Below are positions 1 through 47,912 of a stretch of 47,912 bases of DNA, piece by piece (within the stretch, counting starts at the first letter, position 1; each line of letters starts with the position of its first letter). A model generated the notes under the pieces. The model was not told the DNA's origin and made no database searches. It was given only the letters and a program-made list of their open reading frames with translations. The stretch spans positions 1 to 47,912 of the forward strand of contig JAICLJ010000013.1 in assembly GCA_025927575.1 (NCBI GenBank), given 5' to 3'. This stretch comes from Bryobacteraceae bacterium. Its GTDB lineage: Bacteria; Acidobacteriota; Terriglobia; Bryobacterales; Bryobacteraceae. The position numbers and the translations under genes were made by a program.

Positions 1-621
1 AAGGCCTACCGGCGCGATTCGGACGTGATCTATCCGCCGGTGGCGGTTGAAGATTTCTGGACGGGTGCTCCGCAAGATTATTACCTGATCGTTTCAGAGC
101 TTGTGGCCTACAAGCGGATTGCCGATGCTGTCCGCTACTGCAGCAGAACCGGAAGACGGCTGCGAATTGTAGGCGACGGGCCGCAGTACCGCGAGTTAAG
201 AAATCTGGCTGGGCCTTCCGTTCAATTTTGCGGACGCGTGCCGGATATCGAGTTGCGCAAGCTTTACGCGCACAGTAGGGCACTGCTCGTTCCGGGGGAA
301 GAGGATTTCGGCATTGCCGCAGTAGAGGCCCTTGCCAGCGGGAAACCGATCATCGGCGTGGGGCGAGGCGGTGTACTCGAAAGCGCACCAAGAATCAATC
401 CGCGAGCGGGGTTTTTTTACCGGGAGGCCGGCGATGAGGGCCTTAGAACAGCAATCGAAGAGTTCGAACAGGAGGAGCAGTTTCTATCGCCAACTGCCAT
501 TCGCGCGCATGCGATGCGATTTTCGGAAGAGCGGTTTCGTGAAGAGATGTCGAATGTAATCTTCGACCGCAACTTGCAGAGGGGCCAGACCCACCGCTCT
601 CTCGCGATCGTGGCTCAGTAA
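1..621 (+). CDS. GT4-family glycosyltransferase, C-terminal part (cut by left edge)
   Basis: The reading frame is open from base 1, so the N-terminal acceptor-binding half lies outside the window. What remains is the nucleotide-sugar-binding Rossmann half of a GT-B enzyme. It opens with the linker typical of the family (YRRDSDVIYPPV), then a strand reading YYLIVSELVAYKR, then RIVGDGPQ. The donor-binding E-x7-E element is seen as EEDFGIAAVEALASGKPII, followed by a glycine-rich GVGRGGV loop. The likely role is transfer of a sugar from a nucleotide donor during surface polysaccharide assembly. It ends one base before the decaheme cytochrome start, so the two are probably co-transcribed. The sugar specificity cannot be read from the sequence. 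Confidence 0.88.
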   Translation, partial: KAYRRDSDVIYPPVAVEDFWTGAPQDYYLIVSELVAYKRIADAVRYCSRTGRRLRIVGDGPQYRELRNLAGPSVQFCGRVPDIELRKLYAHSRALLVPGEEDFGIAAVEALASGKPIIGVGRGGVLESAPRINPRAGFFYREAGDEGLRTAIEEFEQEEQFLSPTAIRAHAMRFSEERFREEMSNVIFDRNLQRGQTHRSLAIVAQ

Positions 622-622
622 A

Positions 623-1618
623 ATGCTGCAAACGTGGAACACAGTAACCAAGCCGCGCCCGCCGCGCAGCGGACGAACTAATTTTTCACAGCTTCTTGCT
701 TGTACCGTATTTGCATTAATTGCCGCGGGAACCTTAATGGCGGCCGAGCCTGGTTCGCCGCCTCCGAGCGCATATGCGGGGAGCATGGTTTGCAAAACCT
801 GCCATCCCGATGTCTGGTCGGAGTTCTACAAGAATCCTCATTTCCGAAGCATTGCCAGCGGTAAGGAGGAGCCGAAGAATACGGGCTGCGAGGGATGTCA
901 CGGGCCGGCGGCGGCGCATGTGAAGGCGCATGGAGGCAAAGCAACCATTATTTCGTTTCCGCAACTCACACCGAAACAAACGATTGATGCTTGTTTGCGC
1001 TGCCACGCGAATACTCTGAGCCGTGCCAACATCCATTCCTCACAACATACCCGCAACGGAGTTGCCTGCACCTCGTGCCATTCGGTGCACAAGGCAGCCA
1101 CGCCGAAGTATCTGCTTGCCAAGGCCGAACCGGCGCTTTGCTATGGCTGCCACACGAACGTTCGAGCTGATTTCTCGATGCCTTTTAAGCACCGCGTGAA
1201 TGAAGGATTTATGAAGTGCACCGACTGCCACAACCCGCACGGCTCGTTCGCACCGACCTGGCGGATGGCCGACCGCCCCTCTCTTGTTCACCAGGCTCCG
1301 GCAAACGAAGAAGCGTGCTTGAAATGCCATACGGATAAGCGAGGTCCCTTTGCGTTCGAGCACCCGCCAGTGCGGGTAGAGGGCTGCGAGATGTGTCACA
1401 GCCCGCACGGATCCACGAACTCCCGGCTCTTGCGGCGGCCGGTGGTGTTTACGCTTTGCCTGGAGTGCCACAACGGGGCCGGGACATTCGGCAGAACGCT
1501 TTCGGGCGTACCGAGCTTATCGCGAACCCACAATATGCTCGACCCGAAATATCAGAACTGCACGAACTGCCATGTCAGAATTCACGGCTCGAATTCCGAT
1601 CCGCTCTTTCTGAGGTGA
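623..1618 (+). CDS. Decaheme c-type cytochrome, MtrA/DmsE-like
   Basis: The 331-residue product contains exactly ten CxxCH heme motifs, with first cysteines near residues 57, 89, 124, 149, 173, 199, 232, 255, 279 and 313. It has an N-terminal hydrophobic segment (about 23-40) ending in AMAAEP-like small residues, suggesting export to the periplasm. Length and heme count match MtrA/PioA/DmsE periplasmic decahemes, which are about 330 residues long and insert into an outer-membrane barrel to carry electrons across. The next gene encodes such a barrel, five bases downstream. The start is ATG, one base after the preceding stop. No outer-surface MtrC-like multiheme cytochrome is visible here. The decaheme assignment is direct; membership of an electron conduit is inferred. 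Confidence 0.9.
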   Translation: MLQTWNTVTKPRPPRSGRTNFSQLLACTVFALIAAGTLMAAEPGSPPPSAYAGSMVCKTCHPDVWSEFYKNPHFRSIASGKEEPKNTGCEGCHGPAAAHVKAHGGKATIISFPQLTPKQTIDACLRCHANTLSRANIHSSQHTRNGVACTSCHSVHKAATPKYLLAKAEPALCYGCHTNVRADFSMPFKHRVNEGFMKCTDCHNPHGSFAPTWRMADRPSLVHQAPANEEACLKCHTDKRGPFAFEHPPVRVEGCEMCHSPHGSTNSRLLRRPVVFTLCLECHNGAGTFGRTLSGVPSLSRTHNMLDPKYQNCTNCHVRIHGSNSDPLFLR

Positions 1619-1623
1619 CTGAG

Positions 1624-3630
1624 ATGAGCAAACGGCACCTGGTATTTCTCATCTTTGTCGCAGCGTTTGTCTGCCGCGCTCAGGACACGGTGGCTCCGAC
1701 GCCCGGCGTCGCGGGCCCGCGCCGCGGCGATGACTGGGGCGACTACAACGTCGTAAATTCGTTCGAAACCGGCTACCGGTTTCTGAGCCTCCGGGGCAAT
1801 CAGAACAAATATCGGAGCGACGACAATTTCGGCAGCGGCCTCCGGCTGCTTAGTAGCTTCTTCTCCCTGCATTCAAAAGATGGGCACGGATCGCTTTTCG
1901 ATGAACTGGTGGTTACGACAAACGGACTTGGCGGCGATCCGTATCAGGCGGCAAGAGTATCGGCGGAAAAAAACGGAGTGTACGAATACAACTTTTACTG
2001 GCGCGAGAACGACTATTTCAATCCTGGGCTGACTACCGATGACGGTGGAGGCCGGCACCTCCTCGACACCACGCACACCCTGCAGGATCACGATCTCACG
2101 CTATTCCCAAAATCGCCGGTGAAACTTTTGTTTGGTTTTAGCCGCAGCGACCAGAGCGGCGCCGGAATTTCCACCGTGCAACTTTTCAATCCGGGCGGAG
2201 AGTTCGACACCACCGGGGCCATTTTCCCGATCTTCAGCAATGTAAAGATTGCCCAAAACGATTTCCGCCTTGGGGGTGAGGGGCGTTGGCGCGGGTTTAC
2301 ACTCCACGTGATTCGCGGATGGGAAGATTTCAAGGACGACACGCCGTACCAATTCCGCGGTGTGGCCGTCGCACCCGGAAGCGCAGCCGCGCTCACGTCG
2401 TTTTCGCGTTTTGCGCCTTATCACGGCACGAGCCCATATTGGCAAGTAGCTCTGTTCCGAAATTCGCGCCGGCTCAACTTCAATGGGCGCTTTACTTACA
2501 CGGGAGGCAACCGGGCGTTTCTGGCAAATGAAACGGCGAGCGGAATCAATCAATTCGGAGCGCTGGCGAATCAGCAGATTATTACCACTGGCGACGCGCG
2601 GCGGCCGGTGGCGACCGGCAATGTCAACATAACTGCTCCGGTCACTTCGAAACTGACGATCACCGGCAGCACGTCGCTATACAACGTGAGGACAGAAGGC
2701 GATAGCGCCTATTTGCAATACAACAACGCGACGCAGGCGAGCAATCTACTCTATTACCAATACCTCGGAATCCGGACATTCCAAACGAATGCGGATGCAC
2801 TTTATGAAATCCGGCCTTGGCTCGACGTTCACGCGGGATATCTGTTTTCGGATCGAAACATCGCGTCTACGCCGCAAGCTGTGGTTGAAGGAATCAATTC
2901 ATCGGTTCCGTTTGAACAAATCAATCAGCTTCATTCGGGAATCTTTGGAGTTCAAGTCAGGCCGGTAAACGGATTAGTTGCTTCGTTCGATGGCGAGATC
3001 GGGCGAGTTACCCGCCCATTTACGCCCAAAAGTGACGCTGACTATAACACCCTTTCAGGCAGCGTTCGTTATAGCCGGAAGCACCTGAGACTGACGGCGC
3101 TGGCGCATACCGACTACAACCTAAATTCGGTGAGTCTGTCATCATACAGCTCTCACGGGCGCACCTATTCAGCATCGGCGTCTTGGATAGTCGGATCGTG
3201 GCTGACTCTGGATGCAAGTTATACAAAGCTGCATCTGGATACTTTGGGGGGTATCGCATTCTTCGCTGGACCGCAATTTCTTCCCAACCAGATCTCGGCT
3301 TACATCAGCAACATTCATTCCGGAACATTGTCGGCGCAGGTCACCTACAATCGCTTTGATTTCTACGCCGGCTACAGCCACGTGCAGGATACCGGAGACG
3401 GCCGCAACGCCCCGATGAATACGGTGCTTGGGCCAACGTTAACTCCATTTCAGGCGGCGCAGACGTTCCCGTTGCGGTTTTTATCGCCGATGGCGCGCAT
3501 TTCGGTTCGGTTGAGCGAGCGGCTGCGCTGGAATTTCGGCTATCAGTATTACGGCTATCGTGAGAATTTCACGACTGGAAACAACTATCTGGCGAATACC
3601 GGCTATAGCAGCTTGATGTGGAGTTTTTAG
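1624..3630 (+). CDS. Outer-membrane beta-barrel protein, MtrB/PioB-like partner of the decaheme
   Basis: The ATG at 1624 is chosen although the frame is open further upstream, because it has a GAGGTG ribosome site six bases before it and gives a clean signal peptide (MSKRHLVFLIFVAAFVCRAQ). The mature 650-residue chain is rich in alternating hydrophobic/aromatic strands and ends ...SSLMWSF, with the C-terminal phenylalanine usual for BAM-inserted barrels. Size and position directly after a ten-heme cytochrome resemble the MtrB/PioB sheath, which wraps the decaheme. I do not see the N-terminal CxxC reported for Shewanella MtrB. It could alternatively be a generic barrel, so the MtrB role rests mainly on the gene pairing. 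Confidence 0.75.
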   Translation: MSKRHLVFLIFVAAFVCRAQDTVAPTPGVAGPRRGDDWGDYNVVNSFETGYRFLSLRGNQNKYRSDDNFGSGLRLLSSFFSLHSKDGHGSLFDELVVTTNGLGGDPYQAARVSAEKNGVYEYNFYWRENDYFNPGLTTDDGGGRHLLDTTHTLQDHDLTLFPKSPVKLLFGFSRSDQSGAGISTVQLFNPGGEFDTTGAIFPIFSNVKIAQNDFRLGGEGRWRGFTLHVIRGWEDFKDDTPYQFRGVAVAPGSAAALTSFSRFAPYHGTSPYWQVALFRNSRRLNFNGRFTYTGGNRAFLANETASGINQFGALANQQIITTGDARRPVATGNVNITAPVTSKLTITGSTSLYNVRTEGDSAYLQYNNATQASNLLYYQYLGIRTFQTNADALYEIRPWLDVHAGYLFSDRNIASTPQAVVEGINSSVPFEQINQLHSGIFGVQVRPVNGLVASFDGEIGRVTRPFTPKSDADYNTLSGSVRYSRKHLRLTALAHTDYNLNSVSLSSYSSHGRTYSASASWIVGSWLTLDASYTKLHLDTLGGIAFFAGPQFLPNQISAYISNIHSGTLSAQVTYNRFDFYAGYSHVQDTGDGRNAPMNTVLGPTLTPFQAAQTFPLRFLSPMARISVRLSERLRWNFGYQYYGYRENFTTGNNYLANTGYSSLMWSF

Positions 3631-3643
3631 GCAGTCCATAGAC

Positions 3644-4816
3644 GTGAACGTATTGTGTCTCGATCAGTTTTCAAACATCGGGGGCGGGCAGCGAAGCCTG
3701 CTGGATCTGCTGCCTGCGTTTTCTGCGCGCGGATGGCATCCGATTGTCGCGACTCCCGGAGACGGGCCGTTCCCGGAGATGGTTCGCAAAATGGGCTTCC
3801 GCACGCACGGGCTGCCGCACGAGGAATACACGAGCGGCGACAAATCATTGCTGCAAATTCTCCGGTATGCCGGACACCTGCCGCGCGCGACGCTGAGTTT
3901 GATGAAGTTGGCCCGAACATTGGACGCGGGCGTTATCTATGTAAATGGGCCGAGATTGATGCCGCCAGCCGCTCTGGCTGGCCGGTTGATGGGGATCCCA
4001 ATTGTGTTTCATTGCCACAACCGGCTGTTCCAGAGATCGGCGATCACGCTGACCGGACGGTCGCTCGAGGTGGCGCGCGCGAACGTAATTGCCTGCTGTG
4101 AATACGTGGCGGTTCCGCTAAGGAAGTTCCTCGACCGGGGCCGAATTTCCGTTATCTACAATGGCGTCGAAAAGTTGAGAGACGCGAGTTGCAGACTTCG
4201 TAGTGGGATGCCGCGTGTTGGAGTTGTCGGCAGAATCGAATCGGAAAAAGGTCAATTGGAGTTTGTCAACGCCGCGCGGCGAGTCGCAAAACGAATACCC
4301 GATTGCCGGTTCGCGATCATCGGCGCACCAATGTTTTCCGGTGACAGCTATTACAAGAAAGTTGTGGCGGCCAGCGCAGGGCTGCCGGTAGAGTTCTCGG
4401 GCTGGCAGGATGATATTTCGCAAATCTTCGCGAATCTCGATCTGCTGGTTGTGCCGTCTACGCGAGTAGAAGCGACGACGCGCGTGATTCTCGAAGCTTA
4501 TAGCGCGGGAGTTCCCGTGGCGGCGTTTGCGTGCGGCGGCATTCCGGAAGTTGTGCGGAACAATGAAACGGGATTTCTGGCGGGGGATCAAACACCGGAA
4601 GGATTGGCCGACTGCATTGTCTCCGCCTTGGAGATGCACCCTACTGCGATCACGGAAGTAAGGAATCGGGCAAGGGCATACTGGTCGGAGAATTTTCGAT
4701 TGGACGCCTACCGGCTGAAAGTATGCGCAGTAATCGATGACGCTGTGCGGCGGCGTATACAGTCGCCAGGATTGCGATATGCATCCACAGATAAGGGCGC
4801 AGAATATTTTGATTAA
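3644..4816 (+). CDS. GT4-family glycosyltransferase
   Basis: A 390-residue GT-B glycosyltransferase with a GTG start 13 bases after the barrel gene. The N-terminal domain begins MNVLCLDQFSNIGGGQRSLL, where the GGG-Q/R loop is typical of GT4 enzymes. The C-terminal donor domain shows VGVVGRIESEKGQLEFV, VEFSGWQDD, and VVPSTRVEATTRVILEAYSAGVPVAA, the E-x7-E donor site in a slightly variant form, followed by GGIPEVV and ETGFL. It probably adds one sugar to the lipid-linked repeat unit of the exopolysaccharide. Its last 167 bases overlap tail-to-tail with the minus-strand ligase/polymerase gene, so one or both C-terminal ends may be longer than in relatives. Confidence 0.88.
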   Translation: MNVLCLDQFSNIGGGQRSLLDLLPAFSARGWHPIVATPGDGPFPEMVRKMGFRTHGLPHEEYTSGDKSLLQILRYAGHLPRATLSLMKLARTLDAGVIYVNGPRLMPPAALAGRLMGIPIVFHCHNRLFQRSAITLTGRSLEVARANVIACCEYVAVPLRKFLDRGRISVIYNGVEKLRDASCRLRSGMPRVGVVGRIESEKGQLEFVNAARRVAKRIPDCRFAIIGAPMFSGDSYYKKVVAASAGLPVEFSGWQDDISQIFANLDLLVVPSTRVEATTRVILEAYSAGVPVAAFACGGIPEVVRNNETGFLAGDQTPEGLADCIVSALEMHPTAITEVRNRARAYWSENFRLDAYRLKVCAVIDDAVRRRIQSPGLRYASTDKGAEYFD

Positions 4817-6137
4817 ACTGCAAAATAGCGAGGGCGAACAGCAGTGAACGCACCAGGGAGCACATGAGCGCCGCATAAGCCGGCGGGACATTGTTCCCTA
4901 ACTTCAAAGGCCTTCCTATCAAAACAACCAGAAAGCAAACGAACGGAACAACGCCAATAACACCGCTCGCGGCTAATACTTCGGCGAAAATATTCATGCC
5001 TTCGAATTGCTTGGATGCCTCGAAAGAATGCAAGTCTTCGCCATGCAACTGACCGATGGCAAAAGACACGCCGCCGAGGCTCCGCCCGATGGCGGGATGC
5101 TCGGCGAAAACATGGAGCGTATCTTCGAAGGAGCTTTCGCGCTCGACTACCGAATGCGCCGCGGTATCGGAAAGGCCGGTGCCGTTCAGAAGCATCAGCA
5201 TTGTGGCGGGATTGTCTCGCAATTCCTTCGCCGCCGCACCAATTGCGATAGTAAGAAGCCCTATCACGGCTAACGACGGGGCCAGCGCCCGCGCGTGCCG
5301 CCACACGATGCGGAGCTTACCCAGGTCTTTCAGGAAGAATAGCCAGGGAGTCAGTTGCGCCACAAAAATCTCGGCTATGACAAACACGATGCCCATTCGG
5401 CTGGACGAAAGCAGAATGCCGACTAAGGTTAGCCAATAGATAGATAGCAGCGCGCCTGGCGACATCAGTTTCGTACGCGCGCGCCGCAGCGAACCGGCAA
5501 ACACAAAGCCGATGAGCAGATAGGTGGCAAAGTACGACGGCTCGTAGCTAAAGCCGTTGACGCGAGCCAGGCGGCCGGGAATCCACCACTCGGTTACCAG
5601 CGGCGTTGCTAAACCGAATAGCGGGAGGCAGAACTGAATGATGCCGCACACCGCAATAACGGCGAACGACCACGCATAGCAGCGAACGATCCACACTAGC
5701 GCGGGCCCATCATCGCCGAAGAGATAGACAAACGAATAGACAATGGCGATGTTCAGAAGCAGCCAGAAGCAATAGCCGAGGCTTTTCGGCCAAAAGCCGG
5801 TTATAGGAACAAAAGCGAATTGAAAGAGGAGCCACAAGCAAACCGGAATGGCTCCAAGCAACGGCAGTCGTACCCCTCGCGCCGCTCGCAGTGCGGCGAG
5901 GAGAATGAGAACCGGCGCGATGATCTGACAGAAGCGGATATTCGGCCCAATCTGCGCTACGAGAAAGATATCGAACGAACTGGTGAGTATGATGAACGTT
6001 GCGGCGGCAATCGCGATGAGGCGCAAGGGCCCACTGAGCGGGAAATTTGCGCGCCTTGTCACCTCCATAGCGGATGCCATAGTTCGCTTCAATGAACTCC
6101 TGTGGCTGAAAGATCTTTCGGCCACAGATTCCGCCAT
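4650..6137 (-). CDS. O-antigen ligase/polymerase-like membrane protein (Wzy/WaaL superfamily)
   Basis: The product of up to 495 residues is strongly hydrophobic, with about 10-12 predicted membrane helices. A large loop in the second half carries the charged stretch typical of the Wzy_C superfamily (SSSRMGIVFV helix, then RESSFEDTLHVFAEHPAIGRSLGG). Such proteins join polysaccharide repeat units or transfer glycan to an acceptor on the periplasmic side of the inner membrane. The flippase gene lies just upstream on the same strand, as expected for a Wzx/Wzy pathway. The outermost ATG (6137) overlaps the flippase end by 49 bases; an ATG at 6080, nine bases after that stop, is an equally credible start. 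The 3' end overlaps the convergent glycosyltransferase by 167 bases. Confidence 0.82.
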   Translation of the reverse strand: MAESVAERSFSHRSSLKRTMASAMEVTRRANFPLSGPLRLIAIAAATFIILTSSFDIFLVAQIGPNIRFCQIIAPVLILLAALRAARGVRLPLLGAIPVCLWLLFQFAFVPITGFWPKSLGYCFWLLLNIAIVYSFVYLFGDDGPALVWIVRCYAWSFAVIAVCGIIQFCLPLFGLATPLVTEWWIPGRLARVNGFSYEPSYFATYLLIGFVFAGSLRRARTKLMSPGALLSIYWLTLVGILLSSSRMGIVFVIAEIFVAQLTPWLFFLKDLGKLRIVWRHARALAPSLAVIGLLTIAIGAAAKELRDNPATMLMLLNGTGLSDTAAHSVVERESSFEDTLHVFAEHPAIGRSLGGVSFAIGQLHGEDLHSFEASKQFEGMNIFAEVLAASGVIGVVPFVCFLVVLIGRPLKLGNNVPPAYAALMCSLVRSLLFALAILQFNQNILRPYLWMHIAILATVYAAAQRHRLLRILSAGRRPIENSPTSMPLPDSLLP

Positions 6138-7375
6138 ACCGGCAAGCTATGCGCCTGAAGCGTAGCGGCCATGGCGGCGACAAGAAAGAGAGTCGTAAGC
6201 GATGTAGCCGCGGCTGCGCCGGTGGCGCCAAGAACCGTATTCGCCAAGATCATGAGAGGCAATGCGATGACCACGTTGCGCACCATGATGCGCGTGAACA
6301 CGCGATCCATTTCAAAGACAAGCATTGTTTGCGTGCCTAATACATTCGTCATCGCAAGGAGAAACGGCAACGGCGAGAGCCATTCAAGCACAGGAGCGGA
6401 TTGCGCGAAAGAAGGTCCCAGAACGATGTCGCAGATGGGGCGAGCGAAAAAGAATGTTACGAACGAAATCAGCAGCGCAAATACGCCCATCGCTACGAAA
6501 CTTTGGCGAATCAGGCGTAGCGCGTGATCCTTTGACCGCATCTTGATGCCAGTCAAATGCGGATAGAGCGCTTGGCCGATAGGGTTCAAGGCCGAAACCG
6601 CTGCTTTGATCAATTTATCCGCCGCGCTGAAATATCCAACCTGAGTTTGACCTGCTGTGAAGCCCAAAATAACAGTCACGTTTGACGTAGATACAAAGAG
6701 AGCTGAGCCGGAGAGAAAGAGGGGCCACCCTTGTTTAAGGCTGTCGATGATGTCGGACCAGGAAGGCTTCCGCCACGTTAAACGCGCGCCTTTTATCAGC
6801 CACGGTAACGCGAGAACGGCGGCTACGACCTCAACACTCGCTTGAATGGCTCCGGCCGTGACGTAATCCGCTGGGCGCCGCACAAACAGTAAGAGCGCGG
6901 GCACGGTGAACAGCCGAGCCGTTCCAACCAACGCAGCCGCCAACTTCAGCTTTTCCAAACCTTGAAACAGCCAGAGCGGAAACATAGCTGTGCCGAAGAC
7001 ATACAGGAAGGTGACGGCAAAGAGGGGCGCCGCATGATGCAGTTGAGGAACGAGGGCCACTAGAAGTGCAAAGAGCAAGCCGTTGGCGCACATCAGCAGA
7101 CATTTGGCGCAAAGCGTTGCCCAGAAGATGCGTGACACGCCGGCTGCATCAGTCCCGCAGGCAGCAATTGCCCTGGTGGCGCTGAAATTGAATCCGTAAT
7201 CGGTTGCGAAATCGAAATACAGCACAATCCCTTGCGCGAACGACACCATGCCGAAATAAGTGGGGCCAAGCACGCGGACCAGATAGGGAACAGTGATCAG
7301 CGGCGCCGCGTAGCTTAACATCTGAACCACGCTTAGAGCGAGAATGTTTTCCGCCAGAATGCGCCGCGATCGCAT
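6089..7375 (-). CDS. Polysaccharide flippase (Wzx/MATE-like, MOP superfamily)
   Basis: A 428-residue membrane protein with about 12-14 hydrophobic segments. The N-terminal region (SYAAPLITVPYLVRVLGPTYFG followed by MVSFAQGIVLYFDFATDYGF) is the characteristic opening of Wzx-type oligosaccharide flippases. These move lipid-linked repeat units from the cytoplasmic to the periplasmic face of the inner membrane. It lies three bases downstream of the PCP gene and overlaps or abuts the ligase/polymerase gene, forming a minus-strand run export protein-PCP-flippase-ligase. Nothing in the sequence tells which glycan is carried. Confidence 0.9.
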   Translation of the reverse strand: MRSRRILAENILALSVVQMLSYAAPLITVPYLVRVLGPTYFGMVSFAQGIVLYFDFATDYGFNFSATRAIAACGTDAAGVSRIFWATLCAKCLLMCANGLLFALLVALVPQLHHAAPLFAVTFLYVFGTAMFPLWLFQGLEKLKLAAALVGTARLFTVPALLLFVRRPADYVTAGAIQASVEVVAAVLALPWLIKGARLTWRKPSWSDIIDSLKQGWPLFLSGSALFVSTSNVTVILGFTAGQTQVGYFSAADKLIKAAVSALNPIGQALYPHLTGIKMRSKDHALRLIRQSFVAMGVFALLISFVTFFFARPICDIVLGPSFAQSAPVLEWLSPLPFLLAMTNVLGTQTMLVFEMDRVFTRIMVRNVVIALPLMILANTVLGATGAAAATSLTTLFLVAAMAATLQAHSLPVWRNLWPKDLSATGVH

Positions 7376-7378
7376 GCG

Positions 7379-8560
7379 TTACATCCGGCCGGCGGACACA
7401 TGACGCATCAAAACCCAGAAAGACGTGCCCATTGCGGCAAAGACTGTGCAGGCCAGGACAATCCAAGTCCGCGGAGGCCAGCTCTTTTTCTCCGGAGTAA
7501 TTGCCTTGTCGATGATCTGCAGCGGCGATCCTGCGTTGGCTTCGTCGAGCCGCGCCGCTTCATACTGCCGGGCCAGAGCTTCGAAAAGCGCCTCGTGATA
7601 CTTCACGTCCCGGTATTTACGAAGGTACTTCAGCGCCGCCTCCGGAAGTTGCTCCACCGGTACCTCGGGCTGACCGGCGACGTGATTTCCTTGTTGCAAC
7701 TTAGTCAATTCTGCCTGTAGAGCGCCAATCTCGCGCTTCACCATCTGAAATCGCGGATTATCCTCGGTCACGTATGTCTTCAATCCTTCAAGCTGTGCCC
7801 GCCGGCTCAAAATCTCAGCCTGCAATTGCGAGGCCGAGCGAATCATGGCCTCGGCTTGTCCGGTGGGCACTACCAGGCCCGTGGATTGCTGGGTATTCTT
7901 CAGCGCGATTTCAGCATCGGCGAGCTGCTCCTTCTGGATCGCAAGTTGGCGCTCGAAAAAGAGGCGCCTCGTTTTCGCGTCGATCAAAGCAGCGTTTGCG
8001 TCATGCTTCGACAGCTCTTCCACATACGCATTCGCTAGTTTAGCGGCGCGGCTGGGGTTGCGGTCATCGACCTGAATATAAATGAGCGTGTCCTTACCCG
8101 CGCGTATGGTGGTGTTGCGAGCCAAATGCTTTCGCGCTGCATAGTAGTTTTGGTCGCCATAGACCTGCTTCAGATGAAAACCATCGATGAGTAAATCGGC
8201 AATGGTGCGGCTTCGCAAAATACCAACATACAAATCGGAAGCATTTCGAAGTCCGAAGCCGGACAGGAGACTCAAGCCTGAAATCGCGGCATTGCCTCCG
8301 CCGCTAAGCTGTGCGAGAGTCGACATGGAGGGCTGCGATTGCTGCGGCGTTACGATTACGGCTTCAGCGGTGTACTTCACTGGCAGCAGGAAAGCAAGGG
8401 CGGTAGAGGCTAGCGCCGCAATCAAGACGACTTTGCCGATCGTGCGCTTGCCGCGCGAAAGGGCCGACAATAATTCGAGAAGGGAAATTTCTCCTCGACG
8501 GGCTTCGCTCCATGACGGGCCGGCAATGGTTTCGATTGGATCGGTTTCCTTGGTGTACAT
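7379..8560 (-). CDS. Polysaccharide co-polymerase (Wzz/GumC-type chain-length protein)
   Basis: The 393-residue product has the PCP layout: a short cytoplasmic N-terminus (ISLLELLSALSRGKR), a first membrane helix near residues 42-60, a long periplasmic domain with coiled-coil-forming helices (about 190-340), then a second membrane helix near 365-385 preceded by a proline-containing segment (KAITPEKKSWPPRTW). Such proteins set polysaccharide length and contact the outer-membrane exporter and the polymerase. There is no fused or adjacent BY-kinase domain, so control by tyrosine phosphorylation would need a kinase elsewhere. It is spaced about 24 bases from the export protein gene upstream. Confidence 0.9.
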   Translation of the reverse strand: MYTKETDPIETIAGPSWSEARRGEISLLELLSALSRGKRTIGKVVLIAALASTALAFLLPVKYTAEAVIVTPQQSQPSMSTLAQLSGGGNAAISGLSLLSGFGLRNASDLYVGILRSRTIADLLIDGFHLKQVYGDQNYYAARKHLARNTTIRAGKDTLIYIQVDDRNPSRAAKLANAYVEELSKHDANAALIDAKTRRLFFERQLAIQKEQLADAEIALKNTQQSTGLVVPTGQAEAMIRSASQLQAEILSRRAQLEGLKTYVTEDNPRFQMVKREIGALQAELTKLQQGNHVAGQPEVPVEQLPEAALKYLRKYRDVKYHEALFEALARQYEAARLDEANAGSPLQIIDKAITPEKKSWPPRTWIVLACTVFAAMGTSFWVLMRHVSAGRM

Positions 8561-8584
8561 GTTGCGAACGCGCCCGTCTAGATC

Positions 8585-11188
8585 TCAACGCAGTACGTTT
8601 ATAGCGGCGGCCCCAAGGCCAAAGCCGGTGAGTATCTGGGACCAGTCGGTCAGATTCCGGACAAGGCTCGATTTATTAATGACAGTCGGCATCACAAGCG
8701 TATCGCCGGGGAACATCTGAAGAGAATCGAATCCTTTAGCGAAGAAAGGGGAGTTTGCGCTGTGGCTGACAACCGATCCGTCCGCACGAATGACAAAGGC
8801 GTGGCCGCGATCGGCGTAGCGGGTTGGACCGCCTGCCTGCTTCAGATAATCGCCGGCGCGAAAATCTTCGCGAAAGAGGAACGAGGCCTGCTCAAATACA
8901 TTGCCGACAACGCTTACCGTGGAGGGACGGCTCGGCACATAAAGGCGATCGCCATTTTCGAGCGGTATATCGGGAAGCGCATCCACACCGTGCCCGTTTG
9001 GGTCGATATCGAGAACGATGCGCCCGTTCATGGATACCTTCCGCAGCCGTTCAATCAATTCGTGCTGGCTGGCGACGGAAGTTTGAGCGGTTGCGGCTTG
9101 TTGCGGCGAAGTGACGCGGCTCGAGAGATTCGCGGTGGCTTCACTTGCCTCGCGCTCATATTGGTCGAGAAAATCTTCGTACCGTTTCTGTTGGACGCGG
9201 CGCGTAGATTCGCGGGTAAACTGGGCTCCGTACAGGTACGCTTTGGGGGTTAGTCCTCCGGCACGTTCCACTACTTGCCGCAACGTCTCTCCGGGAAGCA
9301 ACGTGTAAGCGCCGGCCATAGTGATTTCGCCTTCGATGCGGACTTCCTTTACTTGCTGTGTTTGCGGAATGGAAAAATCGGCTTTGGAAAAGATAGTAAC
9401 GATGTCGCCAGGTTCGAGCAGCGCGTCTTGCGATCTATCGCCACCAAGAACGAGCTTCCCGAGATTGAATGGAATCTTGCGCGTTTCGAGCGTCTTGGGA
9501 TCGGTGCGTTCCAGCACGGCATATTCCCAATTGATTTCCGGCGCAAGCGGCTGTACCGTATTTCGGGGGATGAAAGTTCGAATAGGCGGCGTGTTGTCGA
9601 GTTCCGTCGCCGCGCCGAGCGACGTATCCCCCTTCGTGTTTTGGTGCTGATCCTTATACGCGATGGGTACGAGTCCGTCGGACGTGGATTGCTGGGGCTG
9701 GCTTTCCGGCTTTGTGGGAGATGCGTTCATGCTGCCATCCAAATTTTCGGGAACTACCAGCGAGTTCCGCTCCTTCCAGTAATCGCGCGTGAGAAGCGAT
9801 TCCCGATTCGGAATCAAGTCGCTGAGACGCATTCCTTCTTCCCAGGGAAATCGCCCGGAATCGGCCACATTTCCACGCAGGATCACCGTGTTTTCAAACC
9901 GCGGCACCAGCGGCATAAGTCGGATGATATCCCCGTTATGCAATTCGGTGCCAAAGCCCGCGGCGTTCATAGGAACGCGGAGGACCTGTAGCGAGGAACC
10001 TTTAACCACACGCTCCAAAATGATTTGACTGGTAGCGGCAAGTGGCGAAGGGCCGTCGGCTAGATGAAGCGCGTCACCGAGTGTTGTGGGCCCACAGAGT
10101 TCATAAATACCGGGATGCTCGATGCTGCCGAAGATAGCGACTTGGGGGCCTGCCGGTGGAATCAGAATCACATCGCCCGAAAGCAATTGCGCGTCCTTGG
10201 TCTTATCGCCGTGTTGCAGCAGTGCATAAAGATCGAACTCGCGGATGGTGCGGTTACCGCGCTTCAATTCTATTTTGCGCAGTGAACCGTGAGCTGATGG
10301 ACCTCCGGAAGCGAACACAGCATTGACCAGGGTACTGAGCGAACTGACAGAATAGCTGCCCGGGCGTCGAGCGTCGCCGACAACGAATATCTGGATGGTG
10401 TGCAAACGGCCGAGCGTGACGCTCAGATCGAAGTTCTTATACATACGCGACAGACTTCTTTTGAGCGCATCCGCAGCCTGCGAATAATTCAGACCCGCGA
10501 CAGCGACTGGGCCCGTATCGGGCAGGACAACATCGCCTGTGCGAGAGACGATTAACCGCCGCACCGCATTAAACTGACCCCAGATGGACACCTGTAATTC
10601 GTCGCCGGGCGCAATGAGATAGTCGGAACCGACGGGTACACGATCTACGGGCGCGAACGTGGCGGGCACGCCTTCAAAGAGAGAAGCTCCGAAGATGGAA
10701 AGCATGGTGCCGGTAGCTTGCGCGACATAGCGCTGAAATTCCGTCGGAGGTTCTTTTTCGTAGCGAACCGGCACGGCGGCCGGCATTGAACGCGCGCGCC
10801 CGCCTTCCCACTCGTCTTGCGAATAGGGTTGCGTCGACAGACTTGGCGGGGCTGCCGCCGGGAAGCCACTCCAGTCGTAGGGATTGTACGAAGAATAAGC
10901 CGGCGAAGTGTTTGCCGGAATGCAATCCGCAGTCGGATCGCCATAGTCAGCAGGAGTGCAGACAGGAGATTGGCCGGCTCGGCCGGGAATCATGGATGTA
11001 GCGGCCGCCCTGCCCGCCACGCTTGAAGGATAGGCCGGTGATTGCGCAAAGAGCGAACCGGCAGCGATGAGCCCGAGGGCGCAACAACGGATGATGCAGC
11101 CGGGAAACGAAGCGGGAAAGGAGGACCGCCAGTTTACCTGCTGCCAGCGGCCTTCCTTGCCAAGCAGCGGGATGAATGTATGTTTCAC
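8585..11188 (-). CDS. Polysaccharide export outer-membrane protein with multiple SLBB domains (Wza-like)
   Basis: An 867-residue protein with a GTG start and a hydrophobic export signal (CCALGLIAAGSLFAQ, around residues 35-49). A low-complexity proline/serine region follows, and then the Poly_export domain (DYLIAPGDELQVSIWGQ and RTGDVVLPDTGPV). After it come repeated SLBB-type beta-grasp units, recognisable by phrases such as FVVGDARRPGSYSVS, IFGSIEHPGIYEL, ILRGNVADSGRFPW, RIEGEITMAGAYTL and VVGNVFEQASF. It would form the periplasmic channel that conducts polysaccharide out of the cell. It is more than twice the length of E. coli Wza because of the extra SLBB units, a pattern I associate with Acidobacteria and delta-proteobacteria. 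It is the first gene of the minus-strand EPS run. Confidence 0.88.
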   Translation of the reverse strand: MKHTFIPLLGKEGRWQQVNWRSSFPASFPGCIIRCCALGLIAAGSLFAQSPAYPSSVAGRAAATSMIPGRAGQSPVCTPADYGDPTADCIPANTSPAYSSYNPYDWSGFPAAAPPSLSTQPYSQDEWEGGRARSMPAAVPVRYEKEPPTEFQRYVAQATGTMLSIFGASLFEGVPATFAPVDRVPVGSDYLIAPGDELQVSIWGQFNAVRRLIVSRTGDVVLPDTGPVAVAGLNYSQAADALKRSLSRMYKNFDLSVTLGRLHTIQIFVVGDARRPGSYSVSSLSTLVNAVFASGGPSAHGSLRKIELKRGNRTIREFDLYALLQHGDKTKDAQLLSGDVILIPPAGPQVAIFGSIEHPGIYELCGPTTLGDALHLADGPSPLAATSQIILERVVKGSSLQVLRVPMNAAGFGTELHNGDIIRLMPLVPRFENTVILRGNVADSGRFPWEEGMRLSDLIPNRESLLTRDYWKERNSLVVPENLDGSMNASPTKPESQPQQSTSDGLVPIAYKDQHQNTKGDTSLGAATELDNTPPIRTFIPRNTVQPLAPEINWEYAVLERTDPKTLETRKIPFNLGKLVLGGDRSQDALLEPGDIVTIFSKADFSIPQTQQVKEVRIEGEITMAGAYTLLPGETLRQVVERAGGLTPKAYLYGAQFTRESTRRVQQKRYEDFLDQYEREASEATANLSSRVTSPQQAATAQTSVASQHELIERLRKVSMNGRIVLDIDPNGHGVDALPDIPLENGDRLYVPSRPSTVSVVGNVFEQASFLFREDFRAGDYLKQAGGPTRYADRGHAFVIRADGSVVSHSANSPFFAKGFDSLQMFPGDTLVMPTVINKSSLVRNLTDWSQILTGFGLGAAAINVLR

Positions 11189-11304
11189 TTACCTGCTCAA
11201 CATTTTGCGGTTTTATGAGACGAATTACTACTGCCTGAGAGGCTCGAACACTTGTTTTTACAACGGTTTTACATTTTGGTCGAAGTTGACTCGCGGTAAC
11301 GCCG
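11189..11304 (-). promoter_or_regulatory. Probable promoter region of the export operon, with two phased TGTAAAA repeats
   Basis: This 116-base AT-richer gap lies upstream of the export protein gene. On the minus strand it contains two copies of TGTAAAA (plus-strand TTTTACA at 11256-11262 and 11267-11273) exactly 11 bases apart, about one helical turn, as expected of a dimer or tandem binding site. I could not place convincing -35/-10 boxes. The same heptamer occurs near two other EPS-locus starts (13515-13558 and 15299-15305). Confidence 0.3.
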
Positions 11305-12921
11305 CTAATCCGCCAAAGAGAATAAATAAGTGATGAGCGCGTCTTCGTCGACCTTCGAAAATTGATAATGCGGCATGATCGATCCGGGCGATAAACGCTG
11401 GGGATCGGCGAAATGATCTATTACCCATTGGTCGCTGCGGCGGTTTACCAATCCGTTTAGCGGGGGCCCTACGCCGCCTCCGCTTCCGTTCACTTTATGG
11501 CAGCTAATGCAGCCGCTGACCACGAAAGTTTGGGAGCCGACGATGTATTGGGCAGACATTCTCTTGAGTAGAGATACCGAGTCCGGGCGCACATTTTCAA
11601 CGAATAACGAGAGCGCGTTTAGCTTGGGCAAAGAGAGATGAAGAGGAGCCGCCGAAGGCTCCGGACTTCTGAAGTGTTGAATCAGCCATTCCTTCGGATG
11701 TTGTACGCCCGCGTGGCCGAGATTGGGTCCGGCCTTGGGAGTTCCGACCAACAAATTATGGCAGGAGCCGCAGCCGGAAGAATGGAAATAGCCGAATCCG
11801 GCAATCTGCTCCGGAGGAATCTGCGCCCACTGGGCGGCTTCACGGGGCACGCGTGATGAGTGAACTGATGTCGGTGTCGACCGTTCGGCGGTGGCGGTCA
11901 AACCGGCCCAAATGGAAAACGCAAGCAGCACCGCGGCGGCGGCCTGGACTCGCCCAGTTAGCATTCGCCTATGCAGGCGATCCGCAAAAGGCAGGATGAT
12001 AAGCGCCACGATTGCGAGCGTCGGCAGAACAACCGTGCCAACCACTTCCATTCTTCCTTGAAAGATTTTCAGCAACTGGAACAGAAACAGGAAGTACCAT
12101 TCGGGGCGAGGAACATAAGAGGTGTCGGTCGGGTCGGCTATTCGTTCTAGCGGGACTTCGAGAAATGCGGCAGCGGCAAATAAGAGAACGAATGCGATGA
12201 ACACTGCGATGACATCGCGGAACGCCTGCTTTGGATAAAATTTCTGCGTATTGCCATTGTCGGTCGGCGCGGCAGCCGCTCCGTGACGCCTCACGAGATA
12301 GATATGAAATGCAATGAGAAGGCCAGTGACTCCCGGCAACAAAAGCGTGTGCAGCGCGTAAAAACGCGAAAAAGTGACAACGCCGATTCCGTTCGCAGCT
12401 CCGATCAACTGCGTTAATAGCGGTCCAGCGAAGGGTACGCCTGCCATGATTTGCGCGGTAACAACTGTGCCCCAATAAGCACGGTTGTCCCAGGGGAGCA
12501 GATAACCTGTCAATCCGAAGGCAAGCGTCAAAAGAAGAAGCGCGATGCCGGCAATCCAGGTCGCCTCGCGAGGGCGTTTGTATGCGCCGTAGATGAACAC
12601 TTGCGCCATGTGAAGAAAGACAGCAACGATCATTAGGCTGGCTCCCCAGTGGTGCAAGCCGTGAATCATCTTGCCGGCGGTAACTCTTTCGAGAATGTAC
12701 GATACGCTCCTGTAAGCATCGCCGGGCGTAGCCGCGTAGTTAAATGCGAGCAAGATGCCGGTCAACATTTGCGTCAGAAATAGAAACAGGCAGACGCTGC
12801 CGAATACTTGTGGCCAGCCGCTCGACGCCGGAATGTCTTCGAAGAGGAAGTGACGGCACGCCGCGCCAACTCCGGTGCGCTCCTCAAGCCACTCCCCTGC
12901 CTGATAGATTGCGGCTTTCAT
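11305..12921 (-). CDS. Cytochrome b fused to two c-type heme domains (bc-type quinol oxidoreductase subunit)
   Basis: Starting at the ATG at 12921, five bases after the Rieske stop, the product has 538 residues. The first half is a cytochrome b, with heme-ligand helices containing HGLHHWGASLMIVAVFLH and HTLLLPGVTGLLIAFH. The C-terminal cytochrome b part carries the quinol-site motif PEWYF. After a further membrane helix come two c-type domains with CGSCH and CISCH, each followed by a methionine-containing stretch that could supply the sixth ligand. This is a fused b-c architecture replacing separate cytochrome b and c1 subunits. With the Rieske protein upstream it would oxidise quinol in the inner membrane and pass electrons to periplasmic carriers. 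The frame is open for 18 further codons upstream, but that would overlap the Rieske gene. Confidence 0.9.
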   Translation of the reverse strand: MKAAIYQAGEWLEERTGVGAACRHFLFEDIPASSGWPQVFGSVCLFLFLTQMLTGILLAFNYAATPGDAYRSVSYILERVTAGKMIHGLHHWGASLMIVAVFLHMAQVFIYGAYKRPREATWIAGIALLLLTLAFGLTGYLLPWDNRAYWGTVVTAQIMAGVPFAGPLLTQLIGAANGIGVVTFSRFYALHTLLLPGVTGLLIAFHIYLVRRHGAAAAPTDNGNTQKFYPKQAFRDVIAVFIAFVLLFAAAAFLEVPLERIADPTDTSYVPRPEWYFLFLFQLLKIFQGRMEVVGTVVLPTLAIVALIILPFADRLHRRMLTGRVQAAAAVLLAFSIWAGLTATAERSTPTSVHSSRVPREAAQWAQIPPEQIAGFGYFHSSGCGSCHNLLVGTPKAGPNLGHAGVQHPKEWLIQHFRSPEPSAAPLHLSLPKLNALSLFVENVRPDSVSLLKRMSAQYIVGSQTFVVSGCISCHKVNGSGGGVGPPLNGLVNRRSDQWVIDHFADPQRLSPGSIMPHYQFSKVDEDALITYLFSLAD

Positions 12922-12925
12922 TGAT

Positions 12926-13447
12926 CTAAGAATTTTTGGCGCGTTCAATCGGCCCAAGCCACAGCCTGTCCGCATCTACTTTGACGGCATAGCGATCAAG
13001 AGGACGATCGGCGGGCCCGGAGACGACATGGCCGTCCTCGCCAAACACCGAGCCATGACACGGACATACGAACTCTTTTCGATTGGCTTGCCAGTGATAG
13101 GCGCACCCAAGATGAGTGCATCGCGGGGAGAATGCTGTGACATCCATGTGGTCGTCGATCACAACCCATGCCGTAGCCCTTTCGTTTTGTAGCCGCCAAC
13201 CGTCTTCGCGGCTTCGGCTAAACGAGACTTGTTGAGGCGCTCCGGGTTGCAGGTCGGAAATATCGCCTGCATCGGCCCAGCCGGTATCCTCTGCTTGTGG
13301 ATTGCCCAGTAGATATGTGCTGACCGACGTAGCAAATACACCTCCCATAAGAGATGCGAGTGTACAGATGGCTCCGGTAATGAATCCGCGGCGGTTGATT
13401 CCGTTCGATTTCCTCATCGTTTGTTCCATAGCGTTTTTGAGCCTCAT
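12926..13447 (-). CDS. Rieske 2Fe-2S protein of the cytochrome bc-type complex
   Basis: The 173-residue protein carries an N-terminal twin-arginine-like anchor (NRRGFITGAICTLASLMGG) and the two Rieske cluster loops CTHLGC and CPCHGS, each supplying one cysteine and one histidine. Between them and the C-terminus lies the short GPADRPLDRY segment usual after the second loop. It would shuttle electrons from quinol at cytochrome b to the fused c hemes encoded next. The ATG at 13447 is the outermost start; internal ATGs at 13429 and 13417 also precede the Tat signal and cannot be excluded. The 5' region faces the Wzi-like gene, so the two share a divergent control region. Confidence 0.93.
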   Translation of the reverse strand: MRLKNAMEQTMRKSNGINRRGFITGAICTLASLMGGVFATSVSTYLLGNPQAEDTGWADAGDISDLQPGAPQQVSFSRSREDGWRLQNERATAWVVIDDHMDVTAFSPRCTHLGCAYHWQANRKEFVCPCHGSVFGEDGHVVSGPADRPLDRYAVKVDADRLWLGPIERAKNS

Positions 13448-13631
13448 GTTGCCGCCTGAGGCGCCGGCTCGATTACGATGCTATCGGGAAAGCGGTTCTG
13501 AGCTGTCGCGGGCTTGTAAAAGATCGGTAACTTCGGCCTGCCGCCGCACGATTTTACAAAGCTTTTGCAAATTGGCAGCGGGGCATGGTTGGCTAGGAAG
13601 CGCAAACCGGTCACGCTGGGATTGCTTGCCT
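13448..13631. promoter_or_regulatory. Divergent intergenic region with an inverted TGTAAAA/TTTTACA repeat
   Basis: The gap between the Rieske gene (minus) and the Wzi-like gene (plus) contains an imperfect dyad: GCTTGTAAAA at 13512-13521 and TTTTACAAAGC at 13552-13562, separated by about 30 bases. It is a candidate operator or promoter element for both directions. The heptamer matches the phased pair before the export gene. This rests only on visible sequence symmetry. Confidence 0.25.
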
Positions 13632-15290
13632 GTGTGTTGCCGCTTCGCATATCGATTACTCGCCGTGTTGTTTTGCGGTGTTCTTGCCGCGCGTGCGAGT
13701 GAGAAAGCGCACGTGGCTCCGGTATATGTTCCGCTCGATAGCTGGGTTTATCCTGCGTTGAGACGCTTGGCGGCGATGGGATATGCGCCGGACGAGGAGC
13801 GATTGACCGCCCCGTGGACGCGCGAGCAATGCGCGATGCTAGTCGAAGAAGCCGAAGATATTGCTACTCGGCACAGCACAAAGGTTTCCGCAGGCGCAAT
13901 GAACGGCGAGGCGCTGCGGCTGATCGCGGGACTAAGAGCAGAGTTCCCGAGTGAGCCAAGCAGTGGCGCCAGCGCGCAGATGGAATCAATCTACACAAGA
14001 TTCACGCAGATCAACGGCCAACCGCTGCGCGACAGCTACCATTTCGGGCAGACTCTGAGAGACGACTATGGCCGCCCATACGGACAAGGCGCAAATGCCG
14101 TAAATGGCTTCTCGGCGTATGGAACCTGGGGCCGCTTTTCGGGTTACTTTCGCGGGGAATATCAAAATGCAGGGGGCCGACCGCCGTACGATCAAAATGT
14201 CCAGAATATTATCGGCGCCATAGATGGAGTTCCCGCTCACCCCCCGCTTGGCTTGCCATCGACAAGCCGCTTCGATCCCTTGGAAATGTATGTTGGCGTG
14301 AATCTGCCCGGATTCGATGCGACGTTCGGAAAACAGAGCCTCGCCTGGGGGCCGGGAGACGATAGCGGATTTCACTTCAGTAATAATGCGGAACCCATGT
14401 ACATGCTGCGGCTCTCGCAACGGATGCCATTCGTGCTTCCGGGGCCGCTGCACTTTCTCGGTCATATTCGTACGCAATTTCTGGTGGGCAGGCTCACGGG
14501 GCACTCTTACCCGCAGAAGCCGTTTATCAATGCGCAGAAGATTACATTGCAACTGACGGCAAGCTTCGAAGTAGGGTTCACGCGCAGCTCACTTTTCGGC
14601 GGCGCAGGACACCCGCTGACGGCGCGTAGCATTGCGAACAGCTTCTTCAGCGCCGCGAGCACCGGCAGCACAGCGTTCGGTAGTTCGAACGATCCAGGTG
14701 ACCGAAGAAGTGGTTTCGATTTCGTCCTGCATGTGCCCGGCTTAAAGCGCTATCTCACCATCTATTCGGATTCTCTTGCCGATGACGAGCCGAATCCGTT
14801 GGCAAGCCCGCGCCGGTCCGCCTGGGGGCCGGGATTGTACCTGACGGAAGTGCCAGGATTGAGACGCATGGATTTTCGGTTTGAAACATATTCGACGTGG
14901 CTGTATAGAGGCGACCCGGGCGGCCAGTTCTTTTATTGGAACGATCAATATCGAGATGCTTACACCAATGACGCCAATGTGTTCGGAAGCTGGGTGGGAC
15001 GCGATGCCAGGGCGTATGTGGCGTCTTCCACTTATTGGTGGTCGGCGAAAGATAAGGTTACCGCTATGTACCGTCAAACAAAAACCGGCAGCGAATTCCT
15101 ACCCGGCGGCGGAACGCAGACGGACATTTCATTAGATGCGCAATGGCAGTTGCATCCTAACTTTTTGGGCACGGCATTCGTGCAGTATGAGCGGTACTTT
15201 GTGCCCGCGCTGGGCGGCCCTAAGAGGGATGTCGCGGCCGGGCTCGGGTTCACATTTTACCCGAAGCAGTGGGTGGTGAGAACCCGGTAG
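13632..15290 (+). CDS. Capsule-assembly Wzi-family outer-membrane protein
   Basis: A beta-barrel type protein of about 552 residues. The frame is open upstream to 13302, but that part overlaps the Rieske gene and has no protein-like character. Starting at GTG 13632 (or TTG 13626) gives a signal peptide CCRFAYRLLAVLFCGVLAARA. The early region (YVPLDSWVYPALRRLAAMGY) resembles the helical/SLH-like start seen in many Wzi relatives. The body has barrel strands and Wzi-type phrases such as NLPGFDATFGKQSLAWGPG and DEPNPLASPRRSAWGPGLYL. Wzi is an outer-membrane lectin that anchors capsule to the surface. Its place in the EPS locus fits that role. The start codon is uncertain. Confidence 0.78.
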   Translation: MCCRFAYRLLAVLFCGVLAARASEKAHVAPVYVPLDSWVYPALRRLAAMGYAPDEERLTAPWTREQCAMLVEEAEDIATRHSTKVSAGAMNGEALRLIAGLRAEFPSEPSSGASAQMESIYTRFTQINGQPLRDSYHFGQTLRDDYGRPYGQGANAVNGFSAYGTWGRFSGYFRGEYQNAGGRPPYDQNVQNIIGAIDGVPAHPPLGLPSTSRFDPLEMYVGVNLPGFDATFGKQSLAWGPGDDSGFHFSNNAEPMYMLRLSQRMPFVLPGPLHFLGHIRTQFLVGRLTGHSYPQKPFINAQKITLQLTASFEVGFTRSSLFGGAGHPLTARSIANSFFSAASTGSTAFGSSNDPGDRRSGFDFVLHVPGLKRYLTIYSDSLADDEPNPLASPRRSAWGPGLYLTEVPGLRRMDFRFETYSTWLYRGDPGGQFFYWNDQYRDAYTNDANVFGSWVGRDARAYVASSTYWWSAKDKVTAMYRQTKTGSEFLPGGGTQTDISLDAQWQLHPNFLGTAFVQYERYFVPALGGPKRDVAAGLGFTFYPKQWVVRTR

Positions 15291-15359
15291 CACCAAAGTT
15301 TTACAGATTGATTGCAAACGCTTCGCATAAAAGAGCGCGTCGCCCGATAGCTTACTTGC

Positions 15360-16391
15360 ATGGGCACACTTGCATGCGAGCGGGCAAATCAAGAAGCGGC
15401 ACGAGACGAAGCCGGCGGAGTGTTTCCAACAGCTGATCCTTTGAAGGCTTCCGCTCCGCTGCCGTTTCATCGCGTTCTATTTCCTTATGGCTTCCCTCTT
15501 CATGTGAGGGCGAATCACAATGCGATTCTTCGCGCCGCCGAAACCTGTTGGGGAAGCTATCGCCGTATCTTTAGGGAGCCACCGCTGGAGCTGCGATTTT
15601 TTGTATCGGAGGCTTCGCCGAACCAGGTGCCGCCTGCCCCTGTGTTCCGCGCGCAGGCAAATTTGCTCACAATCGTTGCGGATGGAAATCACTATGGGTG
15701 CTGCGATCTCGCGGCGGGCTTCGGTTTCGCGTATGTCACGGCCACGGCGGTAAATCACGCGGACTATCTGCGCTATCACTTCCTGGAGAGCATGGCGTAT
15801 AGCCTCCTCGATACGCGCCATCTCGCGGCGATACATGCAGCTTGTATTGGTCGGCGCGGCCGTGGCGTTCTATTGGCGGGGGAATCGGGAGCGGGAAAGT
15901 CGTCGCTCGCCTATGCCTGTGCGCGGCGGGGCTGGGCGTACATTTCAGATGACGCAAGCTCAGTGGTCTTGCGGAAGCAAGGCCGCACCGTAGTGGGGAA
16001 TCCGCGCGCATTTCGCTTCCGTCCCGAAGCGACGACGCTCTTCCCCGAATTGAAAGGCCCGCTGCATGCCCACAGAGGGAAACCGACGATTGAGGTGGAG
16101 ACCAAACGGCTGCCACACGTGAAGGTTGCGTATGAATACACGGTGGACCATATCGTCTTCTTAAATCGCTATGCTGGGAATGACGGATCCCCGCAACTGA
16201 CGCCGATTTCGAGCCGGGGTTCCCTGAAACGTCTGTTTCAGAATCCCTGGCCCTCAGAGCTGGCAATAAACCAGCATAGGGATACTGCGATCGAGCGCCT
16301 TCTAACCGCTCCGGCATACGAGCTGCGCTACCGGGACTTCGATGCCGCCATCGATCTGCTCGATACACTTATTCCGGTTGACGAACTATGA
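15360..16391 (+). CDS. HPr-kinase-like P-loop protein of the EPS locus
   Basis: The 343-residue product has a weakly conserved N-terminal half and a C-terminal half like the HprK/P kinase core. The Walker A loop is GESGAGKSS (residues 174-182), preceded by a strand and by HAACIGRRGRGVLLA. An ISDD segment at 195-198 is a Walker-B-like acidic site. HprK phosphorylates a serine on HPr, but stand-alone relatives in exopolysaccharide or peptide-modification loci usually lack a known substrate. The stop overlaps the next gene by four bases (ATGA), so the two are likely translationally coupled. A TTTTACA motif lies at 15299-15305 upstream. No good ribosome site is seen before the ATG. The kinase fold is well supported; the function is not. 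Confidence 0.72.
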   Translation: MGTLACERANQEAARDEAGGVFPTADPLKASAPLPFHRVLFPYGFPLHVRANHNAILRAAETCWGSYRRIFREPPLELRFFVSEASPNQVPPAPVFRAQANLLTIVADGNHYGCCDLAAGFGFAYVTATAVNHADYLRYHFLESMAYSLLDTRHLAAIHAACIGRRGRGVLLAGESGAGKSSLAYACARRGWAYISDDASSVVLRKQGRTVVGNPRAFRFRPEATTLFPELKGPLHAHRGKPTIEVETKRLPHVKVAYEYTVDHIVFLNRYAGNDGSPQLTPISSRGSLKRLFQNPWPSELAINQHRDTAIERLLTAPAYELRYRDFDAAIDLLDTLIPVDEL

Positions 16392-17590
16392 CGCCGTCAG
16401 CGGAAGGCGCTTCCATTCCGGGTTACGCAAAGGCGCTGCTTCAACTCTTAAACTTTGAACACCGGGACGGGAGCGGGCTGGGCCGCTTGAACGATTGCGA
16501 ATGGAGACAACTACTGGAGCTGTGTGATGAATCGCAGCTCACGCTTATCCTGGGGGATCTTGGCCGCTCCTTTCTTCCGCTCTGGGTCAAGGCCCGCATT
16601 CAGAGAAATGCCGCCGGCAACGCGGTTCGCTTCGAGCGACTCATGTTGGCGACTGTCGAAATTGCGCGATGGCTTACGGCAAATTCGATTGAGTTTGCCC
16701 TGCTTAAAGGACACACGCATACGCCTGCGTTTACGGTGGATCCTCTGCTGCGGGCGCAAAACGATATCGACATCTGGTGCCTGCCGGGGGAGGTGCTTCG
16801 CGCGCGCGATGTTTTGACGCATCACGGGTACCGGCATTCCGGCAAATCAAAGGGCCGTCATCTCGATCCGCTGATTCGAGAGTCGAGTTGGACCTGGACA
16901 GGCGATTACTTCGCTCCCGATCTTCCGATTCCAGTCGAACTGCATTATCAGCTTTGGGATCGAGATTTTGAGCGTATTGCCGGTCCGGACGAGCGCGAAA
17001 TCTGGGAGCGGCGGCAAGACTCGCTTCTCGATGGGTATCCGGTTGCCACGCTTGATTTGGTGGATACGCTGGCTTTTGCGGCGCTTCATCTGATGATGCA
17101 CATTTTCCATGGCGACGTTCGTTTGCAGCGTGCTTGGGAAATCGGGCGCTTCCTCGAACATCATGCTCGTGATGACGTGTTCTGGAACCGCTGGCAGAGT
17201 CTGTATACCGCCGAGGCGCGGCAAGTACAAACGATCGCTTTTTGGTTGACCAGTTATTGGTTCGGCTGCAAGCTTCCCAATGTCCTTCAGGCCAACCTGG
17301 AATTTCTTCCATTGAATGTGCGGCTATGGATTTGCCGCTATTGTTTCTCCCCGATCGAGTCGCTGTTCTCCGCGAACAAAGACGAACTGTGGCTGAACCT
17401 GGCCTTAATTCCGTCTCTCCGCGGGAAGATTGGAGTAGCGAGACGCCGGCTGTTTCCTGTTCAAGCCGCAGGCGGTGGAGACAGGGAGCAGCCGGGAGCC
17501 AGATCGTTTGCAGCCAAAGCCGGGCATCACATCGGCTTGCTGCCGCGCACGTTTTGCTCGGGATTCCGATGGCTGCGGATGCAGAAATAG
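16388..17590 (+). CDS. NTP_transf_5-type nucleotidyltransferase-fold protein
   Basis: A 400-residue protein with the signature of the nucleotidyltransferase family PF14907: FALLKGHTHTPAFTVDPLLRAQNDIDIW around residues 98-125. The LKG and the DID carboxylates belong to the polymerase-beta-like fold, and later phrases such as DTLAFAALHLMMHIFHGD are typical of this family. Members recur in exosortase/EPS loci and next to HprK-like kinases and PqqD-like proteins; their substrate is unknown to me. It overlaps the kinase gene by four bases. Its stop lies one base from the end of the convergent small gene. The last 60 residues look poorly conserved. Confidence 0.72.
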   Translation: MTPSAEGASIPGYAKALLQLLNFEHRDGSGLGRLNDCEWRQLLELCDESQLTLILGDLGRSFLPLWVKARIQRNAAGNAVRFERLMLATVEIARWLTANSIEFALLKGHTHTPAFTVDPLLRAQNDIDIWCLPGEVLRARDVLTHHGYRHSGKSKGRHLDPLIRESSWTWTGDYFAPDLPIPVELHYQLWDRDFERIAGPDEREIWERRQDSLLDGYPVATLDLVDTLAFAALHLMMHIFHGDVRLQRAWEIGRFLEHHARDDVFWNRWQSLYTAEARQVQTIAFWLTSYWFGCKLPNVLQANLEFLPLNVRLWICRYCFSPIESLFSANKDELWLNLALIPSLRGKIGVARRRLFPVQAAGGGDREQPGARSFAAKAGHHIGLLPRTFCSGFRWLRMQK

Positions 17591-17591
17591 G

Positions 17592-17939
17592 CTACTTCGC
17601 CGCAGAAATTGTTTTCACGTGCAGGATTTGCGCATCCTGATCATATTTACCGGTGATGCGAACGCGCTGGCCGGCGAACGGGCGCACCTTTTTGCCGTCT
17701 TCAATCACATACACTTTCTTAGATGACGGATCGAGTAGCGCGAAAGAATCGCCGCTCTTCACACAAGCGAGCGTACACTCTTTGGCCGTCTTGGCATGTT
17801 GTGCCTCCATCATGTTTTCGTGGGATCCCATCTGGGCGCACTGCTTATCCATGATGTCGCCTTCGAAGGTAGTTTCCTTCTGGGCGAAAAGCAATGATGA
17901 ACCCAGCAGAACTATGGTGAGGGATAGAGCAAGTTTCAT
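17592..17939 (-). CDS. Small secreted protein, DUF5818-like
   Basis: A 115-residue protein with a clear signal peptide (MKLALSLTIVLLGSSLLFAQ). The mature domain has two cysteine-containing stretches (IMDKQCAQMG and KECTLACVKSGDSFALLD) and ends in a beta-rich part (GQRVRITGKYDQDAQILHVKTI) like an OB-fold barrel. Small proteins of this shape with an MDxxC...CAxxCVK pattern are frequent in Acidobacteria and have no assigned function that I know of. It is convergent with the NTP_transf_5 gene with a single base between stops, and divergent from the radical SAM operon, sharing the 222-base region 17940-18161. Confidence 0.7.
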   Translation of the reverse strand: MKLALSLTIVLLGSSLLFAQKETTFEGDIMDKQCAQMGSHENMMEAQHAKTAKECTLACVKSGDSFALLDPSSKKVYVIEDGKKVRPFAGQRVRITGKYDQDAQILHVKTISAAK

Positions 17940-18161
17940 GTCTCCATGCTAAGGACGAAAGCGGCGGAAATAATTTACGAATTTGTGAATGGTTTGTGAA
18001 GATTATCGAGGCTCAGCAAGCGAAAGTTCCCATCCCGCCGCCAGTTTAGGCCTTTACACATTGTTTACATGGCATGAACAACGTGACCTGCCGGAAGTTC
18101 CCATACTAGAGCAGTATTCCATCCGAAAGCGCATCTGTGTGCGTTCGGTTTTATCGGCGTC
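17940..18161. promoter_or_regulatory. Divergent control region before the radical SAM operon, with phased repeats
   Basis: This gap carries promoters for the small secreted protein (minus) and for the ten-gene radical SAM operon (plus). Visible structure: TTTGTGAA at 17982-17989 repeated at 17993-18000 (11-base period), with a related TTTACGAA at 17974-17981; a decamer AAGTTCCCAT at 18024-18033 repeated at 18095-18104; and a hairpin at 18123-18148, listed separately. No Shine-Dalgarno is evident in the 13 bases before the ATG at 18162. Promoter boxes could not be assigned with confidence. Confidence 0.35.
18123..18152 (+). terminator. Hairpin plus T4 tract in the leader of the radical SAM operon (possible attenuator)
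   Basis: Bases 18123-18133 pair with 18138-18148: five C/G/A-T pairs, one A-G mismatch, then five further pairs including one G-U, around a TCTG loop. TTTT follows at 18149-18152. The form is that of an intrinsic terminator, but it lies only ten bases before the start codon of the first operon gene. It would therefore act as an attenuator or as a block to ribosome binding, not as a 3' end. The pairing is seen directly; the function is inferred. Confidence 0.4.
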
Positions 18162-19664
18162 ATGCAAAAGAAAAAGGTCCTGTTCTTCTTCCCCGCGTTC
18201 TCCAGCCAGGAGGCGACCGCCCCGTTAGCGATCCTCGCGGTTGCAACACCGCTGCTCCGCGCTGGATACGAAGTTTGCATCATTGACTCCACCATTACGC
18301 CCGGTTTCAAAAAGCAGGTCTTGAAGGAACTGGCGAATTCCCTTTGCCTTGCTGTGTCGCTGGTTACCGGGCCGATGATCCGCGAAACCTTTGAAATCGC
18401 GAAAGCGGCGAAGGAGGCATATCCGGACAAGCCGGTGGTGCTCGGCGGGTGGCATCCTTCATTGCTGCCTGATCAGACCCTTGCCTGTCCATACGTCGAT
18501 GTGGTGGTGAAGGGCCAAGGCGAAGACGCAATGCTCAAGATCGTGCAGCACATTGAGGCAGGGATGTCCTTCGAAGGGATTGACGGAGCGGGATACAAAG
18601 AAGACGGCCGGCTGAAGTTCAATGCGCCGCGGGCATTGAAGCCGATTCGGGAACTGCCGCCGAAGGCGTATCATCTCGCGGACTTCGATGCTTACGAGCG
18701 AGTCTGCGGGCGGCGATGGGCGATGTATACGTCAAGCCTTGCTTGTCCGTTCAATTGCGCGTATTGCACCAACGAGGGACTCTACGGACGTAAATGGAAC
18801 GCGCTCGAAGCCGACCAGGTCGTCGAGGAAGTCTCAGATTTGGTGAGGCGCTACCGGCTGAGCCTGCTTTGGGTGGTGGACGATAACTTTTTGGTCGACC
18901 GCAATCGGGCGGTGAAAATTGCAGAGGGCCTGATTCGAACCGGTGTCAAATTCGATTGGAGCATTCAGGCCTCTACGAATCTGGTGACGCGTTTCTCGGT
19001 GGAGGAACTGACCCTGCTCCGGCGCGCGGGGCTGTCGCAGGTGGCGCAAGGTGCGGATTCCGGATCACCAAAGGTGTTGCACCTGATGAATAAAGATTTT
19101 CAGAAATTGGAGACGATTTATCAGGCAGCCGACAAGCTGAGCCAGGCCGGAATCCGACCGTCATTCAATTTGATTTTTGGTTTTCCCGGCGAGACCGATA
19201 AAGAACGGCGCGAATCGATTCGCCTGGTGATGAACATCTGCCGCAAATATCCAACGGCTGAGTTCTGGACCAACATCTTTACGCCGTATCCGGGAGCGCC
19301 AATAATGAATCGCGCGTTCGAACTTGGTATCCAGGTACCGAAAAAGTTTGAAGATTGGGCCGATTTCTTTCCACGCTATACGGTGTTGCCGTGGCTCAGC
19401 GGAAGCAAGCATCGGCGCGTGCAGCGTATGCGCGAGTACATGCGCGTGGCATTCAACCGCGTTCCGATCGGCGTTCAAAAAAAGCACCCGATCACGAGGA
19501 TGGTTCATCGCACTATCAGTTTGCCGGCACGATGGCGGCTCGATCACGATATCTACGGCGCGCCGGTGGAGTTGTGGCTCAAGAACCAAGTGAACAGAGT
19601 CCTCCAGCCGCCAAAGCCGAAGGTAGATGCGCAACTGCTTTCCAGCGAGGTTGTGTCTTGTTGA
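18162..19664 (+). CDS. B12-binding-domain radical SAM protein 1
   Basis: A 500-residue class B (cobalamin-type) radical SAM enzyme and the first gene of the operon. The N-terminal Rossmann-like B12-binding domain (residues 1-150) has VVLGGWHPSLLPDQTL and VDVVVKGQGEDAM. The radical SAM core carries the 4Fe-4S motif CPFNCAYC (cysteines 195, 199, 202), then a barrel with VVDDNFLVDRNRA and FGFPGETDKERRESI. The C-terminal extension ends in a WRLDHDIYGAPVELW motif shared with two other proteins of this operon. Such enzymes use methylcobalamin and a 5'-deoxyadenosyl radical to methylate unactivated carbon, or to rearrange C-C bonds. The substrate is unknown. Confidence 0.85.
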   Translation: MQKKKVLFFFPAFSSQEATAPLAILAVATPLLRAGYEVCIIDSTITPGFKKQVLKELANSLCLAVSLVTGPMIRETFEIAKAAKEAYPDKPVVLGGWHPSLLPDQTLACPYVDVVVKGQGEDAMLKIVQHIEAGMSFEGIDGAGYKEDGRLKFNAPRALKPIRELPPKAYHLADFDAYERVCGRRWAMYTSSLACPFNCAYCTNEGLYGRKWNALEADQVVEEVSDLVRRYRLSLLWVVDDNFLVDRNRAVKIAEGLIRTGVKFDWSIQASTNLVTRFSVEELTLLRRAGLSQVAQGADSGSPKVLHLMNKDFQKLETIYQAADKLSQAGIRPSFNLIFGFPGETDKERRESIRLVMNICRKYPTAEFWTNIFTPYPGAPIMNRAFELGIQVPKKFEDWADFFPRYTVLPWLSGSKHRRVQRMREYMRVAFNRVPIGVQKKHPITRMVHRTISLPARWRLDHDIYGAPVELWLKNQVNRVLQPPKPKVDAQLLSSEVVSC

Positions 19665-21169
19665 GCGATCGTCCACGTAAGGTCGTTCTCCTCTCGCCCC
19701 CGTATGAAGGCAAGGTTTTCGGACCGCCGCTAGGGGTGCTAAGCCTCGCTGCGGCTATTCGCGAGCAAGGCTTTCTGCCGGTCATTATCGATGGCGCCAC
19801 TACCTCAAACTTTCTCGATGCCGTCATTCACGAAGTGGTCGATGCGTTCGTCTTTGGCGTATCGGTGTTGACCGGACCAATGATCCACGATGCCATCGCC
19901 GCAAGCCGGGCGGTACGGCGAGCGCGTCCCGATCTGCCGATTATCTTCGGCGGCTGGCATCCCACGCTAACCACCGCTCAGACATTGCGCGAAGATTTCG
20001 TCGATGTTGTCGTGCGTCACCAGGGTGAGCGCACGTTAATGGAAATCTTGCAGCGGCAATTGAAGGGATCGAGCCTCGACCTGGTGCCTGGATGTTGGTT
20101 CAAGCGGAATGGAGAAATTGTCGCGAATGCCGATCGGCCCGCGACGCCACTCAGCGCGTTGCCTTCGCCCGCTTACGATCTGGTCGACTTTGAAGCTTAT
20201 GCTCATGTGACGGGCGGCCGCAAGCTTCCCTACGCCACCAGTATCGGTTGCCCGTACGCGTGCAATTACTGCACGGACATGGTCTTCTATAATCGCCGCT
20301 TCAATCCGCTGGAAGTATCGGGCGTCGTGGATGAGGTCGTGGAACTGGTGCGAACGCTCCAACTGGATGAGATTGCGCTTGTGGATTCCAACTTCCTGGT
20401 TGATACGCACCGTGTCTTGGCCATTGCGCGGGGCTTTGCGGAGAGCAAAGTCAAATTCAAGTGGACGTTTCAAGCTTCAACCGATCTCTTGTGCCGCATC
20501 AGCGATGAAGATGTGCGCCTGCTGGCGGCAAGCGGCGTAAGCCACATCGGATTCGGCACGGAATCGGCATCGCCCGATGTCCTGCGAAAGATGAACAAGG
20601 CTCATCAGAAGATCGGCGATATGTTCGAAGCGGCGCGTAAGTGTCGGAATGCCGGCATTCGCGTGACCTACAACCTGATCTTCGGGTATCCCGGAGAAGA
20701 GGAACAACACCGCAGGGAAACGCTGCGCGTAATGGGAGAAATCGCGGAGCGGTTCGATAATGTGACGTTTTCACCGAACCTTTTCACCCCGTACCCTGGC
20801 GTTCCCATCTGGCCGGAATTAATCGAAGCGGGGTTGCGCGAACCGCAGTCGTTAGAAGAATGGGCATCCGTCGGATTGGGGCAGACGGAGCTGCCCTGGC
20901 TGGACGACAAGGACGGCATGGCGCTTCAGCGCGGAATGTCGTATTTTCTGTTAGCGAACCAGCTCGGCAAAACAGCGCGGAAGTCCCGATCCGCCGCAGG
21001 CAGAACGGGAATGCGCTTGCTGCAGAGACCGCTTCACTGGCGGCTCAAACATCATTTCTTCAATTTCCCCATTGAGCTGTGGGTCTCGATGGCGAAACAT
21101 TGGCTGGTAATGCGCCGGTCCTTATTGACTGGAGATCCGCTCGGGCGCGAATTGCGCGAGGTGCATTGA
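19658..21169 (+). CDS. B12-binding-domain radical SAM protein 2 (paralogue of protein 1)
   Basis: The frame is open far upstream, but protein homology begins at the TTG codons 19658/19661, which overlap the previous stop and follow a GCGAGG ribosome site. From 19658 the product has 503 residues. The B12-binding domain shows IIFGGWHPTLTTAQTL and VDVVVRHQGERT. The radical SAM motif is CPYACNYC (cysteines 198, 202, 205), then VDSNFLVDTHRV and FGYPGEEEQHRRET. The C-terminal tail has WRLKHHFFNFPIELW, matching proteins 1 and 5. It is most similar to protein 1 by eye (VSVLTGPMI versus VSLVTGPMI), indicating duplication within the operon. Likely a methylation or C-C bond chemistry step on an unknown substrate. 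Confidence 0.84.
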   Translation: MLSDRPRKVVLLSPPYEGKVFGPPLGVLSLAAAIREQGFLPVIIDGATTSNFLDAVIHEVVDAFVFGVSVLTGPMIHDAIAASRAVRRARPDLPIIFGGWHPTLTTAQTLREDFVDVVVRHQGERTLMEILQRQLKGSSLDLVPGCWFKRNGEIVANADRPATPLSALPSPAYDLVDFEAYAHVTGGRKLPYATSIGCPYACNYCTDMVFYNRRFNPLEVSGVVDEVVELVRTLQLDEIALVDSNFLVDTHRVLAIARGFAESKVKFKWTFQASTDLLCRISDEDVRLLAASGVSHIGFGTESASPDVLRKMNKAHQKIGDMFEAARKCRNAGIRVTYNLIFGYPGEEEQHRRETLRVMGEIAERFDNVTFSPNLFTPYPGVPIWPELIEAGLREPQSLEEWASVGLGQTELPWLDDKDGMALQRGMSYFLLANQLGKTARKSRSAAGRTGMRLLQRPLHWRLKHHFFNFPIELWVSMAKHWLVMRRSLLTGDPLGRELREVH

Positions 21170-22563
21170 TGCAAATGGATGTCCTAATCACACACAGCAA
21201 TCACCTCTGGTATGACGAAAAGCAGCGGGAGAAGATGCAGCCGTACCCGCCGCTGCAAACGCTGCTTGCTGCCGCCGTGCTTCGCCACGAAGGCCTGCGC
21301 GTTGAGGTTTGCGATGTTACGCTGCGGGCAGCAGAAGCGCGCATTGCACAGGCGATAGCTCGCATGGCCCCGTGCCTCGTGGTCGTTTGCGAAGACGATT
21401 TCAACTTTCTGACAAAGATGTGCCTGCTGCGAAATCGCGAGCTGGCTTTCTCCACGGCAAGAACGGCCAAGGCCTACGGTTGCCGGGTTGCAGTTCACGG
21501 TTCCGATTCCTCCGATCACGTCTCTACGTATGTAAAAGCCGGGTTTGACTATGTGTTGATTGGCGAGGTGGAGGAAACCCTGCGGCAGTTGGCAACGGGA
21601 ACGCCGCCGGAAGGCATCGACGGACTTGCATATGTCGAAACGGAAAGCGGCCGCCTTCGCTTTACCGCGCCGCGCCATGTTCGCGAGCGGCTCGACGATC
21701 TCCCACTACCTGCTTGGGATCTGATCGACATGGAGCCGTACCGTGAAGCATGGCTAAAACATCACGGCTATTTTTCAATGAATCTGGTGTCGAGCAGAGG
21801 TTGTCCTTACCGCTGTAATTGGTGTGCGAAACCGATTTACGGCAACCACTATCGCGTGCGCTCTCCGCGCGCAGTCGCCGAAGAAATGAGTTTTGTGAAG
21901 AAGCGGTTTGCGCCGGAACATATCTGGTTTGCCGACGACATCTTCGCACTTTCCGCTCAATGGACGAGTGAGTTTGCCGCTGCGGTTGAAGATCTGAACG
22001 CTGCTATTCCGTTCAAGATGCAATCTCGCTGCGACCTGATGACGCGCTCCACCGTGGCCGATATAAAGCGCGCTGGATGCGTGGAGGTTTGGATGGGAGC
22101 CGAATCGGGATCCCAACGCGTTCTCAATGCCATGGATAAGGGAATCCGAGTAGAGCAGATCCATCAGGCGCGGCGCAATTTGAACGCCTATGGAATTCGA
22201 GCTTGTTGGTTTCTGCAATTCGGATATCCGGCGGAGGATTGGGAGGATATCGAATCGACGATTCGCATGGTGCGCGCTACACGGCCGCACGACATCGGCG
22301 TCTCAGTTTCCTATCCGCTCCCTGGCACTAAGTTTCATCAGCTCGTTTCCGCGGAACTGGGAAAGAAAGCGAACTGGTCCGAGAGTGGTGACCTGACGAT
22401 GATGTTTCACGGGCCGTTTTCAACGGAATTATACCGGGCGATTGCACATGCACTCCATCTGGAAGTGCGCTCACCCAACAAATTCACCGCGATCGGCGAG
22501 GCATGGGCCGTCGTGGAAACGCTTAGGGCGGCCGAGCGCGCGCGAGTGGAGGTAGCCTCGTGA
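21169..22563 (+). CDS. B12-binding-domain radical SAM protein 3
   Basis: A 464-residue protein. The ATG at 21169 shares one base with the previous stop and has GAGG seven bases upstream. The N-terminal B12-type domain (1-145) is less canonical: it has VAVHGSDSSDHVSTYV where relatives have GG-x-H/E-P. The radical SAM motif is CPYRCNWC (cysteines 212, 216, 219) followed by HIWFADDIFAL, VWMGAESGSQRVLNAMDKG and LQFGYPAEDWEDI. It forms a second subfamily with protein 4, sharing GCPYRCNWC, the AESGSQR/SESGSQR stretch and a proline-glycine segment (VSYPLPGTKF). It lacks the FPxELW C-terminal tail of proteins 1, 2 and 5. Substrate unknown. Confidence 0.83.
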   Translation: MQMDVLITHSNHLWYDEKQREKMQPYPPLQTLLAAAVLRHEGLRVEVCDVTLRAAEARIAQAIARMAPCLVVVCEDDFNFLTKMCLLRNRELAFSTARTAKAYGCRVAVHGSDSSDHVSTYVKAGFDYVLIGEVEETLRQLATGTPPEGIDGLAYVETESGRLRFTAPRHVRERLDDLPLPAWDLIDMEPYREAWLKHHGYFSMNLVSSRGCPYRCNWCAKPIYGNHYRVRSPRAVAEEMSFVKKRFAPEHIWFADDIFALSAQWTSEFAAAVEDLNAAIPFKMQSRCDLMTRSTVADIKRAGCVEVWMGAESGSQRVLNAMDKGIRVEQIHQARRNLNAYGIRACWFLQFGYPAEDWEDIESTIRMVRATRPHDIGVSVSYPLPGTKFHQLVSAELGKKANWSESGDLTMMFHGPFSTELYRAIAHALHLEVRSPNKFTAIGEAWAVVETLRAAERARVEVAS

Positions 22564-23906
22564 ACCTTCTGCTTACGCACGGCTACTTTCTTTTCGACGA
22601 TCCGAAAGAGCTGCAGATCATGAAGCCATATGTGCCGCTGGGGCTTCTTTATCTCTCCTCCCATTTACGCCAGGAGGGATTTGCGGTCGATATCTACGAT
22701 TCAACATTCGGCTCGAAACAGGAGTTGTTCGCTCTTATTCGTCAGGGGCCGCCCGCCGTACTTGGTATTTACGCAAACCTGATGACACGGCTTAATGTGT
22801 TGGAGATCGTGCGATGCGGCCACGAAGCGGGCTGGACTGTGGTGGTTGGCGGACCCGAGCCGGCGAATTACGCAGAAGAATATTTGCGCCACGGCGTGGA
22901 TGTGGTGATCGCCGGCGAAGGTGAACTGGCGCTGGAGCGGCTTTTGCGCTCTAACGGAAACCGCGCCGCGTGGGCAACCATCGGAAGTCTTATCTTCTTT
23001 GCGGACGACGGCTCCCTGATTCGAACAGACTCATCGCCGCTCATCAGGAATTTGGATGCGCAGCCGTGGCCCGACCGAGAGCGCATCGATATGGACCGCT
23101 ATTTGGCGACGTGGCGGGATTTTCACGGCAAATCTTCGATATCCCTGATTACAGCTCGTGGGTGTCCTTACCGTTGTAACTGGTGCAGCCATTCGGTGTA
23201 TGGCACAACTCACAGGCGGCGTTCGCCGGCCGGCGTTGTTGACGAAATTGAATGGATTCTGGATCGCTACAACCCCGATATGCTGTGGCTCGCGGACGAC
23301 GTGTTCACCATTCATCATGGATGGCTATTCGATTTCGCCGCCGAGGTGAAGCGTCGTGGCATCCGCATTCCTTTTGAGTGCATCACGCGGGCTGATCGCT
23401 TGAATGAACAAGTGGCGGAAACCCTTGCGGAACTTCGCTGCTTTCGCGTCTGGATCGGTTCGGAAAGCGGATCGCAGCGCATCCTGGACGCGATGCAGCG
23501 CGGCGTCAAGGTAGAACAGGTAAGAACCGCCGTCCATCTTTGCAAATCCCGCGGCATTCAAACGGGAATGTTTCTGATGTGGGGGTATGACGGCGAGGAG
23601 CTTGAGGACATCGAGCAGACGGTAGACCATGTGAAGACATGCCGGCCGGATGTTTGCTTCACCACCGTTTCTTATCCGATCAAAGGCACGCCTTATTACG
23701 AGCGTGTGAGCCAGCGTTTGGTGGCCATCTCCGGCTGGGATCAGAGCACTGATCGTGACTTGCGTATCCAGGGGCGCCATTCGCGGCGATTCTACCAACA
23801 TGCCGATGAGCTGCTTCGGAATGAAATCGCTGCGGAGCCCGATGCGGTGAAGATTCAGGCCGCGCGAGAGGGCCTCCGGTCTACCTGGAGCGAGATAGAA
23901 GCGTGA
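22560..23906 (+). CDS. B12-binding-domain radical SAM protein 4 (paralogue of protein 3)
   Basis: A 448-residue protein with a GTG start, overlapping the previous gene by four bases (GTGA). The B12-binding domain is clear: VPLGLLYLSSHLRQEGF, VVVGGPEPANYAEEYL, and VDVVIAGEGELALERLL. The radical SAM motif CPYRCNWC lies at cysteines 202, 206 and 209, followed by MLWLADDVFTIHHGW, VWIGSESGSQRILDAMQRG and LMWGYDGEELEDIEQTV. Close similarity to protein 3 through the radical SAM core indicates a second duplicated pair. The layout is that of class B radical SAM methyltransferases such as those acting on hopanoids, phosphonates and antibiotics; the sequence does not say which chemistry applies here. 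Confidence 0.86.
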   Translation: MNLLLTHGYFLFDDPKELQIMKPYVPLGLLYLSSHLRQEGFAVDIYDSTFGSKQELFALIRQGPPAVLGIYANLMTRLNVLEIVRCGHEAGWTVVVGGPEPANYAEEYLRHGVDVVIAGEGELALERLLRSNGNRAAWATIGSLIFFADDGSLIRTDSSPLIRNLDAQPWPDRERIDMDRYLATWRDFHGKSSISLITARGCPYRCNWCSHSVYGTTHRRRSPAGVVDEIEWILDRYNPDMLWLADDVFTIHHGWLFDFAAEVKRRGIRIPFECITRADRLNEQVAETLAELRCFRVWIGSESGSQRILDAMQRGVKVEQVRTAVHLCKSRGIQTGMFLMWGYDGEELEDIEQTVDHVKTCRPDVCFTTVSYPIKGTPYYERVSQRLVAISGWDQSTDRDLRIQGRHSRRFYQHADELLRNEIAAEPDAVKIQAAREGLRSTWSEIEA

Positions 23907-24655
23907 ACATGCGGACAGCAGATAAATCGGGTTTCGATGCGATCGCGGGCAAGTACGACAGATTATGGACAGCGACACCCGTCGGCAGGGGCCAACGATT
24001 GGCAGTGTGGGAGCAAATCGATCGTTTGTTTCATCCGGGCCAATGTGTGTTGGATTTGGGATGCGGTACCGGCGCGGACGCTCTTCACATGCAATCGCGC
24101 GGCATCAATGTCTATGGTGTGGACAGTTCGGAGAGCATGGTCGCCATCGCGAAGACCCGCGGCCTCAGCGCAGATCTGATTTTTATCGAGGAACTGCAGC
24201 AAATACCAGCATTGTTTGACGGCGCCTTGTCGAATTTTGGCGCTCTCAATTGTGTTGCCTCTCTCGACGGAGTGGCCGCCTCGCTAGCCCAAAAGATATG
24301 TGCGGGCGGCTCTGTCGCGCTCTGTTTTATGGGCTCGTTCTGCGTGTGGGAGACAGGCTACTACCTTTTTCGGGGTCAGTGGAAGCAAGCATTCCGCCGC
24401 ATTCGTCGGCGGGTCCGGTCATCGTTTGGAATCGATGTCTTCTATTTTTCGCGGCGCTCGATCCTGGCCGCATTTTCCCGCAACTTTCGCCTCATGGGAA
24501 CGTACGGAATCGGGCTTTTGGTGCCCCCATCCTATGTCACGGGTCTGAGCGATCGAACCGTGGCACGCTTAGCGGAATTGGATAAACGTTGCGCGCATTG
24601 GCCGATGCTACGTAGGCTGGCCGATCACCGCTTATACATCTTTGAGCGGATATGA
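23903..24655 (+). CDS. Class I SAM-dependent methyltransferase 1
   Basis: A 250-residue protein with the class I methyltransferase motif I VLDLGCGTGADALHM (near residues 50-64), followed by the acidic end of strand 2, VYGVDSSESMV. The C-terminal part (FGIDVFYFSRRSILAAF and GIGLLVPPSYV) is longer than in the simplest UbiE-like enzymes and would shape the substrate pocket. It overlaps the previous gene by four bases through a GTG start; an ATG six bases later (23909) is an alternative. It would methylate an O, N or C atom of the product built by the radical SAM enzymes. Acceptor unknown. Confidence 0.82.
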   Translation: MNMRTADKSGFDAIAGKYDRLWTATPVGRGQRLAVWEQIDRLFHPGQCVLDLGCGTGADALHMQSRGINVYGVDSSESMVAIAKTRGLSADLIFIEELQQIPALFDGALSNFGALNCVASLDGVAASLAQKICAGGSVALCFMGSFCVWETGYYLFRGQWKQAFRRIRRRVRSSFGIDVFYFSRRSILAAFSRNFRLMGTYGIGLLVPPSYVTGLSDRTVARLAELDKRCAHWPMLRRLADHRLYIFERI

Positions 24656-25452
24656 ACGCTGAAGCTCACGCCCGCAAGCAATTTTTGGAAGACTACCGCC
24701 GCATAAGGCATGCGGAAGGGCGCGGCTCGGAAGACAGCGCCTACTACCAGGCCCTTCCGTTCCGCGACCTTAGCGGACGCAACGAGGCAATGTGGGCCAT
24801 GCGCGCGAAAACATATTCCTATTTCGAACGGAACATTCTGGCTCCGATAGAAGCGGAATCGCAGAGGCCTCTGGACGTACTCGATCTCGGGGCGGGAAAC
24901 TGTTGGCTTTCATATCGCCTCTCCCTGCGCGGGCATCATCCGATCGCGCTGGACATTTTCGCGGATGGCCGCGATGGACTAGGCGCGGCTCGCCATTATC
25001 CGAATCCGCCGCTGGCGGTTGAGGCGGATTTCGCGCAAATCCCGTTCCTATCCGCCTCGTTCGACCTCGCGATATTTAATGCGTCGTTACATTACTCCAC
25101 CGATTACCTGCGAACTCTGGGCGAAGTACAGCGCTGCCTGCGGCCCTCGGGCTTGTTAGTCATTCTCGATTCGCCGGTGTACCGCGAACAGGAACATGGC
25201 CGTCGGATGACGGAAGAGAAGCACGCCGAATTTCTGAAGCGATACGGATTCCGTTCGGACGCAATTCCGAGCATGGAATTTCTCGATCTGGCGACGCTGC
25301 AAACACTACGTCGCGAACTGGGAATTCATTGGCGCATGTTTAAGCCATGGTACGGCTTGTCATGGCATGCGCGGCCGGTTAAGGCATGGTTGAAACGGCG
25401 CCGGCCGCCCAGCCGATTTTGGATCCTCACCGGAAAATTCGAGTCGTTATGA
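24652..25452 (+). CDS. Class I SAM-dependent methyltransferase 2
   Basis: A 266-residue methyltransferase overlapping the previous gene by ATGA. Motif I reads VLDLGAGNCWLSYRL (about residues 76-90) with IALDIF after strand 2. Motif IV-like FDLAIFNASLHYSTDY and post-motif LRPSGLLVILDSPVY complete the class I fold. The first 60 residues and the end of the protein (MFKPWYGLSWHARPV, then a run of arginines) are specific to this protein and could interact with a lipid or protein partner. It differs clearly from methyltransferases 1 and 3, so the three are not recent copies of each other. Substrate unknown. Confidence 0.82.
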   Translation: MNAEAHARKQFLEDYRRIRHAEGRGSEDSAYYQALPFRDLSGRNEAMWAMRAKTYSYFERNILAPIEAESQRPLDVLDLGAGNCWLSYRLSLRGHHPIALDIFADGRDGLGAARHYPNPPLAVEADFAQIPFLSASFDLAIFNASLHYSTDYLRTLGEVQRCLRPSGLLVILDSPVYREQEHGRRMTEEKHAEFLKRYGFRSDAIPSMEFLDLATLQTLRRELGIHWRMFKPWYGLSWHARPVKAWLKRRRPPSRFWILTGKFESL

Positions 25453-26915
25453 TCGTCTTGCTTCATCCAAGATCGACCAGACCCAGGAATCGGCGCTTTC
25501 CGCTGGCATTACTCTCGCTCGCTGCTGTCTTGGAGCGCAAAGAGCCCTACGCGATTGTAGATGGGAACGCCGATCCCCATCCTGCGCAGACACTCGATCG
25601 GTTAGCGGCAAAGCATCACATCACGTTGCTTGCTGTTTCAGTAATGCCCGGCCCACAGATGGTTGCTGCGATTCCCCTATGTCGCGACTTTCGTTTGAAA
25701 CATCCATCTGTTCCCATTGTGTGGGGCGGCTATTTTGCTTCGTTATATACCGATGCCGCATTGAATGCGAAGTATGTCGACTTCGTCGTTCGGGGTCAAG
25801 GGGAAGAGACGTTTCTTGAGTTGATCGAGGCCCTCCGCGCAACTCGCCGCTACGCGGGCGTCAGAGGGTTGTCGTATAAGGACGATTTCGGTCTTCATGT
25901 GCATAACGCGGAGCGGCCGCTGCGCTCCCCGAACGATTTTCCGTGGCTTCCTTACGATAGCCTTCCGAATGCGGGAAAGTACATCATGCCGACATTTTTG
26001 GGGCGCAGGACGGCGGTTCATCAGGCAAGCATCGGCTGTCCGTTTCGCTGCAATTTCTGCGGTGTTGTACCCATTTTTCAAGGCCGACAGCGCACCGAGG
26101 CACCGGAACGTACGGCGGCTATTCTGGCTCACTTGCAGGAAAAATACCGGATCGATTCAGTGCAGTTCTATGACAACAACTTCTTTCTGAATGAAAGCCA
26201 TACGGTGGCGTTGGCGCAAAAGTTGATTCCGCTGCGGTTGCAGTGGTGGTCCGAGGGGCGCATTGATACGGTAGTGCGCTACTCGGACGAAACATTCGGA
26301 TTGTTGAAGCGCGCGGGAGCGAAGATGATCTTTTTCGGCGCGGAATCCGGATCAGATTGGGTGCTTGAAGAGATGAACAAGCGCATTACCACCGATCAGA
26401 CGTTGGAACTCGCGGCGAAGATCCGGCGTTTCGGCATTGTGCCGGAATTTTCGTTCGTGGTCGGCAATCCGAAGAACCCGGAGCGCGATACGCGGGAAAC
26501 CATTCGATTTATACGGCGTATCAAGCGGGCGAATCCCGACGCGGAAATCATCGTGCAGCACTACATTCCGACACCGCATCCGGACGGCATGTACGGCCAT
26601 GTGGAGGGAAAGATCCAATTCCCGCGTACACCGGAAGAGTGGGCGACGGAGCGCTGGTATAACTTCACCACGCGGCACGATCCAAACGTTGCCTGGCTCC
26701 CACGAAGCATTAAGCGCCGTATCGACAACTTCGAGCTGGTCGTGAATTCCCGCTGGCCGACCATTCAGGACATACAGTTGCCCGGCTGGGGCCGCGCGAT
26801 GCTCCAATGCCTCAGCAGTTGGCGATACATGCTGGGCTTCTATGAATTCCCGGTGGAATTGCAATGGGCGCAGCGGTTCGTTTCTTTACGCAAGCCGCGA
26901 TTGGAAAGCTTATGA
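25449..26915 (+). CDS. B12-binding-domain radical SAM protein 5
   Basis: A 488-residue protein starting at the ATG at 25449, which overlaps the previous stop by four bases. The frame is open further upstream, but the B12-type domain begins here (MIVLLHPRST). The domain has VSVMPGPQMVAA and IVWGGYFASLYTDAAL plus VDFVVRGQGEETF. The radical SAM motif is CPFRCNFC (cysteines 197, 201, 204). QFYDNNFFLNESHTV and FFGAESGSDWVLEEMNK follow. The C-terminal tail contains WRYMLGFYEFPVELQW, clearly related to the tails of proteins 1 and 2. It is therefore a third, more divergent member of that subfamily, placed after two methyltransferases. Substrate unknown. Confidence 0.85.
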   Translation: MIVLLHPRSTRPRNRRFPLALLSLAAVLERKEPYAIVDGNADPHPAQTLDRLAAKHHITLLAVSVMPGPQMVAAIPLCRDFRLKHPSVPIVWGGYFASLYTDAALNAKYVDFVVRGQGEETFLELIEALRATRRYAGVRGLSYKDDFGLHVHNAERPLRSPNDFPWLPYDSLPNAGKYIMPTFLGRRTAVHQASIGCPFRCNFCGVVPIFQGRQRTEAPERTAAILAHLQEKYRIDSVQFYDNNFFLNESHTVALAQKLIPLRLQWWSEGRIDTVVRYSDETFGLLKRAGAKMIFFGAESGSDWVLEEMNKRITTDQTLELAAKIRRFGIVPEFSFVVGNPKNPERDTRETIRFIRRIKRANPDAEIIVQHYIPTPHPDGMYGHVEGKIQFPRTPEEWATERWYNFTTRHDPNVAWLPRSIKRRIDNFELVVNSRWPTIQDIQLPGWGRAMLQCLSSWRYMLGFYEFPVELQWAQRFVSLRKPRLESL

Positions 26916-27592
26916 TTCGCGTCCCAGCGATAGAAGGGCACCGGCTGTGGGCCGAAAGCTATGACCAGGCTCCCAACCCTCTGCTTGCGCTCGAAGCGCG
27001 AACCATGCGGCGCATTTTGGAGCGGGCGCAGCCAAAGCGAGTAATTGATGTTGCATGCGGCACGGGCCGCTGGCTGCTTCGATTGCAACAATCGGGAGTC
27101 AGCGTATTTGGAGTCGACGCTTGCGATGCGATGTTGCTGCAAGCCGCAAAGAGTTCATCTCTTTCCGGGCGGCTGCTGCTGGGCGAAGTCGGTCATCTGC
27201 CCATCCGGGATGGCGCTGCCGACCTCGTTCTTTGCTCGCTGGCGCTCGGCTATTTTCACAACCTGGAGCGCTCAATCGACGAACTGGCCCGCATCTGCAT
27301 GCCGGGCGGGCAAATTGCAATCTGTGATGTACATCCCGAAGCTCTTGCAGCGGGATGGACGCGCGCGTTCACGAGACAAGGAGTGAGGTACGAGATCGAC
27401 CACCACATTTATCAATGGGAGCAAATCGATGGCGCTGCGAGGGCGGCCGGGCTTCACGTTCTGCTGCGCGAAAGCGCGAGATTGGCGGAGCCGGAGCGGC
27501 CATTCTTTCGGAAGGCCGAAAAAGATCATCTCTTCGCAGCGGCCGCAGCGGTTCCCGCGCTGTTTACCGGCGTTTGGGAAAGGCCGTGCTGA
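26912..27592 (+). CDS. Class I SAM-dependent methyltransferase 3
   Basis: A 226-residue UbiE/Methyltransf_11-like protein starting at the ATG at 26912, four bases before the previous stop ends. Motif I is VIDVACGTGRWLLRL (about residues 37-51), followed by VFGVDACDAML. Then come GEVGHLPIRDGAADLVLCSLALGYFHN and MPGGQIAICDVHP, the usual order for this family. It is the most standard of the three methyltransferases in the operon. It would act on oxygen, nitrogen or activated carbon of the pathway product. It overlaps the amidohydrolase start by seven bases. Confidence 0.85.
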   Translation: MIRVPAIEGHRLWAESYDQAPNPLLALEARTMRRILERAQPKRVIDVACGTGRWLLRLQQSGVSVFGVDACDAMLLQAAKSSSLSGRLLLGEVGHLPIRDGAADLVLCSLALGYFHNLERSIDELARICMPGGQIAICDVHPEALAAGWTRAFTRQGVRYEIDHHIYQWEQIDGAARAAGLHVLLRESARLAEPERPFFRKAEKDHLFAAAAAVPALFTGVWERPC

Positions 27593-28755
27593 TCACAGGC
27601 GCGCGCGTGGCGGCGGGCGCCACGGCGGCCATTCGCCGCAGGTTTTCGGTAAACGACGGCCTTATATCGTTCTCGCCGCGCCTGTCGCACCCGCAGCCGC
27701 AAATCGATCTGAGCGGTTTTTTGATTCTTCCCGGTCTCATTAATGCGCACGATCATTTGGAGTTCAATCTGTTCCCCCGATTGGGAGCGGGCCCATATCC
27801 CAACGCGACGGCTTGGGCGAAAGATATTTTTCATCCGCGGCATTCGCCGGTAAAAGAGCAGCTGGCGATTCCCAAAACGCTTCGTTTGTTATGGGGCGGC
27901 TTGAAGAATCTTTTGTCGGGGGTTACGACCGTTGCTCATCACAATAGCTATCAGGCGATTTTCGCCGACCCCTGCTTTCCAGTGCGTGTTCTGAAGCGCT
28001 ACGGGTGGGCACACTCTCTCCAGTTTTCGCCAGATTGGCTGAGTCGATTTTGTGAAACGCCGTCGCGGAATCCATTCATCATTCATGCCTGCGAGGGAAC
28101 CGATGAGGCCGCACGCCAGGAGCTGCGCATTCTGGCAGATGCAGGCGTGCTGCAGGATGCAACTGTTTTGGTGCACGGTGTCGCGCTCGACCGGGCGGGC
28201 GCCGATCGGCTTGCAGAAAGTCGTGCGGCGCTTGTGTGGTGTCCAACCTCGAATCAATTTACGTTAGGGCGCACGATTCATCCTGATGTTTTGCGGTCGC
28301 GATTGTCAATCGCTCTCGGGACCGATTCCGGTATGACGGGCGCCGGCGATTTATGGGACGAGCTCCAGGAAGCAGCTTCCGCAGTAGAGGCGGAACGTCT
28401 TTACGAGATGGTAACGACCGGAGCGGCGCGCATATTAAAGCTGCCGGTCGGATTCGGTGAAATTCGTGACGGAAGCCCGGCCGACTTTCTCGTTGTCGTG
28501 GATGATGGACAAACTCCGGCAGAAGCGCTGGTCGCGGAGCGGCCTCATGCGGTGGTGATCGCCGGTCAGTTGAGGCTGGCCTCATCTCAATTTGCAGCGA
28601 TATGCCGCTGGCCGGGGATACGTGCGCTCCGGCCGGTCGAGGTGGAAGGGAGAGGCTCCTACTTGGCCGCCTTCGATACGCGGATGTTGATAAATGAAAC
28701 GCGAGTGGTATTCGACGGAGACTTGCGGCTTGCGGGAAAGGCGATCGCCGCGTGA
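27586..28755 (+). CDS. Amidohydrolase-superfamily enzyme of the radical SAM operon
   Basis: A 389-residue metal-dependent hydrolase starting at GTG 27586 after a GGGAAAGG site; the upstream part of the frame overlaps methyltransferase 3. It begins with the beta-sandwich typical of SsnA/cytosine-deaminase-like members (LITGARVAAG). Metal-site residues follow: HDH at 55-57, HACEG (histidine 167), HGVALD (histidine 197) and GTDSGM (aspartate 247). A C-terminal composite sandwich has DGSPADFLVV. Family members remove amines from heterocycles or cleave amide/chlorine bonds. Here it implies that an intermediate carries an amide, amidine or amino group that is removed. The specific substrate is unknown. 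Confidence 0.82.
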   Translation: MLITGARVAAGATAAIRRRFSVNDGLISFSPRLSHPQPQIDLSGFLILPGLINAHDHLEFNLFPRLGAGPYPNATAWAKDIFHPRHSPVKEQLAIPKTLRLLWGGLKNLLSGVTTVAHHNSYQAIFADPCFPVRVLKRYGWAHSLQFSPDWLSRFCETPSRNPFIIHACEGTDEAARQELRILADAGVLQDATVLVHGVALDRAGADRLAESRAALVWCPTSNQFTLGRTIHPDVLRSRLSIALGTDSGMTGAGDLWDELQEAASAVEAERLYEMVTTGAARILKLPVGFGEIRDGSPADFLVVVDDGQTPAEALVAERPHAVVIAGQLRLASSQFAAICRWPGIRALRPVEVEGRGSYLAAFDTRMLINETRVVFDGDLRLAGKAIAA

Positions 28756-29723
28756 GCCCAATCATCCACTCCTTGCCTGTGCTTATTCTTTATCCGCACG
28801 CGCGCTGCAATTGCCGTTGCGTGATGTGCGACATCTGGAAGAGGACGGACGCGGACGAACTGGCGCCGGAGCAACTCGACCGCCACCTCGCAGATATCGA
28901 ACGCCTTTCCGTTCGATGGGTTGTATTCTCAGGCGGCGAGCCTTTGATGCATTCCTCATTTTTTCGGCTTTGCGAATTGTTAAAGGCGAGAGCTATCAGA
29001 ATAACGGTGCTCAGCACCGGATTGTTGCTGCGGCGCTTCGCGGAACAGATTGTCCAATATGTGGACGACGTGCTTGTTTCCCTCGACGGGCCGCAGCCGG
29101 TACACGATTCAATTCGCCGCGTGCCTGGAGCGTTCGCGCGATTGCAGGACGGTTTACACGAAATCCACGCGATCAGTCCGTTCTTTCCCATCGCGGCGCG
29201 ATGCACGGTGCAGAGGCTGAATTGTAATGCGATCGTGGAAACCGCGGAGGCGGCCAAATCACTCGGCTTACAATCGATTTCTTTTCTGGCGGCCGACTTG
29301 ACGTCTGAAGCTTTCAATCGTCTCCGTCCGTGGGAGGAAGCGCGCCAAGAACCGGTGGCACTTTCCGTCGATGATATTCCAACGCTTTCAGCGCAATTTG
29401 ACGAGTTGACGGCACTGTGGACCGGTTCCGGATTCGTATTGGAAAGTCGCGAAAAGCTCGAGCGAATTGTCCGGCATTTCCGCTCGCATCTTGGTCTGAG
29501 CGAACCCGAAGCGCCGCGCTGCAACGCGCCCTGGGTATCGGCTGTGGTCGAATCGGATGGCACGGTGCGCCCATGCTTCTTTCAGCGGCCGGTTGGCTCA
29601 CTCAGCGGGCAGAGTCTCTTTAGCGTACTGAACGGCTTCGATGCGCAACAGTTTCGGCAATCACTGGACGTCGCGACAAACCCGATATGCAAGCGATGCG
29701 TCTGCTCGTTGTATTTAACTTAG
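28752..29723 (+). CDS. Radical SAM protein 6, SPASM-like, without B12 domain
   Basis: The last gene of the operon: 323 residues, GTG start, four-base overlap with the amidohydrolase. The radical SAM motif CNCRCVMC lies almost at the N-terminus (cysteines 19, 23, 26), followed by WVVFSGGEPLMHSSF, the SAM-binding GGEP. The C-terminal region has a partial SPASM arrangement: CNAPWVSAVVESDGTVRPC, then CKRCVC near the end, enough cysteines for at least one auxiliary cluster. SPASM proteins often modify peptides or assemble cofactors. Its lack of a B12 domain sets it apart from the other five radical SAM proteins here. No precursor peptide gene was found beside it. Confidence 0.84.
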   Translation: MSPIIHSLPVLILYPHARCNCRCVMCDIWKRTDADELAPEQLDRHLADIERLSVRWVVFSGGEPLMHSSFFRLCELLKARAIRITVLSTGLLLRRFAEQIVQYVDDVLVSLDGPQPVHDSIRRVPGAFARLQDGLHEIHAISPFFPIAARCTVQRLNCNAIVETAEAAKSLGLQSISFLAADLTSEAFNRLRPWEEARQEPVALSVDDIPTLSAQFDELTALWTGSGFVLESREKLERIVRHFRSHLGLSEPEAPRCNAPWVSAVVESDGTVRPCFFQRPVGSLSGQSLFSVLNGFDAQQFRQSLDVATNPICKRCVCSLYLT

Positions 29724-29913
29724 GATGCCGCTAATGAGCCGCAGCGCGCCCAGATGACCTCTGGCAACGCAACCTGTCCTAAGTTTTGAGCATCTCGCCT
29801 GCGTGAGTGATGGCACATGAACCGGAGCGCTGTCGACAGGTCGATTACACAATTCAAGACGAGCTCCGTATCGACATATCGATTAAGCCTGTGAGTAGCC
29901 GTGGCGAGCTTAA
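29724..29913. other. Non-coding stretch after the radical SAM operon
   Basis: About 190 bases between the operon stop and the truncated TonB-receptor fragment. An in-frame stop (29911-29913) closes the receptor frame. I see no terminator hairpin with a T run, no tRNA and no credible small gene here. It may be the scar where the missing receptor sequence was lost. Confidence 0.4.
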
Positions 29914-30432
29914 GTATCCCGCCCGTTCTTGACTCACGGGATTGGCGCCGCCGTTCTCGAAGGCTGGCAGGTGAACGGGATACTCTCTGTTCTTAGCGGG
30001 ACCCCTCCTAACTTTGACGGAAATGCAGGCGTCCTTTCGGCTCCCGGGAACGGAAACACCTTGAATTATTTTGGCGGCGCCATATCAACCCCCAAAGGCA
30101 ATCCGAAGAACGCACAACCTTGGTTCAACCCTGCCCAGTGCAGTGCAAGCGTCACATCGAATTGCTTTGCCCAACCGGGCAATCTTCAATACGGCAATCT
30201 CGGGCGATATCCGATCAGCGGCGCGGGATCCTGGTCGTTGGATGCCTCTATCTTCCGGACATTCTCGTTCTCGGAACGCTATCAAGTACAACTGCGAGGC
30301 GAAGCCTTCGGCATCGCCAACACACCGATCTGGAACAATCCCGATACGAGTATCAATGACTCGGCTTTCGGCTACGATACTTCCGCCGGCGGGAATCGCA
30401 CGATCCAGTTAGGCGCCAAGGTCATTTTCTAA
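29914..30432 (+). pseudogene. C-terminal remnant of an Oar-type TonB-dependent receptor
   Basis: The frame is blocked by TAA at 29911 and then encodes about 170 residues that match only the end of the large (over 1000-residue) acidobacterial carboxypeptidase-regulatory/TonB-dependent receptors: GWQVNGILSVLSGTP, then NPAQCSASVTSNCFAQPG, GNLGRYPISGAGSWSLDASI and the final barrel strands ending RTIQLGAKVIF. The signal peptide, plug and most barrel strands are absent, and no ATG or ribosome site precedes it. It is best read as a relic and not a functional gene. Sequencing error is unlikely to explain loss of more than 80 percent of the gene. Confidence 0.75.
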
Positions 30433-30441
30433 AATTGAGCA

Positions 30442-30795
30442 ATGACAAAAATAGAAGCTCACACCCTTGCTCAGGGCTGGATCACGGCATGGAACTCGCA
30501 CAATTTGGACGCGGTGATGAGCCACTATGATCCGGAAGTCGTTTTGATCTCACCGACAGCCGCGCGACTGTTGGGCGATTCATCCGGAACGGTAGCCGGC
30601 AAAGAGGCCTTGCTCAGTTATTCTATGCGAGGGCTGCAGGTCTACCCGAATCTTGCATTCACGCTGTTAGAAGTAATGTGGGGCGTTTCAAGCGTCGTCC
30701 TCCATTACGTCAATCAAGACAATACGAAGTGCGCCGAGTTCATGGAAGTCGGTTCAGGTGGGAAAGTTATCAAAGTCATAGCGCACTATAATTGA
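30442..30795 (+). CDS. NTF2/SnoaL-like small protein
   Basis: A 117-residue cytoplasmic protein with the typical start of SnoaL-like domains: a helix with AQGWITAWNSHNLDAVMSHYDPEVVLISP, then VAGKEALLSYSMRGL, then beta strands ending in KVIKVIAHYN. The fold is a cone-shaped barrel that binds small hydrophobic ligands or acts as an isomerase/cyclase; most members have no known substrate. It starts nine bases after the receptor remnant and ends five bases from the convergent alpha-galactosidase gene. No catalytic residues can be assigned with confidence. Confidence 0.7.
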   Translation: MTKIEAHTLAQGWITAWNSHNLDAVMSHYDPEVVLISPTAARLLGDSSGTVAGKEALLSYSMRGLQVYPNLAFTLLEVMWGVSSVVLHYVNQDNTKCAEFMEVGSGGKVIKVIAHYN

Positions 30796-30800
30796 TAAAT

Positions 30801-32999
30801 CTAAGGACTAAGCGGATTGGAGCGCAGAGAGGTCGAGTTGATAAAAACCAACTCGGAGCTTTTCGGGATGGGGAGATGCAGAGCGACGCCGGAGTCTAGC
30901 AGCTCCCGGCCGGTCATCGATCGATCCGGAGCGCTCCCATCCTGAAAATGAAGGCGGTAGGTTTTCGCCGGGGCGACTCCTTTCACCCGAAAGACATAGT
31001 TATCGTTGCCGGGGTTTGACCCCCGGAAGGCATAGACGACGCCCTTGTCGCGCTTCGAGTCGAAGTATTCGATGCCATCCCAATGAAGTCCGTCGGGACG
31101 CGGCGCAATGTGATATAGCGCAGCATCCCGGATTAGGGGACGCAACTGCTCTTTGTAAAGCTTGATTTCCAGTTTCGCCGCGGCATGTTCCTCTTCGTTC
31201 CATGCCGTAGTATCGAGCATGATAGTCAGCCAGCCCATCATCCCGCTTCGCAGCATGTAGCGGAAGTTCTCAATTTGTGGTGTAGGCCATTTCTCGACAT
31301 AGGCCTCAAGCATAGCGGGCGGCAGCACATGGCTGGCATCATAAAACGCCCGGCGGTTCGACAGCGGATCGTAGGTATCCGTGATTGAGAAGTAGTCTCC
31401 ATGGGCTGCGCTGCCGAAGTCGACCATCCGGCCGCCGTCGTTACAGATCTCCAGCAAAAGATTGGGATGGTCGCGGCGGAGCTTCGTGTAAATGGCGTAA
31501 TAGGCCCTCACTGCGTGATAACTGACGTCGGTCGAGTTAGAGCTCTCAACGATGTGATTCCCGGAGTCTGGCGCGATAGAAATATGCAAGCTATCGGGTG
31601 GCGCATGGGGATGATCGCGGCGTACGCATCCCTGAGCGACCAGATATCCGTCGTGCTCCAGCATGTCGAGGCGGTAATCGTCGACAAGACGGTTCAACTC
31701 GCGCTGGGCATAGGCCTGGGCGTCAGGAACTCCGATATCGATCGTTTGACCTTTGAATGGTTGAGGCTTCCAGTCCGAAGGGAGGTCCGAGACGGTCCAA
31801 TCGCGCACCTTGGGGTCATGTACGTTCAGGGCGCCGGGTTGGGTGTCAAGTCCCGCCTGTGTCCAATCGACCCAGATCCCGAACCGTAAGCCGTGACGAT
31901 GCGCATCATCGGCCACGGCGGCCAGGCCGTGAGGAAACTTTTTCGGGTCCGGATACCAGTCACCCACACCGCGAAACCACCCGGCATCGACATGGAACAT
32001 CTCAAGACCGAGTTCAGCCGAGTCGCGGATCATACGGCCGGCGAGTGTTTCGTCCACCTGCATTCCGCTCCCCCAGCTATTGTTGACAAGCAGAGGGTAC
32101 TTGGGATCGCGCCACGCACGGGGATTGCCCAGGACGTTGCGCACCCAAGGCCGGAGCACGTTGCCGAGTCCATCGAGCCCGTCACTGTAGGCGCCGATGA
32201 AGACGGTGGGCGTATCGAATGAATCGTGAGGCTTAAGTCGAGTGCGAAAGGGCCCGGGTTCCGGATTAAGGCCAACGACGCCCCGCAGAGATTTCGAAGT
32301 ACGCTCGAGCAGGAGCCGCGTACGGCCGCTGAACTCCACGCCGACATACCAGCCCGTCTGTGAAGTGCCGCTATTTCGGACCGCGAACCAGGGAATGATT
32401 TCACGAGCCTGATCGGGGGCCGTGTGCGCGTACGTGCTGGAGAAGGCGGTCCAGCGGTAGCCGACCGCAAGGTCGCCTTCGTGGACGCCGACGGCAGAGG
32501 GCTTGCCGGCGCCTTTGTCTATATAGAAGTGTCTGAGTTTGACAGTGGGTTCGGTGGCAAACGAGAAAATAAGGCTGTCCTGCAGAGGTATCCAGATTTC
32601 TCTCGTATCGAGATTTTCGATATGCGTGCTGTGCTCGAGCGGGCCGCTTGACGCGGGCGCTTTCCATTCCCAAACGAGCCGGAGGCGAGGATTCGCGCAA
32701 TCGTAGACAAAGCTAACATCGCGAGCATCAGCGTGGCTGGCTTGCCGATTGAATTTCCAGAGAAGCTTGGTGAGCTTTCCGCCCATCTCCGCGGACCCGA
32801 TCAAGGTTTCCGAACGATCGTTCTGCCAGGACGTGCCGCCTGCTAGGCCGAGCCGAACCAATTTGGGGGCAGATGCCTGCGGCTGCAACTCGATGAAGGT
32901 TTGTTCTGTCCGAAGTTCGCTGGTCACTTGAGCAGACGTATAACAGGCGTTCAGAGCACAAAGGCAGACTAGCAAGCGCATAAACATCCGGCAGAGCAT
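30801..32999 (-). CDS. Alpha-galactosidase-like glycoside hydrolase (GH36/clan D), secreted
   Basis: From the ATG at 32999 the product has 732 residues, with a hydrophobic export signal (FMRLLVCLCALNACYTSAQ); an internal ATG at 32981 is also possible. The N-terminal half is a beta-supersandwich, and the catalytic barrel starts near residue 334 with MFHVDAGWFRGVGDWYPD and HGLRFGIWVDW. The likely nucleophile is the aspartate of LEHDG (near 449), and the acid/base is in ITDTYD (near 541), with ICNDGGRMVDFG between them. These are the GH36 landmarks. It would remove alpha-linked galactose or related sugars outside the cytoplasm. The exact substrate is not determined. The frame continues upstream into a sugar-dehydrogenase scrap. 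Confidence 0.8.
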   Translation of the reverse strand: MLCRMFMRLLVCLCALNACYTSAQVTSELRTEQTFIELQPQASAPKLVRLGLAGGTSWQNDRSETLIGSAEMGGKLTKLLWKFNRQASHADARDVSFVYDCANPRLRLVWEWKAPASSGPLEHSTHIENLDTREIWIPLQDSLIFSFATEPTVKLRHFYIDKGAGKPSAVGVHEGDLAVGYRWTAFSSTYAHTAPDQAREIIPWFAVRNSGTSQTGWYVGVEFSGRTRLLLERTSKSLRGVVGLNPEPGPFRTRLKPHDSFDTPTVFIGAYSDGLDGLGNVLRPWVRNVLGNPRAWRDPKYPLLVNNSWGSGMQVDETLAGRMIRDSAELGLEMFHVDAGWFRGVGDWYPDPKKFPHGLAAVADDAHRHGLRFGIWVDWTQAGLDTQPGALNVHDPKVRDWTVSDLPSDWKPQPFKGQTIDIGVPDAQAYAQRELNRLVDDYRLDMLEHDGYLVAQGCVRRDHPHAPPDSLHISIAPDSGNHIVESSNSTDVSYHAVRAYYAIYTKLRRDHPNLLLEICNDGGRMVDFGSAAHGDYFSITDTYDPLSNRRAFYDASHVLPPAMLEAYVEKWPTPQIENFRYMLRSGMMGWLTIMLDTTAWNEEEHAAAKLEIKLYKEQLRPLIRDAALYHIAPRPDGLHWDGIEYFDSKRDKGVVYAFRGSNPGNDNYVFRVKGVAPAKTYRLHFQDGSAPDRSMTGRELLDSGVALHLPIPKSSELVFINSTSLRSNPLSP

Positions 33000-33090
33000 G
33001 TTCCGTGTTTTTAGAGACGACATTCCAAATTTAATAAGCCGATACCGGCCACCGTAGATTCTGATGTTAGCTGGATCGCGCTGCAGTTTG

Positions 33091-33114
33091 CACGCCGAAA
33101 CTATTTTCGGCGTG
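33091..33114. repeat. Perfect 10-bp inverted repeat (CACGCCGAAA stem, CTAT loop)
   Basis: CACGCCGAAA at 33091-33100 and its exact complement TTTCGGCGTG at 33105-33114 flank a four-base loop. It lies where the dehydrogenase remnant should end, upstream of the alpha-galactosidase. It has no T run on either side. It could be an old terminator, an mRNA-stabilising hairpin or a protein-binding palindrome. Confidence 0.5.
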
Positions 33115-33240
33115 AGTTTCAGTAGTTTGCCGGGCTTCTGATCAGTCAACACATAGACTGCGCCGTCGAGACCCATGCGCACGTCGCAAAGAACCACATC
33201 AAGAAGGCCGACCTGCCCGATATAAGACTCAGCCGGAACG
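33109..33240 (-). pseudogene. C-terminal scrap of a PQQ-type sugar (glucose/sorbosone) dehydrogenase
   Basis: On the minus strand this stretch reads ESYIGQVGLLDVVLCDVRMG then LDGAVYVLTDQKPGKLLKLT, which resembles the last strands of soluble aldose dehydrogenases (usual form RDVR-GPDG-LY-LTD-G-LLRL-P). Nothing upstream encodes the rest of the roughly 350-400 residue propeller: the FG-GAP gene ends at 33283. No stop codon closes it, so the frame runs on into the alpha-galactosidase open frame. I read it as a relic left by a deletion. The match is short, so confidence is moderate. Confidence 0.45.
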
Positions 33241-33282
33241 CCTCCAAGGCAGATTCAGCTTATCGGTAAGCGCGGTTGAACT

Positions 33283-35313
33283 TCATGCTTGCGGTTTTGT
33301 TAGTAAAAAGTGAAAGAGGCGGCTTGGGCCATTTTCGGGCAAAAGGTAAAGATTTTGCCCCTGGATCGCCATGCCCTCAGCCGTGTAGGGCACGTTTTGG
33401 TCTGTTATGCCGAAAGGGATGCGACGCACAAGATTCATGGATGGCCATGCCAACCAGTCGACCGCTCCGGTCGTATGGCTGAGGACGCCCGAGGCCACGA
33501 GCATACCGTTGACGAACTTAATGTCCTGATAATGGTTCGCCTCAGGATTGTCGACGACGCGGAGTTGCTTGCCCTCAAAGTCCAGCACGTAGAACTGGCG
33601 GCTGTCCCAGTTTCCGGCAATCAGAGTATCACCGCTCACGGCGACACAGCCAATGTGATCGGCAACGGTGAATTTTTTCTTTACGGCGAACGTGCGCTTA
33701 TCGATCTCCTCCAGTATGGCGGTGCTGTGCCGCCGATACTCAGCTACCGGGAGCCAAATGGAATTGCCTCGTATCGAGAATCCGCCGGGGTGAAAGCGGA
33801 CGCCATCGGTCACGTCGAGCTGTCGCTCGAACTTCCCTGTGTTGCGGTTGAACTGATGAAGGTAACCCTTATGATTCGCAGCATCGACGGAGGTAACCCA
33901 TAGGTGTTCCTCATCGAGGTCGATGCCTTGCACATGATATACCTTTCCGTCGAGATAAAGTGTATCCCTTAGGCTTGCGCTTGCTGTGCCGGTAACCGAG
34001 TGTTGTAGCAATGAGGAAGCACTCTGCTTTACAGTGGGGGCTTGTCGCGGCTTCCAGGTTCGAACCTTTCCGGTTCCATGATTCAGCCATACGTCGATGC
34101 GTGGAACATCCCAAGCATAGGGCTTCTGAATGACATCGAGGTCGCCATCACCGTCGACATCGGCCAGTTTGCCATCGTGCCAGCCTTCGTGCTCGTCAAG
34201 CACGGACGTTTTGAAGCCGCCCTTCCCATCACCATAGAGAATCCAGGCTGTCGCGTCGGGATTGTCCAGTTTCTGGGGACCGCGATTCCATTTGCCTTGC
34301 TCCCCCGCCAGAATGTCGAGGTGCCCGTCTCCGTTGACATCGCCTAACTCCAGCGTGTGCCCATGAATCATGTCACGATCCAACAGCTTTCTTCCCTTCC
34401 AATTGCGTGAATTCATCGGGTCGCCGCGGCACTCGTAGATCATCAGAGGGCCCGATCCGTCGCTCGGCGCGATCACAATCTGTGGGTACTTCGATCGCTT
34501 GAAGCGCCCCGCGCGGATGCGTCCTCCGATTACGCCAACGCGAATCGGGCGGAACCGGTTACCGCCTTCGTGATGGAACCAGTAATTGCCCGCGAGTAAG
34601 TCTACTTTCCCGTCGCCATCAATGTCGTAGGCATCCATGCCTTCGGCGTAGAGAGCCGCTCCATGCTTGCCTTCACCAGCATTGCCATTAAAGATTTCAA
34701 CGTAGGGCCACGGTTCTGTGTGGCGCGGGTCGCTCGGAATGTCCGCGAGGTAGATTGCCTTGGCTTGCTGGTTCCAGAAGATCAGTTGCGGCCTGCCGGT
34801 TCCTTTGATATCCGCGAACACCTGGTCGTGATGCTGTTTCGCGCCGCTGTCTTTGATTACATGGCGTTTCCAGGGAACATTCGGGTCGTAGTTCGGGTAT
34901 GGATTTTCCCACCACCAAAGCTTGTTGCCTTGCCAGTCGGTCCCAAATACAATGTCCACGTCCCCGTCGCCGTCGATATCGTAAGCAGCCCCACCCGCTT
35001 CGATCGTGAGGAACTCGGGCTCAATCGGATAGCGAAGCCAACCCGTTGGAATGCGTCGGTACCAAACGAGTGCGGGACCCGTCACTCGAAAGCTCATGAC
35101 GAAATCCGTGGCCGGTGAATCGGGATCCAGATGAGCAGCCAACATGCCGGTCTGTTCGGTAGACGTTCCGGGCGCCGACAGGTCCTGGGTACGGCTGGAC
35201 AGCCGCACCCATTGGGAAGAATTGTCTCGTCCGCCAGACAACCCTACCAGGATCAACATCGCTGAAAGAGGGATGGCGATCCACAAAGCTCGTGTTAAGA
35301 AGCTCCGTCTCAT
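33283..35313 (-). CDS. Secreted FG-GAP/VCBS repeat protein with C-terminal beta-propeller-like region
   Basis: The ATG at 35313 gives a signal/anchor (MRRSFLTRALWIAIPLSAMLILVG) and 676 residues; the frame opens nine codons earlier at 35340. Four calcium-binding FG-GAP loops are visible: DIDGDGDVDIVFG (about 112), DIDGDGKVDLLAG (about 230), DVNGDGHLDILAG (about 325) and DVDGDGDLDVIQ (about 385). The last 240 residues form another repetitive beta region (HLWVTSVD, NSIWLPVAEYRR, TLIAGNWDSRQ) like a quinoprotein-type propeller. Such proteins are extracellular and often bind carbohydrates or act with hydrolases. It lies upstream of the alpha-galactosidase on the same strand. No catalytic site is recognised. 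Confidence 0.75.
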   Translation of the reverse strand: MRRSFLTRALWIAIPLSAMLILVGLSGGRDNSSQWVRLSSRTQDLSAPGTSTEQTGMLAAHLDPDSPATDFVMSFRVTGPALVWYRRIPTGWLRYPIEPEFLTIEAGGAAYDIDGDGDVDIVFGTDWQGNKLWWWENPYPNYDPNVPWKRHVIKDSGAKQHHDQVFADIKGTGRPQLIFWNQQAKAIYLADIPSDPRHTEPWPYVEIFNGNAGEGKHGAALYAEGMDAYDIDGDGKVDLLAGNYWFHHEGGNRFRPIRVGVIGGRIRAGRFKRSKYPQIVIAPSDGSGPLMIYECRGDPMNSRNWKGRKLLDRDMIHGHTLELGDVNGDGHLDILAGEQGKWNRGPQKLDNPDATAWILYGDGKGGFKTSVLDEHEGWHDGKLADVDGDGDLDVIQKPYAWDVPRIDVWLNHGTGKVRTWKPRQAPTVKQSASSLLQHSVTGTASASLRDTLYLDGKVYHVQGIDLDEEHLWVTSVDAANHKGYLHQFNRNTGKFERQLDVTDGVRFHPGGFSIRGNSIWLPVAEYRRHSTAILEEIDKRTFAVKKKFTVADHIGCVAVSGDTLIAGNWDSRQFYVLDFEGKQLRVVDNPEANHYQDIKFVNGMLVASGVLSHTTGAVDWLAWPSMNLVRRIPFGITDQNVPYTAEGMAIQGQNLYLLPENGPSRLFHFLLTKPQA

Positions 35314-35489
35314 AACAATTGCAATGAAAGGGACCATCATTTCACAATCGGTCGAACGGAGACGCGTCCGCCGTGCAAGGAGTGACTTGACTCAATGCAT
35401 GCTTAATTGGTGAATCGCCCCACAACATAAGAAAAGATTGGTTTTTCGTAGAAATCCGGCAGCCCTGCGTGGAGAATAAAGAAAACCCC

Positions 35490-36530
35490 ATGACACGCTA
35501 TTTGCTCCTGCTGATAATGCCGGCCGTCACCCTCGCGGCAAGCAGATATACGGCCGAGAAGGCTACCGACCACGGAGTTGAGGTAATTCATTTGAAGGAT
35601 GCGAACCTCGGCGTTGAGGTTTCGATCGTGCCATCCAGCGGCAATCGTGCTTACGAACTGAAGGTGCATGAAAAGAACCTTCTCTACTTCCCAGCGCAGG
35701 ATCTGGCGGCTTTTAAAAACAGCCGGCGGCCGGGTCTTAACGGCATCCCATTTTTAGCGCCCTGGGCGAACCGCATCTCCGGCGGAGGTTTTTGGGCCGA
35801 TAACAAGAGATATCTGTTCAACTCGGATCTCGGCAGCGTGCATGTCAGTTCCGACGGCATCGCGATACACGGCATGTTGACCGCGTCGCGGCTTTGGGAA
35901 GTGGTGGGGGTGAGCGCGGACGAGAAATCCGCGCATGTCACCAGCCGCCTGCCATTCTGGAAGTACCCGGAACTGATGGCGAACTGGCCTTTTGCTCACG
36001 AATACGAAATGACTTATACCCTAGCGGACGGCAGCCTGCAAGTGAGCACGACCGTGAAGAATTTAAGCGCTGAAGCGATGCCGGTTGTGCTCGGGTTCCA
36101 TCCATACTTCAACATTCCCAACGTGCCGCGCGCCGAGTGGACCGCTCACATCGCCGCACGTAAGCATGTGGAGACAGATTCACGGCTCGTTGCCACCGGT
36201 CAATTGACTGCGAATAACCTACCCAACCAAGTCTCTCTCAAGAATCACCTCTTCGACGATGGGTTTACCGATCTTGTACGGGATAACGATGGGCACGCCA
36301 CATTTTCGGTGCAAGCGGGAGATAAAAGCATTCAGGTCGTCTATGGACCGAAATACCAGGTCGCGGTGGTTTATGCGCCTCCTGGCCAGAGCTACATTTG
36401 TTTCGAGCCGATGACGGCGATTACAGATGGCGTCAATCTTGCCCACGATGGCAAGTACTCCGAGTTAGAGACGGTGGCCCCCGGCGCGGCCTGGCAGGAG
36501 AGCTTCTGGGTTCGATTCAGAGGATTTTGA
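35490..36530 (+). CDS. Aldose 1-epimerase family protein (GalM-like), probably exported
   Basis: A 346-residue protein whose ATG at 35490 is followed by a signal-like segment (MTRYLLLLIMPAVTLAAS); a GTG at 35469 could extend it by seven residues. The galactose-mutarotase fold is supported by WANRISGGGF (arginine of the sugar site), IAIHGML (histidine), VLGFHPYFNIP (second histidine) and FEPMTAITDGVNL (glutamate). These enzymes interconvert alpha and beta anomers of aldoses. It is divergent from the FG-GAP/alpha-galactosidase pair, so a joint role in handling galactose-type sugars is reasonable. The periplasmic location is unusual for GalM but common in Bacteroidetes and Acidobacteria. Confidence 0.85.
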   Translation: MTRYLLLLIMPAVTLAASRYTAEKATDHGVEVIHLKDANLGVEVSIVPSSGNRAYELKVHEKNLLYFPAQDLAAFKNSRRPGLNGIPFLAPWANRISGGGFWADNKRYLFNSDLGSVHVSSDGIAIHGMLTASRLWEVVGVSADEKSAHVTSRLPFWKYPELMANWPFAHEYEMTYTLADGSLQVSTTVKNLSAEAMPVVLGFHPYFNIPNVPRAEWTAHIAARKHVETDSRLVATGQLTANNLPNQVSLKNHLFDDGFTDLVRDNDGHATFSVQAGDKSIQVVYGPKYQVAVVYAPPGQSYICFEPMTAITDGVNLAHDGKYSELETVAPGAAWQESFWVRFRGF

Positions 36531-37255
36531 GCCACCCCCGAGCGTCGCGTCGGCCCTGCAAACACCAGGCTCGCACGGAATTTGCTTTTATCGAAGCGAA
36601 GGCTTTTGGCCGCCGGCGAGAATCCAGTCGGCCAGTCCGGCAAAGAGCATAATGAGAGCAACTTCCAGGTGCGGGAGAGCGAGGGGTGACTTACTTAGGG
36701 CAAAACGGTAACTCCCTATGCGAGCTACGAGCTCAACCGGGTGCTCCAGCAGGGCGGCCACTACGACAGCGGGTTCAACATATAACATACCCGGCCGGCC
36801 CAAAGTGTTCGGCATCGCATCCCTTCCCGCTTGTCCGGTTCCGCGAAAACCGCACTTGCCGGGGAACACCGCGCTCTCTTCTCAATCATGCCCGGCGCCA
36901 CCGCTTTTTGTTTCTTTTTCAACTGCTGGGCCGGAGGTTTTGGATTCGACGACAAACCGCGAAAAATAATATTGCCACCACCGCCGCCACCCAGAGTGCC
37001 GATATTACTGGCAAAGTCAAAGATCGGCATTCGCGCACCCGGTCAGACGTTCCAGGCGTGCATGGCCCGGCATGCAAATGAATACAGTGCTGGCGGACTC
37101 GTTGACCCGTCTTACGGCCCAGCAACGGGCATTTACGTTCTGACCGAATCACTTGTATTTCGGCTACTAGTGCACGGAGCAGTGGTCTGAAAATGGCACC
37201 ACGTAACTTTATAGTTACTGGAAGCGAAGTACCTCAGTAGAGAGGCTGAGGAAAC
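36531..37255. other. Gene-poor stretch, possibly containing a decayed Rhs-like C-terminus
   Basis: About 725 bases with no convincing intact gene. On the plus strand, 36960-37130 encodes a run of prolines followed by GQTFQACMARHANEYSAGGL, which weakly resembles a segment I associate with the ends of some Rhs-repeat or uncharacterised secreted proteins. The frame has no credible start and stops soon after. Nearer the doxX gene are two small inverted repeats, described separately. The region is best regarded as eroded sequence. Confidence 0.25.
37203..37251 (+). promoter_or_regulatory. Two hairpins in the doxX leader, the second covering the ribosome site
   Basis: GTAACT-TTAT-AGTTAC (37203-37218) is a perfect 6-bp hairpin. 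CCTCAG at 37232-37237 pairs with CTGAGG at 37246-37251 around an eight-base loop. The second arm contains the TGAGG ribosome site, which lies four bases before the GTG start at 37256. Folding would hide the site, so translation could depend on opening this stem. This is a pairing seen by eye, without energy calculation. Confidence 0.35.
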
Positions 37256-37717
37256 GTGATATCAGAAAAAGCTGGCGGCTGGGCCTTATTTGCGATGCGT
37301 CTGCTTGTTGGGTTTGGATTCATGGCGCACGGCTACGCCAAGCTCAGCAGAGGGGCCGATCGGTTTGCCGCCATATTGCCGCATCTAAATGTGCCCTTGC
37401 CTGCACTTGCCGCTTGGCTCACAATTGGCACCGAGATTCTGGGTGGACTCGCGATGTTCCTCGGCGTTTTCGTTGCGTGGGCGAGCATCCCGATGGCGGT
37501 CGTGCTGCTTGTAGCTGCAGCGACCGTCCATCTTCAATACGGGTTTAGCTCGATCAGGCTTTTGGGTGTGTCTTCGTCCGGTGCAACGTTTGGCCCGATC
37601 GGTTACGAGCTCGATCTCCTGTACATAGCTGTGCTCGCGACACTCGCCTTGGCAGGACCCGGTCCACTGGCAATCGACAACTTGCGCCGGCACAGTGTGC
37701 AAACGCCGAAATCATAA
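37256..37717 (+). CDS. DoxX-family membrane protein
   Basis: A 153-residue protein with four membrane helices. The opening helix reads ALFAMRLLVGFGFMAHGYAKL, with the G-x2-AHG-x-KL motif characteristic of DoxX/SURF4-like proteins. Further helices are AWLTIGTEILGGLAMFLGVF, then IPMAVVLLVAAATVHL, then LLYIAVLATLALAGPGPL. Family members are linked to quinone-dependent thiosulfate oxidation or to redox stress complexes, but most are unassigned. The GTG start has TGAGG four bases before it. It stands alone between two gene-poor stretches. Confidence 0.83.
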   Translation: MISEKAGGWALFAMRLLVGFGFMAHGYAKLSRGADRFAAILPHLNVPLPALAAWLTIGTEILGGLAMFLGVFVAWASIPMAVVLLVAAATVHLQYGFSSIRLLGVSSSGATFGPIGYELDLLYIAVLATLALAGPGPLAIDNLRRHSVQTPKS

Positions 37718-38502
37718 CGTCGACACTTTTCGGAAAACGGGGACATTCATGGGAGGCAAAATTGGTTAGACCGGGCGCACGGAGGCGCGCCCCGGTTGCT
37801 TGGCGGAACCCGGCAGATAAGTCCGTCAGCAGCGGCGAACGGGCAGGATCCCGAGGAATCGCAAAAGCAGGGTCTTCGACCAGACATTCATGTGCTGAAG
37901 CGCTCAAAAAGCAGCGGGCGTTCAGAAGCTTGAGTCTGATGTTTCGCCAGCCTCCCAACAGAGCATTCCGACGTATCGCGCGTTGGCGATCGTCGAATTC
38001 CCAACGAGAGGTCTGGCGAATCCTGCCCATCCGAGCCGAAGCTGGATAACCGAGGCAAGCTTGTCAAGCTTTACCGGATGAGTCTGGCTGGTTATTCCTC
38101 GGCGGGTCGGTCGCCTCCGGAGCCCACTTCCGCTTCCAGCAAAGAAATCGTTTGAGGCAGATCCTAAGATTCATCGGATAGATCTGCCATACCTGGAAAA
38201 CGCGGGCGCTAAGCAGCCGCCGTGCCTGAGCCGGCGGCATACCGCCTGTCGATAGCGAGCAAGCGCGCACCAGGCGGCGCGCCACTGGCCCGGCTCTTCA
38301 GACCTCTTGGCGGATTAGCCTGGCTTAGGGCATTTAAGCCGATGCCCATTTACCTGGCGATTCCAGTCAGCCGCTGGATCGCTGCTTTGCATTCACGACT
38401 TTTTTCAAATATTTCTCCGTTACCCCTCAATGACTTGCGCTCCTTGGTGCTCTCGGGCGCAATCTACGCGCTCTACGCTCACGATCGAAAGGATATTTTC
38501 TA
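37718..38502. other. Gene-poor stretch of about 785 bases
   Basis: Several frames are open here, but none gives a protein with recognisable motifs, hydrophobic pattern or a supported start; they are arginine-rich and look like translations of non-coding GC-rich DNA. I see no tRNA, insertion-sequence ends or long repeats. The last bases hold the ribosome site AAGGA for the next gene, nine bases before its ATG. Confidence 0.4.
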
Positions 38503-39270
38503 ATGTCGATCAAAGCCCTCTCTCACGGCAACGAAATCCCCAGTGCCGCTTCGGTCGAAAAGCCCACTCCGCCCGTTTCCGAAGCACGCCTCCACGCGAA
38601 CCGCCTGAACGCGCAGAAATCTACCGGCCCCCGGACCGAACAAGGCAAGCAGCGGTCGCGCCTCAACGCCACCCGCCATGGCTTCACCGGCCAGGTCCTC
38701 TGTTTACCGCCCGAAGAGTTGGACGCGCTGAACGCCATCATTCGCCAGTTCGAACAGCACTATCAACCCTCCGGCCCGCAGGAGCACCACCTCGTCCACA
38801 TGCTCGCCCAGCTTCAGCACCGGCTGCATGGCATCATGGCAGGCACGAATAATTTATTTGCGATAGGAGCCGCCGAAAACGCCGATCTTTGGGACGTGAA
38901 TCACTCGGCCGTGCAGACCGCTTTCGTGTTCGCGGAAACGGTGCGCCGCTCCAAGGACCCTCTGTTGACCCTGTCCATCTATGAGCAGCGGCTCATGCGC
39001 CAGTACGAGAAGGTACTCAAGATGCTTCGGGAATTGCAAGCGGACCGGAAAACGCAGGAAGCGCGCGAACAGGAAGATCTTTACCAGGTCGCTGCTTGCC
39101 ACCGTGTCGCCGGCAAGGAGTTCTCGCCGGCCGAGTTTGGGTTCGTTTATTCGAATGCCGAAAGCGAAGCCCTTGTGAAGAGAAAATGGGTTTTCGAAAA
39201 GGCTCGCGAAGCTCATAAAAAAGGGTTCGATCCCGAATCCTGCAAACCCGCGCTCGCGTTCACCGTTTGA
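38503..39270 (+). CDS. Hypothetical protein of the 'STGPRT' family
   Basis: A 255-residue soluble protein preceded by a good ribosome site (AAAGGA). It has a conserved early motif, ANRLNAQKSTGPRTEQGKQR, followed by LNATRHGFTGQ and then long charged helices (QHYQPSGPQEHHLVHML and IYEQRLMRQYEKVLKMLREL) that could form a coiled coil. I recognise this motif from families present in many copies in Acidobacteria, Planctomycetes and Verrucomicrobia genomes, without a known function. No catalytic residue, membrane helix or signal peptide is seen. It is convergent with the flagellar operon, with seven bases between stops. Confidence 0.7.
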   Translation: MSIKALSHGNEIPSAASVEKPTPPVSEARLHANRLNAQKSTGPRTEQGKQRSRLNATRHGFTGQVLCLPPEELDALNAIIRQFEQHYQPSGPQEHHLVHMLAQLQHRLHGIMAGTNNLFAIGAAENADLWDVNHSAVQTAFVFAETVRRSKDPLLTLSIYEQRLMRQYEKVLKMLRELQADRKTQEAREQEDLYQVAACHRVAGKEFSPAEFGFVYSNAESEALVKRKWVFEKAREAHKKGFDPESCKPALAFTV

Positions 39271-39277
39271 AATTGCG

Positions 39278-40621
39278 TTACCGGACGGGCATCGCGGCGG
39301 CGAGTTGATCGAGCGCCGCGAGTGTTGTCTCGAGTGGAGCCTTGACCTCCGCTTCCTGCGTGAGAAACTGATCTATATCGGCACGGAGGCGGAGGGCGGC
39401 ATCAAGCTGCGGGTTCGCTCCGGAGACGTAGGCTCCTAGATTAATCAGATCCTCCGACCGTTCGAGGATCGCAAGCGCCTCGCGGATTTGCTGTGAAGCG
39501 GTTCGCTGGCCGGGCGTGGCGATGCGGGAAGCCAGCCGGCTGACCGAGTGAAGTATATCGATCGCCGGGTAATGGCCGCGAGTACCGAGCGCGCGCGATA
39601 ACTGTATGTGGCCGTCGAGGATAGCGCGGACGGCGTCGCAGATCGGTTCATTAAAGTCGTCGCCTTCCACCAGTACGGTAAAGAACCCGGTGATGGAGCC
39701 TCTCGGGAAATTGCCCGAGCGCTCGAAAACCTTCGGCAGGAGTGCGAAGACCGAAGGGGTGTAGCCTTTCTGGCTCGGTGGTTCGCCCGCGGCAAGGCCG
39801 ATCTCGCGCTGGGCCATCGCCAGCCGCGTCACCGAATCCATCACCAGCAGCACATCTTGTCCTTGGTCGCGAAAGTATTCCGAAATCGCCAGCGCCACGA
39901 ATGCGGCGCGAATGCGAAGCGGCGCGGGGCGATCCGAGGTGGCCACGATCACGACTGAACGAGCGAGCCCTTCCGGGCTGAGTTCTTTTTCGAGAAATTC
40001 CCGCACCTCGCGGTTGCGTTCTCCAATAAGCGCAATCACGTTGACATCGGCGGAACTGTGCTTCGCCATTGCGCCGAGCAGCGTGCTTTTCCCCACCCCG
40101 CTTCCGCCGAAGATGCCGATGCGCTGGCCCTTCCCGCACGGCAGCAGGCTATCGATGGCGCGAATACCCGTCGTGAGCCGCTGCTCGATATTCTCGCGTT
40201 CGAGTGGCCCCGGCGGAGTTGCATTCAGCTCGTAGTTCGCCTCTGCGATAACCGGTCCGAGCCCGTCGATCGGGCGGCCGAAGCCGTCCAGCACTCTCCC
40301 GAGCAGTGCCGGTCCCACTTTAACCCGCGAGTCCTCGCTCCGCGCCACAATGCGGTCTCCCAGTTGCAGTCCGCCGGTTTCTTCGAGCGGCATCGAAAGG
40401 ACGTAGCCATTGCGGAAGCCGATCACTTGCACACGGATGGGCCGCCCAGCCCCTGTCTGAATCTCACAGAAATCGCCGATGGCCGCCGCCGGCCCCTTCG
40501 ACTCGATCAGCAAGCCGACCACTTGCGTCACTACTCCGCCCGCGAGCAGCGGATTGCTCTGAGCAAGAGAACGGAAGTATGGTTCAAAATCGATAGCTGG
40601 TGGAACACTGTCCAATCTCAT
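39278..40621 (-). CDS. fliI: Flagellum-specific ATP synthase FliI
   Basis: A 447-residue F1-beta-like ATPase. The Walker A loop is GGSGVGKST (172-180) and Walker B is LLVMDS (258-263). Between them is IGERNREVREFL, and after them the FliI-type MAQREIGLAAGEPP and KGYTPSVFALLPKVFERSG. It forms a hexamer at the base of the flagellar export gate and unfolds or delivers export substrates. The length matches the family (about 440). It is the last gene of the minus-strand flagellar operon, three bases after fliH. fliJ, which usually follows, is not present before the convergent gene. Confidence 0.95.
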   Translation of the reverse strand: MRLDSVPPAIDFEPYFRSLAQSNPLLAGGVVTQVVGLLIESKGPAAAIGDFCEIQTGAGRPIRVQVIGFRNGYVLSMPLEETGGLQLGDRIVARSEDSRVKVGPALLGRVLDGFGRPIDGLGPVIAEANYELNATPPGPLERENIEQRLTTGIRAIDSLLPCGKGQRIGIFGGSGVGKSTLLGAMAKHSSADVNVIALIGERNREVREFLEKELSPEGLARSVVIVATSDRPAPLRIRAAFVALAISEYFRDQGQDVLLVMDSVTRLAMAQREIGLAAGEPPSQKGYTPSVFALLPKVFERSGNFPRGSITGFFTVLVEGDDFNEPICDAVRAILDGHIQLSRALGTRGHYPAIDILHSVSRLASRIATPGQRTASQQIREALAILERSEDLINLGAYVSGANPQLDAALRLRADIDQFLTQEAEVKAPLETTLAALDQLAAAMPVR

Positions 40622-40624
40622 GAA

Positions 40625-41323
40625 CTAGCCCTTAGTGCCGACGATATCGGCGAAGCCGCGCTCAATTTCTTGTAGTTGCGCTTCGACGGAGGCGTCGAGT
40701 TGGCCGCGTTCTGTTTCGACGATCAGGGAGCCTCTGTCAAGGCGCGCGTCCGTGGAAATCTCGATGCGCCGCTCGATACCGCCCTGTTCGAGAACACGGC
40801 GCAGCAGCGGCACCGTCTCCGGATGCGTCCGTATCCGGTGGATCTCGCGTTGGTCGATCTTCTCTAGGGCTGCTTTCACGAGACCGAGCAGAGCCTCCCC
40901 ATCGACGGCGATCTCGCGGTGCAGGATTCGCCTTGCCACCGCAACCGCCAGGCGCACGAGTTCGTCTTCCGCATTGCGCCGCAGGACGGGCCCAGCCGCG
41001 ATCAGATCCTGCATCATGCGCGAAATCTTGCCGATCTCAACGTGCAACTCCTGTTCGAGCGTCCGGCGCGCTTCACCTTCGCCTTGTTCGCGCCCGGCCG
41101 CGAGCGCCTCGCGCGCTTTCGCGTCCCCGTCTTCTCGGGCACGCTCCAACTCGCCCTTAAGTTCCTCAATTCGCTCTTGCAGGCTAGCGGCTCCCTCCCC
41201 ATTGCCGGGCGCTCCCGAGCTTGACTCCGGATCGCTACTGCCCGCCCCAGAACCCGCTGGCGCCGCCCACTCAATCGGCTGAATCGCCGCCGCGCGGTCG
41301 CCCACGATCACCTTAGTCGACAT
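40625..41323 (-). CDS. fliH: Flagellar assembly protein FliH
   Basis: A 232-residue protein with the FliH layout: a disordered, glycine/serine-rich start (about residues 1-45), a long charged helix with ERIEELKGELERAREDGDAK and GREQGEGEARRTLEQEL, and a C-terminal FliH/YscL domain (ELVRLAVAVARRILHREI, then THPETVPLLRRVL and DRGSLIVETERGQLDASVEAQL). FliH dimers bind FliI and tether it to the export apparatus and FliN. The position between fliG and fliI is canonical. It overlaps fliG by 11 bases. Confidence 0.92.
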   Translation of the reverse strand: MSTKVIVGDRAAAIQPIEWAAPAGSGAGSSDPESSSGAPGNGEGAASLQERIEELKGELERAREDGDAKAREALAAGREQGEGEARRTLEQELHVEIGKISRMMQDLIAAGPVLRRNAEDELVRLAVAVARRILHREIAVDGEALLGLVKAALEKIDQREIHRIRTHPETVPLLRRVLEQGGIERRIEISTDARLDRGSLIVETERGQLDASVEAQLQEIERGFADIVGTKG

Positions 41324-42395
41324 ACTGGTCGCTTGCCGCGTCGCCCAGGTTGATGACGCCTTCGCTTTCGAGCAACCGGACCGCCGCGATGATCTGCTGC
41401 TGCGCCATCTCCACTTCTTTCAGCTTGACCGGCCCCATCGCATCCATATCTTCCTTCAGCATTTCCGCGCCGCGCTGTGACATTACCTCCAGGAAGTGAT
41501 TGCGCAGTAATTCGCTTGTGCCCTTCAGCGCAATCGTCAGCACCTTCCGGTCTACTCGCGCCAGTATTTCCCGAATCCCCGCGCCGTCGACTCTCAGCAG
41601 GTCCTCGAATACGAACATCAGATGGCGGATCGTCTCGCCGAGCTGCGCGTCGTTGTTTTCAATCGATTCGAGTATTTCCTTCGATGCGTTTTGATCCAGG
41701 CGATTGAACATCTCCGCGACCGCCCGAACGCCGCCGTACGCTTCACGGCTTGTTTCTCCGAGAGCCTTGAGCTTCTGGCCAACAACGCCGGCAATTTTCG
41801 AGATAATCTCGGGCGATATCTGGTCGAGACTGGCCATGCGAACGGCTACGTCGGCTCTCAATTCGGATGGCAGTGAATAGAGGAGATTGGCCGCTTGCTT
41901 CGATCCAAGATGTGAAAGGATCAAGGCAATTGTCTGTGGATGCTCGTTGTGTATGAAGTTCGCCAACTGCTGCGGATCCGCTTTCTGCAGCACGTCGAAG
42001 CTCACCGCGTCGCCTCCCAGCGCTTTGCTCACACGATCGAGCAAGCGGCGGGCATGATCGGCGCCAAAAGCATTCACGAGAATCTTGCGGGCGTAATCCA
42101 TTCCTCCCTTCAAGACATAGTCCTGCGCCACCAGCATTTGATAGAACTCGCTCAAAACATCTTCAGCGATCTCGCTCGTGATGTTGGGGATACTCGCAAT
42201 TTCACGCCCGATGCGCTGCACTTCCTCCTCGTCCAGCTCTCGAAGCACCGTCGCGCTCGTTTCCTCTCCCAGGATGACCATCAGGACCGCTGCCTTCTGC
42301 ATGCCGGTCAATTTCGGTTTAAGCGGCGGCGCGAGAGCCATCGCCTTTGCCGCGTCTGTCACTGCTTGGGTACTCACGCGTTTCTCCTCGGTCAC
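41313..42395 (-). CDS. fliG: Flagellar motor switch protein FliG
   Basis: A 360-residue protein with the three FliG domains. The N-terminal domain (MQKAAVLMVILGEETSATVL, then LDEEEVQRIGREIASI) binds FliF. The middle domain contains HNEHPQTIALILSHL, the EHPQ motif that contacts FliM. The C-terminal torque domain has MFVFEDLLRVDGAGIREIL, then DRKVLTIALKGTSELLRNHF and MSQRGAEMLKEDMDAMGPV, with the charged residues that face the stator. It overlaps fliF by four bases and fliH by 11. It is slightly longer than typical (about 330-345) because of an N-terminal extension of about 25 residues. Confidence 0.95.
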   Translation of the reverse strand: MTEEKRVSTQAVTDAAKAMALAPPLKPKLTGMQKAAVLMVILGEETSATVLRELDEEEVQRIGREIASIPNITSEIAEDVLSEFYQMLVAQDYVLKGGMDYARKILVNAFGADHARRLLDRVSKALGGDAVSFDVLQKADPQQLANFIHNEHPQTIALILSHLGSKQAANLLYSLPSELRADVAVRMASLDQISPEIISKIAGVVGQKLKALGETSREAYGGVRAVAEMFNRLDQNASKEILESIENNDAQLGETIRHLMFVFEDLLRVDGAGIREILARVDRKVLTIALKGTSELLRNHFLEVMSQRGAEMLKEDMDAMGPVKLKEVEMAQQQIIAAVRLLESEGVINLGDAASDQYVD

Positions 42396-44083
42396 TTTTC
42401 TTCGCTCAACCAGGAGCGGATGATCTGCGCTAGCGCGACCGGATCTTTCTGCGCCTCTTGCATCACCTGTTTGGTGAGGACTTCGGTTTTGGTCGTCGTC
42501 ATCGGCGGTAGCTTGAACGCTTCGCGTATGCTGGCGATCTGTCTTTCGTGCTCATCTACGTCTTTCGAGCCGGCGCCTGCCGCCTCCGCGCCCGACCCGT
42601 CCAGCGCGACTATCCCCTGCTCCTGCGTAGCTGTCTGAGCAGCTTCAAGCTGCCTTTGCATTTCAGCAATCGCCATACGCGTTTTTTTGCGGGATCGCCC
42701 GATCAGCAACATCGCAGCGGCGCCGAGCAGCAGCAGAAGAGCGGCTCCTATCAGCACAGGCGGACGCATCCACGGCTTGGTTGGCTGTCCGCCGGTCTGA
42801 GACGCGGGAGGCGCCATCCAGGTGGGCGGCTGGGCGTGCAGAGTCGCTTCGAATGGCAATGTGTCGACTGTTAATTGATCTCCGCGAGCCGCATTAAAAC
42901 CGGTTGCGGCCGCCACTACGTCGTGAATCACCTTCAGCTCACCCGCCGAAGGGGCTTGAAGAACCTTATTCGGCCAGGCGCCTTTCGTTTTGGCCGCCTC
43001 CCATTTGACGTTTTGATCGACCAGAACCGACAGAGACATGCGCCGGATGATACCTTGTGGGAGTTTCATCTTCCGGACCGTGCGGCTGGTCTCATAATTC
43101 ATATTTTCAGTCCGCCTCGCGACACCGCCGCCGGTCACGGAGGTTCGCATCGTGGGCCTCGGCAGATTTGATTGAGTGCCCGGTACGCCTGCCGTATCGC
43201 GGCTGATCGATCCTTCTTCGGTGCGTTGAGAATTGGTGATCACCGAATGCGTCGGGTCGAAGGTCTCTTCGCTCTGCTCGCCGCTCGTCTGATCGCAATC
43301 CAGATCGACGCTCGCCCGGTACTTCTCCGCCCCAAGGAGCGGATCGAGCACGGAATTGATCTTTGCGAGCGTTGTGGCTTCGATCTGCTTCTTCCAGATC
43401 AGGTAATCTTCCGACGGCTCCGATCCATCGCCCGGCTTCTTGGGACGGATCAGCAGATTGCCCTGCATGTCCATGACGGATATCGATTCCGGTGTTAGGC
43501 CTTCCACCGCGCTCGCTACGAGTTGCGTGAGCGACTGCGCATTCTGCATCGAAAGATGAGCGCCGGGCTTCAGCTTCACCAGCACGCTCGCCTTCGCGGG
43601 AAGCCGGTTTTCAGTGAAGACGGAGTCTTTCGGAAATGTGATATGAACGCGGGCCTGCGACACCTCGTTCATCGCCATAATCGAGCGTTCCAGTTCGCCC
43701 TCCACGGCGCGATGATAGTTGACCTGTTCCGCGAAATCCGTTGTGCCCAAATTGGTTCGGTCGAACAGCTCATACCCGATCCGCCCGCTCTTCGGAATGC
43801 CGGCCGAAGCCATCTGAAGCCGCAGCTCCGGAATCCTCTTCGACGGAACAAGCAGCGTCGAGTTGTCATCACCAAACCTGTATTCCACGCCGCCTTCTTT
43901 TAACTTTGCGATGACGGCGCCGGCATCTTCCGCCGAGAGATCCGAATAAAGCGGCTTAAAATCGCGTTCGTGATTCCAACGCGTAGCGGCATAGAGCCCG
44001 GCAAAAACGAGAAGAGCCGTAACCGACAGGCTGACGCGTTGCCTGAAGCTGAGACTTTGGACGAACATGCGGAGTTGGTTCAT
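42392..44083 (-). CDS. fliF: Flagellar MS-ring protein FliF
   Basis: A 563-residue protein with a first membrane helix near residues 17-34 (VSLSVTALLVFAGLYAA), a long periplasmic region, and a second helix near 445-465 (PVLIGAALLLLLGAAAMLLI). The ring-building domain contains KPLYSDLSAEDAGAVIAKLK, IPELRLQMASAGIPKSG and the later region ARVHITFPKDSVF, all family landmarks. The C-terminal cytoplasmic tail, which binds FliG, has REAFKLPPMTTTKTEVL and IRSWLSEE. It forms the ring in the inner membrane on which the motor is built. It lies 42 bases downstream of fliE. Confidence 0.95.
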   Translation of the reverse strand: MNQLRMFVQSLSFRQRVSLSVTALLVFAGLYAATRWNHERDFKPLYSDLSAEDAGAVIAKLKEGGVEYRFGDDNSTLLVPSKRIPELRLQMASAGIPKSGRIGYELFDRTNLGTTDFAEQVNYHRAVEGELERSIMAMNEVSQARVHITFPKDSVFTENRLPAKASVLVKLKPGAHLSMQNAQSLTQLVASAVEGLTPESISVMDMQGNLLIRPKKPGDGSEPSEDYLIWKKQIEATTLAKINSVLDPLLGAEKYRASVDLDCDQTSGEQSEETFDPTHSVITNSQRTEEGSISRDTAGVPGTQSNLPRPTMRTSVTGGGVARRTENMNYETSRTVRKMKLPQGIIRRMSLSVLVDQNVKWEAAKTKGAWPNKVLQAPSAGELKVIHDVVAAATGFNAARGDQLTVDTLPFEATLHAQPPTWMAPPASQTGGQPTKPWMRPPVLIGAALLLLLGAAAMLLIGRSRKKTRMAIAEMQRQLEAAQTATQEQGIVALDGSGAEAAGAGSKDVDEHERQIASIREAFKLPPMTTTKTEVLTKQVMQEAQKDPVALAQIIRSWLSEEK

Positions 44084-44125
44084 TCTCTGCGCCTGGACTT
44101 GCCGGGTGAATAGCCGTTATGCGTC

Positions 44126-44437
44126 TCAAACCTGCATTCGCATAATTTCCTGGTATGCCGAAACGACTTTATTCCGAACCTGCATGAAGAGCTCGAACGA
44201 GAGGTCCGCGCGCTGCGTTGCCAGTACGGCGGTATGCACGTCTTCGTTTTTGCCGGCCAGGAAATTTTCGACGCTCTGATTCGCCTGAACCTGAAAGCTC
44301 TCGACGGTGTTAACGGCGGTCTTAAACATTGAATGAAAGACATTCCCTTCATGGGGATCGCCGGAGGCGAGTGCGTTCGCCGGCTGAATGACCGTCGCGG
44401 GATTCGCAAGTGTTACGGGAGAAATGGGTGCAGTCAT
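44126..44437 (-). CDS. fliE: Flagellar hook-basal body protein FliE
   Basis: A 103-residue protein of normal FliE length. Its conserved C-terminal half has VESFQVQANQSVENFLAGKN and then EDVHTAVLATQRADLSFELF, followed by MQVRNKVVSAYQEIMRMQV, the family's final helix. FliE links the MS ring to the proximal rod. It lies between flgC (64 bases upstream) and fliF, as in most bacteria. The start ATG at 44437 gives a short flexible N-terminus, as in relatives. Confidence 0.93.
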   Translation of the reverse strand: MTAPISPVTLANPATVIQPANALASGDPHEGNVFHSMFKTAVNTVESFQVQANQSVENFLAGKNEDVHTAVLATQRADLSFELFMQVRNKVVSAYQEIMRMQV

Positions 44438-44501
44438 TTGTAAGTTTGTCCGTGGTTACGTTCTGGATACCCTGCTTGTCGTAGGCTCCAATCGAATCCG
44501 C

Positions 44502-44939
44502 TTAGCGCAATAAATCGATGGAACGCTGAATCATGTCCTTGACAGCCGACATCGCGGCGATATTGCCTTCATAATTTCTGGTCGAGCTGATCAGATCGAC
44601 CATATCCTCGGAAGGGTTGATGCGCGGAAACGAGACATAGCCGTCCTTGTCGGCATCGGGATGTCCTGGCATGTAGCGTTTCTCGGGGTCGCGTTGATCG
44701 ACAACGATCTTGCTCACTTCGACACCCGCCGATTGGGGGTTCATCTCGACCTGAAACATATCAGCAAAGGAGGAGGAAACATCGGTCGATTGAAACACCG
44801 CATCTTTGCGGCGGTATGGCCCGCCATCGGGCGTATGGGTCGTCTCCGCGTTGGCGAGATTCTCGACGAGCAGCTCCGCCCGGGAGCGCTGCGCCGACAT
44901 TCCCGACGCGCTGACCGAAAGAGCCGAAAACAGGCTCAT
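44502..44939 (-). CDS. flgC: Flagellar proximal rod protein FlgC
   Basis: A 145-residue rod protein. The N-terminal helix region is MSLFSALSVSASGMSAQRSR followed by ELLVENLANAETT, and the C-terminal region has MPGHPDADKDGYVSFPRINPSEDMVDLISSTRNYEGNI, the usual FlgC ending before a terminal coiled-coil helix. It assembles with FlgB, FlgF and FlgG into the rod after export by the FliI-dependent pathway. Its ATG overlaps the flgB stop by one base, implying coupled translation. Confidence 0.95.
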   Translation of the reverse strand: MSLFSALSVSASGMSAQRSRAELLVENLANAETTHTPDGGPYRRKDAVFQSTDVSSSFADMFQVEMNPQSAGVEVSKIVVDQRDPEKRYMPGHPDADKDGYVSFPRINPSEDMVDLISSTRNYEGNIAAMSAVKDMIQRSIDLLR

Positions 44940-45274
44940 TACTGACCACCTTCCTGTATCGCCGAACGGATCTCTTTAATGCGATCGTGCAGGATGTTTT
45001 CCGCGAGTGTAAAGCGCAGATCGTTTTCGGAAAGCATGCGAGCTTCCCGATCCAGACTCACGTCGTTGCCGTCGTTCTTTACTTTGAGGTTCGGCACATC
45101 GATGACCCGTGGCTCTTCGCCATCAACAAGCGACTGAAATTCCTGCTGGAACTGGATGTCTTTAGTCCGATAACCGGGCGTATCGATGTTCGCGATGTTG
45201 GCGGTGACAAGTTTTTGGCGCGTGGTCACCAGATCCATGTACTTTTCAAGCTGTTGCGAGACTCGATCAAGCAT
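44939..45274 (-). CDS. flgB: Flagellar proximal rod protein FlgB
   Basis: From the ATG at 45274 the protein has 111 residues; a TTG ten codons earlier is a poorer choice. The start MLDRVSQQLEKYMDLVTTRQ and the family signature KLVTANIANIDTPGYRTKDI identify a rod protein. The end (RMLSENDLRFTLAENIL, then KEIRSAIQEGG) is shorter than in E. coli FlgB (138) but normal for many phyla. It is the first gene of the minus-strand operon, so the promoter should lie in 45275-45347. I could not identify a sigma-28 or sigma-54 site there. Confidence 0.92.
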   Translation of the reverse strand: MLDRVSQQLEKYMDLVTTRQKLVTANIANIDTPGYRTKDIQFQQEFQSLVDGEEPRVIDVPNLKVKNDGNDVSLDREARMLSENDLRFTLAENILHDRIKEIRSAIQEGGQ

Positions 45275-45347
45275 ACGCGGAGAACAAAGCACGAAGCATG
45301 CCAATTCGAGCCGGGAGAATGCTTGCGGTTCCTTAGAGGTAAATGAA

Positions 45348-45797
45348 CTACTTAGGAGATCCCGGCTGAGGGTACATGGACGGGTATGCGCGTTTCATTT
45401 CGGATGCAATCTCGCACGCAGTGCCAATTTGAACCAGATCGCCTTTGCCGATGCCGGGGCACTCGTGCTCTTCGCCAATCCAGGCGATGCTGTTTTCCAC
45501 GAGTTCCGGCCAAAACGGATAGAGGCGGCACTGGGCCGGCTTTACGGGGTGGATGCTGCAGCCACCGTTCTGCAGGAAATGGCACTGGCCCGCACGAGGT
45601 TTCCGAAAACGGAGCAGATGCCGGTAGCGGATGACGTACTTCGTCTCGAAGGCGGCCGGGGTCATGTTGACAAACTTCGCCGCGCGGACAAGATCGTCCT
45701 CGGTGAGATAGACATAACCCTTTACCTCGCAACAGCGCGTACAGTTAGGCTGGCAGGCGAAACGGAGCGGGGCCACTGCTCCGCATTGTAGCCCCAT
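45348..45797 (-). CDS. YkgJ-family cysteine-cluster protein
   Basis: A protein of about 149 residues from the ATG at 45797. The frame is open to 45875, but that would overlap the divergent moeA start. It carries the cysteine pattern of the YkgJ family (CxxxxCxxCC, then C-x7-C and later C): CQPNCTRCCEVKGYVYLTED, then GQCHFLQNGGCSIHPVKPAQ and CRLYPFWP. The family is annotated as a zinc- or iron-chelating cluster protein of unknown role; some members act in flagellin or protein modification. Position beside the flagellar operon makes the latter worth considering but not proven. It ends 73 bases before flgB. Confidence 0.8.
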   Translation of the reverse strand: MGLQCGAVAPLRFACQPNCTRCCEVKGYVYLTEDDLVRAAKFVNMTPAAFETKYVIRYRHLLRFRKPRAGQCHFLQNGGCSIHPVKPAQCRLYPFWPELVENSIAWIGEEHECPGIGKGDLVQIGTACEIASEMKRAYPSMYPQPGSPK

Positions 45798-45866
45798 TCG
45801 GCGCCAAACGGGTTCAACTAGAGGTTTTACCTTGCTAAACTGCCGCCATTCAGTACAATCCGAGAC

Positions 45867-47081
45867 GTGGGGCACGCGAATTCTGCAACACCAGCCATTG
45901 AATGGGAAGACGCTCGGCGCATTGTGATGGAAAGCGTACGCAGCGCTGTAAGGCTACCTCCGGTGGAAACTGTGCCACTAGCGGCGGCACATGGTCGCGT
46001 TCTGGCAGTAGACATCAAGGCCGATCGCGATTACCCACCCATTGCCCGATCGCTTCGAGACGGTTTTGCGATCCATTCAGCGGATGCCCCGGGCACGATT
46101 TCCGTCATCGGTGAGACGCGCGCGGGGGAGAGCCAGCAACCGGCGCTCGCTCGCGGCTACGCTGTCGAAATCATGACCGGAGCGCCGGTACCAAAGGGAG
46201 CGGATGCAGTGGTCATGGTGGAACACGTGGAGCACGTAGGGGAAAAGGTGACGACTACCCAAGCCGCAAAAGCCGGACAGTTCGTCAACCGGCAAGGAGC
46301 AGAAGCGCAAGCGGGAGCCACTCTCATTCCCGAGGGAACGTGTATCAACGCAAGCCACATCGGTACGCTGGCGATGACCGGACATACCGGCGCCACCGTG
46401 TATCGAAAACCGTCTGTCGCGATCTTGTCCACGGGCGATGAACTCGTCGACATTGGCGCAACTCCAGCCCCGCACCAGATTCGAAATTCGAATTCCTACT
46501 CACTGGCGGCGCTCGTTATGGCGGCTGGCGGGAAGGCCGTGATTCTACCGGTGGCTCGCGACACTGAGCCTGAACTTCGGTCGGCCCTGGAGCAAGGTCT
46601 CCGATACGATCTGCTACTTATTTCAGGTGGCGTCTCCGCGGGAAAATACGATCTGGTGAAACCCTGCCTTCGCCAATTGGGAGCCGAGCTCCTTTTCGAG
46701 CGTGTGAAGATCCAGCCGGGACAGCCGGTGGCGTTTGGCCGCGTGGGAAGCAAGTTCGTATTCGGATTGCCGGGCAACCCGGGGTCTTCAATGGTCACAT
46801 TTCTCCTGTTCGCTCAAGCAGCGCTCGAGTTGTTGTCGGGACGTCGCGAGCCCTTGCTGCCAATTGTCGAAGCCAGGTTTGAGGCGCCTTTCGCGCACCG
46901 GTTAGGGCTCACGCGCTTTCTTCCGGCATGCCTCGGAGAGAACGGGCGCCTGCGGCACGTGTCGTGGCAGGGATCGAGCGACTTGCCGGCGATGGCTCGC
47001 GCGAATGCGTTTCTGATCGCGGATCACGACCGTGAGAACTGGGCGGCAGGAGATTCCATCCGGGTGTTGCTGAAACCATGA
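45867..47081 (+). CDS. moeA: Molybdopterin molybdenumtransferase MoeA
   Basis: A 404-residue protein (GTG start) with the MoeA domains in order. An N-terminal part has VETVPLAAAHGRVLA and the substrate loop SLRDGFAIHS. Next comes the domain with MTGAPVPKGADAVVMVEHVE. The MoCF-binding domain has AILSTGDELVDIG, then ISGGVSAGKYDL and VFGLPGNPGSSMVTF, and a C-terminal beta barrel follows. MoeA inserts molybdate into adenylated molybdopterin. It leads a three-gene run with moaC and mog, with ATGA overlap. The usual SMDGYA is SLRDGFA here, a mild variation that keeps the catalytic aspartate. Confidence 0.95.
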   Translation: MGHANSATPAIEWEDARRIVMESVRSAVRLPPVETVPLAAAHGRVLAVDIKADRDYPPIARSLRDGFAIHSADAPGTISVIGETRAGESQQPALARGYAVEIMTGAPVPKGADAVVMVEHVEHVGEKVTTTQAAKAGQFVNRQGAEAQAGATLIPEGTCINASHIGTLAMTGHTGATVYRKPSVAILSTGDELVDIGATPAPHQIRNSNSYSLAALVMAAGGKAVILPVARDTEPELRSALEQGLRYDLLLISGGVSAGKYDLVKPCLRQLGAELLFERVKIQPGQPVAFGRVGSKFVFGLPGNPGSSMVTFLLFAQAALELLSGRREPLLPIVEARFEAPFAHRLGLTRFLPACLGENGRLRHVSWQGSSDLPAMARANAFLIADHDRENWAAGDSIRVLLKP

Positions 47082-47560
47082 AAAAGAAATTGAGCCATTA
47101 CGATTCCGACGGCCGTGTGGCGATGGTGGACGTATCCGGTAAACCCGAGACAAAGCGAACGGCGACCGCTCACGCGTTTGTCGCGATGAGCCGGTCCGTG
47201 TTGAAAGCGCTCCCTGACAATCCTAAAGGCAACCCCCTCGAGATCGCGCGCATTGCCGGCATTCAGGCGGCAAAGAAGACAGCGGAGTTGATCCCGCTCT
47301 GCCATTCTCTGCCGCTCTCGCACGCTGATGTGCAATGCGAGATTGGAGAGAATGGGATTGACATTACGGCAAGCGCCAGCACGTCCGCGCAAACCGGCGT
47401 CGAGATGGAGGCGCTGACGGCAGCAAGCATTGCGGCTCTTACGCTCTACGACATGACCAAAGCGCTCGACAAAGGAATTGAGATCCGCGAAATCTACCTG
47501 CTGGAAAAGACCGGTGGTAAGAGCGGAACCTATCGCCGCGCGAAGGACTCCCCGCGGTGA
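47078..47560 (+). CDS. moaC: Cyclic pyranopterin monophosphate synthase MoaC
   Basis: A 160-residue protein with the complete MoaC signature: MVDVSGKPETKRTATAHAFV, then PLCHSLPLSHADVQC (the active-site histidine region), GVEMEALTAASIAALTLYDM and TKALDKGIEIREIYLLEKTG, then GGKSGTYRR at the end. It works after MoaA in forming cPMP, the first step of molybdenum cofactor synthesis. It overlaps moeA by four bases and mog by four bases (GTGA). The length and all key residues match the family. Confidence 0.96.
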   Translation: MKKKLSHYDSDGRVAMVDVSGKPETKRTATAHAFVAMSRSVLKALPDNPKGNPLEIARIAGIQAAKKTAELIPLCHSLPLSHADVQCEIGENGIDITASASTSAQTGVEMEALTAASIAALTLYDMTKALDKGIEIREIYLLEKTGGKSGTYRRAKDSPR

Positions 47561-47912
47561 CTACCGTTTCGATTTTGACGGTCAGCGATTCGGCGGCGGC
47601 GGGCAAGCGCGAGGATCTCAGCGGGCCTGCGCTGCGCGCGCGGTGTGAAGAATTTGGCTGGCAAGTCGTCGGCCAGCAGACCGTAGCAGACGATGCCCGT
47701 CAGATTGAAGAGCGACTGGCGACATGGTCGGACAAGAAAGAGTGCAGGCTAATACTGACGACCGGGGGAACGGGGGTAGCGCTTCGCGATGTGACTCCGG
47801 AAGCAACCCGTGCGGTGATCGAGCGTGAGATTCCGGGGCTCGGAGAGATGATGCGGACCGAAGGCCTGAAGCACACGAAATTCGCGGCACTATCGCGCGG
47901 CGTGACGGGGAC
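47557..47912 (+). CDS. mog: Molybdopterin adenylyltransferase Mog/MoaB, N-terminal part (cut by right edge)
   Basis: The frame is open from GTG 47557 to the window end (118 codons). It begins TTVSILTVSDSAAAGKREDL, continues with SGPALRARCEEFGW and reaches the family signature ILTTGGTGVALRDVTPEATR, the MoCF nucleotide-binding loop. The remainder (EIPGLGEMMRTEGLKHT) leads into the alanine/serine-rich active-site helix that is cut off. Mog adenylates molybdopterin before MoeA inserts molybdate. Overlap with moaC through GTGA indicates one operon. MoaB is the close alternative name. Confidence 0.9.
   Translation, partial: MTTVSILTVSDSAAAGKREDLSGPALRARCEEFGWQVVGQQTVADDARQIEERLATWSDKKECRLILTTGGTGVALRDVTPEATRAVIEREIPGLGEMMRTEGLKHTKFAALSRGVTG

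What the first reader, a model, noticed from the sequence alone, without database searches (positions are those of the whole stretch)
18162..29723. Ten-gene, fully overlapping operon of five B12-type radical SAM enzymes, three methyltransferases, an amidohydrolase and a SPASM-like radical SAM protein
Every junction overlaps by 1-7 bases, most with four-base ATGA/GTGA overlaps, and several starts are GTG or TTG. This implies strict co-expression and translational coupling over 11.6 kb. Five cobalamin-type radical SAM proteins in one operon is far above what known pathways use. There is no polyketide, peptide-synthetase, terpene, fatty-acid or obvious precursor-peptide gene, so the scaffold must come from elsewhere. 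It is a strong candidate for an undescribed biosynthetic system making a C-methylated or C-C rearranged product, perhaps tied to the adjacent surface-polysaccharide locus or to membrane lipids.
Basis: partly seen in the sequence, partly recalled or inferred. Interest (0 to 1): 0.9.

Follow-up and report, generated by a model that had tools for sequence, protein, structure and literature searches.

The report
Acidobacterial B12-radical enzyme operon
A fixed set of ten overlapping genes, rich in vitamin-B12/radical enzymes and methyltransferases, is shared by many soil acidobacteria next to genes for exported sugar polymers, and probably builds or decorates an unknown, radically modified part of a surface glycan or glycosylated product.

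Summary
Window 18162-29723 carries ten same-strand genes whose junctions all overlap by 1-7 bases: five B12-binding/radical SAM proteins, three class I methyltransferases, a deaminase-fold amidohydrolase and a radical SAM/SPASM protein. The order is conserved far beyond this genome. In one scan of about 85,000 species genomes, all of the best 80 loci are Acidobacteriota. 43 of them keep at least eight of the ten genes collinear, and 18 keep all ten. The five B12/radical SAM genes are ancient, separate clades, not recent duplicates. No curated NCBIfam family reaches its cut-off, and neither the papers I searched nor the PDB hits contain this pathway. No precursor peptide or peptide-recognition (PqqD) gene accompanies it. 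Best reading (confidence 0.5): a dedicated pathway that makes a radically C-methylated and/or deoxygenated building block, or decoration, of an exported glycan or glycoconjugate, with kinase and nucleotidyltransferase tailoring. Substrate and product are unknown. A new variant of known enzyme kinds in an undescribed, widely conserved pathway.

The parts
18162..19664 (+). g1: B12-binding/radical SAM protein, 500 aa, CPFNCAYC motif at 195; most conserved member (about 60-84% identity across families)
19661..21169 (+). g2: B12-binding/radical SAM protein, 502 aa (TTG start); nearest in-genome relative is g1 (39%); the most often missing gene (12 of 37 complete loci)
21169..22563 (+). g3: radical SAM protein with weak B12-binding domain; profile and predicted fold closest to AprD4 (1,2-diol dehydratase on paromamine), then MgmA, OxsB and TsrM
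22560..23906 (+). g4: B12-binding/radical SAM protein, 448 aa; closest solved relative MgmA (9ccb), then OxsB
23903..24655 (+). g5: class I SAM-dependent methyltransferase, 250 aa
24652..25452 (+). g6: class I SAM-dependent methyltransferase, 266 aa; missing in 6 of 37 complete loci
25449..26915 (+). g7: B12-binding/radical SAM protein, 488 aa; used as the probe for the wide searches
26912..27592 (+). g8: class I SAM-dependent methyltransferase, 226 aa
27586..28755 (+). g9: amidohydrolase of the TRZ/ATZ - MTA/SAH (adenosine-type) deaminase fold; HxH, HxxE, H and D metal/catalytic residues conserved; model pLDDT 93
28752..29723 (+). g10: radical SAM/SPASM protein, 323 aa; best solved relative BlsE (cytosylglucuronate decarboxylase), N-terminal part only
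15360..16391 (+). HprK-like kinase (Walker A conserved); the only Hpr_kinase_C match in this genome; recurrent partner of the operon
16388..17590 (+). NTP_transf_5 (PF14907) protein, 4-base overlap with the kinase gene; recurrent partner
13302..15290 (+). Wzi-type capsule assembly outer-membrane protein (ORF extends upstream of the likely true start); adjacent polysaccharide context
4650..11188 (-). Polysaccharide export/polymerisation genes: Wzy-like, Wzx flippase, Wzz, SLBB/Poly_export; context

Best explanation
The operon is a dedicated acidobacterial pathway that makes or decorates a building block of an exported glycan or glycoconjugate. Inferred steps: a sugar-like or otherwise polyhydroxylated substrate from general metabolism is altered at non-activated carbons by the five B12/radical SAM enzymes (C-methylation, and possibly a radical dehydration by the AprD4-like g3) and by the SPASM enzyme g10. 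The three class I methyltransferases add N-, O- or C-methyl groups. The deaminase-fold g9 removes an amine/amidine from an intermediate, or clears the SAM by-products 5'-deoxyadenosine and SAH. [quoted passage not shown] Glycosyltransferases and a Wzx/Wzy-type route assemble and export it. Shown: gene content, conserved order, overlapping junctions, separate ancient clades, partner genes, polysaccharide neighbourhood, absence of a local precursor peptide. Inferred: the substrate, the reaction of every enzyme, and that the product is attached to the glycan.
For: Collinearity: 43 of 80 loci keep at least 8 genes in order and 18 keep all ten. Partner genes in the flanks: HprK in 27 and NTP_transf_5 in 21 of 80 operon loci, 0 of 20 control stretches. 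Core glycan genes in 29 of 56 loci with at least 6 kb of flank vs 1 of 20 controls (Fisher p = 1.4e-4). HprK-like genes in 14 of 16 operon-positive vs 28 of 135 operon-negative relatives (p = 2e-7). In L072 and L079 a Wzx-type flippase and the NTP_transf_5 gene sit between g8 and g1 on the same strand. Wzy_C lies next to g1 in L023-L025. A glycosyltransferase ORF begins close to the g10 end in L020. Divergent versions in other classes carry GT4, FkbM methyltransferase, NAD epimerase, PIG-L deacetylase, and in L117 also HprK and NTP_transf_5. g3 is closest in fold to AprD4, a sugar-modifying enzyme; g10 is closest to BlsE, a sugar-nucleoside enzyme. Kinase + nucleotidyltransferase phosphoglycosylation precedent: PMC8498205.
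Against: 17 of 56 loci with good flanks show none of the glycan or partner genes within 10 kb, so the link is frequent but not universal. The polysaccharide locus could be a neighbour by island clustering rather than a functional partner; the HprK correlation may reflect the same islands. The representative queries for the glycan count were partly taken from the operon loci themselves, which favours them over the controls. The control set is small (20 stretches from 7 genomes). Closest-relative assignments rest on about 20% identity and cannot fix reactions. No nucleotide-sugar synthesis gene is constant.
Confidence: 0.5

Rival explanations
1. The operon makes a free small-molecule secondary metabolite (for example an aminocyclitol-, nucleoside- or heterocycle-like antibiotic or signal), tailored by kinase, nucleotidyltransferase, glycosyltransferase, sulfotransferase or P450, and only sits in genomic islands that also hold polysaccharide genes.
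For: P450 in 10 and sulfotransferase in 6 of 80 loci; closest solved relatives include antibiotic enzymes AprD4, OxsB, TokK, CysS and BlsE; patchy distribution (16 of 151 relatives); g9 has a nucleobase/triazine deaminase fold.
Against: No dedicated small-molecule exporter or resistance gene was among the recurring neighbours identified; Wzx/Wzy-type and glycosyltransferase genes recur instead.
Confidence: 0.27
2. A ribosomal peptide (RiPP) pathway, e.g. a phosphoglycosylated peptide with B12 radical C-methylation, the precursor gene being very short or elsewhere.
For: HprK-like kinase, NTP_transf_5 and sulfotransferase are tailoring enzymes of lasso peptide clusters (PMC8498205); several B12 radical SAM families and SPASM proteins mature peptides; weak ScmE/ScmC similarity.
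Against: No conserved small ORF within 4 kb of the operon genes across 81 loci; every recurrent candidate looks like an antisense shadow of a larger gene. PqqD never lies near the operon, and 7 of 14 operon-positive genomes have none. No peptidase or cyclase is constant.
Confidence: 0.1
3. A membrane-lipid or hopanoid modification pathway (C-methylated or cross-linked lipids).
For: g1-g4 and g7 have sub-threshold similarity to HpnJ, HpnR, BchE and the ladderane-associated rSAM family; Acidobacteria make unusual lipids (own knowledge); PEMT-like gene in L072.
Against: All scores are far below the family cut-offs (e.g. HpnJ 137 vs 577.6 bits; rSAM_ladder_B12 105 vs 360); the same sub-threshold hits are shared by all five proteins. 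No recurrent lipid synthesis gene nearby.
Confidence: 0.08
4. For g9 alone: it does not act on the product but deaminates SAH and/or 5'-deoxyadenosine, relieving by-product inhibition of the nine SAM-dependent enzymes of the operon.
For: Top fold and profile matches are adenosine/MTA/SAH-type deaminases; NCBIfam hits include 5'-deoxyadenosine deaminase and MTA/SAH deaminase; B12 radical methylases use two SAM per methyl transfer (PMC12846815).
Against: Only about 18% identity and a shortened fold (TM 0.65-0.74); triazine and guanine hydrolases score about as well; g9 is missing from split cassettes such as L072 and L079.
Confidence: 0.35

Closest known systems
Aminoglycoside radical SAM enzymes AprD4 (diol dehydratase) and GenK-type B12 methylases
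   Same: B12-type/radical SAM architecture on sugar substrates; AprD4 is the best fold and profile match of g3
   Different: About 20% identity; no aminocyclitol genes seen; the NCBIfam AprD4 model scores 88 against a cut-off of 500
Phosphoglycosylated lasso peptide pathway (pseudomycoidin: HPr-kinase homolog + nucleotidyltransferase)
   Same: HprK-like kinase and nucleotidyltransferase pair, with occasional sulfotransferase
   Different: No precursor or PqqD/RRE near the operon, no cyclase or protease gene among the neighbours scanned; lasso pathways as described have no B12 radical SAM set
SynChlorMet cassette (ScmA-F)
   Same: SPASM radical SAM with weak ScmE/ScmF similarity; HprK-like protein with weak ScmC similarity
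   Different: ScmE 56 vs 400 bits, ScmC 27 vs 125 bits; five B12 radical SAM proteins; no ScmA-type precursor found
BchE / HpnJ / ApyD / rSAM_ladder_B12 families
   Same: Same B12-binding + radical SAM domain order; best NCBIfam hits of g1-g4 and g7
   Different: All scores about one sixth to one third of the curated cut-offs; no bacteriochlorophyll, hopanoid or ladderane genes among the annotated neighbours
HprK-related kinase A (HPr-rel-A) systems in EPS/exosortase loci
   Same: HprK-like kinase near polysaccharide genes
   Different: 50 vs 200 bits; PqqD partner absent nearby

Membership tests
Conserved operon (orthologous cassette) | Gene order kept beyond this genome | tested here: met
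   43 of 80 loci with at least 8 collinear same-strand genes, 18 with all ten; split and shortened versions also exist
Cobalamin-dependent radical SAM enzymes (g1, g2, g4, g7) | N-terminal B12-binding domain plus CxxxCxxC radical SAM core | tested here: met
   Above Pfam cut-offs for both domains; motif present
Cobalamin-dependent radical SAM enzymes (g3) | B12-binding domain over cut-off | tested here: inconclusive
   Window copy 23.8 vs 32.1 bits; 20 of 22 orthologs match, best 2e-11; fold nearest to AprD4, then to B12-dependent MgmA, OxsB and TsrM
B12 radical SAM C-methylases | Transfer of a methyl group to carbon or phosphorus | not testable with these tools
   Needs enzyme assay
BchE, HpnJ, HpnR, ApyD, KedN5, BzaD and other NCBIfam equivalogs | Score above the curated cut-off | tested here: not met
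   No model listed reaches its cut-off for any of the ten proteins (best 25 shown per protein)
Lasso / phosphoglycosylated peptide (RiPP) | Precursor peptide gene | tested here: not met
   No conserved small ORF within 4 kb across 81 loci; a distant gene is not excluded
Lasso / phosphoglycosylated peptide (RiPP) | PqqD-type recognition element in the cluster | tested here: not met
   PqqD matches only on other contigs or far away; none in 7 of 14 operon genomes
Lasso / phosphoglycosylated peptide (RiPP) | HPr-kinase homolog plus nucleotidyltransferase | tested here: met
   15360-17590; recurs in 27 (HprK) and 21 (NTP_transf_5) of 80 loci
Wzx/Wzy-type polysaccharide locus | Flippase, polymerase/ligase and glycosyltransferases nearby | tested here: met
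   In the window and enriched around the operon, 29 of 56 vs 1 of 20 controls; not in every locus
TRZ/ATZ - MTA/SAH deaminase family (g9) | HxH, HxxE, H, D active-site set and fold | tested here: met
   Invariant residues; best folds are adenosine/triazine deaminases, E 1.6e-18
MTA/SAH deaminase (as an activity of g9) | Deamination of SAH, MTA or 5'-deoxyadenosine | not testable with these tools
   Only about 18% identity
HPr(Ser) kinase / HprK-related kinase A | NCBIfam cut-off | tested here: not met
   32 vs 240 and 50 vs 200 bits; Pfam Hpr_kinase_C just over cut-off, 34.6 vs 33.3

The most novel reading that the evidence does not exclude
An acidobacteria-specific class of glycans or glycosylated metabolites whose building block is assembled by up to six sequential radical SAM reactions and three methylations, then joined through a phosphodiester made by an HprK-type kinase and an NTP_transf_5 enzyme: a radical-chemistry glycan pathway not described before.
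Probability: 0.3. Interest if true: 0.85.

Novelty: new variant of a known kind. Interest (0 to 1): 0.66.

Why it matters
Cobalamin radical SAM enzymes do difficult C-C bond chemistry, and characterised pathways use one to three of them (own knowledge: thienamycin and bottromycin three, gentamicin two, cystobactamid one). A pathway with five, fixed in order across an abundant soil phylum and present in cultivable genera (Edaphobacter, Granulicella, Terriglobus, Silvibacterium), gives a concrete route to new radical enzymes and possibly to the unknown chemistry of acidobacterial surface glycans. It also offers a test bed for how HprK-like kinases and NTP_transf_5 proteins are used outside peptides.

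Tried and rejected
Precursor peptide search by clustering of 5,755 small ORFs: only shadows of larger genes. PqqD partner: absent nearby. Cobalamin riboswitch or other RNA element: no Rfam match in the window. tRNA-borne island: no tRNA in the window. Sigma-70-like promoter at the operon start: promoter-like sites not above shuffles (3 vs 5.9 expected). Plasmid carriage of g7: no match in 72,556 plasmids. Literature on such an operon: five searches on the operon, its enzymes or its host group gave no paper describing it; a search for papers naming several B12 radical SAM enzymes in one pathway found none. Recent tandem duplication of the B12 enzymes: rejected, each forms its own clade with support 0.99-1.0. 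The ribose-binding Glu of MTA/SAH deaminases was considered as a test for g9, but the profile alignments do not cover it well enough to decide.
Full report
OBSERVATION. The ten ORFs lie at the stated coordinates on the + strand, with every junction overlapping by 1-7 bases. Domain content is as described: g1, g2, g3, g4 and g7 are B12-binding plus radical SAM; g5, g6 and g8 are class I methyltransferases; g9 is an amidohydrolase; g10 is radical SAM + SPASM. One qualification: the B12 domain of g3 is below the Pfam cut-off in this copy (23.8 vs 32.1 bits), although 20 of 22 orthologs match the domain. All five carry one CxxxCxxC motif. No listed NCBIfam equivalog reaches its cut-off for any of the ten.

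CONSERVATION. An amidohydrolase (g9) search hit 16 of 151 related genomes, and in most of these the surrounding genes are the same set in the same order. One scan of about 85,000 species genomes with a g7 alignment found 288 relatives; the best 80 are all Acidobacteriota, among them Edaphobacter, Granulicella mallensis, Terriglobus albidus and Silvibacterium bohemicum. Of these 80 loci, 43 hold at least eight genes collinear on one strand and 18 hold all ten; among 37 loci spanning g1 to g10, g2 is missing in 12 and g6 in 6. The taxonomy of the remaining 208 relatives was not listed, so restriction to the phylum is likely but not proven. Divergent, rearranged versions occur in other classes of the phylum. 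Overlapping junctions are conserved too, e.g. the 4-base xTGA overlap at g6/g7 in 48 of 54 loci. In a tree of 103 sequences each of g1, g2, g3, g4 and g7 is monophyletic (support 0.986-1.0), so the five enzymes are old and presumably have distinct tasks.

SUBCASSETTES. In several Terriglobia loci the set is split: 10-5-4-3-2 on one strand and 7-8-(NTP_transf_5)-(Wzx flippase)-1 on the other (L072, L079). Others hold 1-7-8 alone within the fetched stretch (L088, L095). This suggests two functional modules, {1, 7, 8} and {2, 3, 4, 5, 10}; inference.

PARTNERS. In the nearest relative G001 the same pair lies directly downstream of g10. In flanks of 80 operon loci HprK occurs in 27 and NTP_transf_5 in 21, against 0 of 20 control 20-kb stretches from related genomes. 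At genome level HprK-like genes occur in 14 of 16 operon-positive and 28 of 135 operon-negative relatives (p = 2e-7). Core polysaccharide genes occur in 29 of 56 loci with enough flank versus 1 of 20 controls (p = 1.4e-4). In the window itself the operon follows a Wzi gene and a Wzy/Wzx/Wzz/SLBB export locus. The control sample is small, the query sequences were partly drawn from the operon loci, and 17 of 56 loci show none of these genes, so the link is strong but not absolute.

NO PRECURSOR PEPTIDE. Clustering of 5,755 small ORFs within 4 kb of operon genes gave only what look like antisense shadows of larger genes. PqqD-type genes are never close to the operon, and half of 14 operon-positive genomes lack any.

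ENZYME CLUES. g3: the profile and the predicted structure (pLDDT 84) are closest to AprD4, a radical SAM diol dehydratase on the aminoglycoside paromamine, then to MgmA, OxsB and TsrM. g1 is nearest to TokK, g4 to MgmA, g7 to AprD4. g9: the predicted structure (pLDDT 93) is an adenosine/triazine-type deaminase with the full HxH, HxxE, H, D set. It may deaminate an intermediate or clear SAH and 5'-deoxyadenosine, the by-products of the other nine enzymes. g10: the best solved relative is BlsE, a decarboxylase of a sugar-nucleoside. All similarities are about 20% identity or partial, so they suggest substrate class at most.

MECHANISM. I favour a pathway for a radically modified sugar-like building block or decoration of an exported glycan or glycoconjugate (0.5). 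The kinase/nucleotidyltransferase pair has a precedent in pseudomycoidin, where a kinase phosphorylates a serine hydroxyl and the nucleotidyltransferase adds hexoses to that phosphate (PMC8498205); use on a non-peptide is inference. Rivals: a free secondary metabolite (0.27), a RiPP (0.1), a lipid modification (0.08).

NOVELTY. The enzyme kinds are known. The combination, its fixed order and its breadth match nothing in NCBIfam or in the papers searched; the paper library holds open-licence papers only, so absence there is weak evidence. The statement that five exceeds known pathways rests on my own knowledge of characterised clusters (one to three such enzymes).

Noticed in passing
window 29929-30432 (+): Fragment of an acidobacterial outer-membrane beta-barrel protein (OMP_b-brl_4, last 150 of 838 profile positions) directly behind the operon; looks like the 3' remnant of a deleted gene, and in L019 a full-length copy lies at the same place.
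   Followed up: partly
L072:13454-15049, L079:10895-12451: A Wzx-type flippase gene is embedded in the split cassette between the NTP_transf_5 gene and g1.
   Followed up: yes
L078, L088, L090, L095: Shortened cassette with g1, g7 and g8 together (in L090 g2-g3-g4 follow several genes downstream), suggesting a separable module.
   Followed up: partly
L030:8457-14072: Divergent partial version (g5-like, g3, g6, g9 orthologs) with a GTP cyclohydrolase II gene among them; could hint at a nucleotide-derived substrate or be an ordinary riboflavin gene.
   Followed up: no
G135:C193 and G147:C3: HprK-like matches lie in long open frames (725 and 687 aa) a few kb from the operon, perhaps tandem or fused kinase domains.
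   Followed up: no
L033:14220-15350, L089:33-1217: Cytochrome P450 genes recur next to the operon (10 of 80 loci).
   Followed up: partly
window 17592-17939 (-): Small, apparently exported protein encoded on the opposite strand between the NTP_transf_5 gene and g1; not seen as a recurrent partner.
   Followed up: no
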